From positions 1 to 64,000 of the forward strand of contig JAPLKG010000020.1 of NCBI GenBank assembly GCA_026388185.1: a DNA stretch of 64,000 nucleotides. Direction: 5' to 3'. The notes beneath the pieces are model-generated. The model made no database searches and was not told the origin of the DNA. It saw nothing but the letters and a program-made list of their open reading frames with translations. A program made the position numbers and the translations under genes. This DNA is from Candidatus Eisenbacteria bacterium (GTDB lineage Bacteria > Eisenbacteria > RBG-16-71-46 > JAFGJU01). This document shows, piece by piece, positions 1 to 64,000 of this stretch (the first letter of the stretch is position 1; each line of letters begins with the position of its first letter).

Positions 1-120
1 AGGGTAACAAACTAGACAATTTCATTAATAAATACAGAAAAATCCTCAACAAGCTAGCGAGAGTTTGACTTCATCTAACCCGACGCTGCGCACGGACTCT
101 CGTGTACCCTACGTTGCCAT

Positions 121-205
121 GCCGGAGGTCGGAGTCGAACCGACACGGGGTTTGAGCCCCACCGGATTTTGAGTCCGGCGCGTCTGCCAATTTCACCACT
201 CCGGC
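121..205 (-). tRNA. tRNA-Leu (anticodon CAA)
   Basis: The minus strand folds as an 85-nt class II tRNA. The acceptor stem GCCGGAG pairs with CTCCGGC. The anticodon stem CCGGA/TCCGG encloses loop CTCAAAA, giving anticodon CAA, which reads UUG (Leu). A long variable arm is present and the T arm carries GGTTCGACTCC. The 3' CCA is not encoded, because ATG follows the discriminator position. It reads leucine codons in translation. Confidence 0.95.
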
Positions 206-332
206 ATCACTCGTCACCAAGACGATTCCGCCTAGATGCTACCAGTGAACCCCCGCTCTGTCAAGAAATGGCCCGCACGGGGCTGGCTGCGCGGCCCGCG
301 ACCGGCATATGACCTGCATTTAGTCGACATAA

Positions 333-386
333 GGCCAGCCCGGGCTCGTATGACGGACATAGGACCGAGGCAAGCCCGGGCTGGCC
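333..386. repeat. 14-bp perfect inverted repeat upstream of the hydrogenase protease gene
   Basis: The arms GGCCAGCCCGGGCT (333-346) and AGCCCGGGCTGGCC (373-386) are exact reverse complements around a 26-nt loop. The stretch from 206 to 549 holds no gene that I can support. The element lies about 165 nt before the next start codon. An A-run rather than a T-run follows on the plus strand, so a classical terminator for plus-strand transcription is unlikely. It could be an extragenic palindrome or an operator. Confidence 0.6.
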
Positions 387-549
387 TCTCACGATGAGCT
401 AAAAAAAGGCTAGGTTTCGTGCTAAGATTAAACTAGAAAGGAACCCGGAGTATCTGCCATGCCTGGGACGCAGCCCGACAAACACACAACAAAGAACTTG
501 GCAAGACACGCAGCAACACCCACAGCAGAGCACGGGGAGAGTCTCCACC

Positions 550-1026
550 ATGCCTGACAAGCAAGCCGTGAAACCCATATTAGTCCTCGGTGTTGGGAAC
601 CTTCTTCTCAAGGACGAAGGTGTGGGCATTCATTTCGTGCAGGCCTTCCAGCAACGTGAGCTCCCCTCAAACGTGGAAGCGATGGAGGGTGGTGCGAGAG
701 GGATAGACTTGCTGCCGTTGTTTGAAGGTCGTAAACTTGTAGTAATCGTGGACTGCGCTAGCATGGATGAGAAACCTGGCACGATACGAACCTTTGAGGC
801 CGGCGAGATAATCCAGAAGGGTTCTGGTTTTTCCGTTCACGGCGCGAACCTCGCCACGACTCTTGATCTTGCCCAGCGTCTGGGTCTGCTTCCTGACGTA
901 GTCGTGGTGGGTATAGAGCCGGAGTCCACAGCGATCGAGATCGGACTTAGTGACACCGTGAAGAGGGCGGCGGAAGAGGCCGAACGCGTCGTGGGTGAGA
1001 TCATTCTGTCGAGAGGCCACTGGTAG
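550..1026 (+). CDS. Hydrogenase maturation protease (HyaD/HycI/FrcD family)
   Basis: The 158-aa protein begins with the family signature ILVLGVGNLLLKDEGVGIH (near residues 10-28), including the Asn and the acidic residue used in nickel binding. A second Asp follows in VIVDCASMD, and a His lies in FSVHGANL near residue 97. The family removes the C-terminal peptide of NiFe hydrogenase large subunits once nickel is inserted. The likely substrate is the large subunit at 9273-10736, about 8 kb away on the opposite strand. A GGGGAG sequence about 8 nt upstream supports this ATG. Length is normal for the family. Confidence 0.93.
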   Translation: MPDKQAVKPILVLGVGNLLLKDEGVGIHFVQAFQQRELPSNVEAMEGGARGIDLLPLFEGRKLVVIVDCASMDEKPGTIRTFEAGEIIQKGSGFSVHGANLATTLDLAQRLGLLPDVVVVGIEPESTAIEIGLSDTVKRAAEEAERVVGEIILSRGHW

Positions 1027-1058
1027 CCGTTGATAGTCAGTATTGTCGCGGGCACGCC

Positions 1059-1104
1059 GCTGATAACCGGCGAAGTCGCTGATAATCAGTGGTGTAGCTG
1101 ATAA
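1059..1104. repeat. Three GCTGATAA copies at exact 19-bp period
   Basis: GCTGATAA occurs at 1059, 1078 and 1097, each start exactly 19 bp from the last. The spacers differ in sequence, though GTGTA recurs in the second and third. The set lies just after the protease gene and about 30 bp before the candidate structured RNA. It could be an array of binding sites for one regulator. No factor can be named. Confidence 0.5.
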
Positions 1105-1132
1105 TTGGTGTAACTGAGGGGTTGGGCTCGTT

Positions 1133-1286
1133 GGAGGAGTTGTGCTGGGGCGCTACCTTCTCTGTGGACTGGTAAAGTTAAGAGGTTCGCCACCTCACTT
1201 GTCCGGAAACTTCATTCACGGCAAGGGAGCTATTCCAGTTCAAGAAGATAGCTGGAACGTCGACCTCCACCCCAGCACATTCCTCC
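1133..1286. ncRNA. Candidate structured RNA with long closing helix
   Basis: A closing helix pairs 1133-1139 with 1280-1286 (one G-U) and 1141-1150 with 1270-1279 (ten Watson-Crick pairs), with a single bulged T at 1140. Inside it, one branched hairpin is built from GGAC/GTCC (1166-1169/1201-1204), AAGT/ACTT (1175-1178/1197-1200) and GAGGT/ACCTC (1182-1186/1192-1196). A second pairs AGCTAT/ATAGCT (1228-1233/1248-1253). The region between the two convergent genes has no convincing ORF. The layout is three-way-junction-like and less rod-like than 6S RNA. Strand and family are unknown. Confidence 0.45.
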
Positions 1287-1309
1287 TCGACGAGGCGTGC
1301 TAACTGCGT

Positions 1310-1340
1310 AGGCACATGCTGGGCTTGCCAGCATGTGCCT
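1310..1340. terminator. Hairpin between convergent genes, possible bidirectional terminator
   Basis: GGCACATGCTGG (1311-1322) and CCAGCATGTGCC (1328-1339) are perfect arms around a 5-nt loop, and A1310-T1340 extends the stem to 13 bp. It lies between the plus-strand protease gene and the 3' end of the minus-strand RND gene at 1429. No strong U-tract follows on either strand, so intrinsic termination would be weak. It could instead be a processing or RNA-stability element. Confidence 0.5.
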
Positions 1341-1428
1341 TGACGACAGTGAGAAAAACTGGAGGTATCGAACTTGCTTTCATATATGCCTACACCGGGT
1401 AAACTGGACGGGTTCCAAGAATTTTTCG

Positions 1429-4400
1429 CTACTCTGTGCCGCTCGTTCGCCTAACGAATATCCCCCTCACCCTCACCCACCAATCTTCCAGGACGCCGTA
1501 CAGGCAGGGCACGATTATGACCGTGAGGAAACTGGAGGCGACCAGCCCGCCTATGACGCACCTTGCCATGGGGTAGTACATGGCGTCGCCCACGGCGCTT
1601 CTTCCGAGGGCGAGCGGCGTAAGGCCGAGCACGGTCGTGGTAGCGGTCATGAGAACGGGTCTTAGTCTCTGGCTGGCTCCGAGCACCACCGCCTCCGTGC
1701 GTTCCATCCCGGATTCTCTGAGCTGGTGGACCCGATAGATAAGTACGATCCCGTTGTTGACAACGATCCCGATCAGGATGAGAAGCCCTATCTGGGCCAT
1801 GATGTTGAAGGGCGTGCCCGTCGCAAAAAGGAGCCAGGTCACACCCACGAAGGCGAACGGAAGAGAAAACATGATCGCGAAAGGATGAACAAACGATTCA
1901 AAAAGTGAAGCCATCACAATGTAAACGAGGATGAGTGCCAGCAACATGTTGACAAGCAGTTCCTTCTGGGTCGCACTCTCTTCTTCGAAGAAGGCGCCGT
2001 AGCCCCAACTGTAACCGGCGGGAAAGGCCATGCCCGAGAGGACTCGAGATATCTTCTTCTTTATGCTCGGCGTGTCGCTCGCCTCGTAGTGGGCCGTAAC
2101 GACGGCGACGGTCTTTCTCTGCTGTCTGTCGATGCTGGCGGGACCCCTATCGAACACGAAAGTCGCCACCGACGAAATCGGAACAGGATCGCCCGTCTTG
2201 TTGGTCAGTGTCAGTCTCTTGAGGTTCTCCAGGTTCTGTCTGTCCTCTTCCTTCACTCTCGCCCAAATGTCCACCTCTCCCTCCGGCCCGCGGAATCTGC
2301 TCACGGGTACGCCCCTGAAGAACATGGCGACGGCCGTGGCCACGTCGGAAGACGATAGCCCGCTGCGGACTGTCAGCTCCCGGTCGACCACGACCTGGAT
2401 CTCGTCTCTGCCTTTCTGTTTTTCGGTGTCGATGTCCTTGAGCTCCGGTATGAAAGAGAGGCGGCGGGCGGCTTCCTCGGCGAGAGAATAGAGCGTCGGC
2501 CCGGCGTCACCGAAGATGTTGACGCTGATTGTCCCGGCCCCTCCGGACTCCTGATACCCGGACAGCTTGAGTTCCAGGCCGGGCTGTTTCGGGAGTCCCG
2601 TCCTCAATTTCTCGCGGATTTTCTTGACGTCTTCCTCGCCTGTGTATTGCGGATAGGGGTAAAGGAGCGTTGTGGCGTTGTTGTCGGTGAAGTACGTGTA
2701 GAGGGATTTCATGTTGAGTTCTTTGGCGTGTGATGTGACGTATTCCTCCACGGCGTTCACGTATCGCTCTGCAACTTTGTGGTTCACATTCTCAGTGAAA
2801 TGATACTCCATCACGATCGATTCGACTTCGGTGCCGGAGAAAGCGCTCTTCTCGAGCTTTGAAAAAGGAAAGACCATGCTCGCCAGCACCACCACCATGA
2901 TGCCCGCCATTTTCCACCTGTGGGCCAGAGACCATTTCAAGTAGCGCTTGTAGTGCTCCGTGAGATTCGCGATGAACTCCGAAGGCCGCTTATGAACCAG
3001 GTGGCCGAATCTGTACATGAAGAGCGGTATGAGCGTCACCGACACCAAGAGCGAGCATATGAGCGCGGCGAAAATGGTTCTTCCGGTCTCTCCTATCCAT
3101 ACCGAGATTTGTGTCTTTGCGCCGAGAGTGAGCGGAAGAAATACAATGATCGTCGCGAGCGTAGAAGTCACGACCGCGGGGAGAACTTCCTGGGTCCCGA
3201 TTATCGATGCATTCTCCGGGCTTTCGCCTGCTTGTCTGTGTCTGAAGATGCTCTCCAGCACGACGACCGCGTTGTCCACAAGCATGCCGACGGAGAGCAT
3301 GAGTCCCATCATCGAGAGAATGTTCAGTGAGCGGCCCGCAAAGAACATGAAGACGCACGCGGAAACCGCCGAGAATGGAATCGCGAGGCCGATCGCCAGA
3401 GTGGCCGAGACGTTTCTGAGGAAGAAGTAGAGAACGACGCAAGCCAAAAGCGCTCCGATCATTCCGGAGTGGAGCAGCCCGTTCAATCCGTTCAGGATCT
3501 CTTCGGACTGGTCCGTGAAGGTCAGGATCGAGAGCCCTTCGAGAGCCGGATCCTTGCCGATCTGTTCAAGTTTCTTTCTGGCCTGCTGCGCCACCTTGAC
3601 GGTGTTGTAGCCGGATTCTTTCATCACCTCTATTCCGATTGCCCTCTCTCTGTTCAGGTGTCGCCCGTAGTTGAGGCTGGGCTCCTCATACTTGATGTCT
3701 GCGACGTCGGATAGTTTGAGGTTTCCGGTGACCGGGAAATCCGCGATGTCCTTCAGCGTCTTGAAGTCTCCCAGCACACGAATGGGATAGTTGCGAGCTT
3801 CTTCCTCGACTCTCCCCGCCGTGACGTTCTTGTTTGAGCTGGAAAGCCTGCTCAGCAACGAGCCGACGTCGACGGAATGCTTTGTCACGCGGTCCATGTC
3901 GAGCTCGATGGCAATTTCCTTCTTCTCAACTCCGTAGCTGGTGACCTTGGCCACACCGGGGACCTGCTTCAGGGGATTCACGATTTTTCTCTCTATGAGA
4001 TCGTAGCTTCGCGAAAGGTCCTTTCCGGAGGAGACACGAAGAACCAGGACGGGGATGTCGCTGGACTTGAAACCCTGAACAAAGATCTGGTCAACGTCGT
4101 CGGGAAGTTCGCCTCTGACCCTGTCTATTTTCTCGCGTGCTTCGACACGCAGGATGTCAATGTCGACCCCCCAATCGAATTCCAGAAAGATGTTGGAACC
4201 GTCCGAGGCGGAGGATGAATAGATCTTCTTGAGATGGCCCATGGTGCTGAGGGCCTCTTCGAGGGGCCTGGTGATTTCCTCTTGAACCTGCGAGGGAATG
4301 GCGTTCGGATAGGGAACGTACACGTTGAGTTGGGGAAAATCGACGTCCGGCAGGAAGGCCAGCGGCAGGCGCGTTATCGAGATTACGCCAATGCCAAAGA

Positions 4401-4461
4401 TCGTGAAGAGAATCACGATCGTCGTGACCGGTGCACGAATGACGAGACGCGCGAGGTTCAT
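1429..4461 (-). CDS. RND-family efflux transporter, inner-membrane pump (second of a pair)
   Basis: The 1010-aa protein has the two-lobed HAE1/AcrB architecture. An N-terminal membrane helix starts near residue 13, a large periplasmic loop follows, then a membrane bundle with GMLVDNAVVVLE (TM4 region), a second periplasmic loop and a second membrane bundle. It is a proton-driven exporter of drugs, lipids or metals through a tripartite envelope channel. The TM4 motif reads VDN rather than the VDD of AcrB. The start lies 6 nt after the stop of the upstream RND gene, so the two are co-transcribed. Substrate cannot be read from sequence. Confidence 0.9.
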   Translation of the reverse strand: MNLARLVIRAPVTTIVILFTIFGIGVISITRLPLAFLPDVDFPQLNVYVPYPNAIPSQVQEEITRPLEEALSTMGHLKKIYSSSASDGSNIFLEFDWGVDIDILRVEAREKIDRVRGELPDDVDQIFVQGFKSSDIPVLVLRVSSGKDLSRSYDLIERKIVNPLKQVPGVAKVTSYGVEKKEIAIELDMDRVTKHSVDVGSLLSRLSSSNKNVTAGRVEEEARNYPIRVLGDFKTLKDIADFPVTGNLKLSDVADIKYEEPSLNYGRHLNRERAIGIEVMKESGYNTVKVAQQARKKLEQIGKDPALEGLSILTFTDQSEEILNGLNGLLHSGMIGALLACVVLYFFLRNVSATLAIGLAIPFSAVSACVFMFFAGRSLNILSMMGLMLSVGMLVDNAVVVLESIFRHRQAGESPENASIIGTQEVLPAVVTSTLATIIVFLPLTLGAKTQISVWIGETGRTIFAALICSLLVSVTLIPLFMYRFGHLVHKRPSEFIANLTEHYKRYLKWSLAHRWKMAGIMVVVLASMVFPFSKLEKSAFSGTEVESIVMEYHFTENVNHKVAERYVNAVEEYVTSHAKELNMKSLYTYFTDNNATTLLYPYPQYTGEEDVKKIREKLRTGLPKQPGLELKLSGYQESGGAGTISVNIFGDAGPTLYSLAEEAARRLSFIPELKDIDTEKQKGRDEIQVVVDRELTVRSGLSSSDVATAVAMFFRGVPVSRFRGPEGEVDIWARVKEEDRQNLENLKRLTLTNKTGDPVPISSVATFVFDRGPASIDRQQRKTVAVVTAHYEASDTPSIKKKISRVLSGMAFPAGYSWGYGAFFEEESATQKELLVNMLLALILVYIVMASLFESFVHPFAIMFSLPFAFVGVTWLLFATGTPFNIMAQIGLLILIGIVVNNGIVLIYRVHQLRESGMERTEAVVLGASQRLRPVLMTATTTVLGLTPLALGRSAVGDAMYYPMARCVIGGLVASSFLTVIIVPCLYGVLEDWWVRVRGIFVRRTSGTE

Positions 4462-4467
4462 AGTAGG

Positions 4468-7400
4468 TTATTTCGACCTGTCCAGGGTGGCGTAGACTGC
4501 CGGTATCACGAACAGCGTTAGTACGGTTGCAAAGGAAAGACCGCCCATTACCGTGATGGCGAGCGGTACCCGGAGCTCGGCTCCGTCTCCGCGTGAAATC
4601 GCCATGGGCAAGAGCCCCAACACGGTCGTGAGAGTGGTCATCAATATGGGCCGCATTCGGACCGTGCCGGCCTCAACCAGGGCGTCGATCTTGTTCGTCC
4701 CCTTCTTGCGCAATTGGTTCGTGTAATCGATCAGAAGAATTGCGTTGTTGACGACAATGCCGCAGAGGATCACGACTCCAATCAGAACCATCACGCTGAC
4801 GGCCGTGCGAGTAACGAACAGAGAAAAGACCACGCCGATTGTTGCAAGAGGAATGGTGAACAGTATCACGACCGGGTGAAGAAAAGACTCGAACTGTGAC
4901 GCCATCACGAGGTACACCAGGAAGATTGCCAGTATTAACGCAAACCTGAGGCTTCGGAACGAGACACTCAATTCGTCGCTCTGACCGCTCAGGGACGCGG
5001 AGAAATCGACCGGCAGCGGCACGGTCTTGATGGCCTCCCTAATTTGTGAGGTGGCCCGTCCGAGGTTGTGTCCGACGAGGTTCGCCGAGACTATTGCGGC
5101 CCGCTGCTGCGAAATTCTGGTTATTTCCGAGGGGCCCCTCTGAAGCTCGATTCTGCCCACCGAGGCCAGTTGGACCGGCTGTCCGTTGTTGTGTCCCACC
5201 ACCAGATTCGGAAGTTCGTCGAGCGAGCTGCGCACTTCCTCGGTGTTTCTCACGAGAATGTCTATCTTGTCCTCTTCTCTCCTGAAGCGCGTGGCCACTT
5301 CTCCCTTGACCTCGTTTGAAAGAATGGTGAACGCCTCCGCCGGGTCTATGTTCATGCTCGAGAGTTTTTCCCTGTCAAGGACGATGTGCACTTCAGGGCT
5401 GCCGAGTTTCATCGTGCCTCTAATGTCCTTGATGTACGGAATGCCGGAGATTCGCTCCTCGATTTGAGAAGACGCGGCCCGCAGTTGGGCCACGTCGTAG
5501 CCGAATATCTCGACCTCTATGGGGGTCCGGAAGCTGAAGTACGTTGGCTTACTGACGTCGTAGACAACACCCGGAACGAAGTCCAGGATTCTCCGAATCT
5601 CCTCGATCGCGGTTTCCTCCGCCTTCGCGTCGTTCATGCGCTTCAAGCCCACCGTAATCTGCGCAATGTTCTCTTCCTTGATTCGCGCGGAGAACTGTCC
5701 CACCACGGTCGAGCCGGAATTGCTGAAGACAGTCTTTACGGAGGGAAGCGTCATGATCTGCTTTTCCAACCTCGAAACCGCCTCGTCCGTGGCCGGAAGA
5801 GACGTGCCCTCGGGGAAGCGAAGATTGAAGCTGAATTCACCCTGAGAGACCGGCGGTATGAGTTCGACGTTGAGGAGCAACGCGAGCAGAACGGTGACGC
5901 AGAATGCGCCAAACGCCAAGCCCAGCGTAAGGCTCCTTCGTCCCAGCGAAGCCCTGGCTGCGCCGGGATACCACGCGTACAGCCTTGCCATGGCCTTGTC
6001 AAAAAGCCGGAAGGGGATTGAAAGAGGAACGCGAAGAACCGCAACCACTCGCCGCCGAACCGATCCCAGCAGTCCCGCAAGTTTCGAAGCCCCGAAGGCT
6101 ACAGCCGCGGCCGACTTGCGAAGGAGAAAATTTCGCGGTGGTTCAGATGCTCCCTCTTCGCCTGGCGCGTCGCCAAGACCCTGACTGCGAGTCTCGATTA
6201 CGGTGGGGCTCTTCAGCTTCAAGGCCGAGAGCATGGGGACCAGCGTGATGGCGACAATCAGTGACGCGAGAAGCGAGGCGCTGATCGTGAGGGCCTGGTC
6301 ACGGAATAGCTGGCCCGCTATGCCCTCCACGAAAACCAGGGGCAGAAACACCGCGACCGTCGTCAGCGTAGACGCGATGATCGCCATGTTGACCTCTTGA
6401 GTGCCCTTACTCACGGCGTCCCGGAGCGAGGGATTCTCGCGCTTGTGTCTGGCCACGCTCTCGAGAACAACTATCGAGTTGTCAACGAGCATCCCGACTC
6501 CCAGAGCCAGTCCGCCGAGAGACATTATGTTGAGCGAAATTCCAAGTCTGTGCATCACGAAGAAAGTCGCTATCGCAGACACTGGGATCGAGAGCGCGAT
6601 CGTGACGGTCGGCCGCCAGTCCTTCAGAAAAAACAGAAGGACGATGGTAGCCAGAAGGCCGCCTATCAGGGCCGAGCTCATTACCTCGTTGACCGATCTC
6701 TGGATGAAGATTGAATGGTCGGACGCCACTGTGACGCTCACGTCCGGAGGCAGCGAAAGAGCGGCGAGTTTCTTCCTCACGGTCTTGGCCACGGAGATCG
6801 TGTTTGCATCGCCCTCCTTGTAGACGGCGACCTCGACGGACTCCTTGCCGTTGAGCTTCGTGATCGTGTCACGTTCCTTGTAGCCGCTCGCAACGTTGGC
6901 CACGTCCCCTATGAGTATGGGCCGGCCATCGACGTAACCGATGCAAACGCCGGCCAGTTCGTTGACGTCCTGAAATTCATTCGTGGTCCTGACGAGAAAC
7001 TCTGATTCTTTGTCCGTGAGACTTCCGCCCGCCACGTTCACGTTCTCCGTCCCCAGACGAGCCGTAACCTGTGTTATGGGGATGCCGAGCTCCGAGAGTT
7101 TTCCCTTGTCGATGTCGACGTGAATCTCTTCCTCGAGTCCGCCGCTCACCTTGGCTGCCGCCACGCCCTTGAGCCCCTCGATCTCCTTTTTCACCAGCTT
7201 TTCCGCCACTCGCCGGAGCCTCAAGAGATTGGTGCCGCCTGAGATTCTGAGCCTCATGATCGGGTCGAGGGATGGATCGAAGCGAAGAATGGTAGGCTTA
7301 TTGACCTCTTTGGGAAGCTCTATGAGATCAAGCTTCTCCCGCACGTCCAGGGCGGCGAGGTCCATCTTGGTTCGCCAGACGTACTCGAGCGTGACCTCTG

Positions 7401-7665
7401 ATTGGCCGGGCCTCGAGACCGACCTGACCTTTTCCAGGCCCGGCAGTACGCCGACCGCTTCCTCGATGGGTCTCGTCACAAACTGCTCTACTTCAGCCGG
7501 GGCAGCGTCCGGATATTCCGTCTGAATCGTGAGAGACGGATAAGAAATGTTGGGGAGGAGCTCGACCCTGAGTCTCGAGAGTGCGACAAGGCCGAAGACT
7601 ACCACGGCCAAGACGACCATGGTGACTGTTACTGGTCTTGCAATGGAGCCGTCAGTTATTTTCAT
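4468..7665 (-). CDS. RND-family efflux transporter, inner-membrane pump (first of a pair)
   Basis: The 1065-aa protein has the HAE1/AcrB fold. It has an N-terminal helix near residues 12-30, the motif GVGMLVDNSIVVLES in the first membrane bundle, and a second bundle ending near the C terminus. About 90 residues of basic, low-complexity sequence (roughly residues 490-580) enlarge the central cytoplasmic loop between the two halves compared with AcrB. The membrane-fusion gene ends 62 nt upstream of its start coordinate, and the second RND gene follows 6 nt downstream. Two unlike RND subunits with one adaptor recall MdtBC-type heteromeric pumps, which is inference. Confidence 0.9.
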   Translation of the reverse strand: MKITDGSIARPVTVTMVVLAVVVFGLVALSRLRVELLPNISYPSLTIQTEYPDAAPAEVEQFVTRPIEEAVGVLPGLEKVRSVSRPGQSEVTLEYVWRTKMDLAALDVREKLDLIELPKEVNKPTILRFDPSLDPIMRLRISGGTNLLRLRRVAEKLVKKEIEGLKGVAAAKVSGGLEEEIHVDIDKGKLSELGIPITQVTARLGTENVNVAGGSLTDKESEFLVRTTNEFQDVNELAGVCIGYVDGRPILIGDVANVASGYKERDTITKLNGKESVEVAVYKEGDANTISVAKTVRKKLAALSLPPDVSVTVASDHSIFIQRSVNEVMSSALIGGLLATIVLLFFLKDWRPTVTIALSIPVSAIATFFVMHRLGISLNIMSLGGLALGVGMLVDNSIVVLESVARHKRENPSLRDAVSKGTQEVNMAIIASTLTTVAVFLPLVFVEGIAGQLFRDQALTISASLLASLIVAITLVPMLSALKLKSPTVIETRSQGLGDAPGEEGASEPPRNFLLRKSAAAVAFGASKLAGLLGSVRRRVVAVLRVPLSIPFRLFDKAMARLYAWYPGAARASLGRRSLTLGLAFGAFCVTVLLALLLNVELIPPVSQGEFSFNLRFPEGTSLPATDEAVSRLEKQIMTLPSVKTVFSNSGSTVVGQFSARIKEENIAQITVGLKRMNDAKAEETAIEEIRRILDFVPGVVYDVSKPTYFSFRTPIEVEIFGYDVAQLRAASSQIEERISGIPYIKDIRGTMKLGSPEVHIVLDREKLSSMNIDPAEAFTILSNEVKGEVATRFRREEDKIDILVRNTEEVRSSLDELPNLVVGHNNGQPVQLASVGRIELQRGPSEITRISQQRAAIVSANLVGHNLGRATSQIREAIKTVPLPVDFSASLSGQSDELSVSFRSLRFALILAIFLVYLVMASQFESFLHPVVILFTIPLATIGVVFSLFVTRTAVSVMVLIGVVILCGIVVNNAILLIDYTNQLRKKGTNKIDALVEAGTVRMRPILMTTLTTVLGLLPMAISRGDGAELRVPLAITVMGGLSFATVLTLFVIPAVYATLDRSK

Positions 7666-7727
7666 GGTTCATAGGGCCTTCGATTGCGCACAGGTTTCTG
7701 CCGCCTCTTGGGTGCCCGCGCCTGCCA

Positions 7728-8894
7728 TTATTGCTTTCCCACGATCTTCACTTTGTCGCCCGACGATAGACCGCCGTGCCCCACGGTTATGACAAGATCG
7801 CCGAGAGAAAGACCCGAGAGGATTTCTACAAGCTGATTGTCCGTTATGCCGGGCTTGACCTCCACCTTGGTCACGGTGTCTGAAGCCACGACGAACACGT
7901 GGTGTGTTTCGTCTTCGCTAAGGAGGGCCTTCTTGGGGATGGTGAGAACGGAGTCGTGGGCGGCAGCCACCACGTGCGCTCTCACAAAAGTGCCGGGCTT
8001 TATTCTGAATCCCGTGTTCTTGAGATACGCGGTGAGCTTAACGGTGCCGGTTCCCTGGTCTATTATCGGGCTTATCAAAGATATTCTTGCATAGAGTGTC
8101 TCGGTGGGTCCGGACGGGATCTCGATTGCCACCGGCTGTCCTATTCGCACGGGGCCGATTTCGGATTCGGGTACGTGGAACCTGACGACGAGCGGATCGA
8201 AGGCGGAGACCGTGGCTACGTGCTTGCCCGGCGTCACGGTTTCACCAAGCTGGACGTTTTTTTCCGTCACGATTCCGGAGAAGGGAGCCACGATTCTCGT
8301 TTTCTCGAGTTCATATTGAGCGCCTGCCTTCGCGTGCTTCGCCGCCTCTAGCCTGAGCCTCGTCTCGTCAAACTCCTTTGCACTCAGGATGCCGCGTTTC
8401 TCCAGCTCTTGCGCTCTCTGCCAGTCCCTCTCAGCCATCTCGAGGTCGATGCCGGCCTTTTCGAAATCCAGTTTCTGCTGCGTGTCTTGAAGCTTGATGA
8501 GTGCCTGGCCCTTGTTGACCCGGTCTCCTTCCTCTCTGTAGAGAGTCACCACTCGTCCCGTTGTTTCGGCGAGGAGCTGAGCGGTACTCAGGGCCTCGAG
8601 CGTAGAGGTCGCCGTCAGGTAAGAGCGGACCGTATGCCTGGATGCCCGTGCAACCTCGACAGGAACGGCCTCGCGGTTATTGCCGGCACCTTTCTGGCCG
8701 GCGGACAACGTGTCTCGGCCGGCGCCGACTTTCTTGCGTCCGGCCTTGCCCTGGCACGAACAAACGGTGAGGAGCAGAGCCAGACAGGATAGCAGAACCA
8801 ACAGTGTCGTGAGCGGAGCTCGGAAGGACGACTCGCGGGGGACAATTCCCCGGCGACTTGACCCGGAACCTATCGAAGTGACTCTCGAACCCAC
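7728..8894 (-). CDS. RND efflux membrane-fusion (periplasmic adaptor) lipoprotein
   Basis: The 388-aa protein has an N-terminal hydrophobic segment ending LTVCSC, a likely lipobox with the lipidated Cys near residue 46. A lipoyl/barrel-sandwich half (VVTLYREEGDRVNKGQ) follows, then a short coiled-coil hairpin, the second lipoyl half (IVAPFSGIVTEKNVQLGETV) and a beta-barrel. This is the HlyD/AcrA-like adaptor that bridges the RND pump to an outer-membrane channel. The start is GTG, with AAGGAG 8 nt upstream. No outer-membrane factor lies in this cluster. The nearest in the window is the TolC-like gene at 48673. Confidence 0.92.
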   Translation of the reverse strand: MGSRVTSIGSGSSRRGIVPRESSFRAPLTTLLVLLSCLALLLTVCSCQGKAGRKKVGAGRDTLSAGQKGAGNNREAVPVEVARASRHTVRSYLTATSTLEALSTAQLLAETTGRVVTLYREEGDRVNKGQALIKLQDTQQKLDFEKAGIDLEMAERDWQRAQELEKRGILSAKEFDETRLRLEAAKHAKAGAQYELEKTRIVAPFSGIVTEKNVQLGETVTPGKHVATVSAFDPLVVRFHVPESEIGPVRIGQPVAIEIPSGPTETLYARISLISPIIDQGTGTVKLTAYLKNTGFRIKPGTFVRAHVVAAAHDSVLTIPKKALLSEDETHHVFVVASDTVTKVEVKPGITDNQLVEILSGLSLGDLVITVGHGGLSSGDKVKIVGKQ

Positions 8895-9272
8895 GTGCTA
8901 ATCTCCTTGCTTCAAGAACGCTGCCATGGCGCTGTGCGATACCATCCCGGCAACCGGGCAATCGCGTTTTTCACGATGTCGGCACGACATACTGAGGGCA
9001 GGACGATCAGGCCCGGCAACCGGGCGCAATCGCGCTTCCAACGTACTACTATGTTACTACGAGAAGACGTCGTCTTGGGTTGCAAATCCGGTTGGTGCGC
9101 CCGCGCGTTCCGTCGGGGGCGGCGAAAAGGCCCTCGGCCTGTCCGGTGTCGCCCCTCAGCGGCGCGAGCTTAGAAGCAGAAACTGCCCGCTCGATCAGCG
9201 CCCCAGCGCGTCTCCCGGGCAGCGTCCGTCATGTGGCCTGCAAAGCCAACAGCCGTGTCACCGGCTGGGCTG
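8895..9272. other. Intergenic region with two short-loop GC hairpins
   Basis: No gene is seen in this 378-nt gap between the adaptor gene and the hydrogenase large-subunit gene. It holds a repeated hairpin: CCCGG-CAA-CCGGG at 8946-8958 and GCCCGG-CAA-CCGGGC at 9011-9025, each followed by an AATCGCG sequence. The two copies are about 65 bp apart. The hydrogenase operon ends at the right edge of the gap on the minus strand, so the hairpins could protect or end its transcript. A promoter for the RND operon should also lie here, but none is clear. Confidence 0.5.
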
Positions 9273-10736
9273 TCACTCGCTCTTCAACACGTCCACCAGC
9301 TCACGCTTGTGGTCGTAGATTCTCACCTCAAGAAGCGTCCTGCCGGTGGCGTCGTGGGTGGCACAGCCGAAGCATGGATCGTAGGCCCTGAAAGCCATCT
9401 CAACCTGGTTGAGGAGTCCCTCGGACACGGCCGTCCCCGCCTTGATCAACCCCTGTGCCGCCTTCTTGATCGACATGCAGATGGCGGCGTAGTTGTTCGT
9501 GGTGCCCACGATGAGGTTGGCCTTCTTGACCATTCCCTTCTCGTCGGTCTGGTAATGATGATAGAGAATCCCTCGCGGAGCCTCGACCACACCGACGCCT
9601 TCAGTGGGTGTCTCCTTGGGGATGATCCTTATGTTGGGGCTCGTTATCTCGGGATCCTGTGCGAGCTCGAGCGTTCTCTCGGCCGCGTACATGAGCTCGA
9701 TGATCCTGGCCCAGTGAGTGGCGAGGGTCTGATGAACCGGTTTCCCACCGAGGGTCTTGTACATCTTATCGTACTCTGCCTGCGCAAGGGGGGTCGCCAT
9801 TCCGTCAGAGACGTTGAGCCTCGCAAGCGGGGCGGCCCTGTAGACGCCGCTGTCCTGTCCGTCCACGAGACCCTTCCAGCCGACCTTCTTCAAATACGGA
9901 AACTTGAGGTAAGTCCACGGTTCAACGTGCTCGGCGATATTGTCGAGGTATTGAGAGGGACTGAACCTTGCGAACTCCTTGCCTTCCGTGTCTACGACCC
10001 TGATTTGACCGTCGTAGAAGTTGACTTTGTTGTTCTTGTCCACAAGGCCCATGTAGTAGGTCTTGTGGGTGAACGCGTCACTCAAGATGAGGTCGACGTA
10101 GGCCTTGTTCTTGAGAACGACGTCCTCGAAAACCTTGAACGTGAATTTTCCGAACTCGACGAAGCCCTTTGCAATTTCGATGCATCGCTTTTGCTCTTCG
10201 GCGTTGAGGCCCTTGCTGACACCTCCGGGAATTCCACACACGGGATGAATGGCCTTGCCGCCGAGCATCGAGACGATTTCGTGAGCCATTGCCCTGGTCT
10301 GAATCACGGTCTTTCCGGCCTCGATGCCGACCTTCGCGATCAAGCCCAGAATGTTTCTCTCGGCGGGAGACGCGGTAGGACCGACCACGAAGTCGGGGCC
10401 TGCGAGGATGTAGAAATGTGTCGCATGATCGCCCGTGTAGAAAGCGCTGTAGAGAAGCTCTCTCAGTTTCTTGGCGGGGCTGGGTGGGTCAACGTGAAAG
10501 ACCGCGTCCACCGCCTTTGTGGCCGCCATGTGGTGCGCCTCGGGGCAAACGCCGCATATTCTGGGCGTGATGCGAGCGACCTCCTCGACGGGCCTTCCCT
10601 CGCAGAACTTCTCGAAGCCTCTGAGCTCCGGTATCTGGAGGTACGTGTTCGCAACGTTGCCCTTGTCGTCCAGAAAGATCTCTATTCTTCCGTGTCCTTC
10701 AAGCCTGGTTATTGGATCAATCGTTACGCGATTCAT
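9273..10736 (-). CDS. mvhA: F420-non-reducing NiFe hydrogenase large subunit (MvhA-like, group 3c)
   Basis: The 487-aa catalytic subunit has the proximal nickel-site motif RICGVC (near residue 58) and the distal motif DPCFGC followed by ATH near the C terminus. These supply the four cysteines of the NiFe centre. Residues after that His (about 26) form the peptide removed by a maturation endopeptidase, probably the product of 550-1026. It starts ATG, overlapping the small-subunit stop by 4 nt. Group 3c enzymes oxidise H2 and pass electrons through MvhD to heterodisulfide reductase. No hdr gene is visible here. Soluble, cytoplasmic. Confidence 0.93.
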   Translation of the reverse strand: MNRVTIDPITRLEGHGRIEIFLDDKGNVANTYLQIPELRGFEKFCEGRPVEEVARITPRICGVCPEAHHMAATKAVDAVFHVDPPSPAKKLRELLYSAFYTGDHATHFYILAGPDFVVGPTASPAERNILGLIAKVGIEAGKTVIQTRAMAHEIVSMLGGKAIHPVCGIPGGVSKGLNAEEQKRCIEIAKGFVEFGKFTFKVFEDVVLKNKAYVDLILSDAFTHKTYYMGLVDKNNKVNFYDGQIRVVDTEGKEFARFSPSQYLDNIAEHVEPWTYLKFPYLKKVGWKGLVDGQDSGVYRAAPLARLNVSDGMATPLAQAEYDKMYKTLGGKPVHQTLATHWARIIELMYAAERTLELAQDPEITSPNIRIIPKETPTEGVGVVEAPRGILYHHYQTDEKGMVKKANLIVGTTNNYAAICMSIKKAAQGLIKAGTAVSEGLLNQVEMAFRAYDPCFGCATHDATGRTLLEVRIYDHKRELVDVLKSE

Positions 10737-11695
10737 TTTGTCCTCGCTTGTCCCAACAATGAGTTTACCAACCCGAATCTATACAAGTAGCCGGCGGGAT
10801 CCACGATCTCGCCGACGATCTTCTGAATCTCGTCCGGATCATTTGAATCTACTATCGAACCCAGCGCGCTCAAGAGCTTCGCGCCCTGGTCGATGACACC
10901 GGGAGGAGGACCGTAGCAGCCCCTGCAGGGCATCTTGCCCTTGTTGACGCACACGGTGCCGCAGCCGCTTCGCGTGGCAGGCCCTGCGCATATTATTCCC
11001 TGCTCCAGGAGGCATTTCTCTTCTTCGGGGATTATTTCCCAGAACCTGTAGAATTTCTTTATCTTTTTTTCTTCTCTTTTTCTGTCGCATTCATCGCAGC
11101 ATGTCTTGTCGCCCGCACCGACTACGGAACCTTTAGGAGGAAGGTTCCCGGTGACTATCGCTTCCAGCGCAGCCCATGTCTTGTCGGCAACAGGGGGGCA
11201 GCCAGGCACGAAATAATCAACGTCTACTGTCTGGGCCAGCGTCTTGACTCTGTCGTAAAACTCAGGAAGGGTAAGCTCGCCTTCCGGCACCTTGACCTTC
11301 AATTGTGGTCTCGTGCCGTTTGGGTTGTCCGTGGACGGTGTCTCGCTGTAAACCCTGTCGAGAAGGCTTTGTCTCGAATAAAGATTGGCGAGGCCGGGTA
11401 TGCAGCCCTCGTTGGCGCACGAGCCATACGCTATTAGTATTTTGGACTTCTGCCGCATGAGCTTTGCCATGTGTTCGTTTTCGCTCGTGCGGATGGCGCC
11501 GTTGAAAAAACATACATCTATGTGCTTGTCGGGCATTGCCTCGACGTCTTTGTATTTGAAATCAAGCGCTACGGGCCAGAAGAGAATGTCGCACGCAGCC
11601 GCCACATCGAGAATTTTCTCCTTGATGTCCAGCACCGCAATCTCACATCCACCGCAGCTCGCTGCCCAGTAGAGCGCTATCTTCAACTTACTCAT
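10733..11695 (-). CDS. mvhG: F420-non-reducing NiFe hydrogenase small subunit (MvhG-like)
   Basis: The 320-aa Fe-S subunit has the N-terminal CGGCE motif (proximal cluster, near residue 15), GSCANEGC near residue 92 and PGCPP near residue 166. A cysteine-rich C-terminal half (CCDEC, CGTVC, CRGC) coordinates further clusters. There is no Tat signal, which fits a cytoplasmic group 3 enzyme. It carries electrons from the nickel site in the large subunit to MvhD. It overlaps the large-subunit start by 4 nt and lies 35 nt after mvhD, so the three genes form one unit. Confidence 0.93.
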   Translation of the reverse strand: MSKLKIALYWAASCGGCEIAVLDIKEKILDVAAACDILFWPVALDFKYKDVEAMPDKHIDVCFFNGAIRTSENEHMAKLMRQKSKILIAYGSCANEGCIPGLANLYSRQSLLDRVYSETPSTDNPNGTRPQLKVKVPEGELTLPEFYDRVKTLAQTVDVDYFVPGCPPVADKTWAALEAIVTGNLPPKGSVVGAGDKTCCDECDRKREEKKIKKFYRFWEIIPEEEKCLLEQGIICAGPATRSGCGTVCVNKGKMPCRGCYGPPPGVIDQGAKLLSALGSIVDSNDPDEIQKIVGEIVDPAGYLYRFGLVNSLLGQARTK

Positions 11696-11730
11696 TGCCC
11701 ATCCTCCGGGTTTGAAAATCTACGCGTCAG

Positions 11731-12192
11731 CTAACCTTGGGCGACTCTTGCTTCTTCTTGCACGGTCTTCTCGGAAAGCGCCTTCCACCCTAGAGGGCCC
11801 AGTTTTCTCACCTTTTCGGACATGTCTTTCACTACCTGCGCCCACCTGTCTCCCTCGGAGGCCGAGACCCATTCGAGCCTCACTCGATCATTCTCGATTC
11901 CGAGTTGATCGAGCAGCTTCTTCAGGAGCGCGTACCGCCCCAGGGCTCTGTAGTTGCCGCTCGTGTAATGGCAATCGCCCGGGTGGCATCCGGCTATGAG
12001 GACCCCGTCTGCGCCCTCGCTGAGCGCCTTCAGCACAAAGGTGGGATCCACCCTCCCGGAGCACATTACCCTTATGGGCAGTACGTTGGGCGGATATTTT
12101 ATGCGGCTCGTGCCGGCCAGATCCGCTCCCGTGTAGCTGCACCACCGACAGAGGAAACCGACGATTCTTGGTTCAAAGTTCGCGCTGCTCAC
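11731..12192 (-). CDS. mvhD: MvhD/FrhD-type [2Fe-2S] electron-transfer subunit
   Basis: The 153-aa protein belongs to the hydrogenase delta-subunit family. Cysteines fall in CRWCSYTGAD (residues 16-25), VMCSGRVDP and GCHPGDCHY, the last set being characteristic. In methanogens and sulfate reducers this subunit joins the hydrogenase to HdrA for flavin-based electron bifurcation. It is first in the operon mvhD-mvhG-mvhA. With no hdrA alongside, its partner must be encoded elsewhere or differ from the usual one. Confidence 0.92.
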   Translation of the reverse strand: MSSANFEPRIVGFLCRWCSYTGADLAGTSRIKYPPNVLPIRVMCSGRVDPTFVLKALSEGADGVLIAGCHPGDCHYTSGNYRALGRYALLKKLLDQLGIENDRVRLEWVSASEGDRWAQVVKDMSEKVRKLGPLGWKALSEKTVQEEARVAQG

Positions 12193-12341
12193 AGAACACT
12201 CCTTCTGCGTTCGCCGGCCCGTGAAACTGAGGCCTCACGCCCGGCCGACATGTGGAACCGTGAACAAACAAACGTTAGCGCACCTTATCGCCATGAACTG
12301 CTGCCATGTGCCGAGTTTCATAGGCGAAAAGACGACCCTCC

Positions 12342-12371
12342 AGCATACACCGTCTTGTACGGTATCGTCAA
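12342..12371 (-). promoter_or_regulatory. Candidate sigma70 promoter for the mvh operon
   Basis: On the minus strand TTGACG (12366-12371) and TATGCT (12342-12347) are separated by 18 nt, about 150 nt before the mvhD start. The spacer contains the palindrome ACCGT-N5-ACGGT (12349-12363), a possible operator placed where bound protein would block polymerase. The rest of the 12193-12521 gap shows no gene. Confidence 0.4.
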
Positions 12372-12521
12372 GTACTTGAGTAGGAGGCTCGGGGGCGGGA
12401 GAGGGACGGGGCCCAGTCAGAGCAGACATGGACGCGGGCGGCTTGGGAGGACCGTGAGCTCAACGGATCCGGGCTAGGGGGGACGGGGACAGGAGCAGGG
12501 GGCAGGCAGGCGGCATCCGGC

Positions 12522-15500
12522 TTAGGGTGCCCAATCACCGCACAGAAGCTCTGCCTGTTCGAGAACGGTCTTTGTTGCCTTCTCTTGTTTGTCGGGTGGA
12601 TATCCGTACTTGCGGAGAACGCGCTTGACCATGACACGCAGCCTTGCGCGGACACTTTCTTTGACTGTCCAGTCTATGGCGACGTTGTTACGAACGGTTT
12701 TCACAAGCTCTTTCGCTATCGTGCAAAGGGTCTCGTCGCCGAGTATCTTTACGGCACTGTCGTTCGTCTCCAGAGCATCATAAAACGCCGTTTCTTCTTC
12801 GCTGAGACCGAGCTCTTCTCCCCTGGCGTTCGCCTCGCGCATCTCCTTCGCGAGGTTGATGAGCTCCTCTATTACTTGCGCAGTTTCAAGGGCACGATTC
12901 TGATAGGCACGGATGGTGCGCTCCAGCATCTCGGCAAATGAACGACCCTGGATCAGGTTTCTGCTTAGCCGGGTTTTGATCTCGCCGTTAAGGAGTTTTC
13001 GCAGGAGCTCTACTGCGAGGTTCTTGTGGGGCAGGCCGCGGACCTCAGCAAGAAACTCGTCAGACAAGATCGAAATGTCCGGCTTCTTGAGCCCCGCCGC
13101 TGCGAAAATGTCTATCACTTCGTCGGACACAATCGCTCTGGAGACAATCTGGCGAATGGCGTGATCCAAGTCTTCCTCGGCCTTTGGGCTTGGGGCTCCG
13201 GCCTTCACGAGCGCCGAGCGCACTGCCTGGAAGAACCCTACGTCCTCGCGTATCTCGATGGCCTTTTCGTGAGGAACCGAGAGGGCGAACGCCTGTGAAA
13301 GCTCCGTCACGGCACTGAGTAACCTGGCCTTGCCGTCTTGCTCCGAGAGAATGTGTTCCTGAGCCACTGGGAGGAGCGCGAGCCTTTCCGTCGGCGCCCC
13401 TCCTATCCAGGGCGACCGGTCAAATCCGTGGAAGAGGCCACAACAGACCTCGTATTTCTCTAACATGACCGCAACGGCCTCTGCCTGGTCTAGGGCAGTA
13501 ATGCCCCTCCCACCACTTTCGGTGTAAGTGGCCATGGCTCGCCTCAGATTGTCGGCCAGTCCCAGGTAGTCCACAACGAGTCCACCCGGCTTGTCTCGGA
13601 ACACACGGTTCACTCGGGCTATCGCCTGCATCAGCCCGTGGTCGCGCATGGGCTTGTCCACGTACATGGTGTGCAAGCACGGCGCATCGAAGCCCGTAAG
13701 CCACATGTCGCGGACGATCACCACCTTCATCGGGTCGGTCTGGTCTCTAAAGCGATTGGCGAGCGCCTCTCGCCGAGGCTTGTTGCGTATATGCCGTTGC
13801 CATTCCAGAGGGTCGGAGGCCGAGCCCGTCATCACGATCTTGATAACACCCTTGGTGTCGTCCTCGTTGTGCCACTGGGGACGCAGCTTGACGATGGCGT
13901 TGTAAAGCTCCACACAGATGCGGCGGCTCATGCAAACCACCATGGCCTTACCGTCCATCGCCTCCAGCCGCCGGTCGAAGTGATTGACAAGGTCTTGCGA
14001 GACAAGGCCGATGCGTTTCTCCGTACCGACCACGGCCTCAAGCGCAGCCCACTTGGTCTTGAGCTTCTCCTTGCGCTCGACTTCCTCGCCTTCCGTCACT
14101 TCTTCGAATTCGGGGTCGAGACGAGGCTTCTCTTCCTCCTTGAGTTCGAGCTTTGCGAGACGGCTCTCGTAGTAAATAGGAACTGTCGCCCCGTCTTCCA
14201 CGGCTCGCTGGATGTCGTAGATGCTTATGTAATCGCCGAATATCGCCCGCGTGTTTCGATCCGTGAGCTCGATCGGCGTGCCGGTGAACGCAATGAAGGA
14301 CGCGTTGGGGAGAGCATCACGCATGTGACGTGCGAACCCGTCGATGAAGTCGTACTGGCTGCGGTGCGCTTCGTCGGCGATGACGACAACGTTCCGCCGG
14401 TTAGAGAGCGGCGGGGGGCGATCACCCCTCTCTTCGGGGAAGAATTTCTGGATTGTCGTGAAGACGACGCCGCCCGATGCGACACGCAGTAGCTCGCGCA
14501 AGTGCTCTCTGCTTTCGGCCTGCACGGGCTTCTGCCTCAGCAATTCGTGACAACGGGAAAATGTGCCAAAGAGTTGATCGTCGAGATCATTTCGGTCAGT
14601 CAGGACGACGATCGTCGGATTTTCCATCGCAGGATGAAGGACGATCCGGCCCGCATAGAAGGCCATGGTGAGGCTTTTCCCGGAGCCCTGAGTATGCCAG
14701 ACCACGCCGCAGCGCCTGTCGCCACCTGGACGTGAAGCTTCCACCGTGGCGTTAACAGCACGAGCAACGGCATGAAATTGGTGATAACCTGCAATCTTCT
14801 TGCCTACGGTGCCGCCTTTCTCTTCTTCAAACACTATGAAGTGTCTGAGCAGTTTTAGGAACCGCTCTCTGTCAAACACTCCCTTGATGATTACTTGAAG
14901 CTGCGGCGTGGTGATTGGGGCTAGTTCCTCACCCTCTATCGTGCGCCACGGAAGGAACCACTCGCGATTCGCGGTGAGAGAGCCAACGCGCGCCTCCAAG
15001 CCGTCGGAGACAACCAAAACTTCGTTGAAGGTGAAAAGCGAGGGTATCTGCTCTCTGTATGTCTGCAATTGGTTGAACGCCGTCCAGATGGTGGCGTTTT
15101 CATCAGCAGGATTCTTCAGCTCAACGATCGCGAGAGGGAGCCCGTTGACGAAAAGAACGATGTCGGGGCGGCGATTATACTGACCCTCCACCACCGTGAA
15201 CTGGTTCACGGCAACCCAGTCATTGTTGTCGGGATTGTCGAAGTCAATCAGCTTTGCCCTGGTGTGGGCAATTCGGTCATCCGAGGCGTATTCAACGTCT
15301 ATTCCCTCAACCAGCATCCTGTGAAATGCTCGATTGTTCTGAACAAGCGAGGGGGATTCCGCGCGCAGAAGTCTGCGCACAGCCTCCTCGAGGGCCTCGG
15401 TGGGGATAGTGGGGTTCAGTTGAGCCATGGCATCCTGGAGTCGCCGTGGCAGGAGAGGCTGTTCGTAGCTCTCGCGCTGGGCGCCGGGCTCGCCCGGCGC

Positions 15501-15593
15501 GATCTCGGGGCCGCTGAGGATGGTGTAGCCCAATTCCTTGAGCCATGAGAGGGCAGCGGATTCGACGTCGGATTCGGTGAAGCGTGGGCGCAT
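12522..15593 (-). CDS. hsdR: Type I restriction enzyme, endonuclease/translocase subunit HsdR
   Basis: The 1023-aa protein has an N-terminal PD-(D/E)xK nuclease domain (D144 in RRPDIVLF, E158 and K160 in AIVELK). A superfamily 2 translocase follows, with P-loop HTQGSGKS (300-307), DEAH box (407-410) and AFTGTP. A C-terminal helical domain contacts the methylase core. It cuts unmodified DNA after ATP-driven translocation. All core motifs are intact. It is the last gene of the minus-strand locus, about 12 kb from hsdM, with cargo genes between. Confidence 0.96.
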
Positions 15594-15687
15594 AGTGTTT
15601 AGCTCTGTGTCACGGGCCTCAGTTGTGTGTCAAATTGGCTCTTGGTTTAGTAGTGCGTTATCGTCCAGTTTGTGCTAAAATACAATC

Positions 15688-15843
15688 ATGAGCAAGAAGC
15701 CCTTGATAGAAACCAACCCCCATCTTCGTGACCCAAAGAAATACAAGAAAGCACTTATTGTTAACGTTGCAACTTCCACTGCGATTGAAACCGGGAAGAG
15801 CTCAAAATCTATCGCACGTATGTTGCGGAAACATGCCAATTAA
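15688..15843 (+). CDS. 51-aa protein facing fic, possible Fic-inhibitor-like small protein
   Basis: The small ORF begins MSKKPLIETNPHLRDPKKYK and resembles a class of short conserved proteins that open this way. That resemblance is from memory, not a search. Residues 30-35 read STAIET, close to the Fic inhibitory motif (S/T)xxxE(G/N) except for the final residue. It converges on fic, with only 16 nt between stop codons. An extended -10 TGC-TAAAAT at 15673-15681 ends 7 nt before the ATG and no Shine-Dalgarno sequence is visible, so a leaderless mRNA is plausible. It could instead be the N-terminal stub of a longer gene. Confidence 0.5.
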   Translation: MSKKPLIETNPHLRDPKKYKKALIVNVATSTAIETGKSSKSIARMLRKHAN

Positions 15844-15859
15844 CCTCGGCAAGCCAACG

Positions 15860-16510
15860 CTAAGGCTGGCAGCGAAGAGTCCGCTCAATAATCCTCCTGA
15901 AAAGTTCTTCCATCGGTTCGTAGTTATGGTCTAGGCCCGCGGCCACAGCAACAAGATACTCCGGCCGTTGCCGTCCTTCAAGCGGTTCGAAGTCCAACAA
16001 TGACAGTCCGACCTGATAGGCCATCAGCGTCGCCAAGATACGAGCTACTCTGCCATTCCCTTCACGAAAAGGATGGATAAGGATTAGTTCAGTGTGCACC
16101 TCAGCCAACGCGGTCACGACGCGCTCTCTCGATTTGAAGTTACATGGCGTGTGCTTCGTAAGAACTCCTTGCTCAAACTCTTCCATTAACACAGGCACTT
16201 GTAGAGCTGCTGCAAAGGGGAATTCTCCCTTGCTCACATTGACATTCCTGTAATTCCCAGCCCATTCGTAGATTTCACCCAGCCACACTCTGTGCATTTC
16301 ACGGACGTCCGAAGCACTAAAACAGTGATTCTTATCGTAGCAGTGCAGGAGAGTGTCCACGGCCCGTCTCAGAGCGTCAACTTCGGCATCGTCCATCTGC
16401 CGTTTTCTCCGGATTTCTAGGAGATTCCTGAGCACACGGCCGCGGGAACCGGGTTCATGTTGGGCCTCGACGAGCCCAGAAACGTTGTAACGACCGGTTT
16501 TCTTCAACAT
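15860..16510 (-). CDS. fic: Fic-domain protein (adenylyltransferase)
   Basis: The 216-aa protein carries the complete catalytic loop HPFREGNGR (146-154) plus Arg157, so it should be active. The family transfers AMP, or sometimes another nucleotide group, to hydroxyl side chains of target proteins such as topoisomerases or GTPases. The N terminus has S11xxxE15A, a weak match to the self-inhibitory motif (S/T)xxxE(G/N), about 130 residues before the catalytic His as in class II Fic proteins. It overlaps the 3' end of the decayed DUF262 gene and may be translationally coupled to it. Toxin or host-modifying defence roles are possible. Confidence 0.92.
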   Translation of the reverse strand: MLKKTGRYNVSGLVEAQHEPGSRGRVLRNLLEIRRKRQMDDAEVDALRRAVDTLLHCYDKNHCFSASDVREMHRVWLGEIYEWAGNYRNVNVSKGEFPFAAALQVPVLMEEFEQGVLTKHTPCNFKSRERVVTALAEVHTELILIHPFREGNGRVARILATLMAYQVGLSLLDFEPLEGRQRPEYLVAVAAGLDHNYEPMEELFRRIIERTLRCQP

Positions 16511-16911
16511 GTTAGCCTATTGCTCACGCAGTCGGTTAACGCCGTCCCGGATAACGCTGGCGATTGCCTTGCGGCGCGCATCAAGGAATGCCTTGTACTC
16601 CATTTTCTCCCAAGCCGCAGGCAGTGCATGCCAATAGCGCATCTGAACCAGTTTTTTATCACTAAGAGGTGCGGGACTTCTTGCTTCTGCTCGGTACCGA
16701 TCTGACGATGGCTGCCGGGCAGCGCGTTGACCCAGAAGAGCAGGTATCCCACCGGGAAGCCCTTGTGCATGGAGTCAAGAAGATCACACACTTTGGCGTT
16801 CGGCCAGACGAACGGTCGCTCGATGTCCGGCAGCCCTATTTCACCCATTTCGATATCATTTGTCAGCTTGGCAAGTGAGTAACTAATCTCCTTGAACAGC
16901 GTTGCACTCAT
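16504..16911 (-). pseudogene. DUF262 (GmrSD-like) gene with internal deletion and frameshift
   Basis: The N terminus is typical of DUF262 proteins (LANDIEMGEIGLPDIERPFVW spread over residues 16-36, then the DSMHKGFPVGYLLFW region). It breaks off after VPHLLVI, exactly where the family DGQQRL motif should follow. Shifting frame at about 16650 restores plausible sequence (SDKKLVQMRYWHALP, then WEKMEYKAFLDARRK) ending at a TAG at 16517-16519. A large internal part, including the NTPase motifs, is therefore lost and the ends are joined out of frame. The intact family restricts modified DNA. Confidence 0.75.
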
Positions 16912-17004
16912 ACGCCTATTTTCTCCAAATCGCCGATTTGCTCAGTTCCTCTTACTAAGTCTCTATTCCGCAGCGGTGGTCCGGCGACAAGTGGTCAAGA
17001 ACCT

Positions 17005-17514
17005 TCAGGTTGCATTCTCGCGTCTAGTGCGATATGCGTCCCAATTCTGTTCCAGAAATCCACGAATGCCGAGGCTTGGACTGTATGCCGGGTAAATCCG
17101 GCGGAATGCAGATTCCGCCTCGCTGAACGAACTGGACGGGAATGCATTCGCAAACGCAGCCATGTAGAGCAATCCAATGGCAGGTGCGCGAGACTCGCCA
17201 AGATTGCAGTGAACCAACACACGCTGGCCGGAACATAGGCGTTCGTCGATGAACTCGAGCGCTGCGTCTATTATCTCCTTCGGAATGTAAGCTGGGTTCG
17301 GAGCATCGACAAGGTTAAGGATAAGCCGATTCTCTCTTCTGGCAATCAAGTATTCTGGGTGATTTCTGGGAGCACCCCTTCCTGTGTAGCCCAACTCCCT
17401 ACGATGGTAGGGCTCCTTGCATGCGTGAACAACGTACCAGTCAGATTGATGCCTTATCGAGTATTCATAATCGCTCTCGTTTCCGACGAACAGGTTAGGG
17501 TAGATCTCAGTCAT
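17005..17514 (-). CDS. Dual-specificity / tyrosine phosphatase-like protein
   Basis: The 169-aa protein has the phosphatase signature HCNLGESR (102-109), that is Cx5R with nucleophile C103 and R109, and a likely general-acid Asp in NLVDAPNP (near residue 70). It begins MTEIYPNLFVG, a start shared with a bacterial phosphatase family that I recall from defence and mobile loci. No signal peptide or membrane segment is present. It lies between the HsdS remnant and the DUF262 remnant inside the type I locus. It could reverse a protein phosphorylation or nucleotidylation linked to its neighbours, which is inference. Confidence 0.82.
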   Translation of the reverse strand: MTEIYPNLFVGNESDYEYSIRHQSDWYVVHACKEPYHRRELGYTGRGAPRNHPEYLIARRENRLILNLVDAPNPAYIPKEIIDAALEFIDERLCSGQRVLVHCNLGESRAPAIGLLYMAAFANAFPSSSFSEAESAFRRIYPAYSPSLGIRGFLEQNWDAYRTRRENAT

Positions 17515-17536
17515 GGCTGCGTCTCACCAATGTTCT

Positions 17537-17616
17537 CTACTCCTTCACGCATATCTCTCCCAACAGCAGCTTGGGCAGCAGGGTCTCGCGGAGAGCCGCC
17601 ATGGTGCGCGGCCCCG
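17537..17616 (-). pseudogene. C-terminal remnant of a second hsdS gene
   Basis: The minus strand encodes PRTMAALRETLLPKLLLGEI then CVKE and a stop. This matches the usual end of type I specificity subunits (ALRDTLLPKLISGEI). The intact hsdS upstream ends with the same motif (AIRDALLPKLLSGEL), so this is a second, truncated copy. It marks a recombination or insertion boundary between the TIGR04141 gene and the phosphatase gene. Confidence 0.7.
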
Positions 17617-17670
17617 GACGCGACCGTAGAGCGGGAGCTCGAGATCGAACCGAGATAACGGCATGATGCC

Positions 17671-19257
17671 CTAGGTCTCCTTCACGCACAACAACGACAC
17701 CTTGTACCCCAACATCGCGAGCCGCTGCGCGGCCTGCATCAAGTGGAGTCGGCTGAAAAATGGTAGGGACAAAGGCCAATTTGAGCTCGGTTTTGTGATG
17801 ATAGCATAAGTAATTGTGTAGTCTGTCGGCCTTGGCCGATCGTCAGGAATCAAGTGGGCCAGATTCGGCCTCGTGCTAGCTACATGCTCTTTCGCGTCCT
17901 GTCGGAACGCAGCATCTCGGAGAAACGCCTCAGCCGAGACTGTTCCTTGTGCGAAGAGGTGGCTAAGTGTGGCAGAACGGGTTTTCCTCTTGACGTGGAT
18001 GAATTCCCTGTCACAAGTGAGAAGATCGCATACCTCTATACGGCCTTGAACGCCACTGCATCGAACCAGCTTTTGGTCCATTAGTATGATTTCTTCGCGT
18101 TGTTCCGCGACGCGTCTGTTGTAGTCAGCTTCTCTCTCGCCAGCCTCTGCATTGGGCAGTTCCGAATCTGATGGCGCCAGCCGTGACACAACATCATTCA
18201 CTTCCTCTGCAAAATGCCCTGCCACTTGGAACCACTGGTTTGCTGTTAGAACATATAGGGCTCCCTGATATTCAGTCTCGAAGACAATGCACTCGTACAC
18301 AGACCACCGGCTAATGGTTTGTTCTTGTTCAACCCATCGCACGTGAACGCAGTCCCTCTTAACGTCCTGGAGCGAAAGCGCATCCGGATTTTCGAGCGTC
18401 CCGAGGTAATCACCGATGTCCAAATCCGAGTGAGATGCCTCCTCTCCCTGCTCCGTTGAGTAGCAGAAGCTCTCGACCCTTTCCCAGTCTAATGGTTCGG
18501 GAGGGGCCAAGTGGCACCTCTCTGTGTTTTGGTCGTTGAGAGCCGTTAGGAGTTCGCGATCTAGAATTTCGACAAGGCTCCGGTCACGAACCGTCCTCAG
18601 ATGGTCGATCCAACCGAATCGCTCTTTGTACTTTTCTCCTCCGTAGGCATTCCACATCTCCTCGCACTTTCGGCCAAGGCTTGAGAATTCAATCTGCACA
18701 TTCAGTGCGATAGCATCCTTTCCAGTAATGCGCTTGGCAAAAGTGTGTTCCCTAGGCTCACCCGTTACGGCACGCAACAGGTCTCGACTAATGTCTAGAG
18801 CGAACGTTTCAAGCGGAGAGTCTCTGCTTGTCTGACGCCGCGTATCGACAGTGAGCTCCTCAAACGTCCGAACATCCAAGCTCCTCAGACGGTCGGGATC
18901 TATGGTGTTAAGGGCCACCTTCAGTCCAAAATCCATTTCAAAACAGTCCGGCTTGAGGAGGTTTCGGCCATACCCAAATGTGAAGGCGAAGATCCTCGAA
19001 CACGCTTGTACAAAAAGTACTGCTGCAGAACTCACATTCTCGAGCGGCGCAATCTCGTCTGTAATCCCTTCGCGGACAAACTGAACCCAGGGAGGGGTCT
19101 TTCGATGAGGACGGCTCACATAAAACGCGCCCTCGAACGGAAGGTCCAATCTCAGATTGTACTTAGCCAGAGTATCCGGAGCCTTCAGCGCATCATCACA
19201 CGTCTGTAGATGTTCCTTAATCAAGAGAACGGTTAAATGTCTAACCCTTCTTCTCAT
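17671..19257 (-). CDS. TIGR04141 / DUF6119 family sporadically distributed protein
   Basis: The 528-aa protein begins RRRVRHLTVLLIKEHLQTCD and contains the region around FGYGRNLLKPDCFEMDFGLKVALN (near residues 93-116). Both are features I associate with the TIGR04141/DUF6119 family, which is patchily distributed and often found in defence islands. No signal, membrane segment or known catalytic motif is evident. The start overlaps the hsdS stop by 4 nt (ATGA), so it is translationally coupled to the specificity subunit. Its biochemical function is unknown. The tail ends near an HsdS remnant. Confidence 0.8.
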   Translation of the reverse strand: MRRRVRHLTVLLIKEHLQTCDDALKAPDTLAKYNLRLDLPFEGAFYVSRPHRKTPPWVQFVREGITDEIAPLENVSSAAVLFVQACSRIFAFTFGYGRNLLKPDCFEMDFGLKVALNTIDPDRLRSLDVRTFEELTVDTRRQTSRDSPLETFALDISRDLLRAVTGEPREHTFAKRITGKDAIALNVQIEFSSLGRKCEEMWNAYGGEKYKERFGWIDHLRTVRDRSLVEILDRELLTALNDQNTERCHLAPPEPLDWERVESFCYSTEQGEEASHSDLDIGDYLGTLENPDALSLQDVKRDCVHVRWVEQEQTISRWSVYECIVFETEYQGALYVLTANQWFQVAGHFAEEVNDVVSRLAPSDSELPNAEAGEREADYNRRVAEQREEIILMDQKLVRCSGVQGRIEVCDLLTCDREFIHVKRKTRSATLSHLFAQGTVSAEAFLRDAAFRQDAKEHVASTRPNLAHLIPDDRPRPTDYTITYAIITKPSSNWPLSLPFFSRLHLMQAAQRLAMLGYKVSLLCVKET

Positions 19258-20543
19258 GGCACATCCTTCAAGAATGTCGAGGGATTCCCTAACCGAAGCT
19301 CTCCAGACAATAGTTTAGGAAGCAATGCGTCCCGGATAGCCACGACAGTGCCGAATTGTTTACCATTGAGGTCAACCTTGTCACAGATGGATTTCGCCAA
19401 GCCGTGGAATTGTTCAACGATATTTGAGGAAGGAATTATGACCCACTGTGCCTGCAGGTCTTTTTGAGTCACAAGTGGCTGGGTAGACCCTCTGTTCAAG
19501 GAGCCGAAATCAAGACAGCGCGTCTTGTGGAATACGAACTCATACCATTCCGCTTGGCGTGGCAGAACGACTAGTGTGTTGTCTGAAGGCCAGCATGGAG
19601 AAGTTACACGAAACACCACCCCCAAAGTTCCTACCCTACCTGTCAAAATGATCGGACGTTCATAGAGAGGCGTCTTAACATAGGCCATTGGTCCACCACC
19701 ACCAAACAACGGTATTTGATAAGTGTCGTCTCTTACTTCGCTACGGCCCTCTGGTCTCTTGCCGCTGGTGACCTTGACGATATCGCCGAGATTTCCCACT
19801 GACCATCCCTTCGGAATCCTCCCCAGTTCGGAGTCTTGAAATGAGTCTGGGAACAAGTCGGCGAGATGCTTGGGTAGGCCGGGGTTTCGTCCTTCCGCCT
19901 TGGCGTGAACGGGGTCGAAGTTCACGAACCAGGACTTGAAGATCGCTTGTGTCATTGCCTCCAGCGTCTCGTTCATCCGCCGGTTCAGCTCGATTTTGTC
20001 GTCCAGTGTACCAAGAATGTGCGCGATGGCGCGCTGCTCAGGAATCGAAGGTAACGGGACTTCGAAATCTTCGACCATACCCTTTGTCAAAGCGTTCCTT
20101 GTCGCGCCGGCCGCGGCCAGTGCGAGCATATGATTCTGCATCGCGGGACTGACCAGGAAATACCGCAAATATCTAGCATCCAACCTGTCAGGACGAGGCC
20201 GAATGATGGCTACATGCTGATTTACCCTAGCCAGAAGAATTCCTCGTGGGGCCAAGCAACATCTGGCGACTGAATCGCCGGTGATATTGAGTAAGACATC
20301 ATCTCGCTGAACTGCCACATTCGCCAAGACCTCGGCATCCTCATCGCTAATGTAGGCTAGACCGTTCTGACGAAAACCCTCGTTGTAAACGTTCTGGCTA
20401 CGAATCAACGCTATCCCGCTTGAGAGATAGACTTCGGCGCCACCACGTGGAGTCGCACCACTCCCGACCTTCTTACAAATGTCACCAAGCCTTGTCCTAG
20501 GCCAAACCTCACCCTTCACAACGTACTCCTGTAGATTTACCAC
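19254..20543 (-). CDS. hsdS: Type I restriction-modification specificity subunit HsdS
   Basis: The 429-aa protein has two target-recognition domains. The first covers about residues 13-155 and ends in the conserved helix region IPEQRAIAHILGTLDDKIEL. The second covers about residues 240-370 and is followed by a second helical spacer ending AIRDALLPKLLSGEL. It sets the bipartite DNA target for methylation and cleavage by HsdM and HsdR. The start is GTG, with AGAAGG upstream. It is separated from hsdM by about 7 kb of cargo, unlike the usual adjacent arrangement. Confidence 0.94.
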   Translation of the reverse strand: MVNLQEYVVKGEVWPRTRLGDICKKVGSGATPRGGAEVYLSSGIALIRSQNVYNEGFRQNGLAYISDEDAEVLANVAVQRDDVLLNITGDSVARCCLAPRGILLARVNQHVAIIRPRPDRLDARYLRYFLVSPAMQNHMLALAAAGATRNALTKGMVEDFEVPLPSIPEQRAIAHILGTLDDKIELNRRMNETLEAMTQAIFKSWFVNFDPVHAKAEGRNPGLPKHLADLFPDSFQDSELGRIPKGWSVGNLGDIVKVTSGKRPEGRSEVRDDTYQIPLFGGGGPMAYVKTPLYERPIILTGRVGTLGVVFRVTSPCWPSDNTLVVLPRQAEWYEFVFHKTRCLDFGSLNRGSTQPLVTQKDLQAQWVIIPSSNIVEQFHGLAKSICDKVDLNGKQFGTVVAIRDALLPKLLSGELRLGNPSTFLKDVP

Positions 20544-20870
20544 AAACCTTCTCGAGCCCTACTGCATGGGCACTATTACTTACTCGCATAACTCAGTAGG
20601 CTCATCCGGCGACTCGGTCAACGGTAGCAGTCACGAATTTAGTCTTCATGGCTTCGTTGTTGAACCCAGAATCTATAATTTCAGGTCTCCGAATTCGTTC
20701 CGGGTTAACTGAAACCTAGAATCATCAAGAAACCGTGCTATGTTTCGCTTGACGGCCTGGGCAGGTGCCCTGGTCTCAACCCTTACAACTCTGCTTCAGC
20801 CCTTTGTTGGGTCTGGTCGCAATCCTACGTATTGGACGGCCATTCCAGTCATTTCTGGAGCAGATGATTC
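20544..20870. other. Gap between the Avs-like gene and hsdS
   Basis: No gene can be supported in this 327-nt stretch. On the minus strand it must hold the 3' end of the Avs-like transcript and any local promoter for hsdS. I see no strong terminator hairpin with a U-tract. Short open frames here look random. Confidence 0.4.
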
Positions 20871-23800
20871 CTAGATTCTTGAGCCTCTGCTACCTCTCCG
20901 TTGTCCTTCAGGCAGGCGTGGGCCAATGTCCTGGTCATAATCTTCGAAGAAAACTCGCTCGCCGATCTGCACGGAGCCGTCCTCCATCAAACGGGCAATC
21001 TGGCTAAACGTACGTCTAGGCCTAACCTTGGCATCCGGGCCACCCAGGATCCATTTCTCGCCAACCAGGGTCCAGATAACGCGCAATCCCATCTTGTCCA
21101 GTCGCACGAGAAGATCATCGGCGTCGGCGATGAGTGCTACGGGGCCCTTCTCTGTAACAGATGGATCTCGGAAGATAGTCTTTCTGCCAACAAGGCGGTA
21201 GCCGTCTCGACCATCCCACCAAAGATTGCGCTGGGAGAAGAACGCACGCGCGGGCACCATCATGTGGAAACTGCCCGGGAGTGAAGCGTCGTACTCCCAT
21301 TCGACGATGACCCCATTCCAGGATGACATGTAGGGAACAGGTAACTTGTACCCAGATCGACCGCCACGGCGGTGCCATTCTTCGGGCTCCATGTTAAACG
21401 AGGTTGCCCACGGATATTCGCCCGCGAAACCGTGCAGCCATGTAGCGCTTCCAGTCATCCATTTGCCAAAGAAGTTGCGACGGTGAAGGCAGTCGTATGC
21501 GGTCGCAACATTCTTCCTAGGTATCAGATAGCTTTCGACGTGAACCCACACCTCCCGGTAGGGATCATTCCAATGTGCGTCTTCATCTCGTTTCGTCCAC
21601 GATGGGTATGACACGAGCAACCGCCAGCGCTGACCATTTCGTTCCTGTATTGCCAGCAATCCTTCCAATGTTGGAAGGTCGTCCTTCTTCTTTACCCATT
21701 CAATATGCGAAAGCTGCTCTCCGGATCGAAGATCGGCTGAGGATCCGATCCACCAAGCCTCAGCGGCGCGTTCGCTGGTGACCATGTCGGGCGGCAACGT
21801 GGGGTCGATCTTTCTTCCCTCCAGAAGAATCAGGGGAGTTTCTTGCGGCTTGGGAACCCAGCTGTCGGGTTTCCGTTCAACGTGATCCCAGAGGCGCGAT
21901 GCCAGTTGGTACATGGCCACCCACTGATACTTCTTACCGATTCTCTCAGCCCAAGTCGGCTTAGCTCGCCCACCTCCGTATCTGCCGAGCATGTAGCGGT
22001 CATATCTTTCGCATCCTGAACCCTCGTAGCCGAATCCATGCGCAACGCGGCGGAGAATCCATTTACCCATATCTTGCCTTGGAACGGCGTGTTCCCAGTC
22101 CCCAAGGCAACCCATCGAGTATCTATGAAAATCGTCGTGCAGGCAGCTATGGGCCAACCCCGGCAACCCGTCTAAACGTTTGACCTCTTCATCGGGCGGC
22201 AGGTCGAGTGGCCATTCGGAACGGATGGGCTGCATAGTTAGCTCTGGATCGTAACCGTCAGGTAGGGCGTCGAGCACGCGGGCCAACTCCGCAATACACC
22301 TAATGTCATCGCGTATCAGTGCGTTATCAAATGCCGCTGGCTCATTCCGGAACGCCTCATGCAGCGCGCTAGTGATCAGACTGATCACGTCGACATTTCG
22401 GGATATGATCAGTGCGCCGTAGCAACAGAGCAGGGCGCGTTCCCTTACTTCGTCGTCGTCAGAATCGAGCAATCGTGTAAGCACGTCCGGGATGAGTTTG
22501 GGCCGTGCAACGAGCAAGGCCGTGGCTGCGCGCGTTGCTGTGTCCTTCACCCGACGGTCAGCCGCGGCGGTGAACCATAGTAAAACCGTGGCCCAACGTT
22601 CAGCAACCTCCTTATCAACCTGGTCAAGTGGGAGCTCAAACGCAGCATCAATTAAGCGTCTTACTGTTCCCCCCGACTCGTATTGCTGGTGGAGAAAACC
22701 ACACCACCATGCATCGCGCCCAGCTAAGGGCCTCCTCTTCAAGAGAACGTCAAGCCAGAGCGCGTCAATGGCCGAAGGTTGCCACGATACCGACAATGCA
22801 GCGTTAATGGTCTCAGAAGAGAAGTCGCGCATCCCAAGACCGTCGAGCACCAAGGACGCTGAGCATGAGGAAAAGCTGGCGGGATCCCGCCAAGGGAAGG
22901 ATTTGACTGTGATCCTAAGCACTTCGGCTCGAACGGACTCATCTGCCACAAGATTAGGAAGCTCCAATCCAGGTCTCTTCTCTGGAAGAAGGATCGAAAG
23001 TGCGCTAACCACACCGTTATTCTCTCCTATGGTGTTCAAGTCACTAAGCAGCGAATGGAGAGGTTGGCCAGGTCGGCAGGCCTTATCGATTTCCTCCGAC
23101 TCAATCCGAGATAGAATCTCATCTGCGACAAGAAAATCTCCTAAGCGCTCGAACGCTGGCCGCACAGTGCCTTCATCCCCGAGCGGGTCACTTGTGCCAG
23201 GGGCATCTTCAATCAGCAAATCGGCTCGTACAAGCCATTCAACTACTGGCAAGTCTCTTGCTTGCGGCCTTGCTTCGCTTATCACCTGTTGTGCACGCGA
23301 CCAAGAAACCGAAGAACTACCGGAATCAGCGACCACACGCGCGATGGCTCTGAGACTACCGGTGACCGTGTTGGCACTCACATTCGTCTCGTTATCGATC
23401 GTAAACTGCCGTTCTTTTTCATCGAGGAACGCTCTAATGGCTGGGGCGAGCCCACGCCAGCCAGCTGGAATATGGTCGAGACCGCGGGAGCGAAGAGTTT
23501 CGCAGACTAGTTTTAGATATAGTGGGTTGGAAAATTCGGGCTGTAGGATAGGCGTGATCGGAGGCTTAAGGTTGTAGTGTTGAAAGAATACCTGGCAGGC
23601 CAAGCGTTCGACACCAGCAAATCCCTGGTGCTCAATGACTAGCATGCCGACACCTACTGGAAGGCAGTGTGGCACGAATGAAGTTCTGCAGGTAACGCAA
23701 AGTCGCAAGCAGGGTCTGCGCTGAACTGCTTCCACGATGGCAGAAAGGCGACTGCGCCAATATCGCAATGGCCGAGTCTCGTTGAGCGCGTCAATACAGA

Positions 23801-25136
23801 GGAAGAGTAACGAACCGGAAGCTTCAGCTGCAGCGTTTAGGGCGTCGAGAAGGCCGTCCCTTCCAAGTGCGACGGGAAGCCCGAGAGACTCCAACAGTCG
23901 TGTCCACGGATCAGGCTCGCTGCAGAATGCGTGCCCAAAGGTCACGCATGTAAGAAGTCCCTCCGCAAAACGCTGACGAGCAGCGTCGCAAACCCCGTGT
24001 GTCTTTCCCGATCCTGCTGCGCCCGTGAGCACGAAAGCCCGTGCGAACGCGAGTAAACCTGCGGGGGAATTGAGCCAGTCACGGAGATCTCTACATGCAG
24101 TGACTGCCTTGCGTACGTAATCCAGATTAGCCGCGGGGAAAGAAACCTCGTACTCGGCCATGAATTGGCGAAACCCAGGCGAGTCCGCAGATCCCGGTCC
24201 GTGCTGGGCGTCGAGATCCTCCGCCAAGCCCGACTCAACGGACCCAAAACCTTCCAGTAGATCACCAAGTTGGGCGATGCAGTGCGCATGTGCCCGCGAC
24301 TCATCTGTCTTGGACAGACTATTGCACTCGTCGAGGATTTTCGCCATGTTGGCCACCAAGGACTGCGCGTGTTCCCGAGAGTCGTTGGGCCATGCTGGGG
24401 CGATTGCATCCGAACCAGTTTTGCGTACCGCGGAGGCAAGATCATCGTATGCTTTTCGGCAGGGACGTAGCCTTTTATCAAAGTCGATAGACCACGCCGC
24501 GGTACGACCGAAAGCGGCGAACCACTTCCAAAGGTCCGTCTCAACATTCAACTCTGGTGTGTATCGTGGTCCGGCGATTACCTTCACTGAATCCAGGTGG
24601 GATGAAAACCAATCCTTCGTGAGAATGATTTCATTGAAGAAAAACGCGCGCATACCTCCTGCTGTGTCCAAGTCTAGCAGCAGAGATCGGAGCTTCGACG
24701 CAGGCCACGCCTCAATGATCAGTTGACGACCTTCAGCAGCAGCCTTGCTTTCATACTTCTTGCGCCAGTCGTCAAACCTCTCCTGACCGCTTCGACCGCG
24801 TCGTCCCGTTGGACCTGTCAGATCAAACGGGAAGCATACAACGTATCGTGTCAGCGTGCTGTGGATCCGCAAGGCCGTGGTTAATGATGTGGTGGCTTGA
24901 CGGATGAGAGAGCCGACGTCAAAGAGGTACTTCGCTTGCCAGCCAACCCGACTGGCATCAGGGAGATCCGCGAAACACTCCACCCCTCCATCTCCCCCCG
25001 CCCCCCGGAGCCGGATGTACTTTGCCTCCCCCGGAAGAGACCGGTGCGCTAACTGACAACAAAGCTCTTCGAAGGCCTCTGGTTGACCGCCACAATGTGG
25101 TGCCATATGTCGGAAGTCAAAGTCATCCATAGTCAT
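20871..25136 (-). CDS. Avs-like STAND NTPase with N-terminal PD-(D/E)xK nuclease domain
   Basis: The 1421-aa protein has three parts. Residues 1-180 resemble the Mrr/Cap4 nuclease effector: FEELCCQLA (22-30), GGDGGVE (47-53) and WQAKY (66-70) give D49, E53, Q67 and K69. A STAND ATPase follows, with Walker A GAAGSGKT (372-379), Walker B LCIDALNE (446-453), an Arg sensor in VTCRTS and NPLYLKL (537-543). A long helical-repeat C terminus of about 800 residues is the presumed sensor. Avs proteins detect conserved phage proteins and then degrade DNA. It lies inside the type I locus between hsdM and hsdS. The subtype is unassigned. Confidence 0.85.
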   Translation of the reverse strand: MTMDDFDFRHMAPHCGGQPEAFEELCCQLAHRSLPGEAKYIRLRGAGGDGGVECFADLPDASRVGWQAKYLFDVGSLIRQATTSLTTALRIHSTLTRYVVCFPFDLTGPTGRRGRSGQERFDDWRKKYESKAAAEGRQLIIEAWPASKLRSLLLDLDTAGGMRAFFFNEIILTKDWFSSHLDSVKVIAGPRYTPELNVETDLWKWFAAFGRTAAWSIDFDKRLRPCRKAYDDLASAVRKTGSDAIAPAWPNDSREHAQSLVANMAKILDECNSLSKTDESRAHAHCIAQLGDLLEGFGSVESGLAEDLDAQHGPGSADSPGFRQFMAEYEVSFPAANLDYVRKAVTACRDLRDWLNSPAGLLAFARAFVLTGAAGSGKTHGVCDAARQRFAEGLLTCVTFGHAFCSEPDPWTRLLESLGLPVALGRDGLLDALNAAAEASGSLLFLCIDALNETRPLRYWRSRLSAIVEAVQRRPCLRLCVTCRTSFVPHCLPVGVGMLVIEHQGFAGVERLACQVFFQHYNLKPPITPILQPEFSNPLYLKLVCETLRSRGLDHIPAGWRGLAPAIRAFLDEKERQFTIDNETNVSANTVTGSLRAIARVVADSGSSSVSWSRAQQVISEARPQARDLPVVEWLVRADLLIEDAPGTSDPLGDEGTVRPAFERLGDFLVADEILSRIESEEIDKACRPGQPLHSLLSDLNTIGENNGVVSALSILLPEKRPGLELPNLVADESVRAEVLRITVKSFPWRDPASFSSCSASLVLDGLGMRDFSSETINAALSVSWQPSAIDALWLDVLLKRRPLAGRDAWWCGFLHQQYESGGTVRRLIDAAFELPLDQVDKEVAERWATVLLWFTAAADRRVKDTATRAATALLVARPKLIPDVLTRLLDSDDDEVRERALLCCYGALIISRNVDVISLITSALHEAFRNEPAAFDNALIRDDIRCIAELARVLDALPDGYDPELTMQPIRSEWPLDLPPDEEVKRLDGLPGLAHSCLHDDFHRYSMGCLGDWEHAVPRQDMGKWILRRVAHGFGYEGSGCERYDRYMLGRYGGGRAKPTWAERIGKKYQWVAMYQLASRLWDHVERKPDSWVPKPQETPLILLEGRKIDPTLPPDMVTSERAAEAWWIGSSADLRSGEQLSHIEWVKKKDDLPTLEGLLAIQERNGQRWRLLVSYPSWTKRDEDAHWNDPYREVWVHVESYLIPRKNVATAYDCLHRRNFFGKWMTGSATWLHGFAGEYPWATSFNMEPEEWHRRGGRSGYKLPVPYMSSWNGVIVEWEYDASLPGSFHMMVPARAFFSQRNLWWDGRDGYRLVGRKTIFRDPSVTEKGPVALIADADDLLVRLDKMGLRVIWTLVGEKWILGGPDAKVRPRRTFSQIARLMEDGSVQIGERVFFEDYDQDIGPRLPEGQRRGSRGSRI

Positions 25137-25230
25137 CGATTATTCAAACGTAGTACATTCCCATGCAGGCCCTACGGGAAAATCGTTCTCTGTCATTTTC
25201 CGTGTCCGCCCTACTCTAATGCGTAAGCGG

Positions 25231-25293
25231 TCATGCATCAATCCACTGCAGACCTTCCAGAATGTGATCGAGATACACGTGATCGTCCTTCAT
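25231..25293 (-). pseudogene. HepT-like (DUF86) N-terminal remnant
   Basis: A 20-codon frame reads MKDDHVYLDHILEGLQWIDA then stop. This matches the opening of HepT/DUF86 toxins (MKDD-x-x-YL-x-HIL-E). The rest of the roughly 110-residue protein, with its RX4-6H catalytic motif, is missing. It lies directly downstream of an MNT nucleotidyltransferase fragment, the normal partner order on this strand. Confidence 0.6.
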
Positions 25294-25334
25294 AGCGAAA
25301 CGGCCTCCTGCAAAATGCTCTGACGGAATGGTTG

Positions 25335-25448
25335 TCACATAGCATGGGGCTCAACAACGTCCACCCGGCCACCCGAAAACCACGACGTGGTCGGCCCATC
25401 CACTTCGATCAGAAAGTCAATGTCACTGTCTTCCGTAGCCCCGCACGA
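25335..25448 (-). pseudogene. MNT-type nucleotidyltransferase (MntA) remnant
   Basis: The frame reads ATEDSDIDFLIEVDGP and then RVDVVEPHAM before a stop. This is the DSDIDxLxE metal-binding signature and the VDLVEP end of MntA-like antitoxin nucleotidyltransferases. An in-frame TGA at 25449-25451 cuts it off upstream and the middle of the domain is shortened, so it is not functional. It pairs with the HepT remnant. Confidence 0.65.
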
Positions 25449-25486
25449 TCAAGCGAGACAGGCGGAGGTTCCGCTGCACGGTCAGG

Positions 25487-25585
25487 TCAGACGGCGGCAA
25501 AGGCGCGCATATACTTGAGATCTCGCGAGGGAAAGCCCTTCATGTTGGGGAACGCCTGCCGCAAGTCGGCAGCCAGGCGGTCGTC
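25487..25585 (-). pseudogene. DUF1016 (YhcG-type) N-terminal domain remnant
   Basis: The minus strand encodes RLAADLRQAFPNMKGFPSRD then LKYMRAFAAV and a stop. This is the well-conserved core of the DUF1016/PDDEXK-associated N-terminal domain (LxxDLRxxFPxMKGFSxRNLKYMRAFA). Nothing of the C-terminal nuclease remains. With the MNT and HepT pieces, it shows this 700-bp gap is a site of repeated gene loss. Confidence 0.6.
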
Positions 25586-25849
25586 TTCCTCTCCGCGAGC
25601 CCAGCGATGGCCCCGAACCGTGCCTCTTCATGGCGATCATTGCGCCCGAATCCCTTTTCCTTCTTCGTAGCGCCTTTTGCTCTCTTGCGGAACCATCGTG
25701 CTCAGTCGCTACCCATCTCCTAATGGAAAGATGTGCTCATATACGTAATGCTATGATTATAGCATGATATAGGCCAAAGGCCGCAACCTGTTTGTTGATA
25801 CAAAGATACACTCGCACTAGGCGCGGCTCTATGCTTTTCATTTGCTTTT

Positions 25850-27520
25850 CTATGCTTTTCTCTCCACTTTGGGTTCGCCCCCGGGATACCAACGCGCCCA
25901 CCTCCGACTTCCTTCCAACTTGGTCCGACCCTCTGCACGGAGTTCACGAAGCAGCCCTTGTATGTAGCTTCCGGAGACGCCGGGCAAGACCTGTGTTAGC
26001 TCATTAAGAGAGCACCCATCGCGGATGTTCTCCTCAATGTGCTTCAGCAACAAAGCTCTGTTCGTGTTCCGGTCCAAACCGCGTTTGCGCGTGTAAACGC
26101 CCTTCCTACCCGCCATGACATAGAAACGTCTACAGAGTACGTACCGAGTGCCTCTGCCCCTGCCGATGCTCTCGACGACTCCACGCTCCTTGAGATTCCG
26201 TAACGAGTGTTGCAGACCGGGCGGCACTGTCTCTTCGCGGTGCACAAGGTCCAAGACGAGAAAATCGTGGGTGCCAAACGACGCAGTCGTCTCACGCCCC
26301 ACCTTCTGGAGAAATCGCACGAAGTTGGGATCTTGCACTTGGCCGTGGAGAGTAAGCACGACGCCATAAGCATCAGTTCCGGCGAAAGCCGGCCTAGGTT
26401 TTCCTTGCTGAATGCTCTGTTCGAACATCAGGTTCATACCCTGTCCAGAGCGCTCGACCAGACCACACTTGGCGAAGACGTCGGCAATTCGGCGGTTTCG
26501 GGGCGATTGACGATCCAGAATGTTGTCAACCGTGATGCCAACAGGGAATCCGCCCGGGCTTTCCACCACGAGTCGTCTAGGGTATTGGCGAACAAATACG
26601 CTTCCTCCAAGCTGGTAATCGCGATGGCTGACCGCGTTCAGAATGGCTTCGCGAACTGGCCGTTCAGCGAACGTGGGAACGTCGAACACAAAAAGCCCAT
26701 CCTGGTATTGCTGGAGATCGTTGCGGAGGTTGATGATGCTCCACAAATCATCGTAGAAGCCGAAGAACCCATGCCGGTACTCTTTTCTCTGCTGGGCTGG
26801 ACCTGACGCATCGGAGGACCGATACTCGAACACTACCTCCCCTTGCTCCAGGTATTTTCCCAGCGTGCGTCTTGTTCCAAAGAGGATTAACGCGGCATAG
26901 GTGACGCGGTCATCCACGAGGACCTCTGCGTCACGGAGCAACTGATCTTGGGAAAGCGACGCGAGGCTATCGTTCTTGGACTTCTCGATCCATCGGCGCC
27001 GGAAATCTTCAACGGCTTGTGTGTCGAGGTCTTCTATAGCGGCGCCTTTGCATATGTCTGCTGAGAAATCGTGTCCCGCCTCGGCGAAGATGTTTCGGAG
27101 CTTGTCCTCGGACATCGGAACGAGACTGTCACCTTCGCGCGACCAGTAAACGCCCTTGTACTTCACGCCGGTGCCCGCTGGCCGAGAGGGGACTTCGAAG
27201 ACTAAAACACGGCCATCCCGATGAGCGATCTCCCGGAAGTGAATCCGCAGATGAAGGTGTTCCATGAGGGTCCTACACGTGTCTTCCGGATGCTGGAACA
27301 CCTTCGTACCGACGATTCTTCTGGGGCGTCTATTAGTTACGCCTAGGATCATTCTACCCCCACCCTCGTTGGCAAGGGCACAGCAGTACTCTGTCAACTT
27401 CTCGAAGGAATAGGAACTCTTTGCCTCTTTGAACTCGCAATGCTCTCCCTCCACCGCTCTGAGCCATTCTTCAAGCTGGTCCACGAGGGGAGCGCTTGCG
27501 CCTTCGCTCTCCAAATTCAT
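25850..27520 (-). CDS. AlbA_2/Schlafen-like domain protein with GHKL-type ATPase fold and winged helix
   Basis: The 556-aa protein has an N-terminal AlbA_2 (divergent AAA_4) domain (about 20-150; HCEFKEAKSS, CALANEGGGRMILGVTN). An HATPase_c_4 domain follows (about 285-400; RPVREAILNAVSHRDY, ESPGGFPVGI), then C-terminal winged-helix segments. Such proteins are common neighbours of type I restriction genes and are thought to act as nucleic-acid-binding regulators or Schlafen-like nucleases. It starts 12 nt after the hsdM stop, so it is co-transcribed with hsdM. The precise role is unknown. Confidence 0.85.
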   Translation of the reverse strand: MNLESEGASAPLVDQLEEWLRAVEGEHCEFKEAKSSYSFEKLTEYCCALANEGGGRMILGVTNRRPRRIVGTKVFQHPEDTCRTLMEHLHLRIHFREIAHRDGRVLVFEVPSRPAGTGVKYKGVYWSREGDSLVPMSEDKLRNIFAEAGHDFSADICKGAAIEDLDTQAVEDFRRRWIEKSKNDSLASLSQDQLLRDAEVLVDDRVTYAALILFGTRRTLGKYLEQGEVVFEYRSSDASGPAQQRKEYRHGFFGFYDDLWSIINLRNDLQQYQDGLFVFDVPTFAERPVREAILNAVSHRDYQLGGSVFVRQYPRRLVVESPGGFPVGITVDNILDRQSPRNRRIADVFAKCGLVERSGQGMNLMFEQSIQQGKPRPAFAGTDAYGVVLTLHGQVQDPNFVRFLQKVGRETTASFGTHDFLVLDLVHREETVPPGLQHSLRNLKERGVVESIGRGRGTRYVLCRRFYVMAGRKGVYTRKRGLDRNTNRALLLKHIEENIRDGCSLNELTQVLPGVSGSYIQGLLRELRAEGRTKLEGSRRWARWYPGGEPKVERKA

Positions 27521-27532
27521 GATGGTCTTTGC

Positions 27533-29254
27533 CTACCTTCCATTCCCCAGCTCCTTCAGGTTTCGTCTAATCTGTTTCTCGAGCTTCGCACCCTCAGCGA
27601 ACTGTTTCTCAAGCTGCTCCGTCAGTCTCTTCATCTTCTCGTCAAATGGCTCACCGTCGTCTTGGACTGCCTCGGCACCAACGTAGCGTCCGGGCGTGAG
27701 TACGTGGCCGTGCTGACGTATTTCGTCCAGCGTCACGGATTTGCAGAAGCCTGGCGCGTCTTTGTACTTCTTCTTACAGTCTTTGTCACCGCGCCAGGCA
27801 TGGTAGGTGGCAGCGATCCTCGCGATGTCCTCATCAGTCAACTCCCGATGCACGCGGTCGATCATCGCGCCGAGCTTTCGGGCATCCACGAAGAGAACTT
27901 GGCCGCGCCGGTCACGGAAGCGGCTGTTCTTCTTTTGGCGAGCGATGAACCAAAGGCAAGCAGGAATCTGCGTGTTGTAGAAAAGCTGCCCCGGCAAAGC
28001 AACCATGCAATCCACAAGGTCTCCCTCAACGATATTCTTGCGGATGTCGCCCTCGCCGGATTGGTTGCTGGACATGCTGCCATTGGCGAGAACATACCCC
28101 GCCATACCGGTCGGGCTCACGTGGTGGATAAAGTGTTGTACCCAGGCAAAGTTGGCGTTACCGGCAGGCGGTGCGCCGAACTTCCAGCGTTTGTCCTCAC
28201 GGAGTCGTTCGCCGCCCCAGTCGCCATCATTGAAGGGGGGATTGGCCAGGAGATAGTCGGCCTTGAGGTCGGGATGCAGGTCACGGTGGAAACTGTCCGC
28301 AGGCTCTGGGCCGAGGTCGGCGTCAATGCCCCGAATTGCCAGGTTCATCTTCGCGAGCTTCCATGTGGTGTGATTGGACTCCTGGCCATAAATGGCGATG
28401 TTGCCCACTTTGCCACCGTGTTCTTCGATGAACCTTTCACTTTGTACGAACATGCCCCCGGAGCCACAGCATGGGTCATAAACTCGCCCTTTGTAAGGTG
28501 CAAGCATCTCAACTAGTAAACCCACGACGCAACGCGGCGTGTAGAACTGGCCGCCCTTCTTACCCTCGGCACTGGCGAACTGCCCGAGGAAGTATTCATA
28601 GACACGGCCGAGGATGTCTTTGGAACGGTTCTCTGCGTCACCAAGACCGATCGTGCCAATTAGGTCAATGAGTTCTCCCAGCCTCTGCTTGTTAACAGCG
28701 GGTCGGGCGTAGTCCTTCGGCAAGACACCTTTGAGGACCTTGTTGTCGCGCTCGCTAGCGACCATTGCATCGTCAATGAGCTTGCCGATGTTCGATTGCT
28801 TTGCGTTCGCCTGAAGGCGAGGCCAGCGAGCCTCTTTGGGCACCCAAAAGATGTTGGTCGCGACATATTCGTCGCGGTCTTCCATTACCTCGTATCGGGC
28901 TTTGGGATCTTTAACATACCAGTCACTCTTTGGATCAGCGGCTCCTCGCTCAATCTTTGTGCGGTGTTCTTCGAAGGCGTCAGAGATGTACTTGAGGAAA
29001 ATGAGGCCGAGCACTACATGTTTGTACTCTGCCGCGTCCATGTTGCTGCGGAGCTTGTCCGCCGCTTGCCAAAGCTTGGCCTCAAAGCCGAGCGTCGCGC
29101 CGTTGTTGCGGTTTCTTGCGCTGCCCGGTCTTGTTCTTGGAATGGTCCTACTGGTTTGGGTCGCCTTGGTGGTTCGGGTCGTATTGGTCGTTAGGGTCGT
29201 TTTCGTAGTTGGGGCTATTCTTCCAGTTTGAGTTGTCTTTGCAGTTTGGGTCAT
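27533..29254 (-). CDS. hsdM: Type I DNA methyltransferase subunit HsdM with repetitive Thr-rich N terminus
   Basis: The 573-aa protein contains the usual HsdM N-terminal helical domain from about residue 54 ([20 protein letters not shown]), the SAM motif [11 protein letters not shown] and the adenine methylase motif NPPF. It methylates adenine in the HsdS target. Residues 2-37, before the conserved part, are hexapeptide-like Thr-rich repeats ([24 protein letters not shown]) not typical of the family. CGAGGATAAAA ahead of this ATG gives a good ribosome site, so the extension is probably translated. First gene of the locus. Confidence 0.94.
29144..29251 (-). repeat. Degenerate 18-bp tandem repeat inside the hsdM 5' coding end
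   Basis: On the plus strand the units TTGGTGGTTCGGGTCGTA, TTGGTCGTTAGGGTCGTT, TTCGTAGTTGGGGCTATT and two more follow each other every 18 bp, about six units in all. Each unit encodes six residues in frame. Length change in whole units would keep frame, whereas slippage of single bases would switch hsdM off. Confidence 0.65.
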
Positions 29255-29515
29255 TTTTATCCTCGGGGGCTAATCAGAGAGTTCAGCCTTGAAAGCTCAG
29301 TCTCGGTCGTGCGGTGACGCGCGACCCGCATCCAGACACAGGATCGCGATAGATACCGTAAGCATATGTGATGCTATACCATGTGCAGTCAGTGAAGCAA
29401 TTGGTTTTTGGAGGAGACGATGAAGGCTGTGGGGTCCGAGCGTCGGAGGAGTTCTAGCAGTTTAAGGAGCTTGGAGAGTCTGACAATGAGAGCGGCCCTG
29501 TTGATAAAGTGCAAT

Positions 29516-30190
29516 CTACTTGTGTTCTTCGGAAACGACGCTGCCCGTGCGCAACCTCAGAGTTCTCTTAGCCCTGACTGCGAATCGCGGGTCGTGTGTC
29601 ACCATCACCACGGTTCTACCTTCGCGATTGATCTCCTCCAACAACTCAACGATCTGCTCGCCCGTCTCCGGATCCAGATTGCCGGTGGGCTCATCGGCCA
29701 GGACGATCTCAGGATTGTTCGCAAGCATACGAGCCAGCGCCACACGCTGCTGTTGACCTACACTCAGTTCGGAAGGCTTGTGGTCGAGCCTGTCGCCGAG
29801 CCCCACTTGCTGGAGCAAGGCCAGAGCCCTTTCTTTCTGAGAACCATCGCTCAATCCCGCCAGCACGAGTGGAATCTGAACGTTCTCCAACGCGGAAAGG
29901 TAGGGCACTAGATTGAACGTCTGAAAGAGAAATCCTATCCTTTTCCCTCTAAGGCTTGCACGTTTATCCGAGGAGAGAGCGTAAAGAGATTGTCCGTCTA
30001 GCAGAACCTGTCCCTCGGTTGGCGACAGCATCCCGCCGAGGATGAGAAGAAGGGTACTTTTCCCGCACCCGCTGGGACCGACCACGCACAAGAAATCGCC
30101 CTTCGGGACATCGAGCGTCACACTGCGCAGGCCCATTACGGTCCGACTGCGACCATCATAGGTTTTGGTAACGGCTTCCATTCTAAGCAT
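29516..30190 (-). CDS. ABC transporter ATP-binding protein (LolD/MacB-type)
   Basis: The 224-aa ATPase has Walker A GPSGCGKST (near residues 39-47), signature LSVGQQQR and Walker B IVLADEPTGNLD, the arrangement of the LolD/FtsE/MacB ATPase family. It pairs with the FtsX/MacB-type permease whose stop lies 4 nt upstream of this start. The pair would move a substrate out of the inner membrane, or transmit force to periplasmic partners, instead of importing. It is the last gene of an operon led by an arsR gene. Confidence 0.92.
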   Translation of the reverse strand: MLRMEAVTKTYDGRSRTVMGLRSVTLDVPKGDFLCVVGPSGCGKSTLLLILGGMLSPTEGQVLLDGQSLYALSSDKRASLRGKRIGFLFQTFNLVPYLSALENVQIPLVLAGLSDGSQKERALALLQQVGLGDRLDHKPSELSVGQQQRVALARMLANNPEIVLADEPTGNLDPETGEQIVELLEEINREGRTVVMVTHDPRFAVRAKRTLRLRTGSVVSEEHK

Positions 30191-30193
30191 TGA

Positions 30194-31411
30194 TCATATC
30201 TCCTGAAGAACGGCACTCGGGTCCAGATGAGCTGCTCGTCGGGCTGGGAAGTAACTTGCGACCAGGGCGATGGCCAGGGAGAGGCCCGTACCCCAGATCG
30301 CGAGCGACCACATCGGAAGAACCGGAATTCCGGCGAGCCTGGGGCCAAGAGTCACTGCCAGCACCGTACCCAGCGCGTAACCACCGAGTCCACCTGCGAG
30401 TCCGAGAAGAAGCGCCTTCAGGAGGAACATCCTCAAGATGAAAGAGGTGCCTGCTCCCAAAGCCATAAGCGTGCCAATCTCCCGCCTGCGCTCAAACACA
30501 TTTGCGTACATGTAATTGGCGATACTGGCTCCACCCACCAGGACGATGATCGCCACGAAAATGAGAGAAAGCCTCGACATCATGCGATTCGTCTTGATCT
30601 GTGTGTCCACTACCTGCGTGACGGTGACGACCTTCGCGTCGGGCAGCAGTCTGTTAATCTTCTGGACCAAACCCTTGGAGATCTGATTGCAACACCCGAC
30701 TATCTCGATCGCGTTGAGTACGGATCCCTTGCCGGTGAGCTCTTGAAGCGTATGCAGGTGGACGAAGATGCGAGAGTCATCTATTGTTCCAGTCTGCGGC
30801 AGGAGGGCAATGATGTTGAAGGGCTTGCCCAGCAGCTTGATTGTCTGACCTTCCTTGAGGCTTAGTACGGCAGCAACATCCGCTCCTACGAGAGCGTCCG
30901 TGCTACCAAGCGTGTCGATGACCCTTCTTCGCACCAGTGTTTCTTGTGCCGGAGGGACATTGCCTGTCGGAGTTGCGACTACGCCGCAACCCTGAGGACG
31001 AGAGAATATGCCCGCACCCTGCCAGGCAGCCTTGGCCTGGAATTCACTCTTGGGCAGTATTCCCGTCAGCGTGAATCGTCTTCCTTCTATTTCTGCCGGG
31101 ACGGAGAGCTTGGGTGAGAGATTGTCCAAGCCCTGTATATCTGACGACGACAGCCGGGTAACGTATTCCTCCGGAAACTCTTCGTCCTGTAGATCCGCAC
31201 TATAGTAGTCCTGAAGAGAGGCCGATTTGGGAAGAATGAGAATGTTGGCGCCGAGGGCGTCCAGCTCCTTAGCCACGGCCTTCTCAGAGTAGAAAGTGAC
31301 GTTCTTGATAGACACGATTGCGGCGATGCCCACGAGGATAGCCAGAAAACTTGTGGCCAATTGATTCTTGCGTTCGAATAGTTCGCGCCAGACGATTGTC
31401 CTCAGGTGCAC
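30194..31411 (-). CDS. MacB/FtsX-type ABC transporter permease
   Basis: About 405 aa. One N-terminal helix (FLAILVGIAAIVSI), a periplasmic MacB-PCD-like domain of about 230 residues, then three C-terminal helices with FERRREIGTLMALGA between them, the standard FtsX topology. I place the start at the GTG at 31411, because GGGAGG lies 7 nt upstream. An upstream TTG at 31441 would overlap the previous gene and lacks a site. The periplasmic part has a CC pair in IVGCCNQISKG, which could bind metal or a thiol-reactive ligand. Follows the secreted Cys-tailed gene. Confidence 0.88.
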   Translation of the reverse strand: MHLRTIVWRELFERKNQLATSFLAILVGIAAIVSIKNVTFYSEKAVAKELDALGANILILPKSASLQDYYSADLQDEEFPEEYVTRLSSSDIQGLDNLSPKLSVPAEIEGRRFTLTGILPKSEFQAKAAWQGAGIFSRPQGCGVVATPTGNVPPAQETLVRRRVIDTLGSTDALVGADVAAVLSLKEGQTIKLLGKPFNIIALLPQTGTIDDSRIFVHLHTLQELTGKGSVLNAIEIVGCCNQISKGLVQKINRLLPDAKVVTVTQVVDTQIKTNRMMSRLSLIFVAIIVLVGGASIANYMYANVFERRREIGTLMALGAGTSFILRMFLLKALLLGLAGGLGGYALGTVLAVTLGPRLAGIPVLPMWSLAIWGTGLSLAIALVASYFPARRAAHLDPSAVLQEI

Positions 31412-31425
31412 GTGACGACCTCCCG

Positions 31426-32244
31426 TTATTTCGGACAACAACTCGACTTACTGCCTGAACCACAACCGCCGGAGCTGGCCGTGCTGAGCGCAGTCACTAG
31501 CCGCGCCTTGTTGGTCGCGCCGTTAAACTTGCCAAGGACTGTTCCCGGAGGCGTCATGAACACAGTGATTGCTTCGCTACTCTTAGGATCTACCTGGAGC
31601 TGCCCCAGAAATTTGGTCTCAGCTACGTCTGTCGGGTTTAGCATGACTATCTGGGTGAATTGGGCGAAGCGTGGGTCTGCCTTGAAGTCCGTAACACCTT
31701 TCAGAGCCGCGTCTTTGGAGTTCGACGAAGCGTTTTGGACGCACAAGAGGACAAGCTTGCCATCCTGAAGCGCCCTCAAGCAGTTCTCGGCGCAGGGACT
31801 GACGAATGCTTCCATAAGCTGTTTCTCTTCAAAGCTGACAGGGAACCCCCCGGTAACCGCCCCATTCGGGGCCAGAACCAGAACTAGCGGGGTGGGCGCC
31901 CCCTCGAGCTTGAACTTCGCAACGATCCCTTTTTCTGTGGGGTCTGCGATGTTGACTTTGGTTGAGTTGGCCTTCTTGCGGACTTTGGTTGTGGCCACGT
32001 CAAAGAGTTTTCTCATCTTCTGGGTCTGCTCGTCGTCACTCTTGTAACAGAAGATAAACAGATACTTCTTTGCTTTGGCCGCGCTATCCATGGCGGCGAG
32101 GCCTCGGCCCTTCGCCCCCTGGCCTGTAAGCTTCGTCTCCTTCGCGGCAGGTTTCTCGGCGGGACTCTTTTGGGCTCCCATTGCCGTGAAACCGAATGCG
32201 GTAATCAGAACCACGACTGCTGCTGTAACTAGTTTCTTAACCAC
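31426..32244 (-). CDS. Secreted protein with two thioredoxin-fold-like halves and Cys-rich tail
   Basis: The 272-aa protein has an N-terminal signal peptide (VVVLITAFGFTAMGA). Two similar halves follow, each a beta-strand opening (KKYLFIFCYKS near residue 59; GKLVLLCVQN near 162) and a later PTPLVLVLAPNG or EAITVFMTPPG element, as in a thioredoxin fold without CxxC. The tail GGCGSGSKSSCCPK has three cysteines suited to soft-metal binding. It starts 12 nt after arsR and precedes the ABC permease. I do not recognise the family. A role as periplasmic metalloid chaperone is inference. Confidence 0.8.
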   Translation of the reverse strand: MVKKLVTAAVVVLITAFGFTAMGAQKSPAEKPAAKETKLTGQGAKGRGLAAMDSAAKAKKYLFIFCYKSDDEQTQKMRKLFDVATTKVRKKANSTKVNIADPTEKGIVAKFKLEGAPTPLVLVLAPNGAVTGGFPVSFEEKQLMEAFVSPCAENCLRALQDGKLVLLCVQNASSNSKDAALKGVTDFKADPRFAQFTQIVMLNPTDVAETKFLGQLQVDPKSSEAITVFMTPPGTVLGKFNGATNKARLVTALSTASSGGCGSGSKSSCCPK

Positions 32245-32256
32245 GGGTGTCCTCCT

Positions 32257-32622
32257 TCACTTTTCGCTTTGTGCTCTGCATAGTTTTTCAGGATCAAGCT
32301 TGAGGATCTTTTTTAGGCGCCTGGCATCCTCCCGTATCTTGGGCGAGGCTGAGGCCGATCTGCAGATCCAGGCAACAGCGTCTCGTACCTCTCGGGGTGC
32401 GTCTCTGCCGGCCAGCCGATAATGCATCCAGCGCCCATCCTTTCTTGCCTCGACCAGACGGGCTTGTTTCAGAATGGACATATGCTTGGACACCGTGGAG
32501 GGCGCCAATCCCAACAACTCGATAATCTGACATACGCAGAGTTCGCGACCTTCGAGCGCGAGTAGCACTCGCACTCGGTTTTCGTCGGCCAACGCTCTCG
32601 TAGTGATCATAAGGGTAAACAT
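32257..32622 (-). CDS. arsR: ArsR/SmtB-family metalloregulator
   Basis: About 121 aa, with a winged helix-turn-helix (APSTVSKHMSILKQARLVEARK) and the metal-sensing box ELCVCQ. Its paired cysteines bind As(III) or Sb(III) and release DNA. I choose the ATG at 32622 because TCGGAGGT lies just upstream. A TTG nine codons earlier would put the start inside the promoter. It is a repressor of its own operon and probably of acr3 upstream. It is followed at 12 nt by the secreted Cys-tailed gene and the ABC exporter. Confidence 0.92.
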   Translation of the reverse strand: MFTLMITTRALADENRVRVLLALEGRELCVCQIIELLGLAPSTVSKHMSILKQARLVEARKDGRWMHYRLAGRDAPREVRDAVAWICRSASASPKIREDARRLKKILKLDPEKLCRAQSEK

Positions 32623-32635
32623 GGATACCTCCGAT

Positions 32636-32681
32636 AATTCGCCAAACAACGAATTATATCATTTCGCGAACGAATTGTCAA
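32636..32681 (-). promoter_or_regulatory. Consensus promoter with palindromic operator ahead of arsR
   Basis: On the minus strand TTGACA (32676-32681) and TATAAT (32653-32658) are perfect consensus with a 17-nt spacer. The palindrome AATTCG-N8-CGAATT (32636-32655) overlaps the -10 and start region, and ATTCGTTCGCGAAAT lies in the spacer. These are natural ArsR operator positions, so the strong promoter would be silent without metalloid. Confidence 0.8.
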
Positions 32682-32754
32682 GCAACGAACTCCAGTTCAC
32701 AGGGTTCCTGGCTTGACGCAAGGGAGGCAATGTGAACAGAAGAGTTGTCGCGCC

Positions 32755-33801
32755 CTATTCGCGGAAGTACCTTCCCTTGAAGTAGAGCGACACGTTCACC
32801 AGACTGATGAGCACCGGCACCTCTACCAAGGGACCTATTACGGCTGCAAACGCCTCGCCGGAGTTTATTCCAAACACTGCGACCGCGACGGCGATGGCGA
32901 GTTCGAAGTTGTTGCTCGCCGCGGTGAATGAAAGTGTGGCGGTTTTTGCATAGCCGGCGCCGAACCTTTTGCCCATGTAGAAGGAAACCAGGAACATCAG
33001 TACGAAGTAGATGAGTAGCGGCACTGCTATTCGTGCGACGTCGAGGGGAATTCTTACGATGTATTCACCCTTGAGAGAAAACATCACCACGATGGTAAAT
33101 AATAACGCTATTAGAGTTATTGGACTGATCCTGGGGATGAACTTCTCTTCGTACCACTCTTTGCTCTTGGCTCTTATGAGGGAAAAGCGGGTGATTATTC
33201 CCGCGAGAAAGGGGATGCCCAGGTAAATGAACACGCTTTTCGCTATCTGGACTATTGTGACGTTCACCACGACTCCGCGAAGCCCGAACCAGGTTGGGAG
33301 TATGGTGATGAAAACCCAGGCGTAGATCGAATAGAATATCACCTGGAATATTGAGTTGAAGGCCACCAACCCCGCGCAGTACTCGGTATCGCCCTTGGCA
33401 AGATCGTTCCAGACAATGACCATGGCGATACAACGCGCCAGGCCGATCATGATCAGGCCGACCATGTAGTGGGGGTAATCTCTGAGGAATATCACGGCCA
33501 GAGCGAACATCAAGATGGGCCCGACCACCCAGTTCTGAACCAGGGAAAGCCCCAGCACCTTGAAATTGTGAAACACGTCTCCGAGTTCCTCGTATTTCAC
33601 TTTCGCCAGGGGCGGGTACATCATCAGAATGAGGCCGATGGCAATGGGAATGTTGGTAGTGCCGACTTGAAATCTGTTCCAGAAATTCACGACGCCCGGA
33701 TAGTAGTATCCTCCGGCCACGCCGGCTGCCATGGCGAGAAAAATCCACAAGGTCAAGAACCTGTCCAGGAACGACAATCGCTTCGTTAGGCTCTCAGACA
33801 T
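32755..33801 (-). CDS. acr3: Arsenite efflux permease ACR3
   Basis: About 348 aa with ten predicted membrane helices of the bile/arsenite/riboflavin transporter (BART) fold. The conserved segment [19 protein letters not shown] contains the Cys (in ARCIAM) needed for arsenite transport in ACR3 proteins. It exports As(OH)3, driven by the proton gradient. The start at 33801 follows GGAGGAGATTGCG. The longer frame from 33849 lacks a site. It lies between arsG and arsR and runs in the same direction. Confidence 0.94.
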
Positions 33802-33915
33802 CGCAATCTCCTCCGGCACGTTTCCGCCGCATCGCTGGCCTTGCACCACAACGAAACGGCGAGTGTGCGATTGGAAAGAAACACACCTTTGTCATACACT
33901 CTACTGGATCACGCG

Positions 33916-34608
33916 CTAGGGGACCACGTGAAAAACATACGCCAGACAGAAATAGACTCCGACCACGATGAAGACCACGCCGGTTAGCCGACTTACCCAC
34001 CACTCTATTTGCGTGAGCTTATTGAACGCCTTGGCGAGCGTTTGAACGCCCAAGGCTATCAGGATGGCGAAGAGAAAGACCGGTAGCCCCGTCCCTAACC
34101 CGTACACGGCGGGGAGGGCGATGCTGGAGTTGTATTTCACGGAAAGGGGAATGAGGCTTCCGAAAAAGAGCGCCGCCGAGACGGGACAGAACGCGAGGGC
34201 GAAGACTATGCCCAGGACTCCCGCGCCCCAGATTCCCCACGATTCTGCTCGCTTTTGCACTCTCTCGCTCACGCCCGAGCCTGGAAGGTTGATCCGAAGA
34301 AGTCCCAGTAGAACCATTCCTACAAGAATGAGCACAATACCGAGAATCTTGTTCATGTATTCCTGAAGCACGTTGGACACGCGTTGTATTGACATGACGC
34401 TTGCCACGATCAGAATGCCTAGCAACACGTACGTCAGCATCCTGCCCAGCGTGTAGAACAACCCGGTCAGAAAAACCATCCGGGCTCGTTCGATGCGCCT
34501 GCCGATAAAGGAGACCGCGGCCACGTTGGTGGCTAACGGGCACGGGCTGATGGAGGTGAGGATTCCCAGCCAGAAGGCGGAAAAGACTCCGAGGAGGAAA
34601 CCACTCAT
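33916..34608 (-). CDS. arsG: ArsG-like / CcdA-type membrane transporter
   Basis: The 230-aa membrane protein has six hydrophobic helices of the DsbD/CcdA-SafE type, with an N-terminal STSPCPLA-like motif (TSISPCPLATNVAAVSF) and a second CPVSAALF motif. In ArsEFG systems of Shewanella, the ArsG permease exports trivalent aromatic arsenicals. Its start overlaps the arsF-like stop by 4 nt (ATGA). If not ArsG, it would be a thiol-electron transporter feeding the neighbouring thioredoxin-like proteins. Confidence 0.75.
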   Translation of the reverse strand: MSGFLLGVFSAFWLGILTSISPCPLATNVAAVSFIGRRIERARMVFLTGLFYTLGRMLTYVLLGILIVASVMSIQRVSNVLQEYMNKILGIVLILVGMVLLGLLRINLPGSGVSERVQKRAESWGIWGAGVLGIVFALAFCPVSAALFFGSLIPLSVKYNSSIALPAVYGLGTGLPVFLFAILIALGVQTLAKAFNKLTQIEWWVSRLTGVVFIVVGVYFCLAYVFHVVP

Positions 34609-35291
34609 CTTTTCTCTCCGAGGTAGGCCGAGACTTCCTCTTGGACGTACTTGATGAAATCATCTTTTTCGCCCACGAGCTCCCATATCTTCTCCAGATT
34701 CTTCCACTCAACCTGCTTCCCATTTTGCATCTTCACGATGACCAACGACTTTGTGTAGAGCTTATAGTCGCTCACAAAATGCTCATTACCTGGTTCATCC
34801 GTATTGACGACGCGCCATTCAAGCCAGCCGTTTCTCAGGGCTTCGCCGAATCCACTTTGGATGGCTTCGGCACTGTAGGCCTCGAGCTTCATGCAAGTGG
34901 GGCACCGTTGCGTTCCGTGGAAATAGTAGGCCAAAACCTTCTGAGTCGATGCGGGGGCGGGCTGTTGCGGCTCAGACGACTTCGAGCGTTCGGAGTTCAA
35001 AGCGACTGATTGCGGGCCTGCGGGCGCCGCGGACTGTTTCAAGGGGGTGGAGTCTGTCGGTCGCCCCCCCTTCTCCTCGGACACACGCGAGGTCGAATCG
35101 GACTTCTGTGTGGTTGCAGGCAGTTTGTTGGTGGTGAGGTCTGCCGCTCCGTCCGGTCCGGTTTGTGCTGGTTCACTCTGCGCGGCCTCGCGGGCAACGG
35201 ACCTGGACCGCACTTCGTCCGAAACCAGGTATGCGGCAGTGGCACAAACAAAAATCACGAGCGCGAGGGTAACGATCGTTTTGGGTTTCAT
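34605..35291 (-). CDS. arsF: ArsF-like membrane-anchored thioredoxin-fold protein
   Basis: The 228-aa protein has an N-terminal membrane anchor (TIVTLALVIFVCATAAYLV), a Pro/Ser/Gln-rich linker to about residue 115, and a C-terminal domain with YYFHGTQRCPTCMKLEAYS. This is a thioredoxin-like CPTC site and is typical of proteins annotated as nitrophenyl compound nitroreductase subunit ArsF. It probably acts in the periplasm as a redox or arsenical-handling partner of ArsG, with which it is translationally coupled. Assignment rests on motif and neighbourhood. Confidence 0.75.
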   Translation of the reverse strand: MKPKTIVTLALVIFVCATAAYLVSDEVRSRSVAREAAQSEPAQTGPDGAADLTTNKLPATTQKSDSTSRVSEEKGGRPTDSTPLKQSAAPAGPQSVALNSERSKSSEPQQPAPASTQKVLAYYFHGTQRCPTCMKLEAYSAEAIQSGFGEALRNGWLEWRVVNTDEPGNEHFVSDYKLYTKSLVIVKMQNGKQVEWKNLEKIWELVGEKDDFIKYVQEEVSAYLGEKR

Positions 35292-35301
35292 GTTGTCCCC
35301 A

Positions 35302-35802
35302 TCAGGAATCTTGTTTCAGTTTCTCTAATAGCCCAATGACCTGCTCCGTGGAGAGTGCCTTTCCGACCGAGACGACCTTTCCGTTTATTATGAGTGCGGG
35401 CACGCCGAGCACGCCGCATTCGGCGATGCGCCTCGGTTCGCGCACGTGTTCTACCTCGGCGGCCACGTTGAGTTTCGTGAGCGCCGACCTTACATTGGAC
35501 GCCAGCGCTTCGCAACTGGAGCAACCCATACCTAAGATCTTTATCGAGAGTCCTTGCGGCTTCTCTTCAGGTACGTCCTGGCCGAGGTAGCGGCGATACT
35601 CTCTCAACAGCGCCCTTGCGTATTCGGCACGCGCAGCATCGGGGATGTAATTGTGTTTTCTCGCCATTTCTACCAGCGCGGTTCCCAGCTCGTCGGAGGG
35701 CTCCTTGCCTGATGCTTTGAGCTCGCCGAACACTGAGTTGAGCCCCATCATGCCGACGCTTGTCCCCGCGATCGTGATCGCCTTGATGTCATCGTTAGGC
35801 AT
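35302..35802 (-). CDS. Thioredoxin-like protein with N-terminal helical domain (possible ArsE)
   Basis: The 166-aa protein has an N-terminal region of about 80 residues, mostly helical, that I do not recognise. From about residue 84 a thioredoxin/glutaredoxin fold follows (LSIKILGMGCSSCEALASNV) with a CSSC redox site and the cis-Pro region GVLGVPALIINGKVV. No signal peptide, so cytoplasmic. It overlaps the upstream small thioredoxin gene by 8 nt and precedes arsF by 10 nt. It could be the ArsE component or a dedicated reductant. Confidence 0.78.
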   Translation of the reverse strand: MPNDDIKAITIAGTSVGMMGLNSVFGELKASGKEPSDELGTALVEMARKHNYIPDAARAEYARALLREYRRYLGQDVPEEKPQGLSIKILGMGCSSCEALASNVRSALTKLNVAAEVEHVREPRRIAECGVLGVPALIINGKVVSVGKALSTEQVIGLLEKLKQDS

Positions 35803-36076
35803 TGCCGGTTCCCGGGCGGGCCTCGCGTATCAATTTCTTGATCTCCTCGACATTGAGGATTCTACCAGAAGACTTGAGCTTTCCATCAATTACAAGGCCC
35901 GGCGTCATCATCACGCCGAACTTCACGATCTCGTCGATGTCAGTTATTTTTGTAACTTGAGCCTCCGCGCCCGGCTCGTTGCCCGGTTCCTTGCCGAGCT
36001 CCTTCACTGCGGCTTCAACGTTCTCCGCCAGCTTCTTACATTTCGGGCAGCCTGGGCCAAGAACCTGTAGTTTCAT
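35795..36076 (-). CDS. Small thioredoxin-like redox-active disulfide protein
   Basis: The 93-aa protein has a CPKC redox site at residues 10-13 (LGPGCPKCKKLAENV) and the cis-Pro segment GVMMTPGLVIDGKL. This is the compact thioredoxin family often encoded with ArsR regulators and ArsP/DUF318 permeases. It probably supplies electrons or binds metalloid thiolates. The start follows GAGGGACATGGA, and it overlaps the next gene by 8 nt. Confidence 0.88.
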   Translation of the reverse strand: MKLQVLGPGCPKCKKLAENVEAAVKELGKEPGNEPGAEAQVTKITDIDEIVKFGVMMTPGLVIDGKLKSSGRILNVEEIKKLIREARPGTGNA

Positions 36077-36141
36077 TCCATGTCCCTCCTCGTTTAACGC
36101 TCAACGTCTGACTCGCGGAGCACGACTCTTACGGAAATCTT

Positions 36142-36477
36142 CTAGACCCTACGGGTACGGCCAGGCTTCAACAACGCCGCTTGCCTGGTGATTCGGCGCC
36201 GGAGCGCCTCGGTCACGCAGGGCATCGCCTTCAAGAGGCACGGCAGCGCAAGCTCATAGATCATCCTGGCGCCCTCCTTGCGACGCTTCACTACGCCCGC
36301 CCTGAGGAGAACGTCCAGATGCCTCGATGTCGTGGCTTGAGTGCCGGGCACCATTTCAACAAGCTCGCACACGCAGTGTGGCCGCTTTCCAAGCGCCTCT
36401 ACCATCGTCAGGCGCGCGGGATGTCCGAGGGCCTTGAAGATCTCGGCCCTTGCGCTTATGAGCTCCTGGTTGTGCAT
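36142..36477 (-). CDS. arsR: ArsR-family regulator (second copy)
   Basis: The 111-aa winged helix-turn-helix protein has the sensing motif RPHCVCELV (CxC near residues 34-36) and helix PGTQATTSRHLDVLLRAGVV. It is similar in plan to the regulator at 32257 but clearly divergent, so the two are not a recent duplicate. It follows the permease gene by 29 nt. Its likely target is the palindromic promoter at 37573-37601. Confidence 0.92.
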   Translation of the reverse strand: MHNQELISARAEIFKALGHPARLTMVEALGKRPHCVCELVEMVPGTQATTSRHLDVLLRAGVVKRRKEGARMIYELALPCLLKAMPCVTEALRRRITRQAALLKPGRTRRV

Positions 36478-36506
36478 ATTGACTCACTCCTTCGACCGGA
36501 GTCCGA

Positions 36507-37544
36507 TCACAGGACAATGTTGAACACGTACCCGACCACCAGGATCCCGAGACCCACGACGCCGGCGAACGTCACGATGAGCGGGATCTTCAGCACCTTG
36601 CGCAGGATGATGAATTCCGGGAGTGACAGCCCGATGACCGACATCATGAACGCCAACACCGTGCCGAGCGCCGCGCCCTTGTCCAACAGCGCCTGCACCA
36701 CTGGAATGATCCCGGCGGCGTTGGAGTACATCGGAATACCGATAAGCACGGCGAGCGGAACGGACCACCACACTCCCTTGCCCATGATGGACGCCATGAA
36801 GTCCTGCGGGACGTAGCCGTGTATGCCTGCCCCCACCGCGAGCCCCGCCAGCACGTACGGCCAGACCTTACCAACGATATCTTTCACTGCTTCGCGGCCG
36901 AACCGGATCCGATCGCTCCACGTGAGCGGAGTTTCTTCTGTGACCCCTGCCACGCCCGTAGTCTCGTAGACCCACCCCTCGACCCAGCGTTCGAGATGGA
37001 GCCTGCCGATCACTCCTCCCGCAACGATAGCGATGACCAAACCTGTGCCCATGTAGAGTGCCGCAACCTTCCATCCGAAGAGACCGAACAGCAGCACCAG
37101 CGCAACCTCGTTTACCATGGGCGCAGAGATCAGAAACGAGAATGTGACGCCCAAGGGGACGCCCGTGGTTACGAAGCCAATGAAAAGCGGCACCGCCGAG
37201 CAGGAGCAGAAGGGCGTCACTACGCCCAGCAGGGCGGCCAGCACGTTGCCCGCGGATTCGCGCTTCCCGGCGAGAATGCGACGGGTGCGCTCCGGGGTGA
37301 AGAACGAGCGCACGATGCCCACGCCGAAGACGACCACGGTCAAGAGCATCAAGACCTTGGGTGCATCAAAGACGAAGAACTCGATTCCAGACGCCAGGCG
37401 GCTGCCCGCGGCCAACTTGAGGAGGTCGTAGGTGAACCACTCGGCGAACGCCCTCAGATGTCGGTAGACAAGCCACCATGCCGCGGCCCCGAGCAGTATA
37501 AGCAAAGCGCGAGGGATCAAAATCCGCTTCTCTTGCGTCGCCAT
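36507..37544 (-). CDS. arsP: ArsP/DUF318-type permease
   Basis: About 345 aa and eight or more membrane helices, with the family hallmark TPFCSCSAVPLFIGF and the second half motif GIPMYSNAAGIIPVVQALL. The CSCSA cysteines are those implicated in trivalent organoarsenical export by ArsP. Some relatives move other soft metals. I choose the ATG at 37544 since GAAGGAGCAACA precedes it, whereas the longer frame from 37619 would start within the promoter. First gene of the arsP-arsR-thioredoxin series. Confidence 0.88.
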   Translation of the reverse strand: MATQEKRILIPRALLILLGAAAWWLVYRHLRAFAEWFTYDLLKLAAGSRLASGIEFFVFDAPKVLMLLTVVVFGVGIVRSFFTPERTRRILAGKRESAGNVLAALLGVVTPFCSCSAVPLFIGFVTTGVPLGVTFSFLISAPMVNEVALVLLFGLFGWKVAALYMGTGLVIAIVAGGVIGRLHLERWVEGWVYETTGVAGVTEETPLTWSDRIRFGREAVKDIVGKVWPYVLAGLAVGAGIHGYVPQDFMASIMGKGVWWSVPLAVLIGIPMYSNAAGIIPVVQALLDKGAALGTVLAFMMSVIGLSLPEFIILRKVLKIPLIVTFAGVVGLGILVVGYVFNIVL

Positions 37545-37572
37545 TGTTGCTCCTTCGCAAAAAGCCATAGCA

Positions 37573-37601
37573 ATTATGCAATATTGCGTTGGAGTTGTCA
37601 A
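37573..37601 (-). promoter_or_regulatory. Promoter with ArsR-type palindrome ahead of arsP
   Basis: On the minus strand TTGACA (37596-37601) and CATAAT (37573-37578) are spaced 17 nt. The perfect palindrome GCAATATTGC (37578-37587) sits in the spacer beside the -10 and a further ATTGC half site follows, a usual ArsR/SmtB operator form. It is 28 nt upstream of the chosen arsP start. Confidence 0.75.
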
Positions 37602-37821
37602 GAGTGCGGATTGAATCACAATGAGAATGCTCGGAACGCGCTCGTTGCTGAAAGAACGGAGAGGGCCCGAGGTAGCGCCGACAATCTACGGGAGACTTGA
37701 GAATGTGTTTTGCTCTCTCCTTGAACAAGTGAGGCCGGTAATATACAATCGCCTGAAACGCACGCCTGGTCCGAGTGGATGGACGGTACTCGCTCAATGT
37801 CATGACATGAAGGCACTGCGC

Positions 37822-39912
37822 ATGATTGGAAAGACCATCTCCCACTACAGAATTCTCGAGAAGCTCGGCGAGGGTGGAATGGGTATTGTCTACAAGGCCC
37901 AGGACACCAAGCTTGACCGCGTGGTCGCGCTCAAGCTCCTGCCTCCGGAGTTCACCCTAGACACCGAGGCCAAGAAGCGCCTCATTCAAGAGGCAAGAGC
38001 CGCATCCACGCTGAATCACCCGAATATCTCCACCATCTATGAAATCGGTGAGGCTGGGGACGCCACCTTCATCACGATGGAATGCGTTGAGGGCGGCAGC
38101 CTGACGGACAAGATCCACTCAGGAATGTTGAGCCTTGACGAGGCCATCGGCATTTCCCTACAGGTCGCCGAGGGATTGCAGGAGGCGCACGACAAGGGAA
38201 TCGTCCACAGGGACATCAAGAGCGAAAACATCATTGTGACGACCAAGGGCAAAGTCAAGATAATTGACTTTGGTGTGGCCAAGCTCCTGCGAGGATCGGA
38301 ACACGCAGAGACGGGACAGAGAATAGGTACGGGCGCCTACATGTCGCCTGAACAGCTACGCGGGGAAGAAGTCGACCATCGGGCGGACATATGGTCTTTC
38401 GGTGTTGTTCTCTATGAAGTGTTCACCGGACATTTGCCCTTCGAAGCGGAGTACGAGCAGGCATTGACGTACTCCATCCTGCATACAGATCCCAAACCCA
38501 TCTCCACCTTCCGTCCAGACTTTCCCGAGATGATGGAACACATTGTTCGCAAGGCCCTCCAAAAGAACAAGAACGACAGATATCAAAGCGTCGGCGCACT
38601 GATTGCCGATCTCACTGCCGTTTCCCGGAGAAAAGCCTTACTCGCGGTCCTGCCGTTTGAGGACATAAGTCCCGGGAGGGACAACGAGTATTTCAGCGAC
38701 GGGTTGGCGGAAGAGTTGATCCTAAACTTGTCGCGCCTGAAGAACGTACAAGTGACTTCCCGCACGACCACAATGCAATACAAGGGGACAAAGAAGGACA
38801 GCAAGACGATAGGCAAAGAGCTTGGTGTCCGGTACATCCTGGAAGGAAGCGTGAGGAAATTTCGGAACGATCTTCGGATAACGGCGCAGCTTGTGGACGT
38901 TGAGGCTGATGCGCAGCTCTGGACGGGGAAGTATGGAGGAACGCTGGAGGAAGTGTTCGACATTCAGGAGCAGGTATCGGAACAGATCGTTGACGCGTTG
39001 ATGGTAAAATTGTCACCCACGGAGAAGCTGGTTCTCGCCAAACGCCCCACTCAAAATGCCGAAGCCTTCGACTACAATCTGCGAGCGAGAAACGCTCTCT
39101 ATCGCATGACGAAGAACGACGTCAAGTCTGCCATCGAGCTCTTTGCAAGGGCCATAGAGCTCGACAGTCACTATGCAGCTGCGCATGCAGGCCTGGGTGA
39201 AGCTTATGCGCATCTCTATGCGAACTTTGAACGGAAAGAGTCGCACCTCGACAAGGCCGTTGAAGCTTGCCTCAAAGCTCTGATGTATGACGAGACGTTA
39301 TCCGAGGCATACGCCGCTCTCGGAATGGCTTATTTCGATAAACGGATGTTCGATGAAGCACTGATGGCAGTGAAGAAGGCGATTGAGTTCGATCCGGGCA
39401 GTTTTATCGCCTATTGGATACGAGGGAGAATCTACCACATCACCGATCGAGATAGAGAGGCGATTGAACCTTACAAGAAGGCCGTCGAGCTCAACCCTGA
39501 TTATTATGTGGTCCACATGGATTTGAGAACGGTGTACGAAAGGCTGGGGGAGATGGACAACTATGCCGCGGCCGTCAAGGCGGAGCTGGAAGTCTATCCG
39601 CGATATTTGTCCCGGTTCCCCCAAGATCCGCGTGCGCATGTTTTCTATGCCGTTGCCCTGGCTCGGGCGGGAAGAAATGAGGAGGGTAAGGCAGAAGCCG
39701 CCAAGGCGATTGAGCTAAATCCCACAGATCCTCTCATGTTGTACAACACGGCGTGTTTCTACGCTCGAATCGGAGAAAAGCGTCTTGCGCTCGATACACT
39801 GAAGCATGCTCTTCGTGCAGGCTTTGGGGAGTACGAGTGGCTCGCACGCGATCCCGACCTCGACAGCGTCCGGGGTGAACCGGAATACACCGAATTGATG
39901 AAGAGAAAGTGA
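37822..39912 (+). CDS. Serine/threonine protein kinase with TolB-like and TPR domains
   Basis: About 696 aa from the ATG at 37822, preceded by GAAGG. A longer frame from 37621 has no supported start. The Hanks-type kinase (about residues 9-270) has the glycine loop LGEGGMGIVYKA, the Lys in VALKLL, HRDIKSENII and DFGVAK, all intact. A TolB/FlgO-like domain follows (AVLPFEDISPGRDNEYFSDG), as in bacterial adenylate-cyclase-type TPR proteins, then at least five TPR units. No membrane helix is evident, so it is probably a cytoplasmic signalling hub. Its targets are unknown. Divergent from the arsP operon. Confidence 0.93.
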   Translation: MIGKTISHYRILEKLGEGGMGIVYKAQDTKLDRVVALKLLPPEFTLDTEAKKRLIQEARAASTLNHPNISTIYEIGEAGDATFITMECVEGGSLTDKIHSGMLSLDEAIGISLQVAEGLQEAHDKGIVHRDIKSENIIVTTKGKVKIIDFGVAKLLRGSEHAETGQRIGTGAYMSPEQLRGEEVDHRADIWSFGVVLYEVFTGHLPFEAEYEQALTYSILHTDPKPISTFRPDFPEMMEHIVRKALQKNKNDRYQSVGALIADLTAVSRRKALLAVLPFEDISPGRDNEYFSDGLAEELILNLSRLKNVQVTSRTTTMQYKGTKKDSKTIGKELGVRYILEGSVRKFRNDLRITAQLVDVEADAQLWTGKYGGTLEEVFDIQEQVSEQIVDALMVKLSPTEKLVLAKRPTQNAEAFDYNLRARNALYRMTKNDVKSAIELFARAIELDSHYAAAHAGLGEAYAHLYANFERKESHLDKAVEACLKALMYDETLSEAYAALGMAYFDKRMFDEALMAVKKAIEFDPGSFIAYWIRGRIYHITDRDREAIEPYKKAVELNPDYYVVHMDLRTVYERLGEMDNYAAAVKAELEVYPRYLSRFPQDPRAHVFYAVALARAGRNEEGKAEAAKAIELNPTDPLMLYNTACFYARIGEKRLALDTLKHALRAGFGEYEWLARDPDLDSVRGEPEYTELMKRK

Positions 39913-39939
39913 CTCAACTGAGAGACTGAGCTGGTGCGG

Positions 39940-40015
39940 CGGTCGGGCTTGGAAATGCGTCGGCAGGTTGAGGCGCTTTGACCCAGCGGAGCTGCAGGTT
40001 CGAGTCCTACCTGGG
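39940..40015 (+). other. Degenerate tRNA-like sequence
   Basis: A D-arm-like GCGT...GCGC with a GG-containing loop, an anticodon-arm-like CGCT-TTGACCC-AGCG (anticodon GAC, Val) and a T-arm-like GCAGG-TTCGAGT-CCTAC follow each other at tRNA spacing. The 3' acceptor half CTGGGGA has no partner upstream and the T stem has one mismatch, so it is probably a tRNA remnant. It could mark an old integration boundary. Confidence 0.4.
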
Positions 40016-40054
40016 GACGTGCCGATCGTGCAGCTGAGGTGAAGCGGGTGCCGT

Positions 40055-41323
40055 CTACTTCTTGGACTCCGGGGCCTTCCGGCGGCTCGGGAGGACGATG
40101 CCGTTGCGGTTCCAGCGTGCGACCGCGGCGAAACTCGGCCAATCGCGCCCACCCGCCAGGTCGAGGCCGAAGTGGCTGGCGACCTTCTCCACTCCCTGCC
40201 GGAAACGATGTCTGCCTTGCGCCGAATTCATGTTGGCCGTGACTGCCAGACTGCACTCAGGGGCAAGACCGCGCGGCAGGGCACCGCGACCGAGACAGAG
40301 CAGCGCGATTTCGGCGAGCTTCGCATTGAGCTCGCCAGTGCCACGCCGGTAGGCCGGTGACAGCGGCGCGCGGATGCTGTCTACGCCGTACGAGTCCATC
40401 ATGTCCAGCTCCATGGCTCCCACCAGTAGCCCGCCCAGCGAGCGCCCCAGTTCGTATTCGTAAACCGCTCTGTCTCCGAAACGCGGCCGGATGAAACCCA
40501 GGGCGAAGCGCTGCTCTCCCATCAGCGGCGGATGGTACGGATGCGCTTCGGAGATGGTCATTATCCACCGTGCATATGATGACGTGAACGAATCGACCTC
40601 GGCATAATTGAGGCGGTGCATGAGAGTGGATGCGGTGTGGACGCCCCGGCCGAGATCGAGCCCCCCTCCGAGGTTCATCTCCCTGTATTCCGAGTGACAG
40701 ATGGAGTTCAGGACGCCCATGGTGAGACCGAGCTGGAACGCGGTGCTGTCATCACTATCGCGGTCGGGGGCGATCGCCTCCGTTCGCTGGGCAACCGGCC
40801 CGACGTGGGAACGCCGGGCCACGAACAACCCAAGGGCGATCGCACCCAGGCACGCCGCGATCACGGCGTAGACCGCCGGCCGTTTCCAGAATGACGCTCG
40901 TCGCCGACGCTGCGCCGGCTCCTGTCCCAGGCAGCTCTGCACGAGATCCGCCAGTCGGCACAGATGCTCTTCCATCGGCGGCTTCAGCGCATCCAACCAG
41001 TGGATCCCCGCCAGATGGAACTTCAAGTCTCCTGTCGGCACGTCCCTTTGGAGCCGGAACGGCACGACAACGACCCCGTTGTCCAGGGCGGATACGACCT
41101 CATGCAGCACGTTGTGCGAACGATCCGAATGCACCGAGAGGACCAGGACCATCACGCGGCTGCTCTCGATTGCTTCGAGGATGGTCTCTCCATAAGCCCC
41201 GGGCCGGCTCACGTCCCTCGGGGCGATCCAGCATCGGATTCGCCGGGCCTCGAGCGCATGGCAAACGGCTTCCGCAGTGTTCTTGTCTTCCGTGGCGTAG
41301 CTGATGAACGCGTCGTGCGCCAT
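40055..41323 (-). CDS. TIR-domain protein with transmembrane helix and unknown C-terminal domain
   Basis: About 422 aa from the ATG at 41323 (CGGAGC upstream; the longer frame from 41398 lacks a site). Residues 1-130 form a TIR domain: HDAFISYATEDKNTAEAV, then WIAPRDV, with a likely NADase catalytic Glu at E75 in VLHEVVSAL. One membrane helix lies near 150-169 (VYAVIAACLGAIALGLFVA), after a basic stretch. The C-terminal 230 residues are not recognised and would lie across the membrane from the TIR domain. A membrane-anchored TIR sensor or effector is possible. Confidence 0.85.
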   Translation of the reverse strand: MAHDAFISYATEDKNTAEAVCHALEARRIRCWIAPRDVSRPGAYGETILEAIESSRVMVLVLSVHSDRSHNVLHEVVSALDNGVVVVPFRLQRDVPTGDLKFHLAGIHWLDALKPPMEEHLCRLADLVQSCLGQEPAQRRRRASFWKRPAVYAVIAACLGAIALGLFVARRSHVGPVAQRTEAIAPDRDSDDSTAFQLGLTMGVLNSICHSEYREMNLGGGLDLGRGVHTASTLMHRLNYAEVDSFTSSYARWIMTISEAHPYHPPLMGEQRFALGFIRPRFGDRAVYEYELGRSLGGLLVGAMELDMMDSYGVDSIRAPLSPAYRRGTGELNAKLAEIALLCLGRGALPRGLAPECSLAVTANMNSAQGRHRFRQGVEKVASHFGLDLAGGRDWPSFAAVARWNRNGIVLPSRRKAPESKK

Positions 41324-41655
41324 GGCGTGCTCCGATCGCCTAGCCCCGAAACTGTCCCACTCATGCTGACACGGAACAAATCCTCGTGTCGGCGGCACCC
41401 CACCTGTAGAAAGTGCTACGATTAATGTCTAGCTCCTCCAGCGCCCGCCTCACACCAAGCCGAGCCGCTGCACCAACTTCTTTGACTGACGTACCTATAT
41501 AGCGACGCGGTATAGCGTCTCGTCCCCCCTTTCATTGAGGTGCAATTCCACACTGCACTGGGGACAGAGAAGATCCTATCGTTTACCGATGAAGCCTTGA
41601 ACAATCTAGCAGCGCGTGGGAACGAACCAGAGAGCGAGCATTATCTGCCCTTGTG
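41324..41655. other. Gap with a small plus-strand frame fragment
   Basis: No complete gene is supported. On the plus strand a frame of about 41 residues ends TDEALNNLAARGNEPESEHY and then LPLC near 41659. It has composition like a real protein tail but no convincing start or relatives I know. It may be a remnant. Confidence 0.3.
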
Positions 41656-41982
41656 TTAGTCTTGGTTGACAGTGAAGACCAGCAAGATGTTGTCAACGGC
41701 TGTGATGCAATCAGCTACTATATCACATGAGTACGCCCGTGTCAACGCTATCCCGGTGACTTCGCTGCCAACGAATGCAGCCTCACGCTCGGTGAAACGA
41801 AGACGGCATTCGCGTGTCACCACTTGGGGATCGGCGAGTACCTGTAAGCCCTCACTGTCGCGTACGTATACTATGCTGCCCTCTACCATGGTCTGTAACT
41901 CATCAAAAAGGTGATCGTGCTCGCCTTGAGTGGAGCCCAAAGCACCGAAGCCGGCTAGTTGTTTTTGAGATTTTGCGGACAA
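41656..41982 (-). CDS. Hypothetical 108-aa protein, possible C-terminal fragment
   Basis: The frame has protein-like composition with alternating hydrophobic strands (EGSIVYVRDSEGLQVL; AVDNILLVFTVNQD). The only initiator is a TTG at 41982. The frame stays open upstream with plausible sequence (VEPAANPQDPRLPPLLPAIRD) to a TAG near 42067, without ATG or GTG. This suggests the tail of a truncated gene rather than a complete one. No family recognised. Confidence 0.35.
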   Translation of the reverse strand: MSAKSQKQLAGFGALGSTQGEHDHLFDELQTMVEGSIVYVRDSEGLQVLADPQVVTRECRLRFTEREAAFVGSEVTGIALTRAYSCDIVADCITAVDNILLVFTVNQD

Positions 41983-42219
41983 GTCACGAATAGCAGGAAG
42001 TAAAGGCGGTAATCGCGGGTCTTGGGGATTCGCGGCCGGCTCGACTAAACGTGAGTCTGCTGTAACCTAGGCAACTCCCGGATACAGGAAGTTCGAACAT
42101 CGTCCAACGAGGGGAGGCAGGCTGTATAGTCGAGGGTCCGTAAACGTCCCGAGGTGACGCTTGGAGCGGTGCGGAGATGGCAGCGCCAGAAAGTAGCGGG
42201 TGTCATGGCGGCAACGACG

Positions 42220-42666
42220 TCACTCTTCACCAAGGGCTTCCAAATCGGCAAGATCCCTTTTCCTGCCTGCCGCGCGCTTGTTGGCGATGAATTGCCTGCG
42301 CCCGATGAAATACACGGGAGTGTCGCCGTATCTGCCCTATACCTTGCCTGAAAACGCTTCTTCCGACGTTACTCCAGTCAAAGAGGTCATGATATCTACT
42401 CTGACCGGAGCGACCCCAAGCTGTATTACCCTGTCAGGATGCAAGAAATCCTCCGCCGTCAGCCCAGCGGACTTGAATCCGAACCTTTCGAGTGCCTCTG
42501 CAATCCTTCTTGCGTTCTCAGGTTCCGGTCTCACAAGAACGTCGAGATCGCCTGTGAAACGAGGTGCTCCGTGGAAAGCGAGGGCGTAACCGCCCACTAT
42601 GACGAAGTCAACCCTGAGTTCGTTGAACAACGACAGCAGTTCTTTGAAGTCGGAGACAACTTCCAT
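42220..42666 (-). pseudogene. Nucleotidyltransferase-like (AbiEii/DUF6036-type) gene with nonsense codon and frameshift
   Basis: The N-terminal 109 codons are well preserved (DFVIVGGYALAFHG, FTGDLDVLVRPEPENA), the nucleotidyltransferase GG...DxD signature. An in-frame TAG near 42338 interrupts it. The reading continues sensibly (GRYGDTPVYFIGRRQFIANK) and then needs a frame change to give RDLADLEALGEE at 42220. Two lesions make it non-functional, or at best a truncated form. Its partner gene overlaps its 5' end by 59 nt. Confidence 0.75.
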
Positions 42667-42796
42667 AGAATCGCCTGCGTAATCGGTCTACGGTTTCTAC
42701 TCTTTGTTGAGGGGATCTGCTCAACCAATAGCTCAAGTCATCAGTCGCCTCGGAGGACTCTTTGAGGCTAAGCTTCTTAACAATCTTCTCTATCAT
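42608..42796 (-). CDS. Small antitoxin-like partner of the nucleotidyltransferase
   Basis: The 62-aa protein (DDLSYWLSRSPQQRVETVDRL, then RRFYGSCLRLQR) matches the short proteins normally encoded just before DUF6036-type nucleotidyltransferases. The motif YWLSxxPxxRxxxVxxLRRxxYG is typical. This is recall of family pattern, not a search. It starts at 42796 and overlaps the decayed partner. It could be an intact antitoxin left after toxin loss, or the reverse. Confidence 0.6.
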   Translation of the reverse strand: MIEKIVKKLSLKESSEATDDLSYWLSRSPQQRVETVDRLRRRFYGSCLRLQRTAVVVQRTQG

Positions 42797-42814
42797 ACCA
42801 GTATCGTATCATAC
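42791..42814 (-). promoter_or_regulatory. Direct repeats over the start of the antitoxin-like gene
   Basis: TATCATAC occurs at 42791-42798 and 42807-42814 (GTATGATA on the coding strand), 16 bp apart, overlapping the start codon at 42794-42796. Such repeats are typical self-repression sites of toxin-antitoxin operons. The remaining gap to 43156 holds no gene and includes a repeat hairpin at its right end. Confidence 0.4.
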
Positions 42815-43093
42815 TCTGAACCGAAGTGTGAGATGAATCTGCCTCGAAAAACGGTGTCACGGTTCCCGCAGATGACTCGGAAGCTAGCGACGACTTCTCG
42901 ACTCTTCTCTGCGGTTCGAATACTGGCACATATGGGGAGCAGGGCAGAGAGCGGCGGGAAAAGGTGCGGTTTTCTACGTGAATTCAGGGGTCCCTAGTCG
43001 GATGTACCCCCGGCGGGAGATCGTCGTCAGAATGCCGCAAAAAGCGGGGGTTGGGAACGACAGAATCAATTCTAGCAAATCGTCCTCACCCAC

Positions 43094-43153
43094 CAAAGCA
43101 AGAGGAGCCAGCGCGTGGCCAGCCCCTCGCTTGTACTCATTATCTCAGGCAAG
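43094..43153. repeat. Intergenic hairpin repeat, copy 1
   Basis: AAAGCAAGAGGAGCCAGCGC and the following GTGGCCAGCCCCTC form a hairpin (43102-43128). A conserved flank TTGTACTCATTATCTCAGGC follows. It lies just downstream of the beta-helix gene on the minus strand, where it ends in CTCTTGCTTTGGT and can act as a terminator. A near-identical copy is at 46641-46703. Confidence 0.65.
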
Positions 43154-43156
43154 CAA

Positions 43157-44311
43157 TTACCTGAACATGCTCTTGACCCTGCCCCAGGTAGTCTCTTCTA
43201 CTGCAGTCGAGCCGCAGGCAACACCAAAAGCCCCGACCTGTCCGCAACCAGAGTAGTTTGCACAAGGCGAAGTGCAATTCAGATGGAAGTCGCCACCGGC
43301 CGCATCGCAAAACTGAGGATCAAGATGGGAATCCGCAGACGGCTCAACACACCCGTAATTCTTCGTATTGTTCCACACATCATTGCAGTACATAGAGGGG
43401 GTCCCATAAGAACACGAAATGCCCGTCAAGTTTCCCGTGATGATGTTATTGGAGATAACTGGCACATAAGCCGCGGCGACGGAAACGCCGGTACCCCTGT
43501 TGTTGACCACGGTGTTTCGAGTGAACTCCGTGTTTCCCCACAGACTGACAGCGCGATGACAGTTGGTGAACAAGTTCTCCGCGATATAGGCAGTACCGGC
43601 ACCGATGATTCCCCCACTATAAGGAGTACCCAAGAACCTATTTCGAATCACCTGTGGGGAACATGCCTGAATAACAACATCTTCGTCCATGTTGTTGATG
43701 AAGGTGTTCTCTTGAATGAAGGTGTTTGATGAAAGAGTGATCACCCCTCCGCCACAGACTGGATATGGGGGTTCTACGTACGTGGAGTAGTTCTCTTGCA
43801 TGAGGTTGTTCTCTATGGTCATGTTGGACGTCTCGTCGCAGCCAATACTCATGCCCGCGATGTACTCAAGTACGCACTCTGCAACAATCCCCACAGACCC
43901 CCTGGAGAAGATTCCGGCTCCGTTTGCCGTCTCGAACGTTCCGGGGTAATCCATAAGCTCGCCGTTCCGGATGGTGAAACCTTTGACCACGACCCCCGGC
44001 GAAGCGATTTCATCCAGAAGAATACAGCGCCCCGTATTCGTCCCGTCGATGATCGTTGCGGAGCTTCCTGATTCACCGACCAGCAATATCGGAGCACCGA
44101 CAATGATGTGTTCCTGGTACGTACCGGGAAAGACCAGCACGCTGTCCCTCGCCTGGGCCAGGGTAACGCACGCCTGAATGGTCGTGCAATCCCCGCTTCC
44201 ATCCTGCCTCACAAGCCAGGTGCGGGCGTCAGATGTGGACGGAGCCAGGAGCAAGAGAGAAAGCAAAGAGAGAAGCAACATGGGAAGAGCTGACTTCATC
44301 ATGCCTATCAC
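43157..44311 (-). CDS. Secreted right-handed beta-helix repeat protein
   Basis: The 384-aa protein has a signal peptide (MLLLSLLSLLLLAPSTSDA). Parallel beta-helix repeats follow, with NosD/PbH1-like coils (GFTIRNGEL, IIDGTNTGRCIL, NNIITGNLTGI, YCNDVWNN). The DGSGDCTTIQACVTLAQ opening is common in secreted proteins with C-terminal sorting in FCB bacteria, but no YPNPFNP tail is present. It probably binds or cleaves extracellular polysaccharide, or is an adhesin. No catalytic residues can be assigned. Confidence 0.85.
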   Translation of the reverse strand: MIGMMKSALPMLLLSLLSLLLLAPSTSDARTWLVRQDGSGDCTTIQACVTLAQARDSVLVFPGTYQEHIIVGAPILLVGESGSSATIIDGTNTGRCILLDEIASPGVVVKGFTIRNGELMDYPGTFETANGAGIFSRGSVGIVAECVLEYIAGMSIGCDETSNMTIENNLMQENYSTYVEPPYPVCGGGVITLSSNTFIQENTFINNMDEDVVIQACSPQVIRNRFLGTPYSGGIIGAGTAYIAENLFTNCHRAVSLWGNTEFTRNTVVNNRGTGVSVAAAYVPVISNNIITGNLTGISCSYGTPSMYCNDVWNNTKNYGCVEPSADSHLDPQFCDAAGGDFHLNCTSPCANYSGCGQVGAFGVACGSTAVEETTWGRVKSMFR

Positions 44312-44708
44312 CTCTCGGATTCCGCCTTAGGCAGGCAAGAAAGCAGGAAGTGAGCCTGCGCGCTGAGTCCTTCGAGTAGAAAGATAGCGTGGGATTTCTG
44401 TCCTAATTATATAACACTTGAGGTAGGTAAGACTATTCCTCTGTGCTTGGACGGCTTGTGTCAGGTAGATCCGGATTTCCTCTGTGCCTGGCTGGACAGG
44501 CCTTAGAGTTGAATCACCCTAACTCGCCTGGGCTGCCCGCACGCAAAAAGTTCTAACGTCGTCCAGCAAGGGGCCAGCAGCGGCGACGTGCGCTGGTGCA
44601 TCCACGCTCGCCCCTGTGACTATCGCCTGCACCCAGCAAAGCAAGAGGGGCTGGGACTTGGGCGGCCCCCATTGTGACCTACCCACTATTCAGTATCTCA
44701 ACCGAGTT
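44312..44708. other. Gap with -10 element and partial copy of the hairpin repeat
   Basis: No gene seen. A perfect TATAAT lies on the minus strand at 44406-44411, about 95 nt before the beta-helix gene, without a good -35. A partial copy of the hairpin repeat (AGCAAAGCAAGAGGGGCTGG, 44635-44654) lies downstream of the next gene on the minus strand. Two direct repeats TTCCTCTGTGC occur near 44435 and 44477. Confidence 0.4.
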
Positions 44709-46310
44709 TTACTTGAGCAAGACCATCTTGCGCGCTGTCGTCTTGCCCAAGGATGTCTCAAGCTTGCAGACGTAGATACCTGAAGCTACGGCCCTCCCAG
44801 ATTCATCCTCACCATTCCAGGTAGCGTAGTGGGTACCTGCGGAGGCGGTCTCGTTGACGAGAGTCCTTATCAGTTTTCCAGAAATATCGTAGATCATCAT
44901 CGAGACTCGAGCTCGTTCATTCAAGCTGAAGTCTATCCGAGTCACAGGGTTGAACGGATTGGGGTAGTTCTGCACTAGATCGAACCGGGCAAGTTCGGGC
45001 ACTGCTTCGGCGCCTACATGGCTGGCTATGCTGAAGGGGGAGTCACTGACGGCTTCCCCGCTGTTCAGCGAGGTGTCGTAAGCCACTATCTTGACGACAC
45101 AACTGTCCGAAGGCGTATCCGGAATCGTCCAGACGTAGGAGGAATCGTTCTGCTGCCTCGTCACGATTGTGTAAGGAAAGCTATCCCCGTCGTCCACGGA
45201 GTAGTAGATACTGACCGAGTCAACGCCAATGCCGTCTGTAGCAACCCACCGAATAGTGTCGATGGAGCCTGCGTAGAAAATCTCGCCACCATTCGGTTTC
45301 ACTACTGTTACCTGCGGTGGCGTTGTGTCGGCCTGGCCATTGTTGTGGTACGTATCGACGAAGCCGTTCCCTGTAACGGTGTAAGCTGCCCCAGGCTGAG
45401 GACTAGCCTGGATTATGATGGTCCCTCCAACTTTGTCCCAGCCACTCACGGGTGAAACTCCCGCGCCGGTCTCCGTCCAGTACGTCTTCACACTGTGATT
45501 ATGCAGTCTGGTCAACACTGCCGACGTAGGGTGTCCGTAGGAGTTGCCATCGCCCACAGAAATCACCGCCACCTCGGGAGTGGTGGCATTCAGCCAGGCG
45601 TCGTACGAAGAAGTGGCGGAAGCGTGATGATGGACCTTGTACACCTCCACATCGCCGACTTCCGGCCCCACGGTTGCCTCCACTGCCGGGCTTCCTGTGA
45701 GGTCGCCCCCCATTACCTCGTCGAAGTTGCCGTATGTGATCTTGAGGACCATGGTCTTGGGATTCTCGTCGGAACCGGTGACAGAGTAGACTCCGGCCCC
45801 GTTAAGGTCCACGCACTTGATGTAAACTGGGTTGGCGGAACCGGCATCAAGAGTGACGACTTGATTCTTCGCCATGGTCTGTCTCTTACTGCCCAGGGCA
45901 TTCACGTACGCCGTGTACATCGTGGTGGTATAGGAATAGCCCCTGTCGTATCCGGCAATGTTTAGCACGACGCTGGACGCGAGAAGATCGTCCAGGCAAC
46001 CGATATGGTCTGAGTGATAGTGTGATGCAAAGTGATAGTCGATGCTCGTTATGCCGAGACCCTTTACGTAGTTCACAAATGCCGAACAGTTCGTGTATGT
46101 ACCGTCGTCAACCAGCACCGTCTGACCCAGTGGGCTGATGATAAGAGCCCCATCTCCCTGCCCAACGTCAACGTGGTGTATCTGAAGCTTTCCGTTTCCC
46201 AACGCCGCAAGCGCGCATGGCGCCCACAGAACCAACAAAACGACAACGAAGATTCGTGGGAACGGCGCAAAAAGTCGCTTGCCCAGAGATAGGCTTCCGT
46301 CTTTGTTCAT
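44709..46310 (-). CDS. Secreted metallo-beta-lactamase-fold hydrolase with sorting tail
   Basis: About 533 aa from the ATG at 46310 (ACGGAGGAC upstream). A signal peptide (IFVVVLLVLWAPCALA) leads a ComEC-type MBL domain: HHVDVGQGDGALI and the metal motif HYHSDHIG. Next comes an Ig-like segment (VTVVKPNGGEIFYAGSIDTI), then a FlgD-like tail with YPNPFNPVTRIDFSL and ending TARKMVLLK. Such tails direct type IX or related surface export in FCB bacteria. The ComEC relation hints at extracellular nuclease activity. Substrate is uncertain. Confidence 0.88.
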   Translation of the reverse strand: MNKDGSLSLGKRLFAPFPRIFVVVLLVLWAPCALAALGNGKLQIHHVDVGQGDGALIISPLGQTVLVDDGTYTNCSAFVNYVKGLGITSIDYHFASHYHSDHIGCLDDLLASSVVLNIAGYDRGYSYTTTMYTAYVNALGSKRQTMAKNQVVTLDAGSANPVYIKCVDLNGAGVYSVTGSDENPKTMVLKITYGNFDEVMGGDLTGSPAVEATVGPEVGDVEVYKVHHHASATSSYDAWLNATTPEVAVISVGDGNSYGHPTSAVLTRLHNHSVKTYWTETGAGVSPVSGWDKVGGTIIIQASPQPGAAYTVTGNGFVDTYHNNGQADTTPPQVTVVKPNGGEIFYAGSIDTIRWVATDGIGVDSVSIYYSVDDGDSFPYTIVTRQQNDSSYVWTIPDTPSDSCVVKIVAYDTSLNSGEAVSDSPFSIASHVGAEAVPELARFDLVQNYPNPFNPVTRIDFSLNERARVSMMIYDISGKLIRTLVNETASAGTHYATWNGEDESGRAVASGIYVCKLETSLGKTTARKMVLLK

Positions 46311-46471
46311 GTCCTCCGTCCTTCTGCAGGGTTGCGTTCCAAACAAGCCACGGCTTACGCAACCAAATCCTTCCGTCAAGTAGCCCTGGCATGGGCTGCA
46401 AATTGTGACCTCTGCCCCCACATTCGTTTGCAGATTCCAAGGCCGCGCTCACTCTGCCTATGTAACGTATG

Positions 46472-46480
46472 ATTATATCA
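46472..46480 (-). promoter_or_regulatory. Extended -10 promoter for the MBL-fold gene
   Basis: The minus strand reads TGATATAAT, a perfect extended -10, about 160 nt upstream of the start at 46310. The expected -35 position holds only TGGCTT. No other gene is seen between 46311 and 46799. Confidence 0.4.
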
Positions 46481-46640
46481 CAAGATATGGCGGGAAGCCA
46501 GAGACTTGCTGCCCCGACGGTCAATAGAGTGAGGCTTCGTCGGGCTGGAAGGGTGCCGGTCAACTGTGCCGAAACCTTGCAACCGGCGAGAATTGCCTGG
46601 GTTAGGTGGTTTCGTTCAGCCCCGAATGCAGCCTGCGGCT

Positions 46641-46703
46641 AGCAAAGCAAGAGGGGCCAGCGCGTGGCCAGCCCCTCGGTTGTATCCATTATCCCAGGCA
46701 AAG
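46641..46703. repeat. Intergenic hairpin repeat, copy 2 (terminator-like)
   Basis: GAGGGGCCAGCGCG plus TGGCCAGCCCCTC (46651-46677) forms a strong hairpin. On the minus strand it is followed by TTGCTTTGCT. It lies about 100 nt after the stop of the SDR gene. It is nearly identical in stem and flanks (AGCAAAGCAAGAG before, TTATCCCAGGC after) to the element at 43094-43153. Confidence 0.65.
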
Positions 46704-46799
46704 CCGCAGTCTCGACAGGGAAAATCTGAAAAAGGAAAGTAGAAAAACAGAGAGTTTATTTGGTCACGGCTCCCGGCAAGGTTGAAGAGCGAGACAGCG

Positions 46800-48290
46800 T
46801 CAGCTTCTCTTTTCTATTTGGACCAGGAGCCGTTCGAAAATGTACCAGTGGAAGGGATGGAAGGTGTACCAGTAGATATGTCCGAAGAGAGTCCTCGTGT
46901 CATAGTAAGCTTGGACCGACAGGCGATTCTTCTCCCCCTCCGGATCGATCCTGAACTCAAGCCACGCCCGTCCTGGAAGCTTCATTTCGGCGCGTAGCAG
47001 AAGCCTGCGGTGCGGGGTCAGCGCTTCTACGCGCCAGAAGTCGATGACGTCGTTCACGCGCAGAGTGGACGAACTCCTCCTTCCCCGCGCCGTTCCCACC
47101 CCCATGAGCAGGCTGTCCAGTACCCCACGAAGGCGCCACATCCAGTTGACGTAAAACCATCCCTCTTTGCCTCCAATCCGGCAGATTGAGCGAAACAGCG
47201 CGAAGTCCTTTTTCCCGGTCAGGAGGGAATAGTTTGTCGAGTAGCGTGGGGTTTGTTTGAGCTCGTGCAGCTTGACGGCAAATGCGTGAGCCGGCGGGTA
47301 GGAGTTTGACCACCTCGTGTGCACGGCATCCTGCTCCTCCCTGGCCATCGCCTTCTCGATTGCTTCGCGATACGACAGGGGTGTGAACGGCAGGATGGTT
47401 CTAATTCGGTTGTCTTCGCACACGACGTCGTTCCGGAGCCCTTCCATCAGACTCCTGACGATCGGAGCCGGTACGGGCGTCAGGAGTCCGGTGAAGTACG
47501 CATAGAACCGGACGCTGCTGAATAAAGGCCGGAGGAAAAGACGTCTCTTGCCCAGGATGTCGGCCAGCGTCCTCATCATGGCCTCGTAGGTCAGTACGTC
47601 CGTGCCCCCGATGTCGAAAGAACCGCCGGCAGTTTCGGATACTTCCAGCGTGCCCACCAGATATCGAACGACATCACGGATACCGATCGGCTGGCAACGC
47701 GTGCGCGTCCATTGGGGGAGCAGGATGACCGGAAGCCGCTTCACGAGGTGGTGGATGATCTCATAGGACGCGCTGCCGGATCCGATGATAATCGCCGCAC
47801 GTAGGACGGTCGTGGCGACCTTCACGCTGCTTTGGAGTTCCGTCGCCACCATCATCCTGCTTCGCAAGTGGGACGACAGGGAAGTGCGAACGTCGCCGAG
47901 TCCACCCAGGTAGATGATGCGCTGCACCCCGTTCTCCTCGGCTGCCTGCCGGAAGTTACGGGCATTGACGGCTTCCCTGGCCTCCAAGTCTCTGGAACCG
48001 AGCAGCATGGAGTGCATCAGATAGTAGGCCGTGTGGACGCCACGCATGGCGTCGTTCAGGGTCGCCCGGTCTGCGGCATCACCCACGGCCACCTCCGCGC
48101 CACGCCACCGCTCCTCTTCCCCAGTAACGGCCGCGCGAACAAACACCCGCACTCGATAGCCTCTTGCCTGCAGTTCCGGCGCCAGCCGTCCACCGACATA
48201 ACCCGTCGCTCCGGTCACAAGAATGGTGCCGATGGAAGGCACCGGTTGCGAGCAAAGCACATCGCAGAAGCGTTCAGTATCCTTGGCCAT
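46800..48290 (-). CDS. NAD(P)-binding SDR-family protein with DUF2867 C-terminal domain
   Basis: The 496-aa protein has an atypical SDR/NmrA Rossmann domain (TGATGYVGGRLAPELQARGY at residues 25-44) covering about 300 residues. A C-terminal DUF2867 domain of about 160 residues contains RVNDVIDFWRVEAL and the PGRAWLEFRI strand. The combination is conserved in proteins annotated as DUF2867 oxidoreductases of unknown substrate. No signal peptide. Monocistronic and divergent from the efflux operon at 48673. Confidence 0.88.
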   Translation of the reverse strand: MAKDTERFCDVLCSQPVPSIGTILVTGATGYVGGRLAPELQARGYRVRVFVRAAVTGEEERWRGAEVAVGDAADRATLNDAMRGVHTAYYLMHSMLLGSRDLEAREAVNARNFRQAAEENGVQRIIYLGGLGDVRTSLSSHLRSRMMVATELQSSVKVATTVLRAAIIIGSGSASYEIIHHLVKRLPVILLPQWTRTRCQPIGIRDVVRYLVGTLEVSETAGGSFDIGGTDVLTYEAMMRTLADILGKRRLFLRPLFSSVRFYAYFTGLLTPVPAPIVRSLMEGLRNDVVCEDNRIRTILPFTPLSYREAIEKAMAREEQDAVHTRWSNSYPPAHAFAVKLHELKQTPRYSTNYSLLTGKKDFALFRSICRIGGKEGWFYVNWMWRLRGVLDSLLMGVGTARGRRSSSTLRVNDVIDFWRVEALTPHRRLLLRAEMKLPGRAWLEFRIDPEGEKNRLSVQAYYDTRTLFGHIYWYTFHPFHWYIFERLLVQIEKRS

Positions 48291-48672
48291 GATGGTTCAT
48301 CTTTCGGTCGGACCTGCCCTCACTAGTTCTACCACATTGGTTCTACCACATTTCAAGTCAGTATTGGCATGATTTTGAGCCCCACTGAGCCCTACTGAGC
48401 CATCGCTTGAGGCAGTCTCATTGAGGGGTTGACAGTTCGAAGGGGCTGACAATCTGGGTCGTAGACTTCCAAATTGAGGCGCAAAATGGAAGCGACATTG
48501 TGATTTTTCGCTGACTTTCTCGACAATTCGAGTATTATTCGGTCAAGACGATGGAGAGATTGCCCGCGGGAAAAAGGCGGGGAGACGGAAGAAGAAAAGA
48601 AAAAAGGGCAAAAGGGGCACAAGGAGAAGAGGAGAAGAAAACGGGAAACGGAACGCCAGGAAAGGAGAGGTA
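48291..48672. other. Divergent promoter region with purine-rich leader
   Basis: No gene seen. It must hold promoters for the SDR gene and the efflux operon. A short tandem CCCACTGAGCCCTACTGAGCC lies near 48381. From about 48556 to the start codon the plus strand is almost pure purine (GGAAGAAGAAAAGAAAAAAG and similar), giving an unstructured leader that ends in the GGAGAGG ribosome site. Confidence 0.5.
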
Positions 48673-50100
48673 ATGAGTCATCCGAAAATGACGGCGGTTC
48701 TTCTGCTCGTCTTGGCCGTGTATGCACCCTTGACTTCGCAGGGTTCAAGCCGGCGTGATATGTCTCAAGCCGCGCAAGTGCCCTCACACACTTACACGCC
48801 GGAGACATCTGACACATCTGAGACGGCCCCGTTGCAATCCCTCACCCTGGAAGACGCCTGGCGCATCGCCCTCTCGAACAATCTCAGTCTTCAGCAACAG
48901 GAGACGTTGCTTCGCCAGGCCGGGGAGGAGCTCTCGATTCAGAAGGCCGGCCTCCTGCCCAGCCTGAGCACAATTGCAACCTACAGCTACACGTCTGAGG
49001 TCGCCACGTTCCGGGTGCCGATTTCCTTGCCAGGCATTCCTCCGATCGAGATCGAGGCGGGAACGAAGAATCGTTACGACGTGGCCGCACAGATTGATCA
49101 ACCCCTGTTCACGGGGTTTCGCACACTCAATCTCGTCAAGTCCGCCTCCGAGCAATTCCGCGCGCAGTCCGCACAAAAAGACATCGTTTCGAACCAGATT
49201 CTCCTGCAGGTGGGTCTTCTCTATTACCAGATGCAATTGGACTATTTGCAGCAGAGGGTACTCGAGCAAGCCATACAGCGCGCCGACCACCACCTCGAGA
49301 AAGCGCGCAGTTTCTATGCGGCCGAGCAGGCGACGGCGTTCGACACTCTGGAGGTGGCCAATCGGGAGCTGCAGTTACAAAGTCAATTGGAAGAACTTCA
49401 GGATCTCCACCCCATCCTGGTCTCGAAACTCGTGCATCTGCTCAACCTCGAATACACGCCGGACGTACCCGAAATGTCGTTGGAGAACGCCGACCTTACG
49501 CTTCGTGATTTGAGTGAATATCAGATCGTGGCGGCGGCGAATCGACCCGAGCTCAAGCAGATTGAATTCGCGCAGCGCGGGCAATCGTTCAGGGTCAAGG
49601 CTCTCAAGTCCGCGTACTTTCCGCAACTCTACGCCAGCGCCTCCTATCATCGCGCGAGACCCGGTGTCAACTACTTCCGAGACGAGTGGATGGACTACTA
49701 CACCGTGGGCTTGAATCTCCGCTGGCAGTTGTGGAATTGGAAGCAGGACCAGCGGCAGGTGGAGAAGGCCCGGCTCGACTGCGAGCGTTTGGATTTGCAG
49801 TCTCAACAACTCCTGCTCGACGTTCGCCAGCAAGTGACGGAGGCGTTCCAACAGCTGCAGGCGGTGAAGCAGCAGATCGAGCTTCAGCGACGGCTCGTGA
49901 CGCAGGAAAGAGAACGCTATCGAATCACGAAAGAGAACTACGAACAGGGTTACGCCACGTCGCTGGATTTGAGCACGGCGGAAAACACTCTCACCTCCGC
50001 CGAGCTTACGCTGAAGCAGGATTACGTTGAGTGGCTGCAGTATCGATTGCAGTTGCAGTTTGCCACGGGGAAGATCGGGAAGGAATCGCCGGGGATTTAG
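48673..50100 (+). CDS. tolC: TolC-like outer-membrane efflux protein
   Basis: The 475-aa protein has a signal peptide and two OEP repeats. The first covers residues 58-260 and starts LTLEDAWRIALSNNLSLQQQ; the second starts near residue 290. Long periplasmic helices and family-typical segments (YDVAAQIDQPLFTGFRTLN; YYTVGLNLRWQLWNW) fit a trimeric channel-tunnel. GGAGAGG lies 2 nt before ATG. It heads an operon with an adaptor, ATPases and ABC-2 permeases, completing a type I-like efflux route. Confidence 0.93.
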   Translation: MSHPKMTAVLLLVLAVYAPLTSQGSSRRDMSQAAQVPSHTYTPETSDTSETAPLQSLTLEDAWRIALSNNLSLQQQETLLRQAGEELSIQKAGLLPSLSTIATYSYTSEVATFRVPISLPGIPPIEIEAGTKNRYDVAAQIDQPLFTGFRTLNLVKSASEQFRAQSAQKDIVSNQILLQVGLLYYQMQLDYLQQRVLEQAIQRADHHLEKARSFYAAEQATAFDTLEVANRELQLQSQLEELQDLHPILVSKLVHLLNLEYTPDVPEMSLENADLTLRDLSEYQIVAAANRPELKQIEFAQRGQSFRVKALKSAYFPQLYASASYHRARPGVNYFRDEWMDYYTVGLNLRWQLWNWKQDQRQVEKARLDCERLDLQSQQLLLDVRQQVTEAFQQLQAVKQQIELQRRLVTQERERYRITKENYEQGYATSLDLSTAENTLTSAELTLKQDYVEWLQYRLQLQFATGKIGKESPGI

Positions 50101-50204
50101 CGGGGCGCCATGGCCGTGTAGGAAAATGCGTAAGAACTGCCCGAGACGCCACCTGAAACGGAATGTAGCGGAGAGAACATCGAGATGACCACTCGGGAGG
50201 TAAC

Positions 50205-51095
50205 ATGAAACACCTGCTGTGGACGGCGCTGTGCGTTACTGCAATTCTGTCCCAATTTCTTATCGGCGGATGCGGGGACGATTCCAGATCCTCGACCTAC
50301 ACGGGCGTGCTGGAGGGGAAATCGATTCAGGTGCCGGCGCTCACGGGAGGAAAAATCGTGAGCCTGCTGGTGGATACCGGCGAGGAAGTGGCGGCGGGAG
50401 CCAGGCTGGTCGTAGTGGACACGACAGAGCTCGTCTTGCAGCGCAGACAGTTCAGCGCGTCCCTGGAGGACCTGAGAGTCCAGAGGGAAATCGCCGAGAC
50501 CAACCTCAAGCGCTCGAAAGCAGACATGGAATACGTGCGGCAAAGAGAAGAGCGCACGAAAATGCTCTTCGAGAACCAGGCCATGCCGAGACAGAATCTG
50601 GACGACTTGCGGAACGAAATGCAGCGCGCTCAATCCGCGTTTGAAGGCGCGCAGCAACAGGTCCGGAGCATCGAAGCGCGTGAGAAGCAGTTCGAGGCGC
50701 AGGTCGAAACGGTGGACAAGAGGATCTCCGACGCCGTGATAACCGCTCCGATCGAGGGACTGGTGAGTACGCTTTACTACGAGGTCGGCGAGGCCGTTCC
50801 ATCGATGCAGCCCGTGCTCGAGTTGATCCACGTGAGCGAGCTGGACGTGAAGATATACATTCCCGAAGAAGCATTGCCAGACGTGAAACACGGACAGACA
50901 GTGAAGATTCGCGTGGACGGGGTGAAGGAGGACCTGGCGGGACGTGTGAGTTGGGTGAGCCCCAAAGCCGAGTTCACTCCCAAGACGATTCTGACTCCCG
51001 AGACGCGTGCTTCGCTCGTCTACGCGGTGAAGGTCACCGTGCCAAATCCCAGGCGCGTGTTGAAACACGGGATGCCCGTTGAAGTGACTCTGTAG
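50205..51095 (+). CDS. HlyD/YbhG-type membrane-fusion lipoprotein
   Basis: The 296-aa protein has a signal with lipobox FLIGGC (Cys near residue 23). Lipoyl half SIQVPALTGGKIVSLLVDTG follows, then a coiled-coil hairpin of about 110 residues with heptad spacing, a second lipoyl half (APIEGLVSTLYYEVGEAV) and a beta-barrel. It is the adaptor of the ABC-2 exporter downstream. GGGAGG precedes the start. It follows tolC by 104 nt. Confidence 0.93.
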   Translation: MKHLLWTALCVTAILSQFLIGGCGDDSRSSTYTGVLEGKSIQVPALTGGKIVSLLVDTGEEVAAGARLVVVDTTELVLQRRQFSASLEDLRVQREIAETNLKRSKADMEYVRQREERTKMLFENQAMPRQNLDDLRNEMQRAQSAFEGAQQQVRSIEAREKQFEAQVETVDKRISDAVITAPIEGLVSTLYYEVGEAVPSMQPVLELIHVSELDVKIYIPEEALPDVKHGQTVKIRVDGVKEDLAGRVSWVSPKAEFTPKTILTPETRASLVYAVKVTVPNPRRVLKHGMPVEVTL

Positions 51096-51109
51096 CTGAA
51101 GTATTTCTC

Positions 51110-52027
51110 ATGAATGCCATTGAGATAACGGATTTCCGGAAGCGATACGGCCCGATAGAGGCGGTCAAGGGCGTTTCCCTGTCGGTGCGCGGTGGGGAGC
51201 TGTTCGGCCTGATCGGACCCGACGGAGCAGGCAAGACCACGCTGATGCGCGCCATTTGCACGCTCCTTGTTCCTGACCGGGGGACGATTCTAGTCCAAGG
51301 CCGTGACGTGACGAGAGAAACCATGGCCGTTCGAGCGCTGCTGGGCTACATGCCGCAGCGCTTTTCGCTTTACCAGGATCTTTCCGTCGAACAGAACCTG
51401 CGTTTCTTCGCAGATCTCTTCGGCGTACGGCATGCGGAGCGCGAGCAGCGCACCGAACAGTTGTATCGATTCTCGCGCTTGGCTCCCTTCAAGAAGCGAA
51501 AAGCCGGGGCCCTATCCGGTGGAATGAAGCAGAAGCTCGCCCTGTCGTGCGCGTTGATTCATACGCCGGAAGTACTGATCCTGGATGAACCCACGACGGG
51601 TGTAGACCCTGTCTCGCGCCAGGAGTTCTGGGAAATCCTACGGTCGATTCAGGGAGGGGGAACGACGATCTTTGTTTCTACGGCGTATCTTGAAGAGGCC
51701 GATGAGTGCGACCGCGTGGCATTGATGCACGAGGGAGAGATTGGAACCGTCGGTCCTCCCAAGGAGGTGAGGGCGGCGTTCCGCTGGCCGCTGTATCAAG
51801 TAACCGGAAAAGACGTGCGCGCCCTGAGACACTTTCTTGGCGCATTGCCCCAGGCGCGAGGCACGCAACTTTTCGGCGACACGGTTCACGTTGTCTTCGA
51901 GCGGGAACCGACGGGTTCCGAGTGGCAACAATGGCAACATGATTCTCGCGGCAATTTGGAGCGATGGGACAATCAAGCGCCGAGCATGGAAGACGTTTTC
52001 TTTGAGCTCATCGGCAAGAAGAAATAG
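51110..52027 (+). CDS. ABC transporter ATP-binding protein (first of two)
   Basis: The 305-aa ATPase has Walker A GPDGAGKT (36-43), signature LSGGMKQK (near residue 135) and Walker B VLILDEPTTGVD, all canonical. It is of the YbhF/DrrA type and powers ABC-2 permeases. The C-terminal extension of about 80 residues lacks known motifs. It is followed at 2 nt by a second ATPase gene. The pair corresponds to the two halves of the fused YbhF ATPase. Confidence 0.93.
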   Translation: MNAIEITDFRKRYGPIEAVKGVSLSVRGGELFGLIGPDGAGKTTLMRAICTLLVPDRGTILVQGRDVTRETMAVRALLGYMPQRFSLYQDLSVEQNLRFFADLFGVRHAEREQRTEQLYRFSRLAPFKKRKAGALSGGMKQKLALSCALIHTPEVLILDEPTTGVDPVSRQEFWEILRSIQGGGTTIFVSTAYLEEADECDRVALMHEGEIGTVGPPKEVRAAFRWPLYQVTGKDVRALRHFLGALPQARGTQLFGDTVHVVFEREPTGSEWQQWQHDSRGNLERWDNQAPSMEDVFFELIGKKK

Positions 52028-52029
52028 AA

Positions 52030-52869
52030 ATGGAGAACGTACTCTCCGGAGTGTCCGACTACGACATGTCTACTAACACTGAAATCGCCGTGAGTACCAC
52101 GGATCTCACTCGGAAGTTCGGCAACTTTGTGGCCGTCGACAGAGTCGGCTTCGAAGTGCACGGGGGCGAGATTTTTGGATTTCTGGGAGCCAACGGGGCG
52201 GGCAAGACGACGTTGATACGCGTTTTGTGCGGCCTGCTTCAACCTACAAGCGGGTCTGCGACCGTGGCCGGATTGGACGTTTACGGACAGAGTGAACAAA
52301 TCAAGCACAAGATCGGCTACATGAGTCAGAGATTTTCACTCTACGAGGATTTGACAGTCGAGGAGAACATCAAGTTCTACGGCGGCATATACGGACTGAG
52401 GGAAAGGCAAATCAAGGACAAGGAAGAGAAAATTCTCGCGGACGTTGGGCTTGATCCGTACGTACACAGTCTGACGGCCTCGCTGCCTCTCGGATTCAAG
52501 CAGCGGCTGGCCCTGGGTTGCGCGATGCTGCACGATCCTGCAATTTTGTTTCTGGATGAGCCGACCTCGGGCGTCGACCCAAAGGCGCGTCGCGAGTTTT
52601 GGGACATTATCCACGAGACTTCGCAGGCGGGCACCACGGTCCTGGTCACGACCCACTTCATGGAAGAAGCCGAATATTGTCACCGCATTCTCATCATGGA
52701 TGCGGGTCGCATCGTCGCCCTGGACACGCCCCGCAATCTAAAGAGCCTGTATCGGAAAGAAAGTGTGCACGACGTGTTCGTGACGCTGGTTCGAAGAGAA
52801 ATGGAAGGAAGAAAAGAGGGAATGGTAGAGGTGGAAGGACGGGGAGAAGGAAAGAGAGGGAGAGAGTGA
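52030..52869 (+). CDS. ABC transporter ATP-binding protein (second of two), degenerate signature
   Basis: The 279-aa ATPase has Walker A GANGAGKTT and Walker B ILFLDEPTSGVD. The signature reads LPLGFKQR instead of LSGGxxQ, as in the second half of YbhF. This suggests an asymmetric heterodimer with the first ATPase. The C terminus is a run of charged residues (REMEGRKEGMVEVEGRGEGK) encoded by an almost pure purine strand. An alternative start is the ATG at 52066. The stop overlaps the permease GTG. Confidence 0.92.
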   Translation: MENVLSGVSDYDMSTNTEIAVSTTDLTRKFGNFVAVDRVGFEVHGGEIFGFLGANGAGKTTLIRVLCGLLQPTSGSATVAGLDVYGQSEQIKHKIGYMSQRFSLYEDLTVEENIKFYGGIYGLRERQIKDKEEKILADVGLDPYVHSLTASLPLGFKQRLALGCAMLHDPAILFLDEPTSGVDPKARREFWDIIHETSQAGTTVLVTTHFMEEAEYCHRILIMDAGRIVALDTPRNLKSLYRKESVHDVFVTLVRREMEGRKEGMVEVEGRGEGKRGRE

Positions 52870-53981
52870 GCGGGGGAGCGGGTCGCATCCTCGCCATCGC
52901 GAGGAAGGAATTCTTTCACATCATCTATGACTTCCGCACGCTGGCCATTGTTTTCATAATGCCGGTGCTGCAATTGGTCATCTTCGGCTATGCGCTGAAC
53001 ATGGAGATCCAGCGCGTGGACATGGCGGTCATAGATTTTTCTCGCTCGACCGAGTCGCGCCATCTGGTGCAGGAGTTCAGCGGTAGCAGGTTTTTCCGTC
53101 CGTTCTATTACCAGGGGCCGGCGTCGGGGCTTGAAGATCTTTTCAAGTCGCGCAAGGCTCGCGCGGCCATCGTCATTCCAGTCGATTTCGAGACCCGGCT
53201 GCGTACCGGCACCAGCGCGCCGGTCCAGCTCCTGATCGACGCCTCGGACGCCAACGCGGCGACGCTCGTAGACATGTATTGCACCCAGGTGCTTCTCGGT
53301 TACAACGAAGGAAGGGGAGTGAAGACTCTCGCGCCGTTCGACGTCCGCAGCGCCATCCTCTTCAATCCAAACCTGAAGAGCTCGTACTTCTTTGTTCCCG
53401 GCATCATCGCCATGATTCTAGTCATGATTTCCTGCCTGCTGACGAGCATCACAATCACGAGAGAGAAAGAGACCGGAACCATGGAACAGATCCTGGTCTC
53501 TCCTGTTCTGCCTCACGAGATAATTCTCGGCAAAGTTCTGCCTTACGTGGCGCTGGCCTTTGCCGACGCTTCAGTGGTGGTGTTCATGGGTCTCGTGGTC
53601 TTTCGCGTGCCGTTCGAGGGGAGCTTCCCTCTGCTGATCGTGCTCACGACGCTCTACATTATCACGGCATTGAGTCTGGGGCTTACAATCTCGACGCGGG
53701 TCCGCACCCAGCAGGTGGCAATGATGATCGCCCAGGTGGCGACGATCCTGCCAACCATCCTGCTGTCCGGCCTGGTTTTTCCCATCGCGTCGATGCCGGC
53801 GTTGTTTAGGTATATCACGTATGTCATACCGGCTCGGTACTACCTCTTGATAGTGCGCGGCATTTTTCTCAAGGGGAGTCTACTGGTCCATCTCATTCAG
53901 CCGACGCTCTTCCTGTTTTGCATGACGCTTTTTCTATTGATCATTTCCGTGCGTAGATTCAGCATGAATCTGGAGAGGTAG
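52866..53981 (+). CDS. ABC-2 type permease (first of two)
   Basis: 371 aa from a GTG at 52866 that overlaps the upstream stop (GTGA). Longer in-frame extension upstream would run inside the ATPase gene. One N-terminal helix (ILAIARKEFFHIIYDFRTLA precedes it), a large extracytoplasmic loop of about 150 residues, and five C-terminal helices with KETGTMEQILVSP between them, the YbhR/YbhS topology. It forms the export channel with the next permease. Confidence 0.9.
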   Translation: MSGGAGRILAIARKEFFHIIYDFRTLAIVFIMPVLQLVIFGYALNMEIQRVDMAVIDFSRSTESRHLVQEFSGSRFFRPFYYQGPASGLEDLFKSRKARAAIVIPVDFETRLRTGTSAPVQLLIDASDANAATLVDMYCTQVLLGYNEGRGVKTLAPFDVRSAILFNPNLKSSYFFVPGIIAMILVMISCLLTSITITREKETGTMEQILVSPVLPHEIILGKVLPYVALAFADASVVVFMGLVVFRVPFEGSFPLLIVLTTLYIITALSLGLTISTRVRTQQVAMMIAQVATILPTILLSGLVFPIASMPALFRYITYVIPARYYLLIVRGIFLKGSLLVHLIQPTLFLFCMTLFLLIISVRRFSMNLER

Positions 53982-53982
53982 G

Positions 53983-55104
53983 ATGCGGCGCATCGCTCAG
54001 GTGATCGACAAAGAGTTCCGGCAAGTGCTTCGCGACAAGCCGATGCTGGCGATCATCTTCATCGTGCCTATCGTGCAGCTCTTCATATTGGGCTTTGCCA
54101 TAACGACGGAAGTGAAACACGTCAAGTTGCTGGTCGTTGATCTGGACCGCAGTAGCGTCAGTCGCGAAATCGTGCGAGAGTTTGCTCACACCGACAGATT
54201 CGATCTGGTCAGTTACGCAAGTGACCTCCGCGAGATACGGCAGAAGATGCGCGCCTGGCAGGTCCAGATGGCCTTGGTGATTCCGCCGCGTTTCGCCGGG
54301 CAACTGCAGCGAAATCTCAAGCCGGAGCTTCAGGTGGTAGTTGACGGAGTAGACGGTAACACCGCCGGCGTCTCGCTGGGCTACGCGCGGGGCATCCTGG
54401 CGGAGTTCGGCGCGACCTACGCGAAAGAGCACATTGGCGCAGGGCAGTCCATGCGGGTGCGCCCTGTCACGGCGGAAGAACGCATGTGGTACAATCCGGA
54501 CCTGAGCACTCAACAGTTCATGATTCCCGGAATAGTCGTGGTTCTCCTGACGATCCTCCCCATGATGCTCTCGGCCATGAGTCTGGTCAAAGAGAAGGAG
54601 ATAGGCACGCTCGAACAGCTCATGGTGACACCCTTGAAGAGACACGAGCTTCTCGCAGGGAAGTTGATACCCTTCCTGCTTCTCTCCTACGTTGAGCTCG
54701 GCATCGTCATGACCGTTGCAATTCTGTTCTTCAAGATTCCGATGAACGGGAGCTACGTGCTGCTGGCTCTTCTTGCGTTCCTGTACTTATTCACGACGCT
54801 AGGGCTTGGTATCTTTATCTCCACGGTCGGCCGCTCGCAACAGCAGGCGATGTTCATCGCGTGGTTCTTCATGGTCTTCATGATAATGCTCGGCGGCTTC
54901 TTCATTCCGATCGAGAACATGCCGTCCGCCGTTCAAAAGCTGACTTACATCAATCCCATGCGCTATTTCATTTACATAATCCGTGACATTTTCCAAAAAG
55001 GGTCGTCGCTTCGATTTCTCGTAAGAGACGTCATCCCGATGGGAGTATTCGGGCTTCTGATTTTCACGTTCAGTGTGGTAAAATTTCAGAAGCGCGTAAA
55101 GTGA
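53983..55104 (+). CDS. ABC-2 type permease (second of two)
   Basis: The 373-aa protein has the same topology as its neighbour: N-terminal helix after IAQVIDKEFRQVLRDKPML, an extracytoplasmic loop, then five helices with KEKEIGTLEQLMVTPLKR and GGFFIPIENMP. It starts 1 nt after the previous stop. Together they would be the heterodimeric membrane core of a YbhGFSR-like multidrug or lipid exporter. Confidence 0.92.
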   Translation: MRRIAQVIDKEFRQVLRDKPMLAIIFIVPIVQLFILGFAITTEVKHVKLLVVDLDRSSVSREIVREFAHTDRFDLVSYASDLREIRQKMRAWQVQMALVIPPRFAGQLQRNLKPELQVVVDGVDGNTAGVSLGYARGILAEFGATYAKEHIGAGQSMRVRPVTAEERMWYNPDLSTQQFMIPGIVVVLLTILPMMLSAMSLVKEKEIGTLEQLMVTPLKRHELLAGKLIPFLLLSYVELGIVMTVAILFFKIPMNGSYVLLALLAFLYLFTTLGLGIFISTVGRSQQQAMFIAWFFMVFMIMLGGFFIPIENMPSAVQKLTYINPMRYFIYIIRDIFQKGSSLRFLVRDVIPMGVFGLLIFTFSVVKFQKRVK

Positions 55105-55120
55105 CGATAGGAGGAGGACA

Positions 55121-55966
55121 ATGAACTTCTTTGATGTCTGGCTGTTGCCTCGGGTCTGGGTTGGAGCCGCTTTCTGCGTGGTCGGTCTTCTATTCTTGAT
55201 GAAGTCGTGGGTGAGCAGCACCGTTCGGCTGGTGTCTCTCGTCGTGACATTCTTCGCCTTTGGCGTGGTCCTGATACTGCCCCTCGGCCATTTCGCGCGG
55301 GGAATGAGCATACATCCGAGCCCCGTCTGCATTGTGACCAGACCGTTTGAGTTCCTCAACGCCGGCCGTCACGTTCCAGTAATCTTTCTATCGATACTGG
55401 CCTTTGTCGCGGTATTCACCATTCTCGGAAACAAGCTCTTCTGCGGATGGGTGTGTCCCGTCGGCGCCGCTCAAGAGATTGTCCACCGAATACCGCTGCC
55501 CAAGAGACTCAAGATCAAACTCCCTTTCGGGGTGACCAACGCGGTTCGCTTCCTTCTCTACGTCGTTTTCCTGGTTGTCGTCTTCACTGCCGGCCTGAGC
55601 ATTTACGGCTACTTCAATCCGTTTGAGTTTCTTTTCTGGGAATTTCAGCCTCTGGCACTTCCGGTTTTTCTAGCGATACTGTCTTTTCTCGCAACGCTGA
55701 TCGCGGCCTTGTTCATATTCAGGCCGTTCTGTTACCTGATTTGCCCTCTCGGTCTGGTGACGTGGATTCTTGAGCACCTGTCCGTAGTGAGGGTCAGGGT
55801 GGATAAGGAGAAGTGCACAAATTGCAATCTGTGCGTTGCACTGAGTCCGTGCCCCGCCGTTCCTTCGATATTGGAGGATCGAAAGTCGAGGCCGGACTGT
55901 CATGCTTGCGGCCGTTGCATCGAAGTCTGTCCGGAAAAGGCCCTGGCGTTCAGGGCGGGGAGGTAA
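55121..55966 (+). CDS. NapH-like membrane ferredoxin protein
   Basis: The 281-aa protein has about five membrane helices and the paired motifs CGWVCPVG (near residue 108) and FCYLICPLG (near residue 207). C-terminal ferredoxin-like cysteines follow (CTNCNLCVALSPCP and CHACGRCIEVCP), probably binding two 4Fe-4S clusters. NapH/CcoG relatives pass electrons from quinol to periplasmic or membrane reductases. GGAGGAG lies upstream and the gene follows the efflux permease by 16 nt, so it is likely co-transcribed. Electron acceptor unknown. Confidence 0.9.
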   Translation: MNFFDVWLLPRVWVGAAFCVVGLLFLMKSWVSSTVRLVSLVVTFFAFGVVLILPLGHFARGMSIHPSPVCIVTRPFEFLNAGRHVPVIFLSILAFVAVFTILGNKLFCGWVCPVGAAQEIVHRIPLPKRLKIKLPFGVTNAVRFLLYVVFLVVVFTAGLSIYGYFNPFEFLFWEFQPLALPVFLAILSFLATLIAALFIFRPFCYLICPLGLVTWILEHLSVVRVRVDKEKCTNCNLCVALSPCPAVPSILEDRKSRPDCHACGRCIEVCPEKALAFRAGR

Positions 55967-55969
55967 CCC

Positions 55970-56677
55970 ATGATGAGTGAGAAAGACGAGACTAGAGCTA
56001 CTAAGCGAAAACGCGCAGTCGATGTCCTCATAGCCATTGCCCTGCTCGGCTCTGTCTGGGGTTTCCTGGAGGTCGTCCTGGGTGGGGCCATCAAAGCAGC
56101 GGGGCTTCCTCAACGTGCGGCCATCATGACAGGTTTAGGGATGGGCGTAATGGGCATTGCGCTTGGCGCCTTCAGGAGACCGCTGATGCTCGTGGCGATT
56201 CCGATAGTCGCGGTTCTCTGTAAGCAACTGGTGGTCCCGATTCTTCACGTGTCGATTCTGTGCAAAGCAAACTCCTGCCTGGCCGTAGGGTTGGACGGCT
56301 TTGCTCTTGCTGCGGTAGCCGGGATTGCAGGCCGGAGAATGGATAAGGGCTACACTATCAAGGTCGTGTCAGCCGCGTCTGCTGCATTGTTGGTGCGAGG
56401 CACTTTCTACTTTATGGGCATGAATCTGGCGCCGTGCGCGCACCTTCTGTCATTCAACCGGGCCGGGGGGTTCGTCTCGTTCATGGCGTACAACGGTCTT
56501 GCGTGGGCGGCCTTCTCGGCGCTGCTCTTCCCGGTCGGTTACTGGATCGGGGCGCAGCTCAAGGAGCCGGTCCTGGTTCTGGGCACCAGAAGGCCCTCCC
56601 TTTACTACGTTGCTTCGGCAGTTGCGGTGATCCTCTGCTGGGGAGCAAGCGCCCTAGCCATTTCCTCCGGGCTGTAA
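55970..56677 (+). CDS. Conserved membrane protein of unknown function
   Basis: The 235-aa protein has about six hydrophobic helices, with an overall pattern like small ECF-type or core transport components. Motifs seen are GSVWGFLEVVLGG near residue 27 and CKANSCLAVG near residue 98. The charged N-terminal 18 residues are cytoplasmic. It starts 3 nt after the NapH-like gene, so the two probably work together. The two Cys in CKANSC could carry a cofactor or metal. No family recognised. Confidence 0.75.
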   Translation: MMSEKDETRATKRKRAVDVLIAIALLGSVWGFLEVVLGGAIKAAGLPQRAAIMTGLGMGVMGIALGAFRRPLMLVAIPIVAVLCKQLVVPILHVSILCKANSCLAVGLDGFALAAVAGIAGRRMDKGYTIKVVSAASAALLVRGTFYFMGMNLAPCAHLLSFNRAGGFVSFMAYNGLAWAAFSALLFPVGYWIGAQLKEPVLVLGTRRPSLYYVASAVAVILCWGASALAISSGL

Positions 56678-56770
56678 TCCTGTAAGCGAGCTGTAACCTT
56701 GCAAGCGGTGCCAGGCAGGTCATACCGACCGTTGCCTGTCCGGCAATCTGAGGCTTGACGGAGACGTAGC

Positions 56771-58075
56771 ATGGCCGAGAAAGATGTTCGCTCTCCCGAT
56801 CCGAGGTCTCTCGAAGAAGAAAACCGGCGACTGAAGCGGGCCTTGGAGGAGCTTACCATACTCAACGATCTTGCCCGCGCCATCAGCGCTTCGCTCAGCT
56901 CACAAGACATCATGAACACCATTATTCGGCGCTCTCTGCGCGCCGTCCATGCCGAGCAAGGTGTGATTACACTCGTCGGGCAACAGCCGAGAGATCCTAC
57001 CAGGACACTCGTGCGTACGATGGTGAGCTCGAGCGAGCACCAGCCTTTTCACATCAACGAGTGCCTGTTGGGATGGATGCATCTCAACAAGAAGCCCTTG
57101 CTCGTGAACGAACCGCGACAAGACGAGAGATTCAGGGGCATCGTCTGGGATGAGTCAATCAGTTCGGTCTTGTGTGTACCGCTCCTGGTCAAGTCTGAGT
57201 TGAAAGGACTTCTCACAATTTACAACAAGCGTGGAGGGGAGCGGTTTAGCGAAGAAGACCAGCGTCTGCTTGCGATCATCGCCGCTCAGTCGGCGCAGGT
57301 GGTGGAGAACGCGCGTCTGTCAGAAGAGGAGCAGGCGCTTCGTCGCATGCAGGAAGAGGTGAGACTGGCCCTGGAGATTCAGATCGGCTTGCTCCCGAAG
57401 GCCTCGCCGCAGGTTCCAGGCTATGATATTGCCGGCGTGAGTATTCCTGCACAGGTTGTCGGCGGTGACTATTTCGATTTCGTGCCGATACACGAGACCA
57501 AACTGGCCGTTTCTCTCGGCGACATTTCCGGCAAAGGGCTGCCGGCGGCGCTTTTGATGGCGAACCTTCAGGCCACGATTCGAGCACAGACTCTGTTGCG
57601 GCTCTCTCCGAAGGATTGCATGCAGCGCTCGAACTCGCTCATGTTCCAGAGCACGGATTCCCGGAAATTCGCCACTCTGTTCTATGGAGTTCTGGACGCC
57701 GAGAGGCACGAGCTTTGCTATTCGAACGCCGGACACGAGTGGCCGTTTCTTTTCGGCACAGCGAAAGACCCTGCGCGACTTGAAGTGGGAGGCATGGTTC
57801 TGAGTTGTATGGAGAACTCCCAGTACGACGAGGCCGTCGTTCCTATCAATCCGGGGGACTTGCTCGTAATCTTCTCCGATGGAGTGACGGAGGCTGCGAA
57901 TGAAAGCTGGGAGGAATTTGGCGAGCAGGGCCTTGCCGCGGTGATAAGAGAGAATTTGTCGGAGACTTCACGCGGGCTGATCGAGAAAATCGTGACCGCG
58001 GTAAAACGTCACGCAGGGAATCTACCGCAAACGGACGACATTACTCTTGTAGTAATCAGAAGAGAGAGGGCGTGA
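56771..58075 (+). CDS. GAF-domain SpoIIE-type (PPM) protein phosphatase
   Basis: The 434-aa protein has an N-terminal coiled coil (about 10-35) and a GAF sensor domain (about 38-185; HAEQGVITLV, VLCVPLLVKSELKGLLTIYN). A linker helix follows, then a PP2C/SpoIIE domain (about 235-432; VVGGDYFDFV, GDISGKGLPAAL, SDGVTEAANE) with the metal-binding Asp residues present. It is an RsbU-like regulator that would dephosphorylate an anti-sigma-factor antagonist in response to a small ligand or redox signal. No anti-sigma partner lies in the window. Confidence 0.93.
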   Translation: MAEKDVRSPDPRSLEEENRRLKRALEELTILNDLARAISASLSSQDIMNTIIRRSLRAVHAEQGVITLVGQQPRDPTRTLVRTMVSSSEHQPFHINECLLGWMHLNKKPLLVNEPRQDERFRGIVWDESISSVLCVPLLVKSELKGLLTIYNKRGGERFSEEDQRLLAIIAAQSAQVVENARLSEEEQALRRMQEEVRLALEIQIGLLPKASPQVPGYDIAGVSIPAQVVGGDYFDFVPIHETKLAVSLGDISGKGLPAALLMANLQATIRAQTLLRLSPKDCMQRSNSLMFQSTDSRKFATLFYGVLDAERHELCYSNAGHEWPFLFGTAKDPARLEVGGMVLSCMENSQYDEAVVPINPGDLLVIFSDGVTEAANESWEEFGEQGLAAVIRENLSETSRGLIEKIVTAVKRHAGNLPQTDDITLVVIRRERA

Positions 58076-58283
58076 GCCCGGGGCGATTGCGGGGAGGAAG
58101 AAGGAAGCGTACGAATGGCTCGAGAGAGCCGTCGCTGCAGGGTGGAGAGACTATCAGATGTGCCAGATCGACCCGTGGCTTGAGAATGTGCGTAACGACG
58201 AACAGTTCAAACAGGTGATGGCACAACTGAAAGGGAAAGTGGACGAGATGCGTAAACGCGTGGAAGAAATGGAAGAGGAATAA
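58071..58283 (+). pseudogene. Orphan C-terminal TPR tail
   Basis: The frame reads AYEWLERAVAAGWRDYQMCQ, then IDPWLENVRNDEQFKQVMAQ, ending VEEMEEE and TAA. This is the characteristic end of kinase- or adenylate-cyclase-type TPR proteins; compare the tail of the kinase gene at 37822. No ATG or ribosome site lies at its head, and it begins inside the phosphatase stop region. It is a remnant of a larger gene, perhaps translated by coupling. Confidence 0.65.
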
Positions 58284-58285
58284 CC

Positions 58286-59221
58286 ATGGAAGGAATGCGC
58301 AAGGCAGGCAGGGGTTTTCCGGGGCGCAGCGCACGGATTCTGGTTTTCGCGGTCGTCGTGCTGGTTCTGGCAGTCTTCGTTCTCGTCGTGGAAGGTTGCG
58401 GTAAGAAAAGCGAGAAGAAAGTCGAGACAGAAGGAACAGAGGCACGAACGCTCACGATAAAGGGGTCCGACACCATGCTGCCCTTGCTTACGGCCCTGGC
58501 GGAAGCGTATCAGAAGATACACGTGGACGCGCAAGTCTCCGTCGCGGGCGGTGGCTCAGCCCTGGGAATCGCGGCCCTGCTTGATGGTGCCACGGACCTC
58601 TGCATGTCCTCGCGCGGACTAAACGAAGAGGAAACCAAGAAGGCCGATTATCGCCAGACTGCCCCCCAGGACGTTGTGATCGCACGCGACGGCGTTGCCG
58701 TAATAGTGCACCCGCTCAACCCCGTGAGCGAGCTCACGATCAATCAACTGCGGCAGATCTTCAACGGCAAGATCAAGAACTGGACGGCAGTGGGTGGACC
58801 CGACCAGGCCATTCGCGTGATCTCACAAGACTCTGACTCCGAGACTGCCGCATTCTTCCAGGAACGTGTGCTTCAGGGGGAACACTACAAGCACGGAATC
58901 CAGCTGGCGGCGTCCAGCGCGGCGGTTGTTCAGTCCGTGAGCCGGGAACTCTGGAGCATCGGGTATGCGAGTTATGTCTTCACTCAGGGAACAGAAATGA
59001 AGATAATCGGTCTGAAGAAAGACTCTACAAGCCCTGCCGTATTGCCCGCGCCCGAAACGCTGCTTGACGGCAGTTACGCTCTGGAGCGGCCGCTCCACCT
59101 CTACGCCGGCAAGACGCTCGACAGCCTGACGCTGGACTTTCTTGAGTTTGTGCTCTCCGTCCGGGGTCAGCGAATCGTCAAGGAAAACGGGTTCGTCCCC
59201 GTGGGTCCGCGACCGGCCTAG
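58286..59221 (+). CDS. PstS-like phosphate-binding lipoprotein
   Basis: The 311-aa protein has an N-terminal helix ending LVVEGC (lipobox). A type II periplasmic binding domain follows, with the phosphate signature ITIKGSDTMLP-like segment (TIKGSDTMLPL), VAGGGSALGIAALLDGATDL and SRGLNEEE. It binds phosphate or a related anion outside the inner membrane. No pstCAB or phoU genes are nearby, so it may feed a transporter elsewhere or serve as a sensor. It follows the TPR remnant by 2 nt. Confidence 0.88.
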   Translation: MEGMRKAGRGFPGRSARILVFAVVVLVLAVFVLVVEGCGKKSEKKVETEGTEARTLTIKGSDTMLPLLTALAEAYQKIHVDAQVSVAGGGSALGIAALLDGATDLCMSSRGLNEEETKKADYRQTAPQDVVIARDGVAVIVHPLNPVSELTINQLRQIFNGKIKNWTAVGGPDQAIRVISQDSDSETAAFFQERVLQGEHYKHGIQLAASSAAVVQSVSRELWSIGYASYVFTQGTEMKIIGLKKDSTSPAVLPAPETLLDGSYALERPLHLYAGKTLDSLTLDFLEFVLSVRGQRIVKENGFVPVGPRPA

Positions 59222-59420
59222 AGTGGCGACGCCCCGATTATCCCAGCCCTCCTTTTATGTTGACCCAGGGGCTATCTAATTGTAACGTTTTCACATCTGT
59301 TCTTTCACAATCTGCCGCACCGGGCTCGCGTTGCCGGACGGCAAACATTTTGGCCCTGAGGAAGTGCTTAGCTGGCTTGCGATCTGAGCCAAACACGGTT
59401 AGCTCCGAAAGGAGGATGGG

Positions 59421-60746
59421 ATGCCCAATCGCCCTCGTCATGCCAGGCTTCTGTCACCGCTGCCTTGTCCTCTACTTCGTTTTTTGAGAACAAGGAGGGT
59501 AGTGCCGAGAGACTTTCCCCCGCGGAGTTTCTCGGCAAGAGTTCCATCCCTGCTGTTTCTTGCCTGCGTTCTTGCTGCTCTCTTCTTTCTTGTTTCCACC
59601 TCTCAGGCCCAGAGCCAGGCTGCCGTGACGCAAGCCGAGGAAGTCCCGGCTCAGGCGACCGATCTGGTTCAACCTGCGCCGCCCCCGGTTACAGACCTGA
59701 GAGCCATTGATACTCCCAGCGACGAGGGTGGTTCGATAACTGTGAGGTGGACCGAACCCGCAAACGCCGAAGAACTGGGGCTCACGTATCAAGTGCTGCG
59801 CTCCGACAAGCCCGACGGTGGGTACGCGCCGGTGGGTCAAGCTGGAGCAGGCGAGCAAGAATTCGTGGACATGGGCCTCACTGACGGGCAGGCATACTAC
59901 TATAAAGTCCGTTCAGTGCTCGGCGCGGGTGTCGCGGAGTCGGAAGCTACTCGGGCAGCCCAGGCCAAGGGCAATTGGTTCAGGTCTTACAGGCTCAACG
60001 CACTCGTGCTTCTGGTTGTTTTCTCTTCCTCGGTGCTCTACTACATCACGCGCGCTCGAAAGGCCAAACCGATATACATTAGAAAAATCGCAGGGCTTGA
60101 CGCCGTGGATGAAGCCGTGGGAAGAGCGACCGAGATGGGTAAGAAGATGTTCTACATCCCGGGCATCATGAGTGTCGACGAGATACAGACTATCGCGAGC
60201 CTGGCGATACTCGGCCACGTCGCGAAGCTCAGTGCCACGTATAACGCCGATCTGGAAGTCCCCAACAAGGATCCTCTCACCTTCGCAGCGGCCCGGGAGA
60301 CCGTGAAGGAGGCCTATCTCGAAGCAGGACGGCCCGACCTCTACCGCGAAGAGATGGTGAACTACGTCACGTATGACCAATTCGCGTACACGGCTTCGGT
60401 CACAGGGAAGATGGTCAGAGAGAGACCCGCCACAAACTTCCTCATCGGCTCATTCTACGCAGAGAGTTTGCTCCTGGCGGAGACGGGTCAATCAATCGGC
60501 GCCATCCAGATATCGGGTACTGCCGAGGTCGCACAGTTGCCGTTTTTCGTGGTGGCGTGCGACTACACCCTGATTGGCGAGGAGCTCTACGCTGCGAGCG
60601 CCTACCTTTCCAGAGAACCGATCCTTCTCGGAAGCATAAAGGGGCAGGACATAACGAAGTTCCTGTTGATCGTGGCGTTGGGACTGGGAGTCGTCCTTGA
60701 GTCCATTGGAATAAAATTCATGTCTGCTGCGTTCAGAATGAAGTGA
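59421..60746 (+). CDS. Fibronectin type III and DUF6754-like membrane protein
   Basis: The 441-aa protein starts after AAAGGAGGATGGG. A signal or anchor helix lies near residues 43-62 (LLFLACVLAALFFLVS), a fibronectin type III domain covers about 90-185 (ITVRWTEPANAEELGLTYQV), and a membrane helix lies near 195-212. A conserved cytoplasmic-type domain follows (ARKAKPIYIRKIAGLDAVDE, FYIPGIMSVDEIQTIASLAI, TNFLIGSFYAESLLLAETGQ). This matches what I recall of DUF6754. It heads a run of co-oriented genes of unknown function. Confidence 0.78.
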   Translation: MPNRPRHARLLSPLPCPLLRFLRTRRVVPRDFPPRSFSARVPSLLFLACVLAALFFLVSTSQAQSQAAVTQAEEVPAQATDLVQPAPPPVTDLRAIDTPSDEGGSITVRWTEPANAEELGLTYQVLRSDKPDGGYAPVGQAGAGEQEFVDMGLTDGQAYYYKVRSVLGAGVAESEATRAAQAKGNWFRSYRLNALVLLVVFSSSVLYYITRARKAKPIYIRKIAGLDAVDEAVGRATEMGKKMFYIPGIMSVDEIQTIASLAILGHVAKLSATYNADLEVPNKDPLTFAAARETVKEAYLEAGRPDLYREEMVNYVTYDQFAYTASVTGKMVRERPATNFLIGSFYAESLLLAETGQSIGAIQISGTAEVAQLPFFVVACDYTLIGEELYAASAYLSREPILLGSIKGQDITKFLLIVALGLGVVLESIGIKFMSAAFRMK

Positions 60747-60803
60747 TGCAAGAGTAAATACTTGTGATGAGTTCGCGGAGATGCATAGCGGAGATACCAG
60801 GCG

Positions 60804-60820
60804 CCGCCCGAACCGGGCGG
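60804..60820 (+). other. Short-loop GC hairpin between two genes of the membrane operon
   Basis: CCGCCCG-AAC-CGGGCGG is a 7-bp perfect stem with a 3-nt loop in the 110-nt gap after the DUF6754-like gene. No U-tract follows, so it is more likely a stability or attenuation element than a terminator. It resembles the short-loop hairpins near 8950 and 9015. Confidence 0.45.
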
Positions 60821-60856
60821 GCAATTGATACGTGTAGGCCATAGGGAGGTTAGTAG

Positions 60857-61519
60857 ATGAAGAGGCAGCTTCCACTTTTGTTGACTTTCCTTGCGGGCAC
60901 GATTCCCATCGTCGCTTTTTTTGTGCCGGAGAGACACGTGGGTCTTGTGAGCACGACGCTCGATTCCTGGCTGATTATTGTGGCCGGGTTCGCCCTGCTT
61001 CTTGGCGTCGTGAACGTCATCCAGATGAACGCAAACAAGATCCACAGGAGATCGTCCGGCTGGCCGTACGCAATCGTTCTTCTCTTGTCTCTTGCGATAA
61101 TGGGATTCTTTGGTTTTGCAGGTGCGTTCGACATGTTTGGCGGTATTGCCACAAGGCCCGACGGTTCCTCCACGCCGTTTGACTGGCTTTATAAGTTTGC
61201 CTTCCTTCCCCTTCAGGGCACAATGTTTGCGCTGCTCGCCTTTTTCATGGCAAGCGCTTCATACAGAGCCTTCAGGGCAAGAAACGTGGAAGCCACCATA
61301 CTGCTGATAGCAGCGTTGTTGGTCATGTTCGGAAGGATTCCATTCGGCGAGATGGTTTCCAAGTGGTTCCCGCTCGCCACGGAATGGATTATGGGCAAGC
61401 CTAACATGGCCGCCCAGCGGGGTATCATGATAGGCGCCGCTCTTGGCGCGGCCTCCATGGCGCTGAGAATAATTCTTGGAATAGAGCGCTCGTATCTCGG
61501 TATCGGAAAAGGCGAATAG
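60857..61519 (+). CDS. Conserved membrane protein of unknown function
   Basis: The 220-aa protein has about six helices (residues 5-25, 34-52, 68-92, 120-135, 150-165 and 190-205). Loops have FDMFGGIATRPDGSSTPFDW and GRIPFGEMVSKWFPLATEWI. GGGAGG precedes the start. It lies between the DUF6754-like gene and two further membrane-protein genes with gaps of 18 and 12 nt, so it is part of one operon and probably one complex. No family recognised. Confidence 0.78.
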   Translation: MKRQLPLLLTFLAGTIPIVAFFVPERHVGLVSTTLDSWLIIVAGFALLLGVVNVIQMNANKIHRRSSGWPYAIVLLLSLAIMGFFGFAGAFDMFGGIATRPDGSSTPFDWLYKFAFLPLQGTMFALLAFFMASASYRAFRARNVEATILLIAALLVMFGRIPFGEMVSKWFPLATEWIMGKPNMAAQRGIMIGAALGAASMALRIILGIERSYLGIGKGE

Positions 61520-61537
61520 GGGCGAAAGGAGAATCCG

Positions 61538-62413
61538 ATGAATCTAGAAAGAGTAATGCAGGTTGACAGGCGGATTATCTACCTCTTCGTCGCCATAGGG
61601 ACTATCCTTCCGATCATTTTTGTGATAGGCCTTCCGGTTTCCATCACACCGCCTGTGCAAATGGCGTTCGATAGAATTGAAAATGAGTTGCAAACAGGTG
61701 ATATAGTCCTGATGTCCTTCGACTACGGGCCGTCATCGGCTCCAGAGAATGCGCCGATGGCCGACGCCATGCTGAGACATTGTTTCTCGAAGGGAATAAA
61801 GGTAGTCGTGATTGCGCTGTATCCGCTGGGCGGTCTTTCCGAAGCGGTGAACGAACTGAACAAGGTGACGGCGGAATTCCCCGAGCTAAAGTACGGGGTT
61901 GACTACGTTAACCTGGGATACAAGGACGGGGCCCAGGCTGCCATGAAAAAGATGGCCGAGAACATTCATGAAGTCTTCCCGACGGACGTGAACGGTACTC
62001 CGTTGGACCGGCTTCCCATCATGAAGAACATAAGGACCTACAGGGACATGAAACTCGTGGTGAGCCTTGCCACCGGGATAATCGGTGAATGGTGGGCGAA
62101 TCTTGTGAATGCCCAGTTCGGGATTCCCGTGATCGTCGGGCCGACGGCAGTGTCAGCGCCCAAATACTACGCGTACCTCGAGGCCAAGCAGATGGCGGGT
62201 CTCTTGGGAGGGCTGAAGGGTGCTTCGGAGTATGAACGGCTGGTGGTAAACAGATATCCGAAGCTCGGCGAGGTATACGCGACTCCGGGCCTCTACACTG
62301 CAACAAAGGGCATGGATGTTCAATCCATCGTTCACTTGATCATGATTGCGTTTATCGTCTTAGGGAACGTCGTGTACTTCACCACAAAACGAAAACCGCG
62401 CAAGGCGAGCTAG
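61538..62413 (+). CDS. Unknown protein with two terminal membrane helices and a Rossmann-like middle
   Basis: The 291-aa protein has an N-terminal helix (IIYLFVAIGTILPIIFVIGL), a central soluble region of about 200 residues and a C-terminal helix (IVHLIMIAFIVLGNVVYF). The middle alternates strands and helices (GDIVLMSFDYGPSSAPENAP, GIKVVVIALYPLGG, KYGVDYVNLGYKDG), like a periplasmic-binding or Rossmann fold facing one side of the membrane. AAAGGAG precedes ATG. Function unknown. Confidence 0.78.
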   Translation: MNLERVMQVDRRIIYLFVAIGTILPIIFVIGLPVSITPPVQMAFDRIENELQTGDIVLMSFDYGPSSAPENAPMADAMLRHCFSKGIKVVVIALYPLGGLSEAVNELNKVTAEFPELKYGVDYVNLGYKDGAQAAMKKMAENIHEVFPTDVNGTPLDRLPIMKNIRTYRDMKLVVSLATGIIGEWWANLVNAQFGIPVIVGPTAVSAPKYYAYLEAKQMAGLLGGLKGASEYERLVVNRYPKLGEVYATPGLYTATKGMDVQSIVHLIMIAFIVLGNVVYFTTKRKPRKAS

Positions 62414-62425
62414 GGAGGTCACGTC

Positions 62426-63058
62426 ATGCCAAGCTTGGGAACATGGCTAGCAGCGTTTTTTACTCTCTGCATGCTCAGCTTTCTCTATAAGGACAATCCC
62501 TTCTTTAGGCTGGCGGAGAGTTTTTTCGCAGGACTTTCTCTGGGTTATTACATCGGCATCGTCATGAATCAGACGCTCAAGCCGAACCTTGTACTTCCTC
62601 TCATCCAAGATTTTCACGCCAACTGGAACCTGGTTTTTGCTGCGGGCCTCGGCGTCATACTGTACTTCCGCTACGTCAAGCGGGTTGCCTGGGTGAGCAG
62701 GTGGGCCCTGGCAGTGTACGTAGGCTACTACGTCGGCGTGAACATGATGCAGAAGCTTCATGGAGAGGTAATTCCACAGATAGGCAACACCATGCTGTCC
62801 CTGAGATACAGCGGCGTTGACACTCTGTCGAATCTCGTAATGGTCGTGGGCGTTCTAGCCGTTCTGATCTACTTCTATTTCTCGGCAGAGCACAAGGGCG
62901 TCGTCGGAGGAGTTTCGAGAATCGGAATCTGGTTCTTGATGATCTCGTTCGGTGCGGCCTTCGGCTACACGGTGATGGGTCGTGTATCGCTTCTCATCGG
63001 ACGAATGGTTTTTCTCGTCAACGAGTGGGCCAGACCCTTGATAGGCTCGATAACTTGA
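62426..63058 (+). CDS. Conserved membrane protein of unknown function
   Basis: The 210-aa protein has about six helices. It opens SLGTWLAAFFTLCMLSFLYK, followed by DNPFFRLAESFFAGLSLGYY, a pattern found in small multi-spanning proteins encoded with DUF6754-type genes. GGGAGG lies upstream, 12 nt after the previous stop. It ends 38 nt before the exported TldD-like gene. Function unknown. Confidence 0.78.
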   Translation: MPSLGTWLAAFFTLCMLSFLYKDNPFFRLAESFFAGLSLGYYIGIVMNQTLKPNLVLPLIQDFHANWNLVFAAGLGVILYFRYVKRVAWVSRWALAVYVGYYVGVNMMQKLHGEVIPQIGNTMLSLRYSGVDTLSNLVMVVGVLAVLIYFYFSAEHKGVVGGVSRIGIWFLMISFGAAFGYTVMGRVSLLIGRMVFLVNEWARPLIGSIT

Positions 63059-63096
63059 GTGAGGTGGGTGGATCACATAAGTGAGAAGGGGGAAAC

Positions 63097-64000
63097 ATGG
63101 GTATTGACGAAATACTCGGGGAATCGATCCCGAGACGGAAATTTCTCAAGCGCACAATTATGGGAGGAGCCGTGCTTGCAGGAGCCCCGATAATTTCGAG
63201 CCTTTTTTCCGGTGAAGAAGCCTACGCCCAGGAAGAGCCCTTGAGCGGCGTTTTCGGGCGAGAGGAACTCGCGCGAATTCTCAGAGAGGCTCTCTCACAA
63301 GGCGGAGATTTTGCCGACGTATACGTCGAGAGAATACTCACGACGACCATCGCGTTCTCCGAGGGCAGAGTCGAGAGCGTGAAATACGGACTCGATCAGG
63401 GAGCGGGCGTAAGGGTTCTCAGGGACGATCAGACCGGCTACGCGTACTGCCAGGATCTGAAGCTTCCTTCTGTCATAAAGGCCGCACGTGCTGCGGCGAT
63501 CATCGCCAGCGGCCCACGGAAGGAGAAGATAGCGAGGCTTTCTGTCCGAACGTCCGGCAATTGCGTGCCCTTTTCCTTGAATTTCCTCGACGTAAAAGAA
63601 AGAGACAAGGTCGCCGTGCTTGAAAAGGCAGACGCGGCGGCGCGTGCGGTCGATTCAAGGATCGCGCAAGTCAAGCTGACCTACGAAGAATCGATTGATG
63701 ATTTCATCCTCGCCAACTCGGAAGGCGTCTTTGCCAGCGACGAGCTTCCCATGGTCTGGATTACCGTGGACGCGATCGCCGCTGACGGGGACAAGAAGAG
63801 ACCCGGATACGTACGGCTCTCCGGCCGCAGCGGCTTCGAATTCTTCAATCGCAATAGCCCCGAAGACGCGGGGCGGAAGGCCGCAAAGCAGGCGATCACA
63901 ATGCTAAATTCCAGGCCGGCACCCATGGGAGAGATGCCCGTGGTGCTTGCCTCAGGTGGGGGCGTGCTGTTTCACGAGGCAGTCGGGCACGGTCTCGAAG
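63097..64000 (+). CDS. tldD: TldD/PmbA-family metalloprotease with Tat-type signal, cut by window end
   Basis: The partial protein (301 codons seen) opens with a twin-arginine signal, PRRKFLKRTIMGGAVLAGAP, ending near EEAYAQ. The TldD N-terminal domain follows (DVYVERILTTTIAFSEGRVE) and the metal motif HEAVGH begins at residue 293 (HExxxH), just before the window ends. TldD/TldE are normally cytoplasmic peptidases that trim modified peptides and CcdA. A Tat leader would place this one outside the membrane. AGGGGG precedes the start. It follows the unknown membrane operon and may process its substrate. Confidence 0.88.
   Translation, partial: MGIDEILGESIPRRKFLKRTIMGGAVLAGAPIISSLFSGEEAYAQEEPLSGVFGREELARILREALSQGGDFADVYVERILTTTIAFSEGRVESVKYGLDQGAGVRVLRDDQTGYAYCQDLKLPSVIKAARAAAIIASGPRKEKIARLSVRTSGNCVPFSLNFLDVKERDKVAVLEKADAAARAVDSRIAQVKLTYEESIDDFILANSEGVFASDELPMVWITVDAIAADGDKKRPGYVRLSGRSGFEFFNRNSPEDAGRKAAKQAITMLNSRPAPMGEMPVVLASGGGVLFHEAVGHGLE

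Follow-up and report, generated by a model that had tools for sequence, protein, structure and literature searches.

An undescribed three-gene machine, conserved in many phyla near arsenic, copper/zinc-type and mercury-methylation genes, that probably captures toxic metals beyond the inner membrane

Introduction

In bacterial arsenic resistance, the ion crosses the inner membrane outward, and its periplasmic fate is left open. ArsD, a protein of the metallochaperone type, relies on three cysteines, as would the secreted Cys-tailed protein (SCP) described here. Together with CusF and other Cys/His metallochaperones, ArsD resembles SCP in the ion-carrying role that we propose for the latter. However, SCP is a secreted protein with tandem thioredoxin folds and a disordered tail, and neither SCP nor its relatives matched any Pfam or NCBIfam chaperone model (CusF/ArsD). 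Tandem redox-inactive thioredoxin folds are also found in the b-b' domains of PDI and in calsequestrin, but these proteins are eukaryotic, have no Cys tail, share only ~12% identity with SCP and give low TM-scores across both domains.

SCP is encoded together with an ABC complex, for which MacB and LolCDE are the nearest solved structures; all of them share a LolD-like ATPase and an FtsX-type permease that has four TM helices and a single periplasmic domain. Still, MacB of the MacAB-TolC system is a one-chain NBD–FtsX fusion, whereas here permease and ATPase have separate genes, and the MacB model gives 80 bits against a cut-off of 966. MacAB-TolC also includes the MacA adaptor, while the unit described here has no MFP, and where relatives carry MFP genes next to the module, these are parts of RND systems. 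LolCDE, in turn, has paired LolC and LolE, in contrast to the single permease gene here (LolD, 234.5 vs 307.75 bits; LolCE, 46 vs 362). Compared with both systems, only our unit has an invariant periplasmic GCC pair, absent from all 40 control MacB-type permeases, and a constant SCP partner.

Results

The new unit ends an arsenic cluster

The analysed window is a 64,000-nucleotide stretch of a Candidatus Eisenbacteria genome. On its minus strand, 11 contiguous genes run from 37619 to 29516, the last four of which, from 32622 to 29516, encode ArsR, SCP, an FtsX/MacB-type permease and an ATPase (Table 1). Upstream of this unit are genes for ArsP, ArsR, two ArsE-like proteins, ArsF, ArsG and ACR3. 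The ArsE, ArsF and ArsG models score above their cut-offs in adjacent genes, so that an ArsEFG set is present; with described ArsEFG, ACR3 and ArsP operons, the cluster shares all five of these families above curated cut-offs. ArsEFG is known as a roxarsone/nitarsone system (Chen 2019, as cited in PMC9144182). The SCP–ABC unit belongs to this ACR3/ArsEFG/ArsP cluster rather than being a stand-alone system. The first-pass annotation had described the four genes correctly but overlooked the arsenic cluster that they end; it had put the gene spacing at 4-14 nt, and the sequence itself shows gaps of 12, 14 and 3 nt. Its impression that no such system has been described is supported. We found no account of SCP with a MacB-type ABC unit in the open-access literature, and no such unit with a secreted Cys-tail protein is among the described ars components in the literature searched.

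Table 1. Features of the arsenic cluster and of its terminal SCP–ABC unit
Feature	Coordinates	Strand	Evidence
ArsP_1-family permease gene, related to SaoE	36507..37619	-	247 bits, cut-off 32
Second arsR-type regulator gene (ArsR2)	36142..36477	-	Sequence reading; blastp ties to relatives' ArsR genes
arsE-like small thioredoxin	35795..36076	-	MTH895/ArsE 95 bits, cut-off 62
arsE-like thioredoxin domain protein	35302..35802	-	MTH895/ArsE 77 bits, cut-off 62
arsF	34605..35291	-	117 bits, cut-off 60
arsG permease	33916..34608	-	296 bits, cut-off 200
acr3 arsenite exporter	32755..33849	-	468 bits, cut-off 283
Sigma-70-type promoter TTGACA-17-TATAAT	32653..32681	-	12/12 match
Perfect palindrome ATAATTCG-N8-CGAATTAT, putative ArsR operator	32634..32657		Between -10 and RBS
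arsR1, ArsR/SmtB repressor	32257..32622	-	ATG 32622, RBS GGAGG
SCP, secreted, N-terminal signal sequence, two non-catalytic thioredoxin folds	31426..32244	-	AlphaFold2, Foldseek, relatives
SCP C-terminal tail GGCGSGSKSSCCPK, three Cys, disordered	31429..31470	-	Sequence and AlphaFold2
FtsX/MacB-type permease, four TM helices, one periplasmic domain	30194..31411	-	GTG 31411, RBS GGGAGG
Permease third periplasmic Cys, near-invariant	30986..30988	-	118/119
Permease periplasmic Cys-Cys pair, invariant	30689..30694	-	119/119 permeases
ABC ATPase, LolD/MacB-like	29516..30190	-	Walker A, signature and Walker B intact

The promoter of the unit ranks first of nine promoter-like sites, and the palindrome overlaps its -10 box and reaches the RBS; a consensus promoter with an ArsR palindrome ahead of arsR, as initially annotated, is thus present. 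The short form of the palindrome, ATTCG-N8-CGAAT, occurs once in 64 kb and again ~30 nt upstream of arsR in two relatives (L035 and L052), and sites of this type accompany 4 of 71 ArsR genes against a background of 0.36%. No inverted repeat was found in the ArsR2 promoter region. The identity of ArsR1 was borne out by curated winged-helix models (HTH_metalloreg NF033788, 85.8 bits vs a cut-off of 55; HTH_5, 58.8 vs 22), and the protein carries ELCVC, a motif of the CxC metalloid-site type.

SCP is a predicted non-catalytic double thioredoxin fold with a variable tail

The AlphaFold2 model of SCP (pLDDT 88.5 overall, >95 across both thioredoxin folds) predicts two complete folds and places the protein in the thioredoxin fold superfamily. 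Foldseek matched it to PDI, bb' and calsequestrin, with a probability of 1.00 for PDI-type proteins. The model agrees with the earlier picture of a secreted protein of two thioredoxin-like halves ending in GGCGSGSKSSCCPK. No dedicated SCP family exists in Pfam, NCBIfam or PDB, and single-sequence searching of PDB, a search of PHROGs and tblastn against plasmids gave no match. The CXXC motif is missing from all 124 SCP cores, which rules out an active thioredoxin or PDI oxidoreductase, and the predicted fold likewise rules out an MFP adaptor. A loose lipobox pattern was seen in 22 of the 124 proteins, about half of these being plausible.

The tails contain at least three cysteines in 116 of 120 proteins and exactly three in 100. 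Histidine occurs in the tail at 1 of 67 ars/ArsR-linked loci vs 46 of 53 other loci. Judged against a quick-version tree, this covariation of tail and gene context tracks clades, so it represents few effectively independent events.

Three periplasmic cysteines mark the permease

The permease most likely starts at GTG 31411 rather than at the listed TTG 31441. An FtsX C-terminal domain (67 bits), a MacB-like core (MacB_PCD, 38 bits), both above cut-off, and four TM helices assign it to the MacB/LolCDE superfamily of FtsX-type ABC proteins; with the intact motifs of the ATPase, the initial reading of an FtsX-type ABC pair stands. Cys152, Cys250 and Cys251 are kept in 118, 119 and 119 of 119 permeases, and predicted topology places them inside the periplasmic domain. 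Only the Cys-Cys pair, real and invariant, had been noticed before; the third cysteine had been missed. The 119 permeases include 37 recruited through SCP alone, all with the pair, and the GCC pair is also present in 12 loci that lack the exact GCC search pattern and were recruited by the SIANYM pattern. With these two sets, the scan pattern can be rejected as the source of the GCC conservation. Because the Cys152 loop is poorly modelled (pLDDT <50), the three cysteines form no more than a candidate joint site. An extra permease cysteine is found in 33 of 49 members of the His-tail group vs 2 of 67.

The module is widespread and linked to metal(loid) genes

With the permease alignment as a query, a genome scan recovered the SCP–permease–ATPase trio at ~80 loci in ~15 phyla; a scan of genome contigs with the single SCP sequence yielded nothing because this sequence is too variable. 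The SCP gene lies directly upstream of the permease gene in essentially all of the 81 loci. One carrier is the cultured planctomycete Adhaeretor mobilis HG15A2 (L048), whose module lies close to acr3. In a survey of 392 Planctomycetota genomes that ignored the permease, all 37 strong SCP matches lay directly upstream of the same permease type. Nearly all of 40 whole-genome searches gave one strong SCP match, at the module, and an extra copy in one genome (G074) also adjoins such a permease.

Among the 81 loci, 48 have ars genes as neighbours and a further 12 have ArsR. CusA/CzcA-type RND genes are found at 20 loci, 17 of them with neither ars genes nor ArsR. Forty further MacB-type permeases that these genomes encode had no ars-specific, ArsR or CusA/CzcA-type RND genes beside them (0/40). 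This rules out ars linkage as a general trait of MacB-type genes in these genomes. Homologues unconnected to ArsR, which the first-pass annotation had regarded as evidence against its idea, do exist in one Planctomycetota branch, where the neighbours are CusA/CzcA-type RND genes or no recognised metal gene and the tails are of the Cys/His type; at 24 of the 37 survey loci, neither an ars nor an RND gene could be recognised close by. Since the recognisable partners in this branch are other metal-efflux genes, such homologues broaden the idea and do not refute it, and these neighbours and tails indicate that the SCP/ABC family as a whole is not arsenic-specific.

At four loci, hgcAB lies in the same cluster as the SCP/ABC module; HgcA is absent from the window's own genome. 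That hgcAB may adjoin acr3, arsC and arsR has already been reported in mercury methylators (PMC7438021). To these neighbourhoods our four loci add the new module, the SCP/ABC part being unmentioned in the passages of that report that we found.

Discussion

The gene unit, the predicted fold, the invariant cysteines and the linkage to metal(loid) genes are established by our analysis. We put at roughly 55% the probability that the trio is a conserved machine of the periplasm in which a thiol trap takes up As(III) and similar metal(loid)s and is emptied by a MacB-type complex at the expense of ATP. In such a scenario, As(III) would release ArsR1, which otherwise represses the unit via the palindrome over its promoter. 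The two thioredoxin folds of the secreted SCP would form a stiff scaffold with no redox activity, from which the flexible tail with its three cysteines would catch thiophilic metal(loid) ions, in the window cluster As(III) or trivalent organoarsenicals, either exported to the periplasm by ACR3, ArsG or ArsP or arriving from outside. Loaded SCP may then dock on the periplasmic domain of the permease, where three invariant cysteines would receive the ion by thiol exchange. Cytoplasmic ATP hydrolysis, mechanically transmitted as in MacB and LolCDE, would drive outward release and reset the tail, the ion presumably leaving through an outer-membrane channel encoded elsewhere. Against this reading weigh the absence of a MacA-like adaptor or TolC gene from the unit, the many Planctomycetota loci without a recognised ars or RND neighbour, the poorly modelled Cys152 loop and the clade-bound covariation of tail and context. 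Of the initial reading, the metal(loid) link and the joining of a capture protein and MacB-like proteins in one unit survive, while its stand-alone and arsenic-specific character does not, and we found no support for damaged thiol species as cargo.

A rather unlikely alternative is that SCP works as a metallochaperone, like CusF or ArsD, handing its ion to a neighbouring pump (ACR3/ArsG or CusBA), so that the ABC complex would only unload or reset SCP and would move no ion across the outer membrane. The presence of two different kinds of exporter beside the module, the variation of the tail with gene context and the ars-linked units devoid of an outer-membrane channel or adaptor all fit this idea. 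However, a donor in the periplasm has no obvious role upstream of ACR3 and ArsG, whose export starts from the cytoplasm, and most of the Planctomycetota survey loci lack nearby ars or RND genes. It is improbable that the trio pumps arsenic-thiol conjugates as a tripartite system of the MacAB-TolC type, with SCP in place of the MacA adaptor: despite the closeness of permease and ATPase to MacB/LolCDE in sequence and fold, and several TolC-family proteins in the genome, SCP consists of thioredoxin folds with no MFP/HlyD hairpin or barrel-sandwich domains, and the unfused NBD and permease fall far below the MacB cut-off.

The resemblance of SCP to PDI and calsequestrin and of the permease to LolCDE, as well as the lipobox-like pattern of some SCPs, might also speak for a periplasmic protein- or thiol-repair unit, in which a thioredoxin-like SCP and an FtsEX/LolCDE-like complex clear arsenic-damaged proteins or lipoproteins. 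We find this very improbable, as no SCP core has CXXC and the short Cys/Gly/Pro or Cys/His tails, typical metal-ligand motifs, vary with metal context. Slightly more doubtful still is a flux sensor as in BceAB, where the ABC complex would read loaded SCP and tune the expression of neighbouring exporters; BceAB belongs to the same structural superfamily and is among the fold matches of the permease, and regulator genes often adjoin the module, but neither a histidine kinase nor a response regulator recurs near it, the regulators are one-component ArsR proteins, and no regulator recurs in the RND-linked branch.

Returning to the ATP-driven thiol trap, we tentatively suggest, while considering it the less probable outcome, that the trio represents an unrecognised general class of periplasmic machines for thiophilic metal(loid)s, with one architecture retuned by the tail and the permease cysteines for arsenic, RND-exported metals and possibly mercury or methylmercury in hgcAB-linked clusters. 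We know of no export route for methylmercury. If our reading is correct, the arsenic pathway would gain a new step, carried out in many phyla by a conserved ATP-driven Cys-based unit of the periplasm, and MacB-type ABC complexes would gain a new function. As the unit also occurs next to CusA/CzcA pumps and hgcAB, one could test directly for a common periplasmic stage in metal detoxification, perhaps including methylmercury handling, and proteins that general models label merely as thioredoxin-like or FtsX-like would gain a defined, checkable family.

Gene organisation of the ars cluster

The first-pass annotation had described a consensus promoter with an ArsR palindrome ahead of arsR, a secreted protein and an FtsX-type ABC pair, and all of these elements are present on the minus strand (see table). 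The genes for arsR1, the secreted Cys-tailed protein (SCP), the permease and the ATPase are separated by 12, 14 and 3 nt in turn, and this unit is part of a larger ars cluster spanning 37619→29516. SCP occurs once in the window genome (2.6 Mb, 98% complete), which also encodes several TolC-family proteins. At 1429-8894, some 20 kb away from the ars cluster, the minus strand encodes two AcrB-type RND pumps together with an HlyD/CusB-type adaptor. Directly downstream of the cluster, a type I restriction system and further genes (12522-29254) form what looks like a defence island; a TIR-domain protein of 447 aa is encoded at 40055-41398.

Features of the window and of related loci (window positions unless a locus is named)
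Feature	Position	Strand	Remark
Consensus promoter TTGACA-17-TATAAT	32681..32653	minus	overlaps palindrome
Perfect palindrome	32634-32657		overlapped by promoter, ahead of arsR1
arsR1	ATG 32622	minus	
SCP, secreted protein	32244-31426	minus	
FtsX/MacB-type permease	31411-30194	minus	likely GTG start; stop 30194
ABC ATPase	30190-29516	minus	
acr3	upstream of unit	same	468 bits, cut-off 283
arsG	upstream of unit	same	296 bits, cut-off 200
arsF	upstream of unit	same	117 bits, cut-off 60
Two ArsE-like thioredoxins	upstream of unit	same	77 and 95 bits, cut-off 62
Second arsR	upstream of unit	same	
ArsP-family permease	upstream of unit	same	
HsdR	12522-15593		part of type I restriction system
DUF6119 protein	17671-19257		
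1421-aa protein	20871-25136		without Pfam match
AlbA_2/Schlafen-type protein	25850-27520		
HsdM-like protein	27533-29254		by reading
hgcA-hgcB	L078 11044-12710; L011 13297-14708; L028 10359-11719; L063 303-1619		
Small secreted Cys/His-rich proteins (examples)	L156 7168-7746; L171 7360-7824; L064 3096-3590		

Distribution and gene neighbourhoods of the module

When genomes were scanned with the permease alignment, 174 relatives came up, of which the best 80 were retained. Judged by record title, these 80 include Planctomycetota, Hydrogenedentes, Eisenbacteria, Krumholzibacteria, Zixibacteria, Riflebacteria, Chlamydiae, Desulfobacterota-type organisms, Bacteroidota, Gemmatimonadota and others, and in nearly all of them the permease gene is immediately preceded by SCP and immediately followed by the ATPase. 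Within the window's phylum, SCP and permease co-occur in the same 4/47 genomes; L078 and L050, two of the related loci, presumably belong to this phylum. Among 81 loci, ars-specific genes occur within 8 kb of the module at 48 and ArsR alone at 11 further ones; 17 loci have only CusA/CzcA-type RND, adaptor, TolC or P-type ATPase genes, one has ArsR with RND, and four have none of the ars, ArsR or RND-type genes (families confirmed by NCBIfam at representative loci). Since gene order and distance to acr3 are variable, the linkage reflects repeated association rather than a single inherited operon.

Tandem duplicated SCP genes precede one permease in L033, L039, L049, L055, L062 and L081. At 14 non-ars Planctomycetota loci, small secreted Cys/His-rich proteins without any family match are encoded time and again some 0.8 kb ahead of SCP. 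Some ArsR proteins adjoining the module end in an SCP-like Cys tail (KASGGCCPK; L003 821-1213, L004 951-1325 and others), and 41/71 ArsR ORFs near the module have at least two Cys within the last 25 residues.

Because the scan patterns contained the GCC motif of the permease, loci recruited by another pattern, without the exact GCC pattern, were checked separately, and GCC was present in 12/12. When 392 Planctomycetota genomes were surveyed with the SCP profile alone, 39 matched; a GCC permease and ATPase adjoined SCP in 37/37 strong loci, with three matches near 80 bits marking the family edge. Forty genomes searched whole nearly each gave a single strong SCP match, which was the module copy, and the extra copy checked, in genome G074, also adjoins another such permease. 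Forty other MacB_PCD permeases from the same genomes, picked by hand according to contig size, served as controls, and within about 8 kb of them SCP, GCC, ars and RND genes were each found in 0/40. Fisher p-values for the main contrasts between module and control permeases lie between 1e-4 and 1e-33, too small because the loci are related to each other; considered by itself, the Planctomycetota survey shows no significant ars linkage (2/37).

Hg methylation genes share a gene run with the module at four of the 81 loci (L078, L011, L028 and L063, the last assigned by blastp only), two of them in genomes of the window's own phylum; L078 reads ArsR-SCP-permease-ATPase-ACR3-hgcA-hgcB. The HgcA model (cut-off 275 bits) is matched at 401 bits by L028 and at 427-436 bits by the two genomes from the window's phylum. 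At this cut-off HgcA is found in 4/47 genomes of the phylum, two of which carry the module, linked to HgcA in both, and is absent from the window genome. Proximity of hgcAB to acr3, arsC and arsR is already known (PMC7438021), and control of hgcAB by ArsR is cited in PMC10349881; thus, the association with the module may go through ars genes only.

Predicted fold and conserved cysteines

SCP had no above-threshold family match in Pfam, NCBIfam, PHROGs or PDB; Thioredoxin_6 was weakly touched by 12/60 relatives, and the SCP profile found PDI at E 1e-4. AlphaFold2 (60 sequences) modelled two complete thioredoxin folds with pLDDT above 95, the N-terminal signal and the Cys tail both being disordered. 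The top Foldseek matches were the tandem thioredoxin folds of PDI, QSOX, PDI bb' and calsequestrin, with low whole-chain TM-scores. Among 124 relatives, 113 have a hydrophobic N-terminal stretch and none has CXXC in the core.

At least three tail Cys are present in 116/120 non-redundant sequences, and exactly three in 100/120. Tails linked to ars or ArsR are Cys-only (His in 1/67), while RND-linked or unlinked tails add His in 46/53, typically as KCCDDPNCKHH. Permease Cys152, Cys250 and Cys251 (numbered in the window ORF from TTG 31441; each is 10 lower when counted from the likely start) are conserved in 118/119, 119/119 and 119/119 permeases, and are all predicted to lie between TM helices 1 and 2, i.e., in the periplasmic domain. 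An extra permease Cys at position 113 occurs in 33/49 of the His-tail group versus 2/67. In a quick permease tree, most RND-linked loci fall within one well-supported branch of 20 (97 and 100% SH-aLRT), so the shift of tail and context is for the most part a switch at clade level. The Chlamydiota members L053, L056, L059 and L060 have longer tails that contain 6-7 Cys (e.g., CCPGGCCPGGCCPGGKC).

Proposed role of the module

MacB and LolCDE complexes do not carry their substrate across the inner membrane; cytoplasmic ATP hydrolysis moves a periplasmic domain instead. Since the periplasmic partner is Cys-tailed and three cysteines in the periplasmic domain are invariant, the most economical interpretation is that SCP would capture a thiophilic ion and hand it to the permease, which would release it in an ATP-driven step, either outward or to another pump acting as partner. 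By analogy, three Cys would fit trigonal As(III) coordination. The earlier interpretation, in which arsenicals might be captured in the periplasm and released, pointed the right way but was too narrow. The open-access papers searched contain no description of the SCP-permease-ATPase unit, and no dedicated family model was found. The module may be a metal(loid) machine of a categorically new kind; as it stands, it is a variant within the FtsX/MacB-type ABC systems, set apart by a periplasmic partner of a new type.
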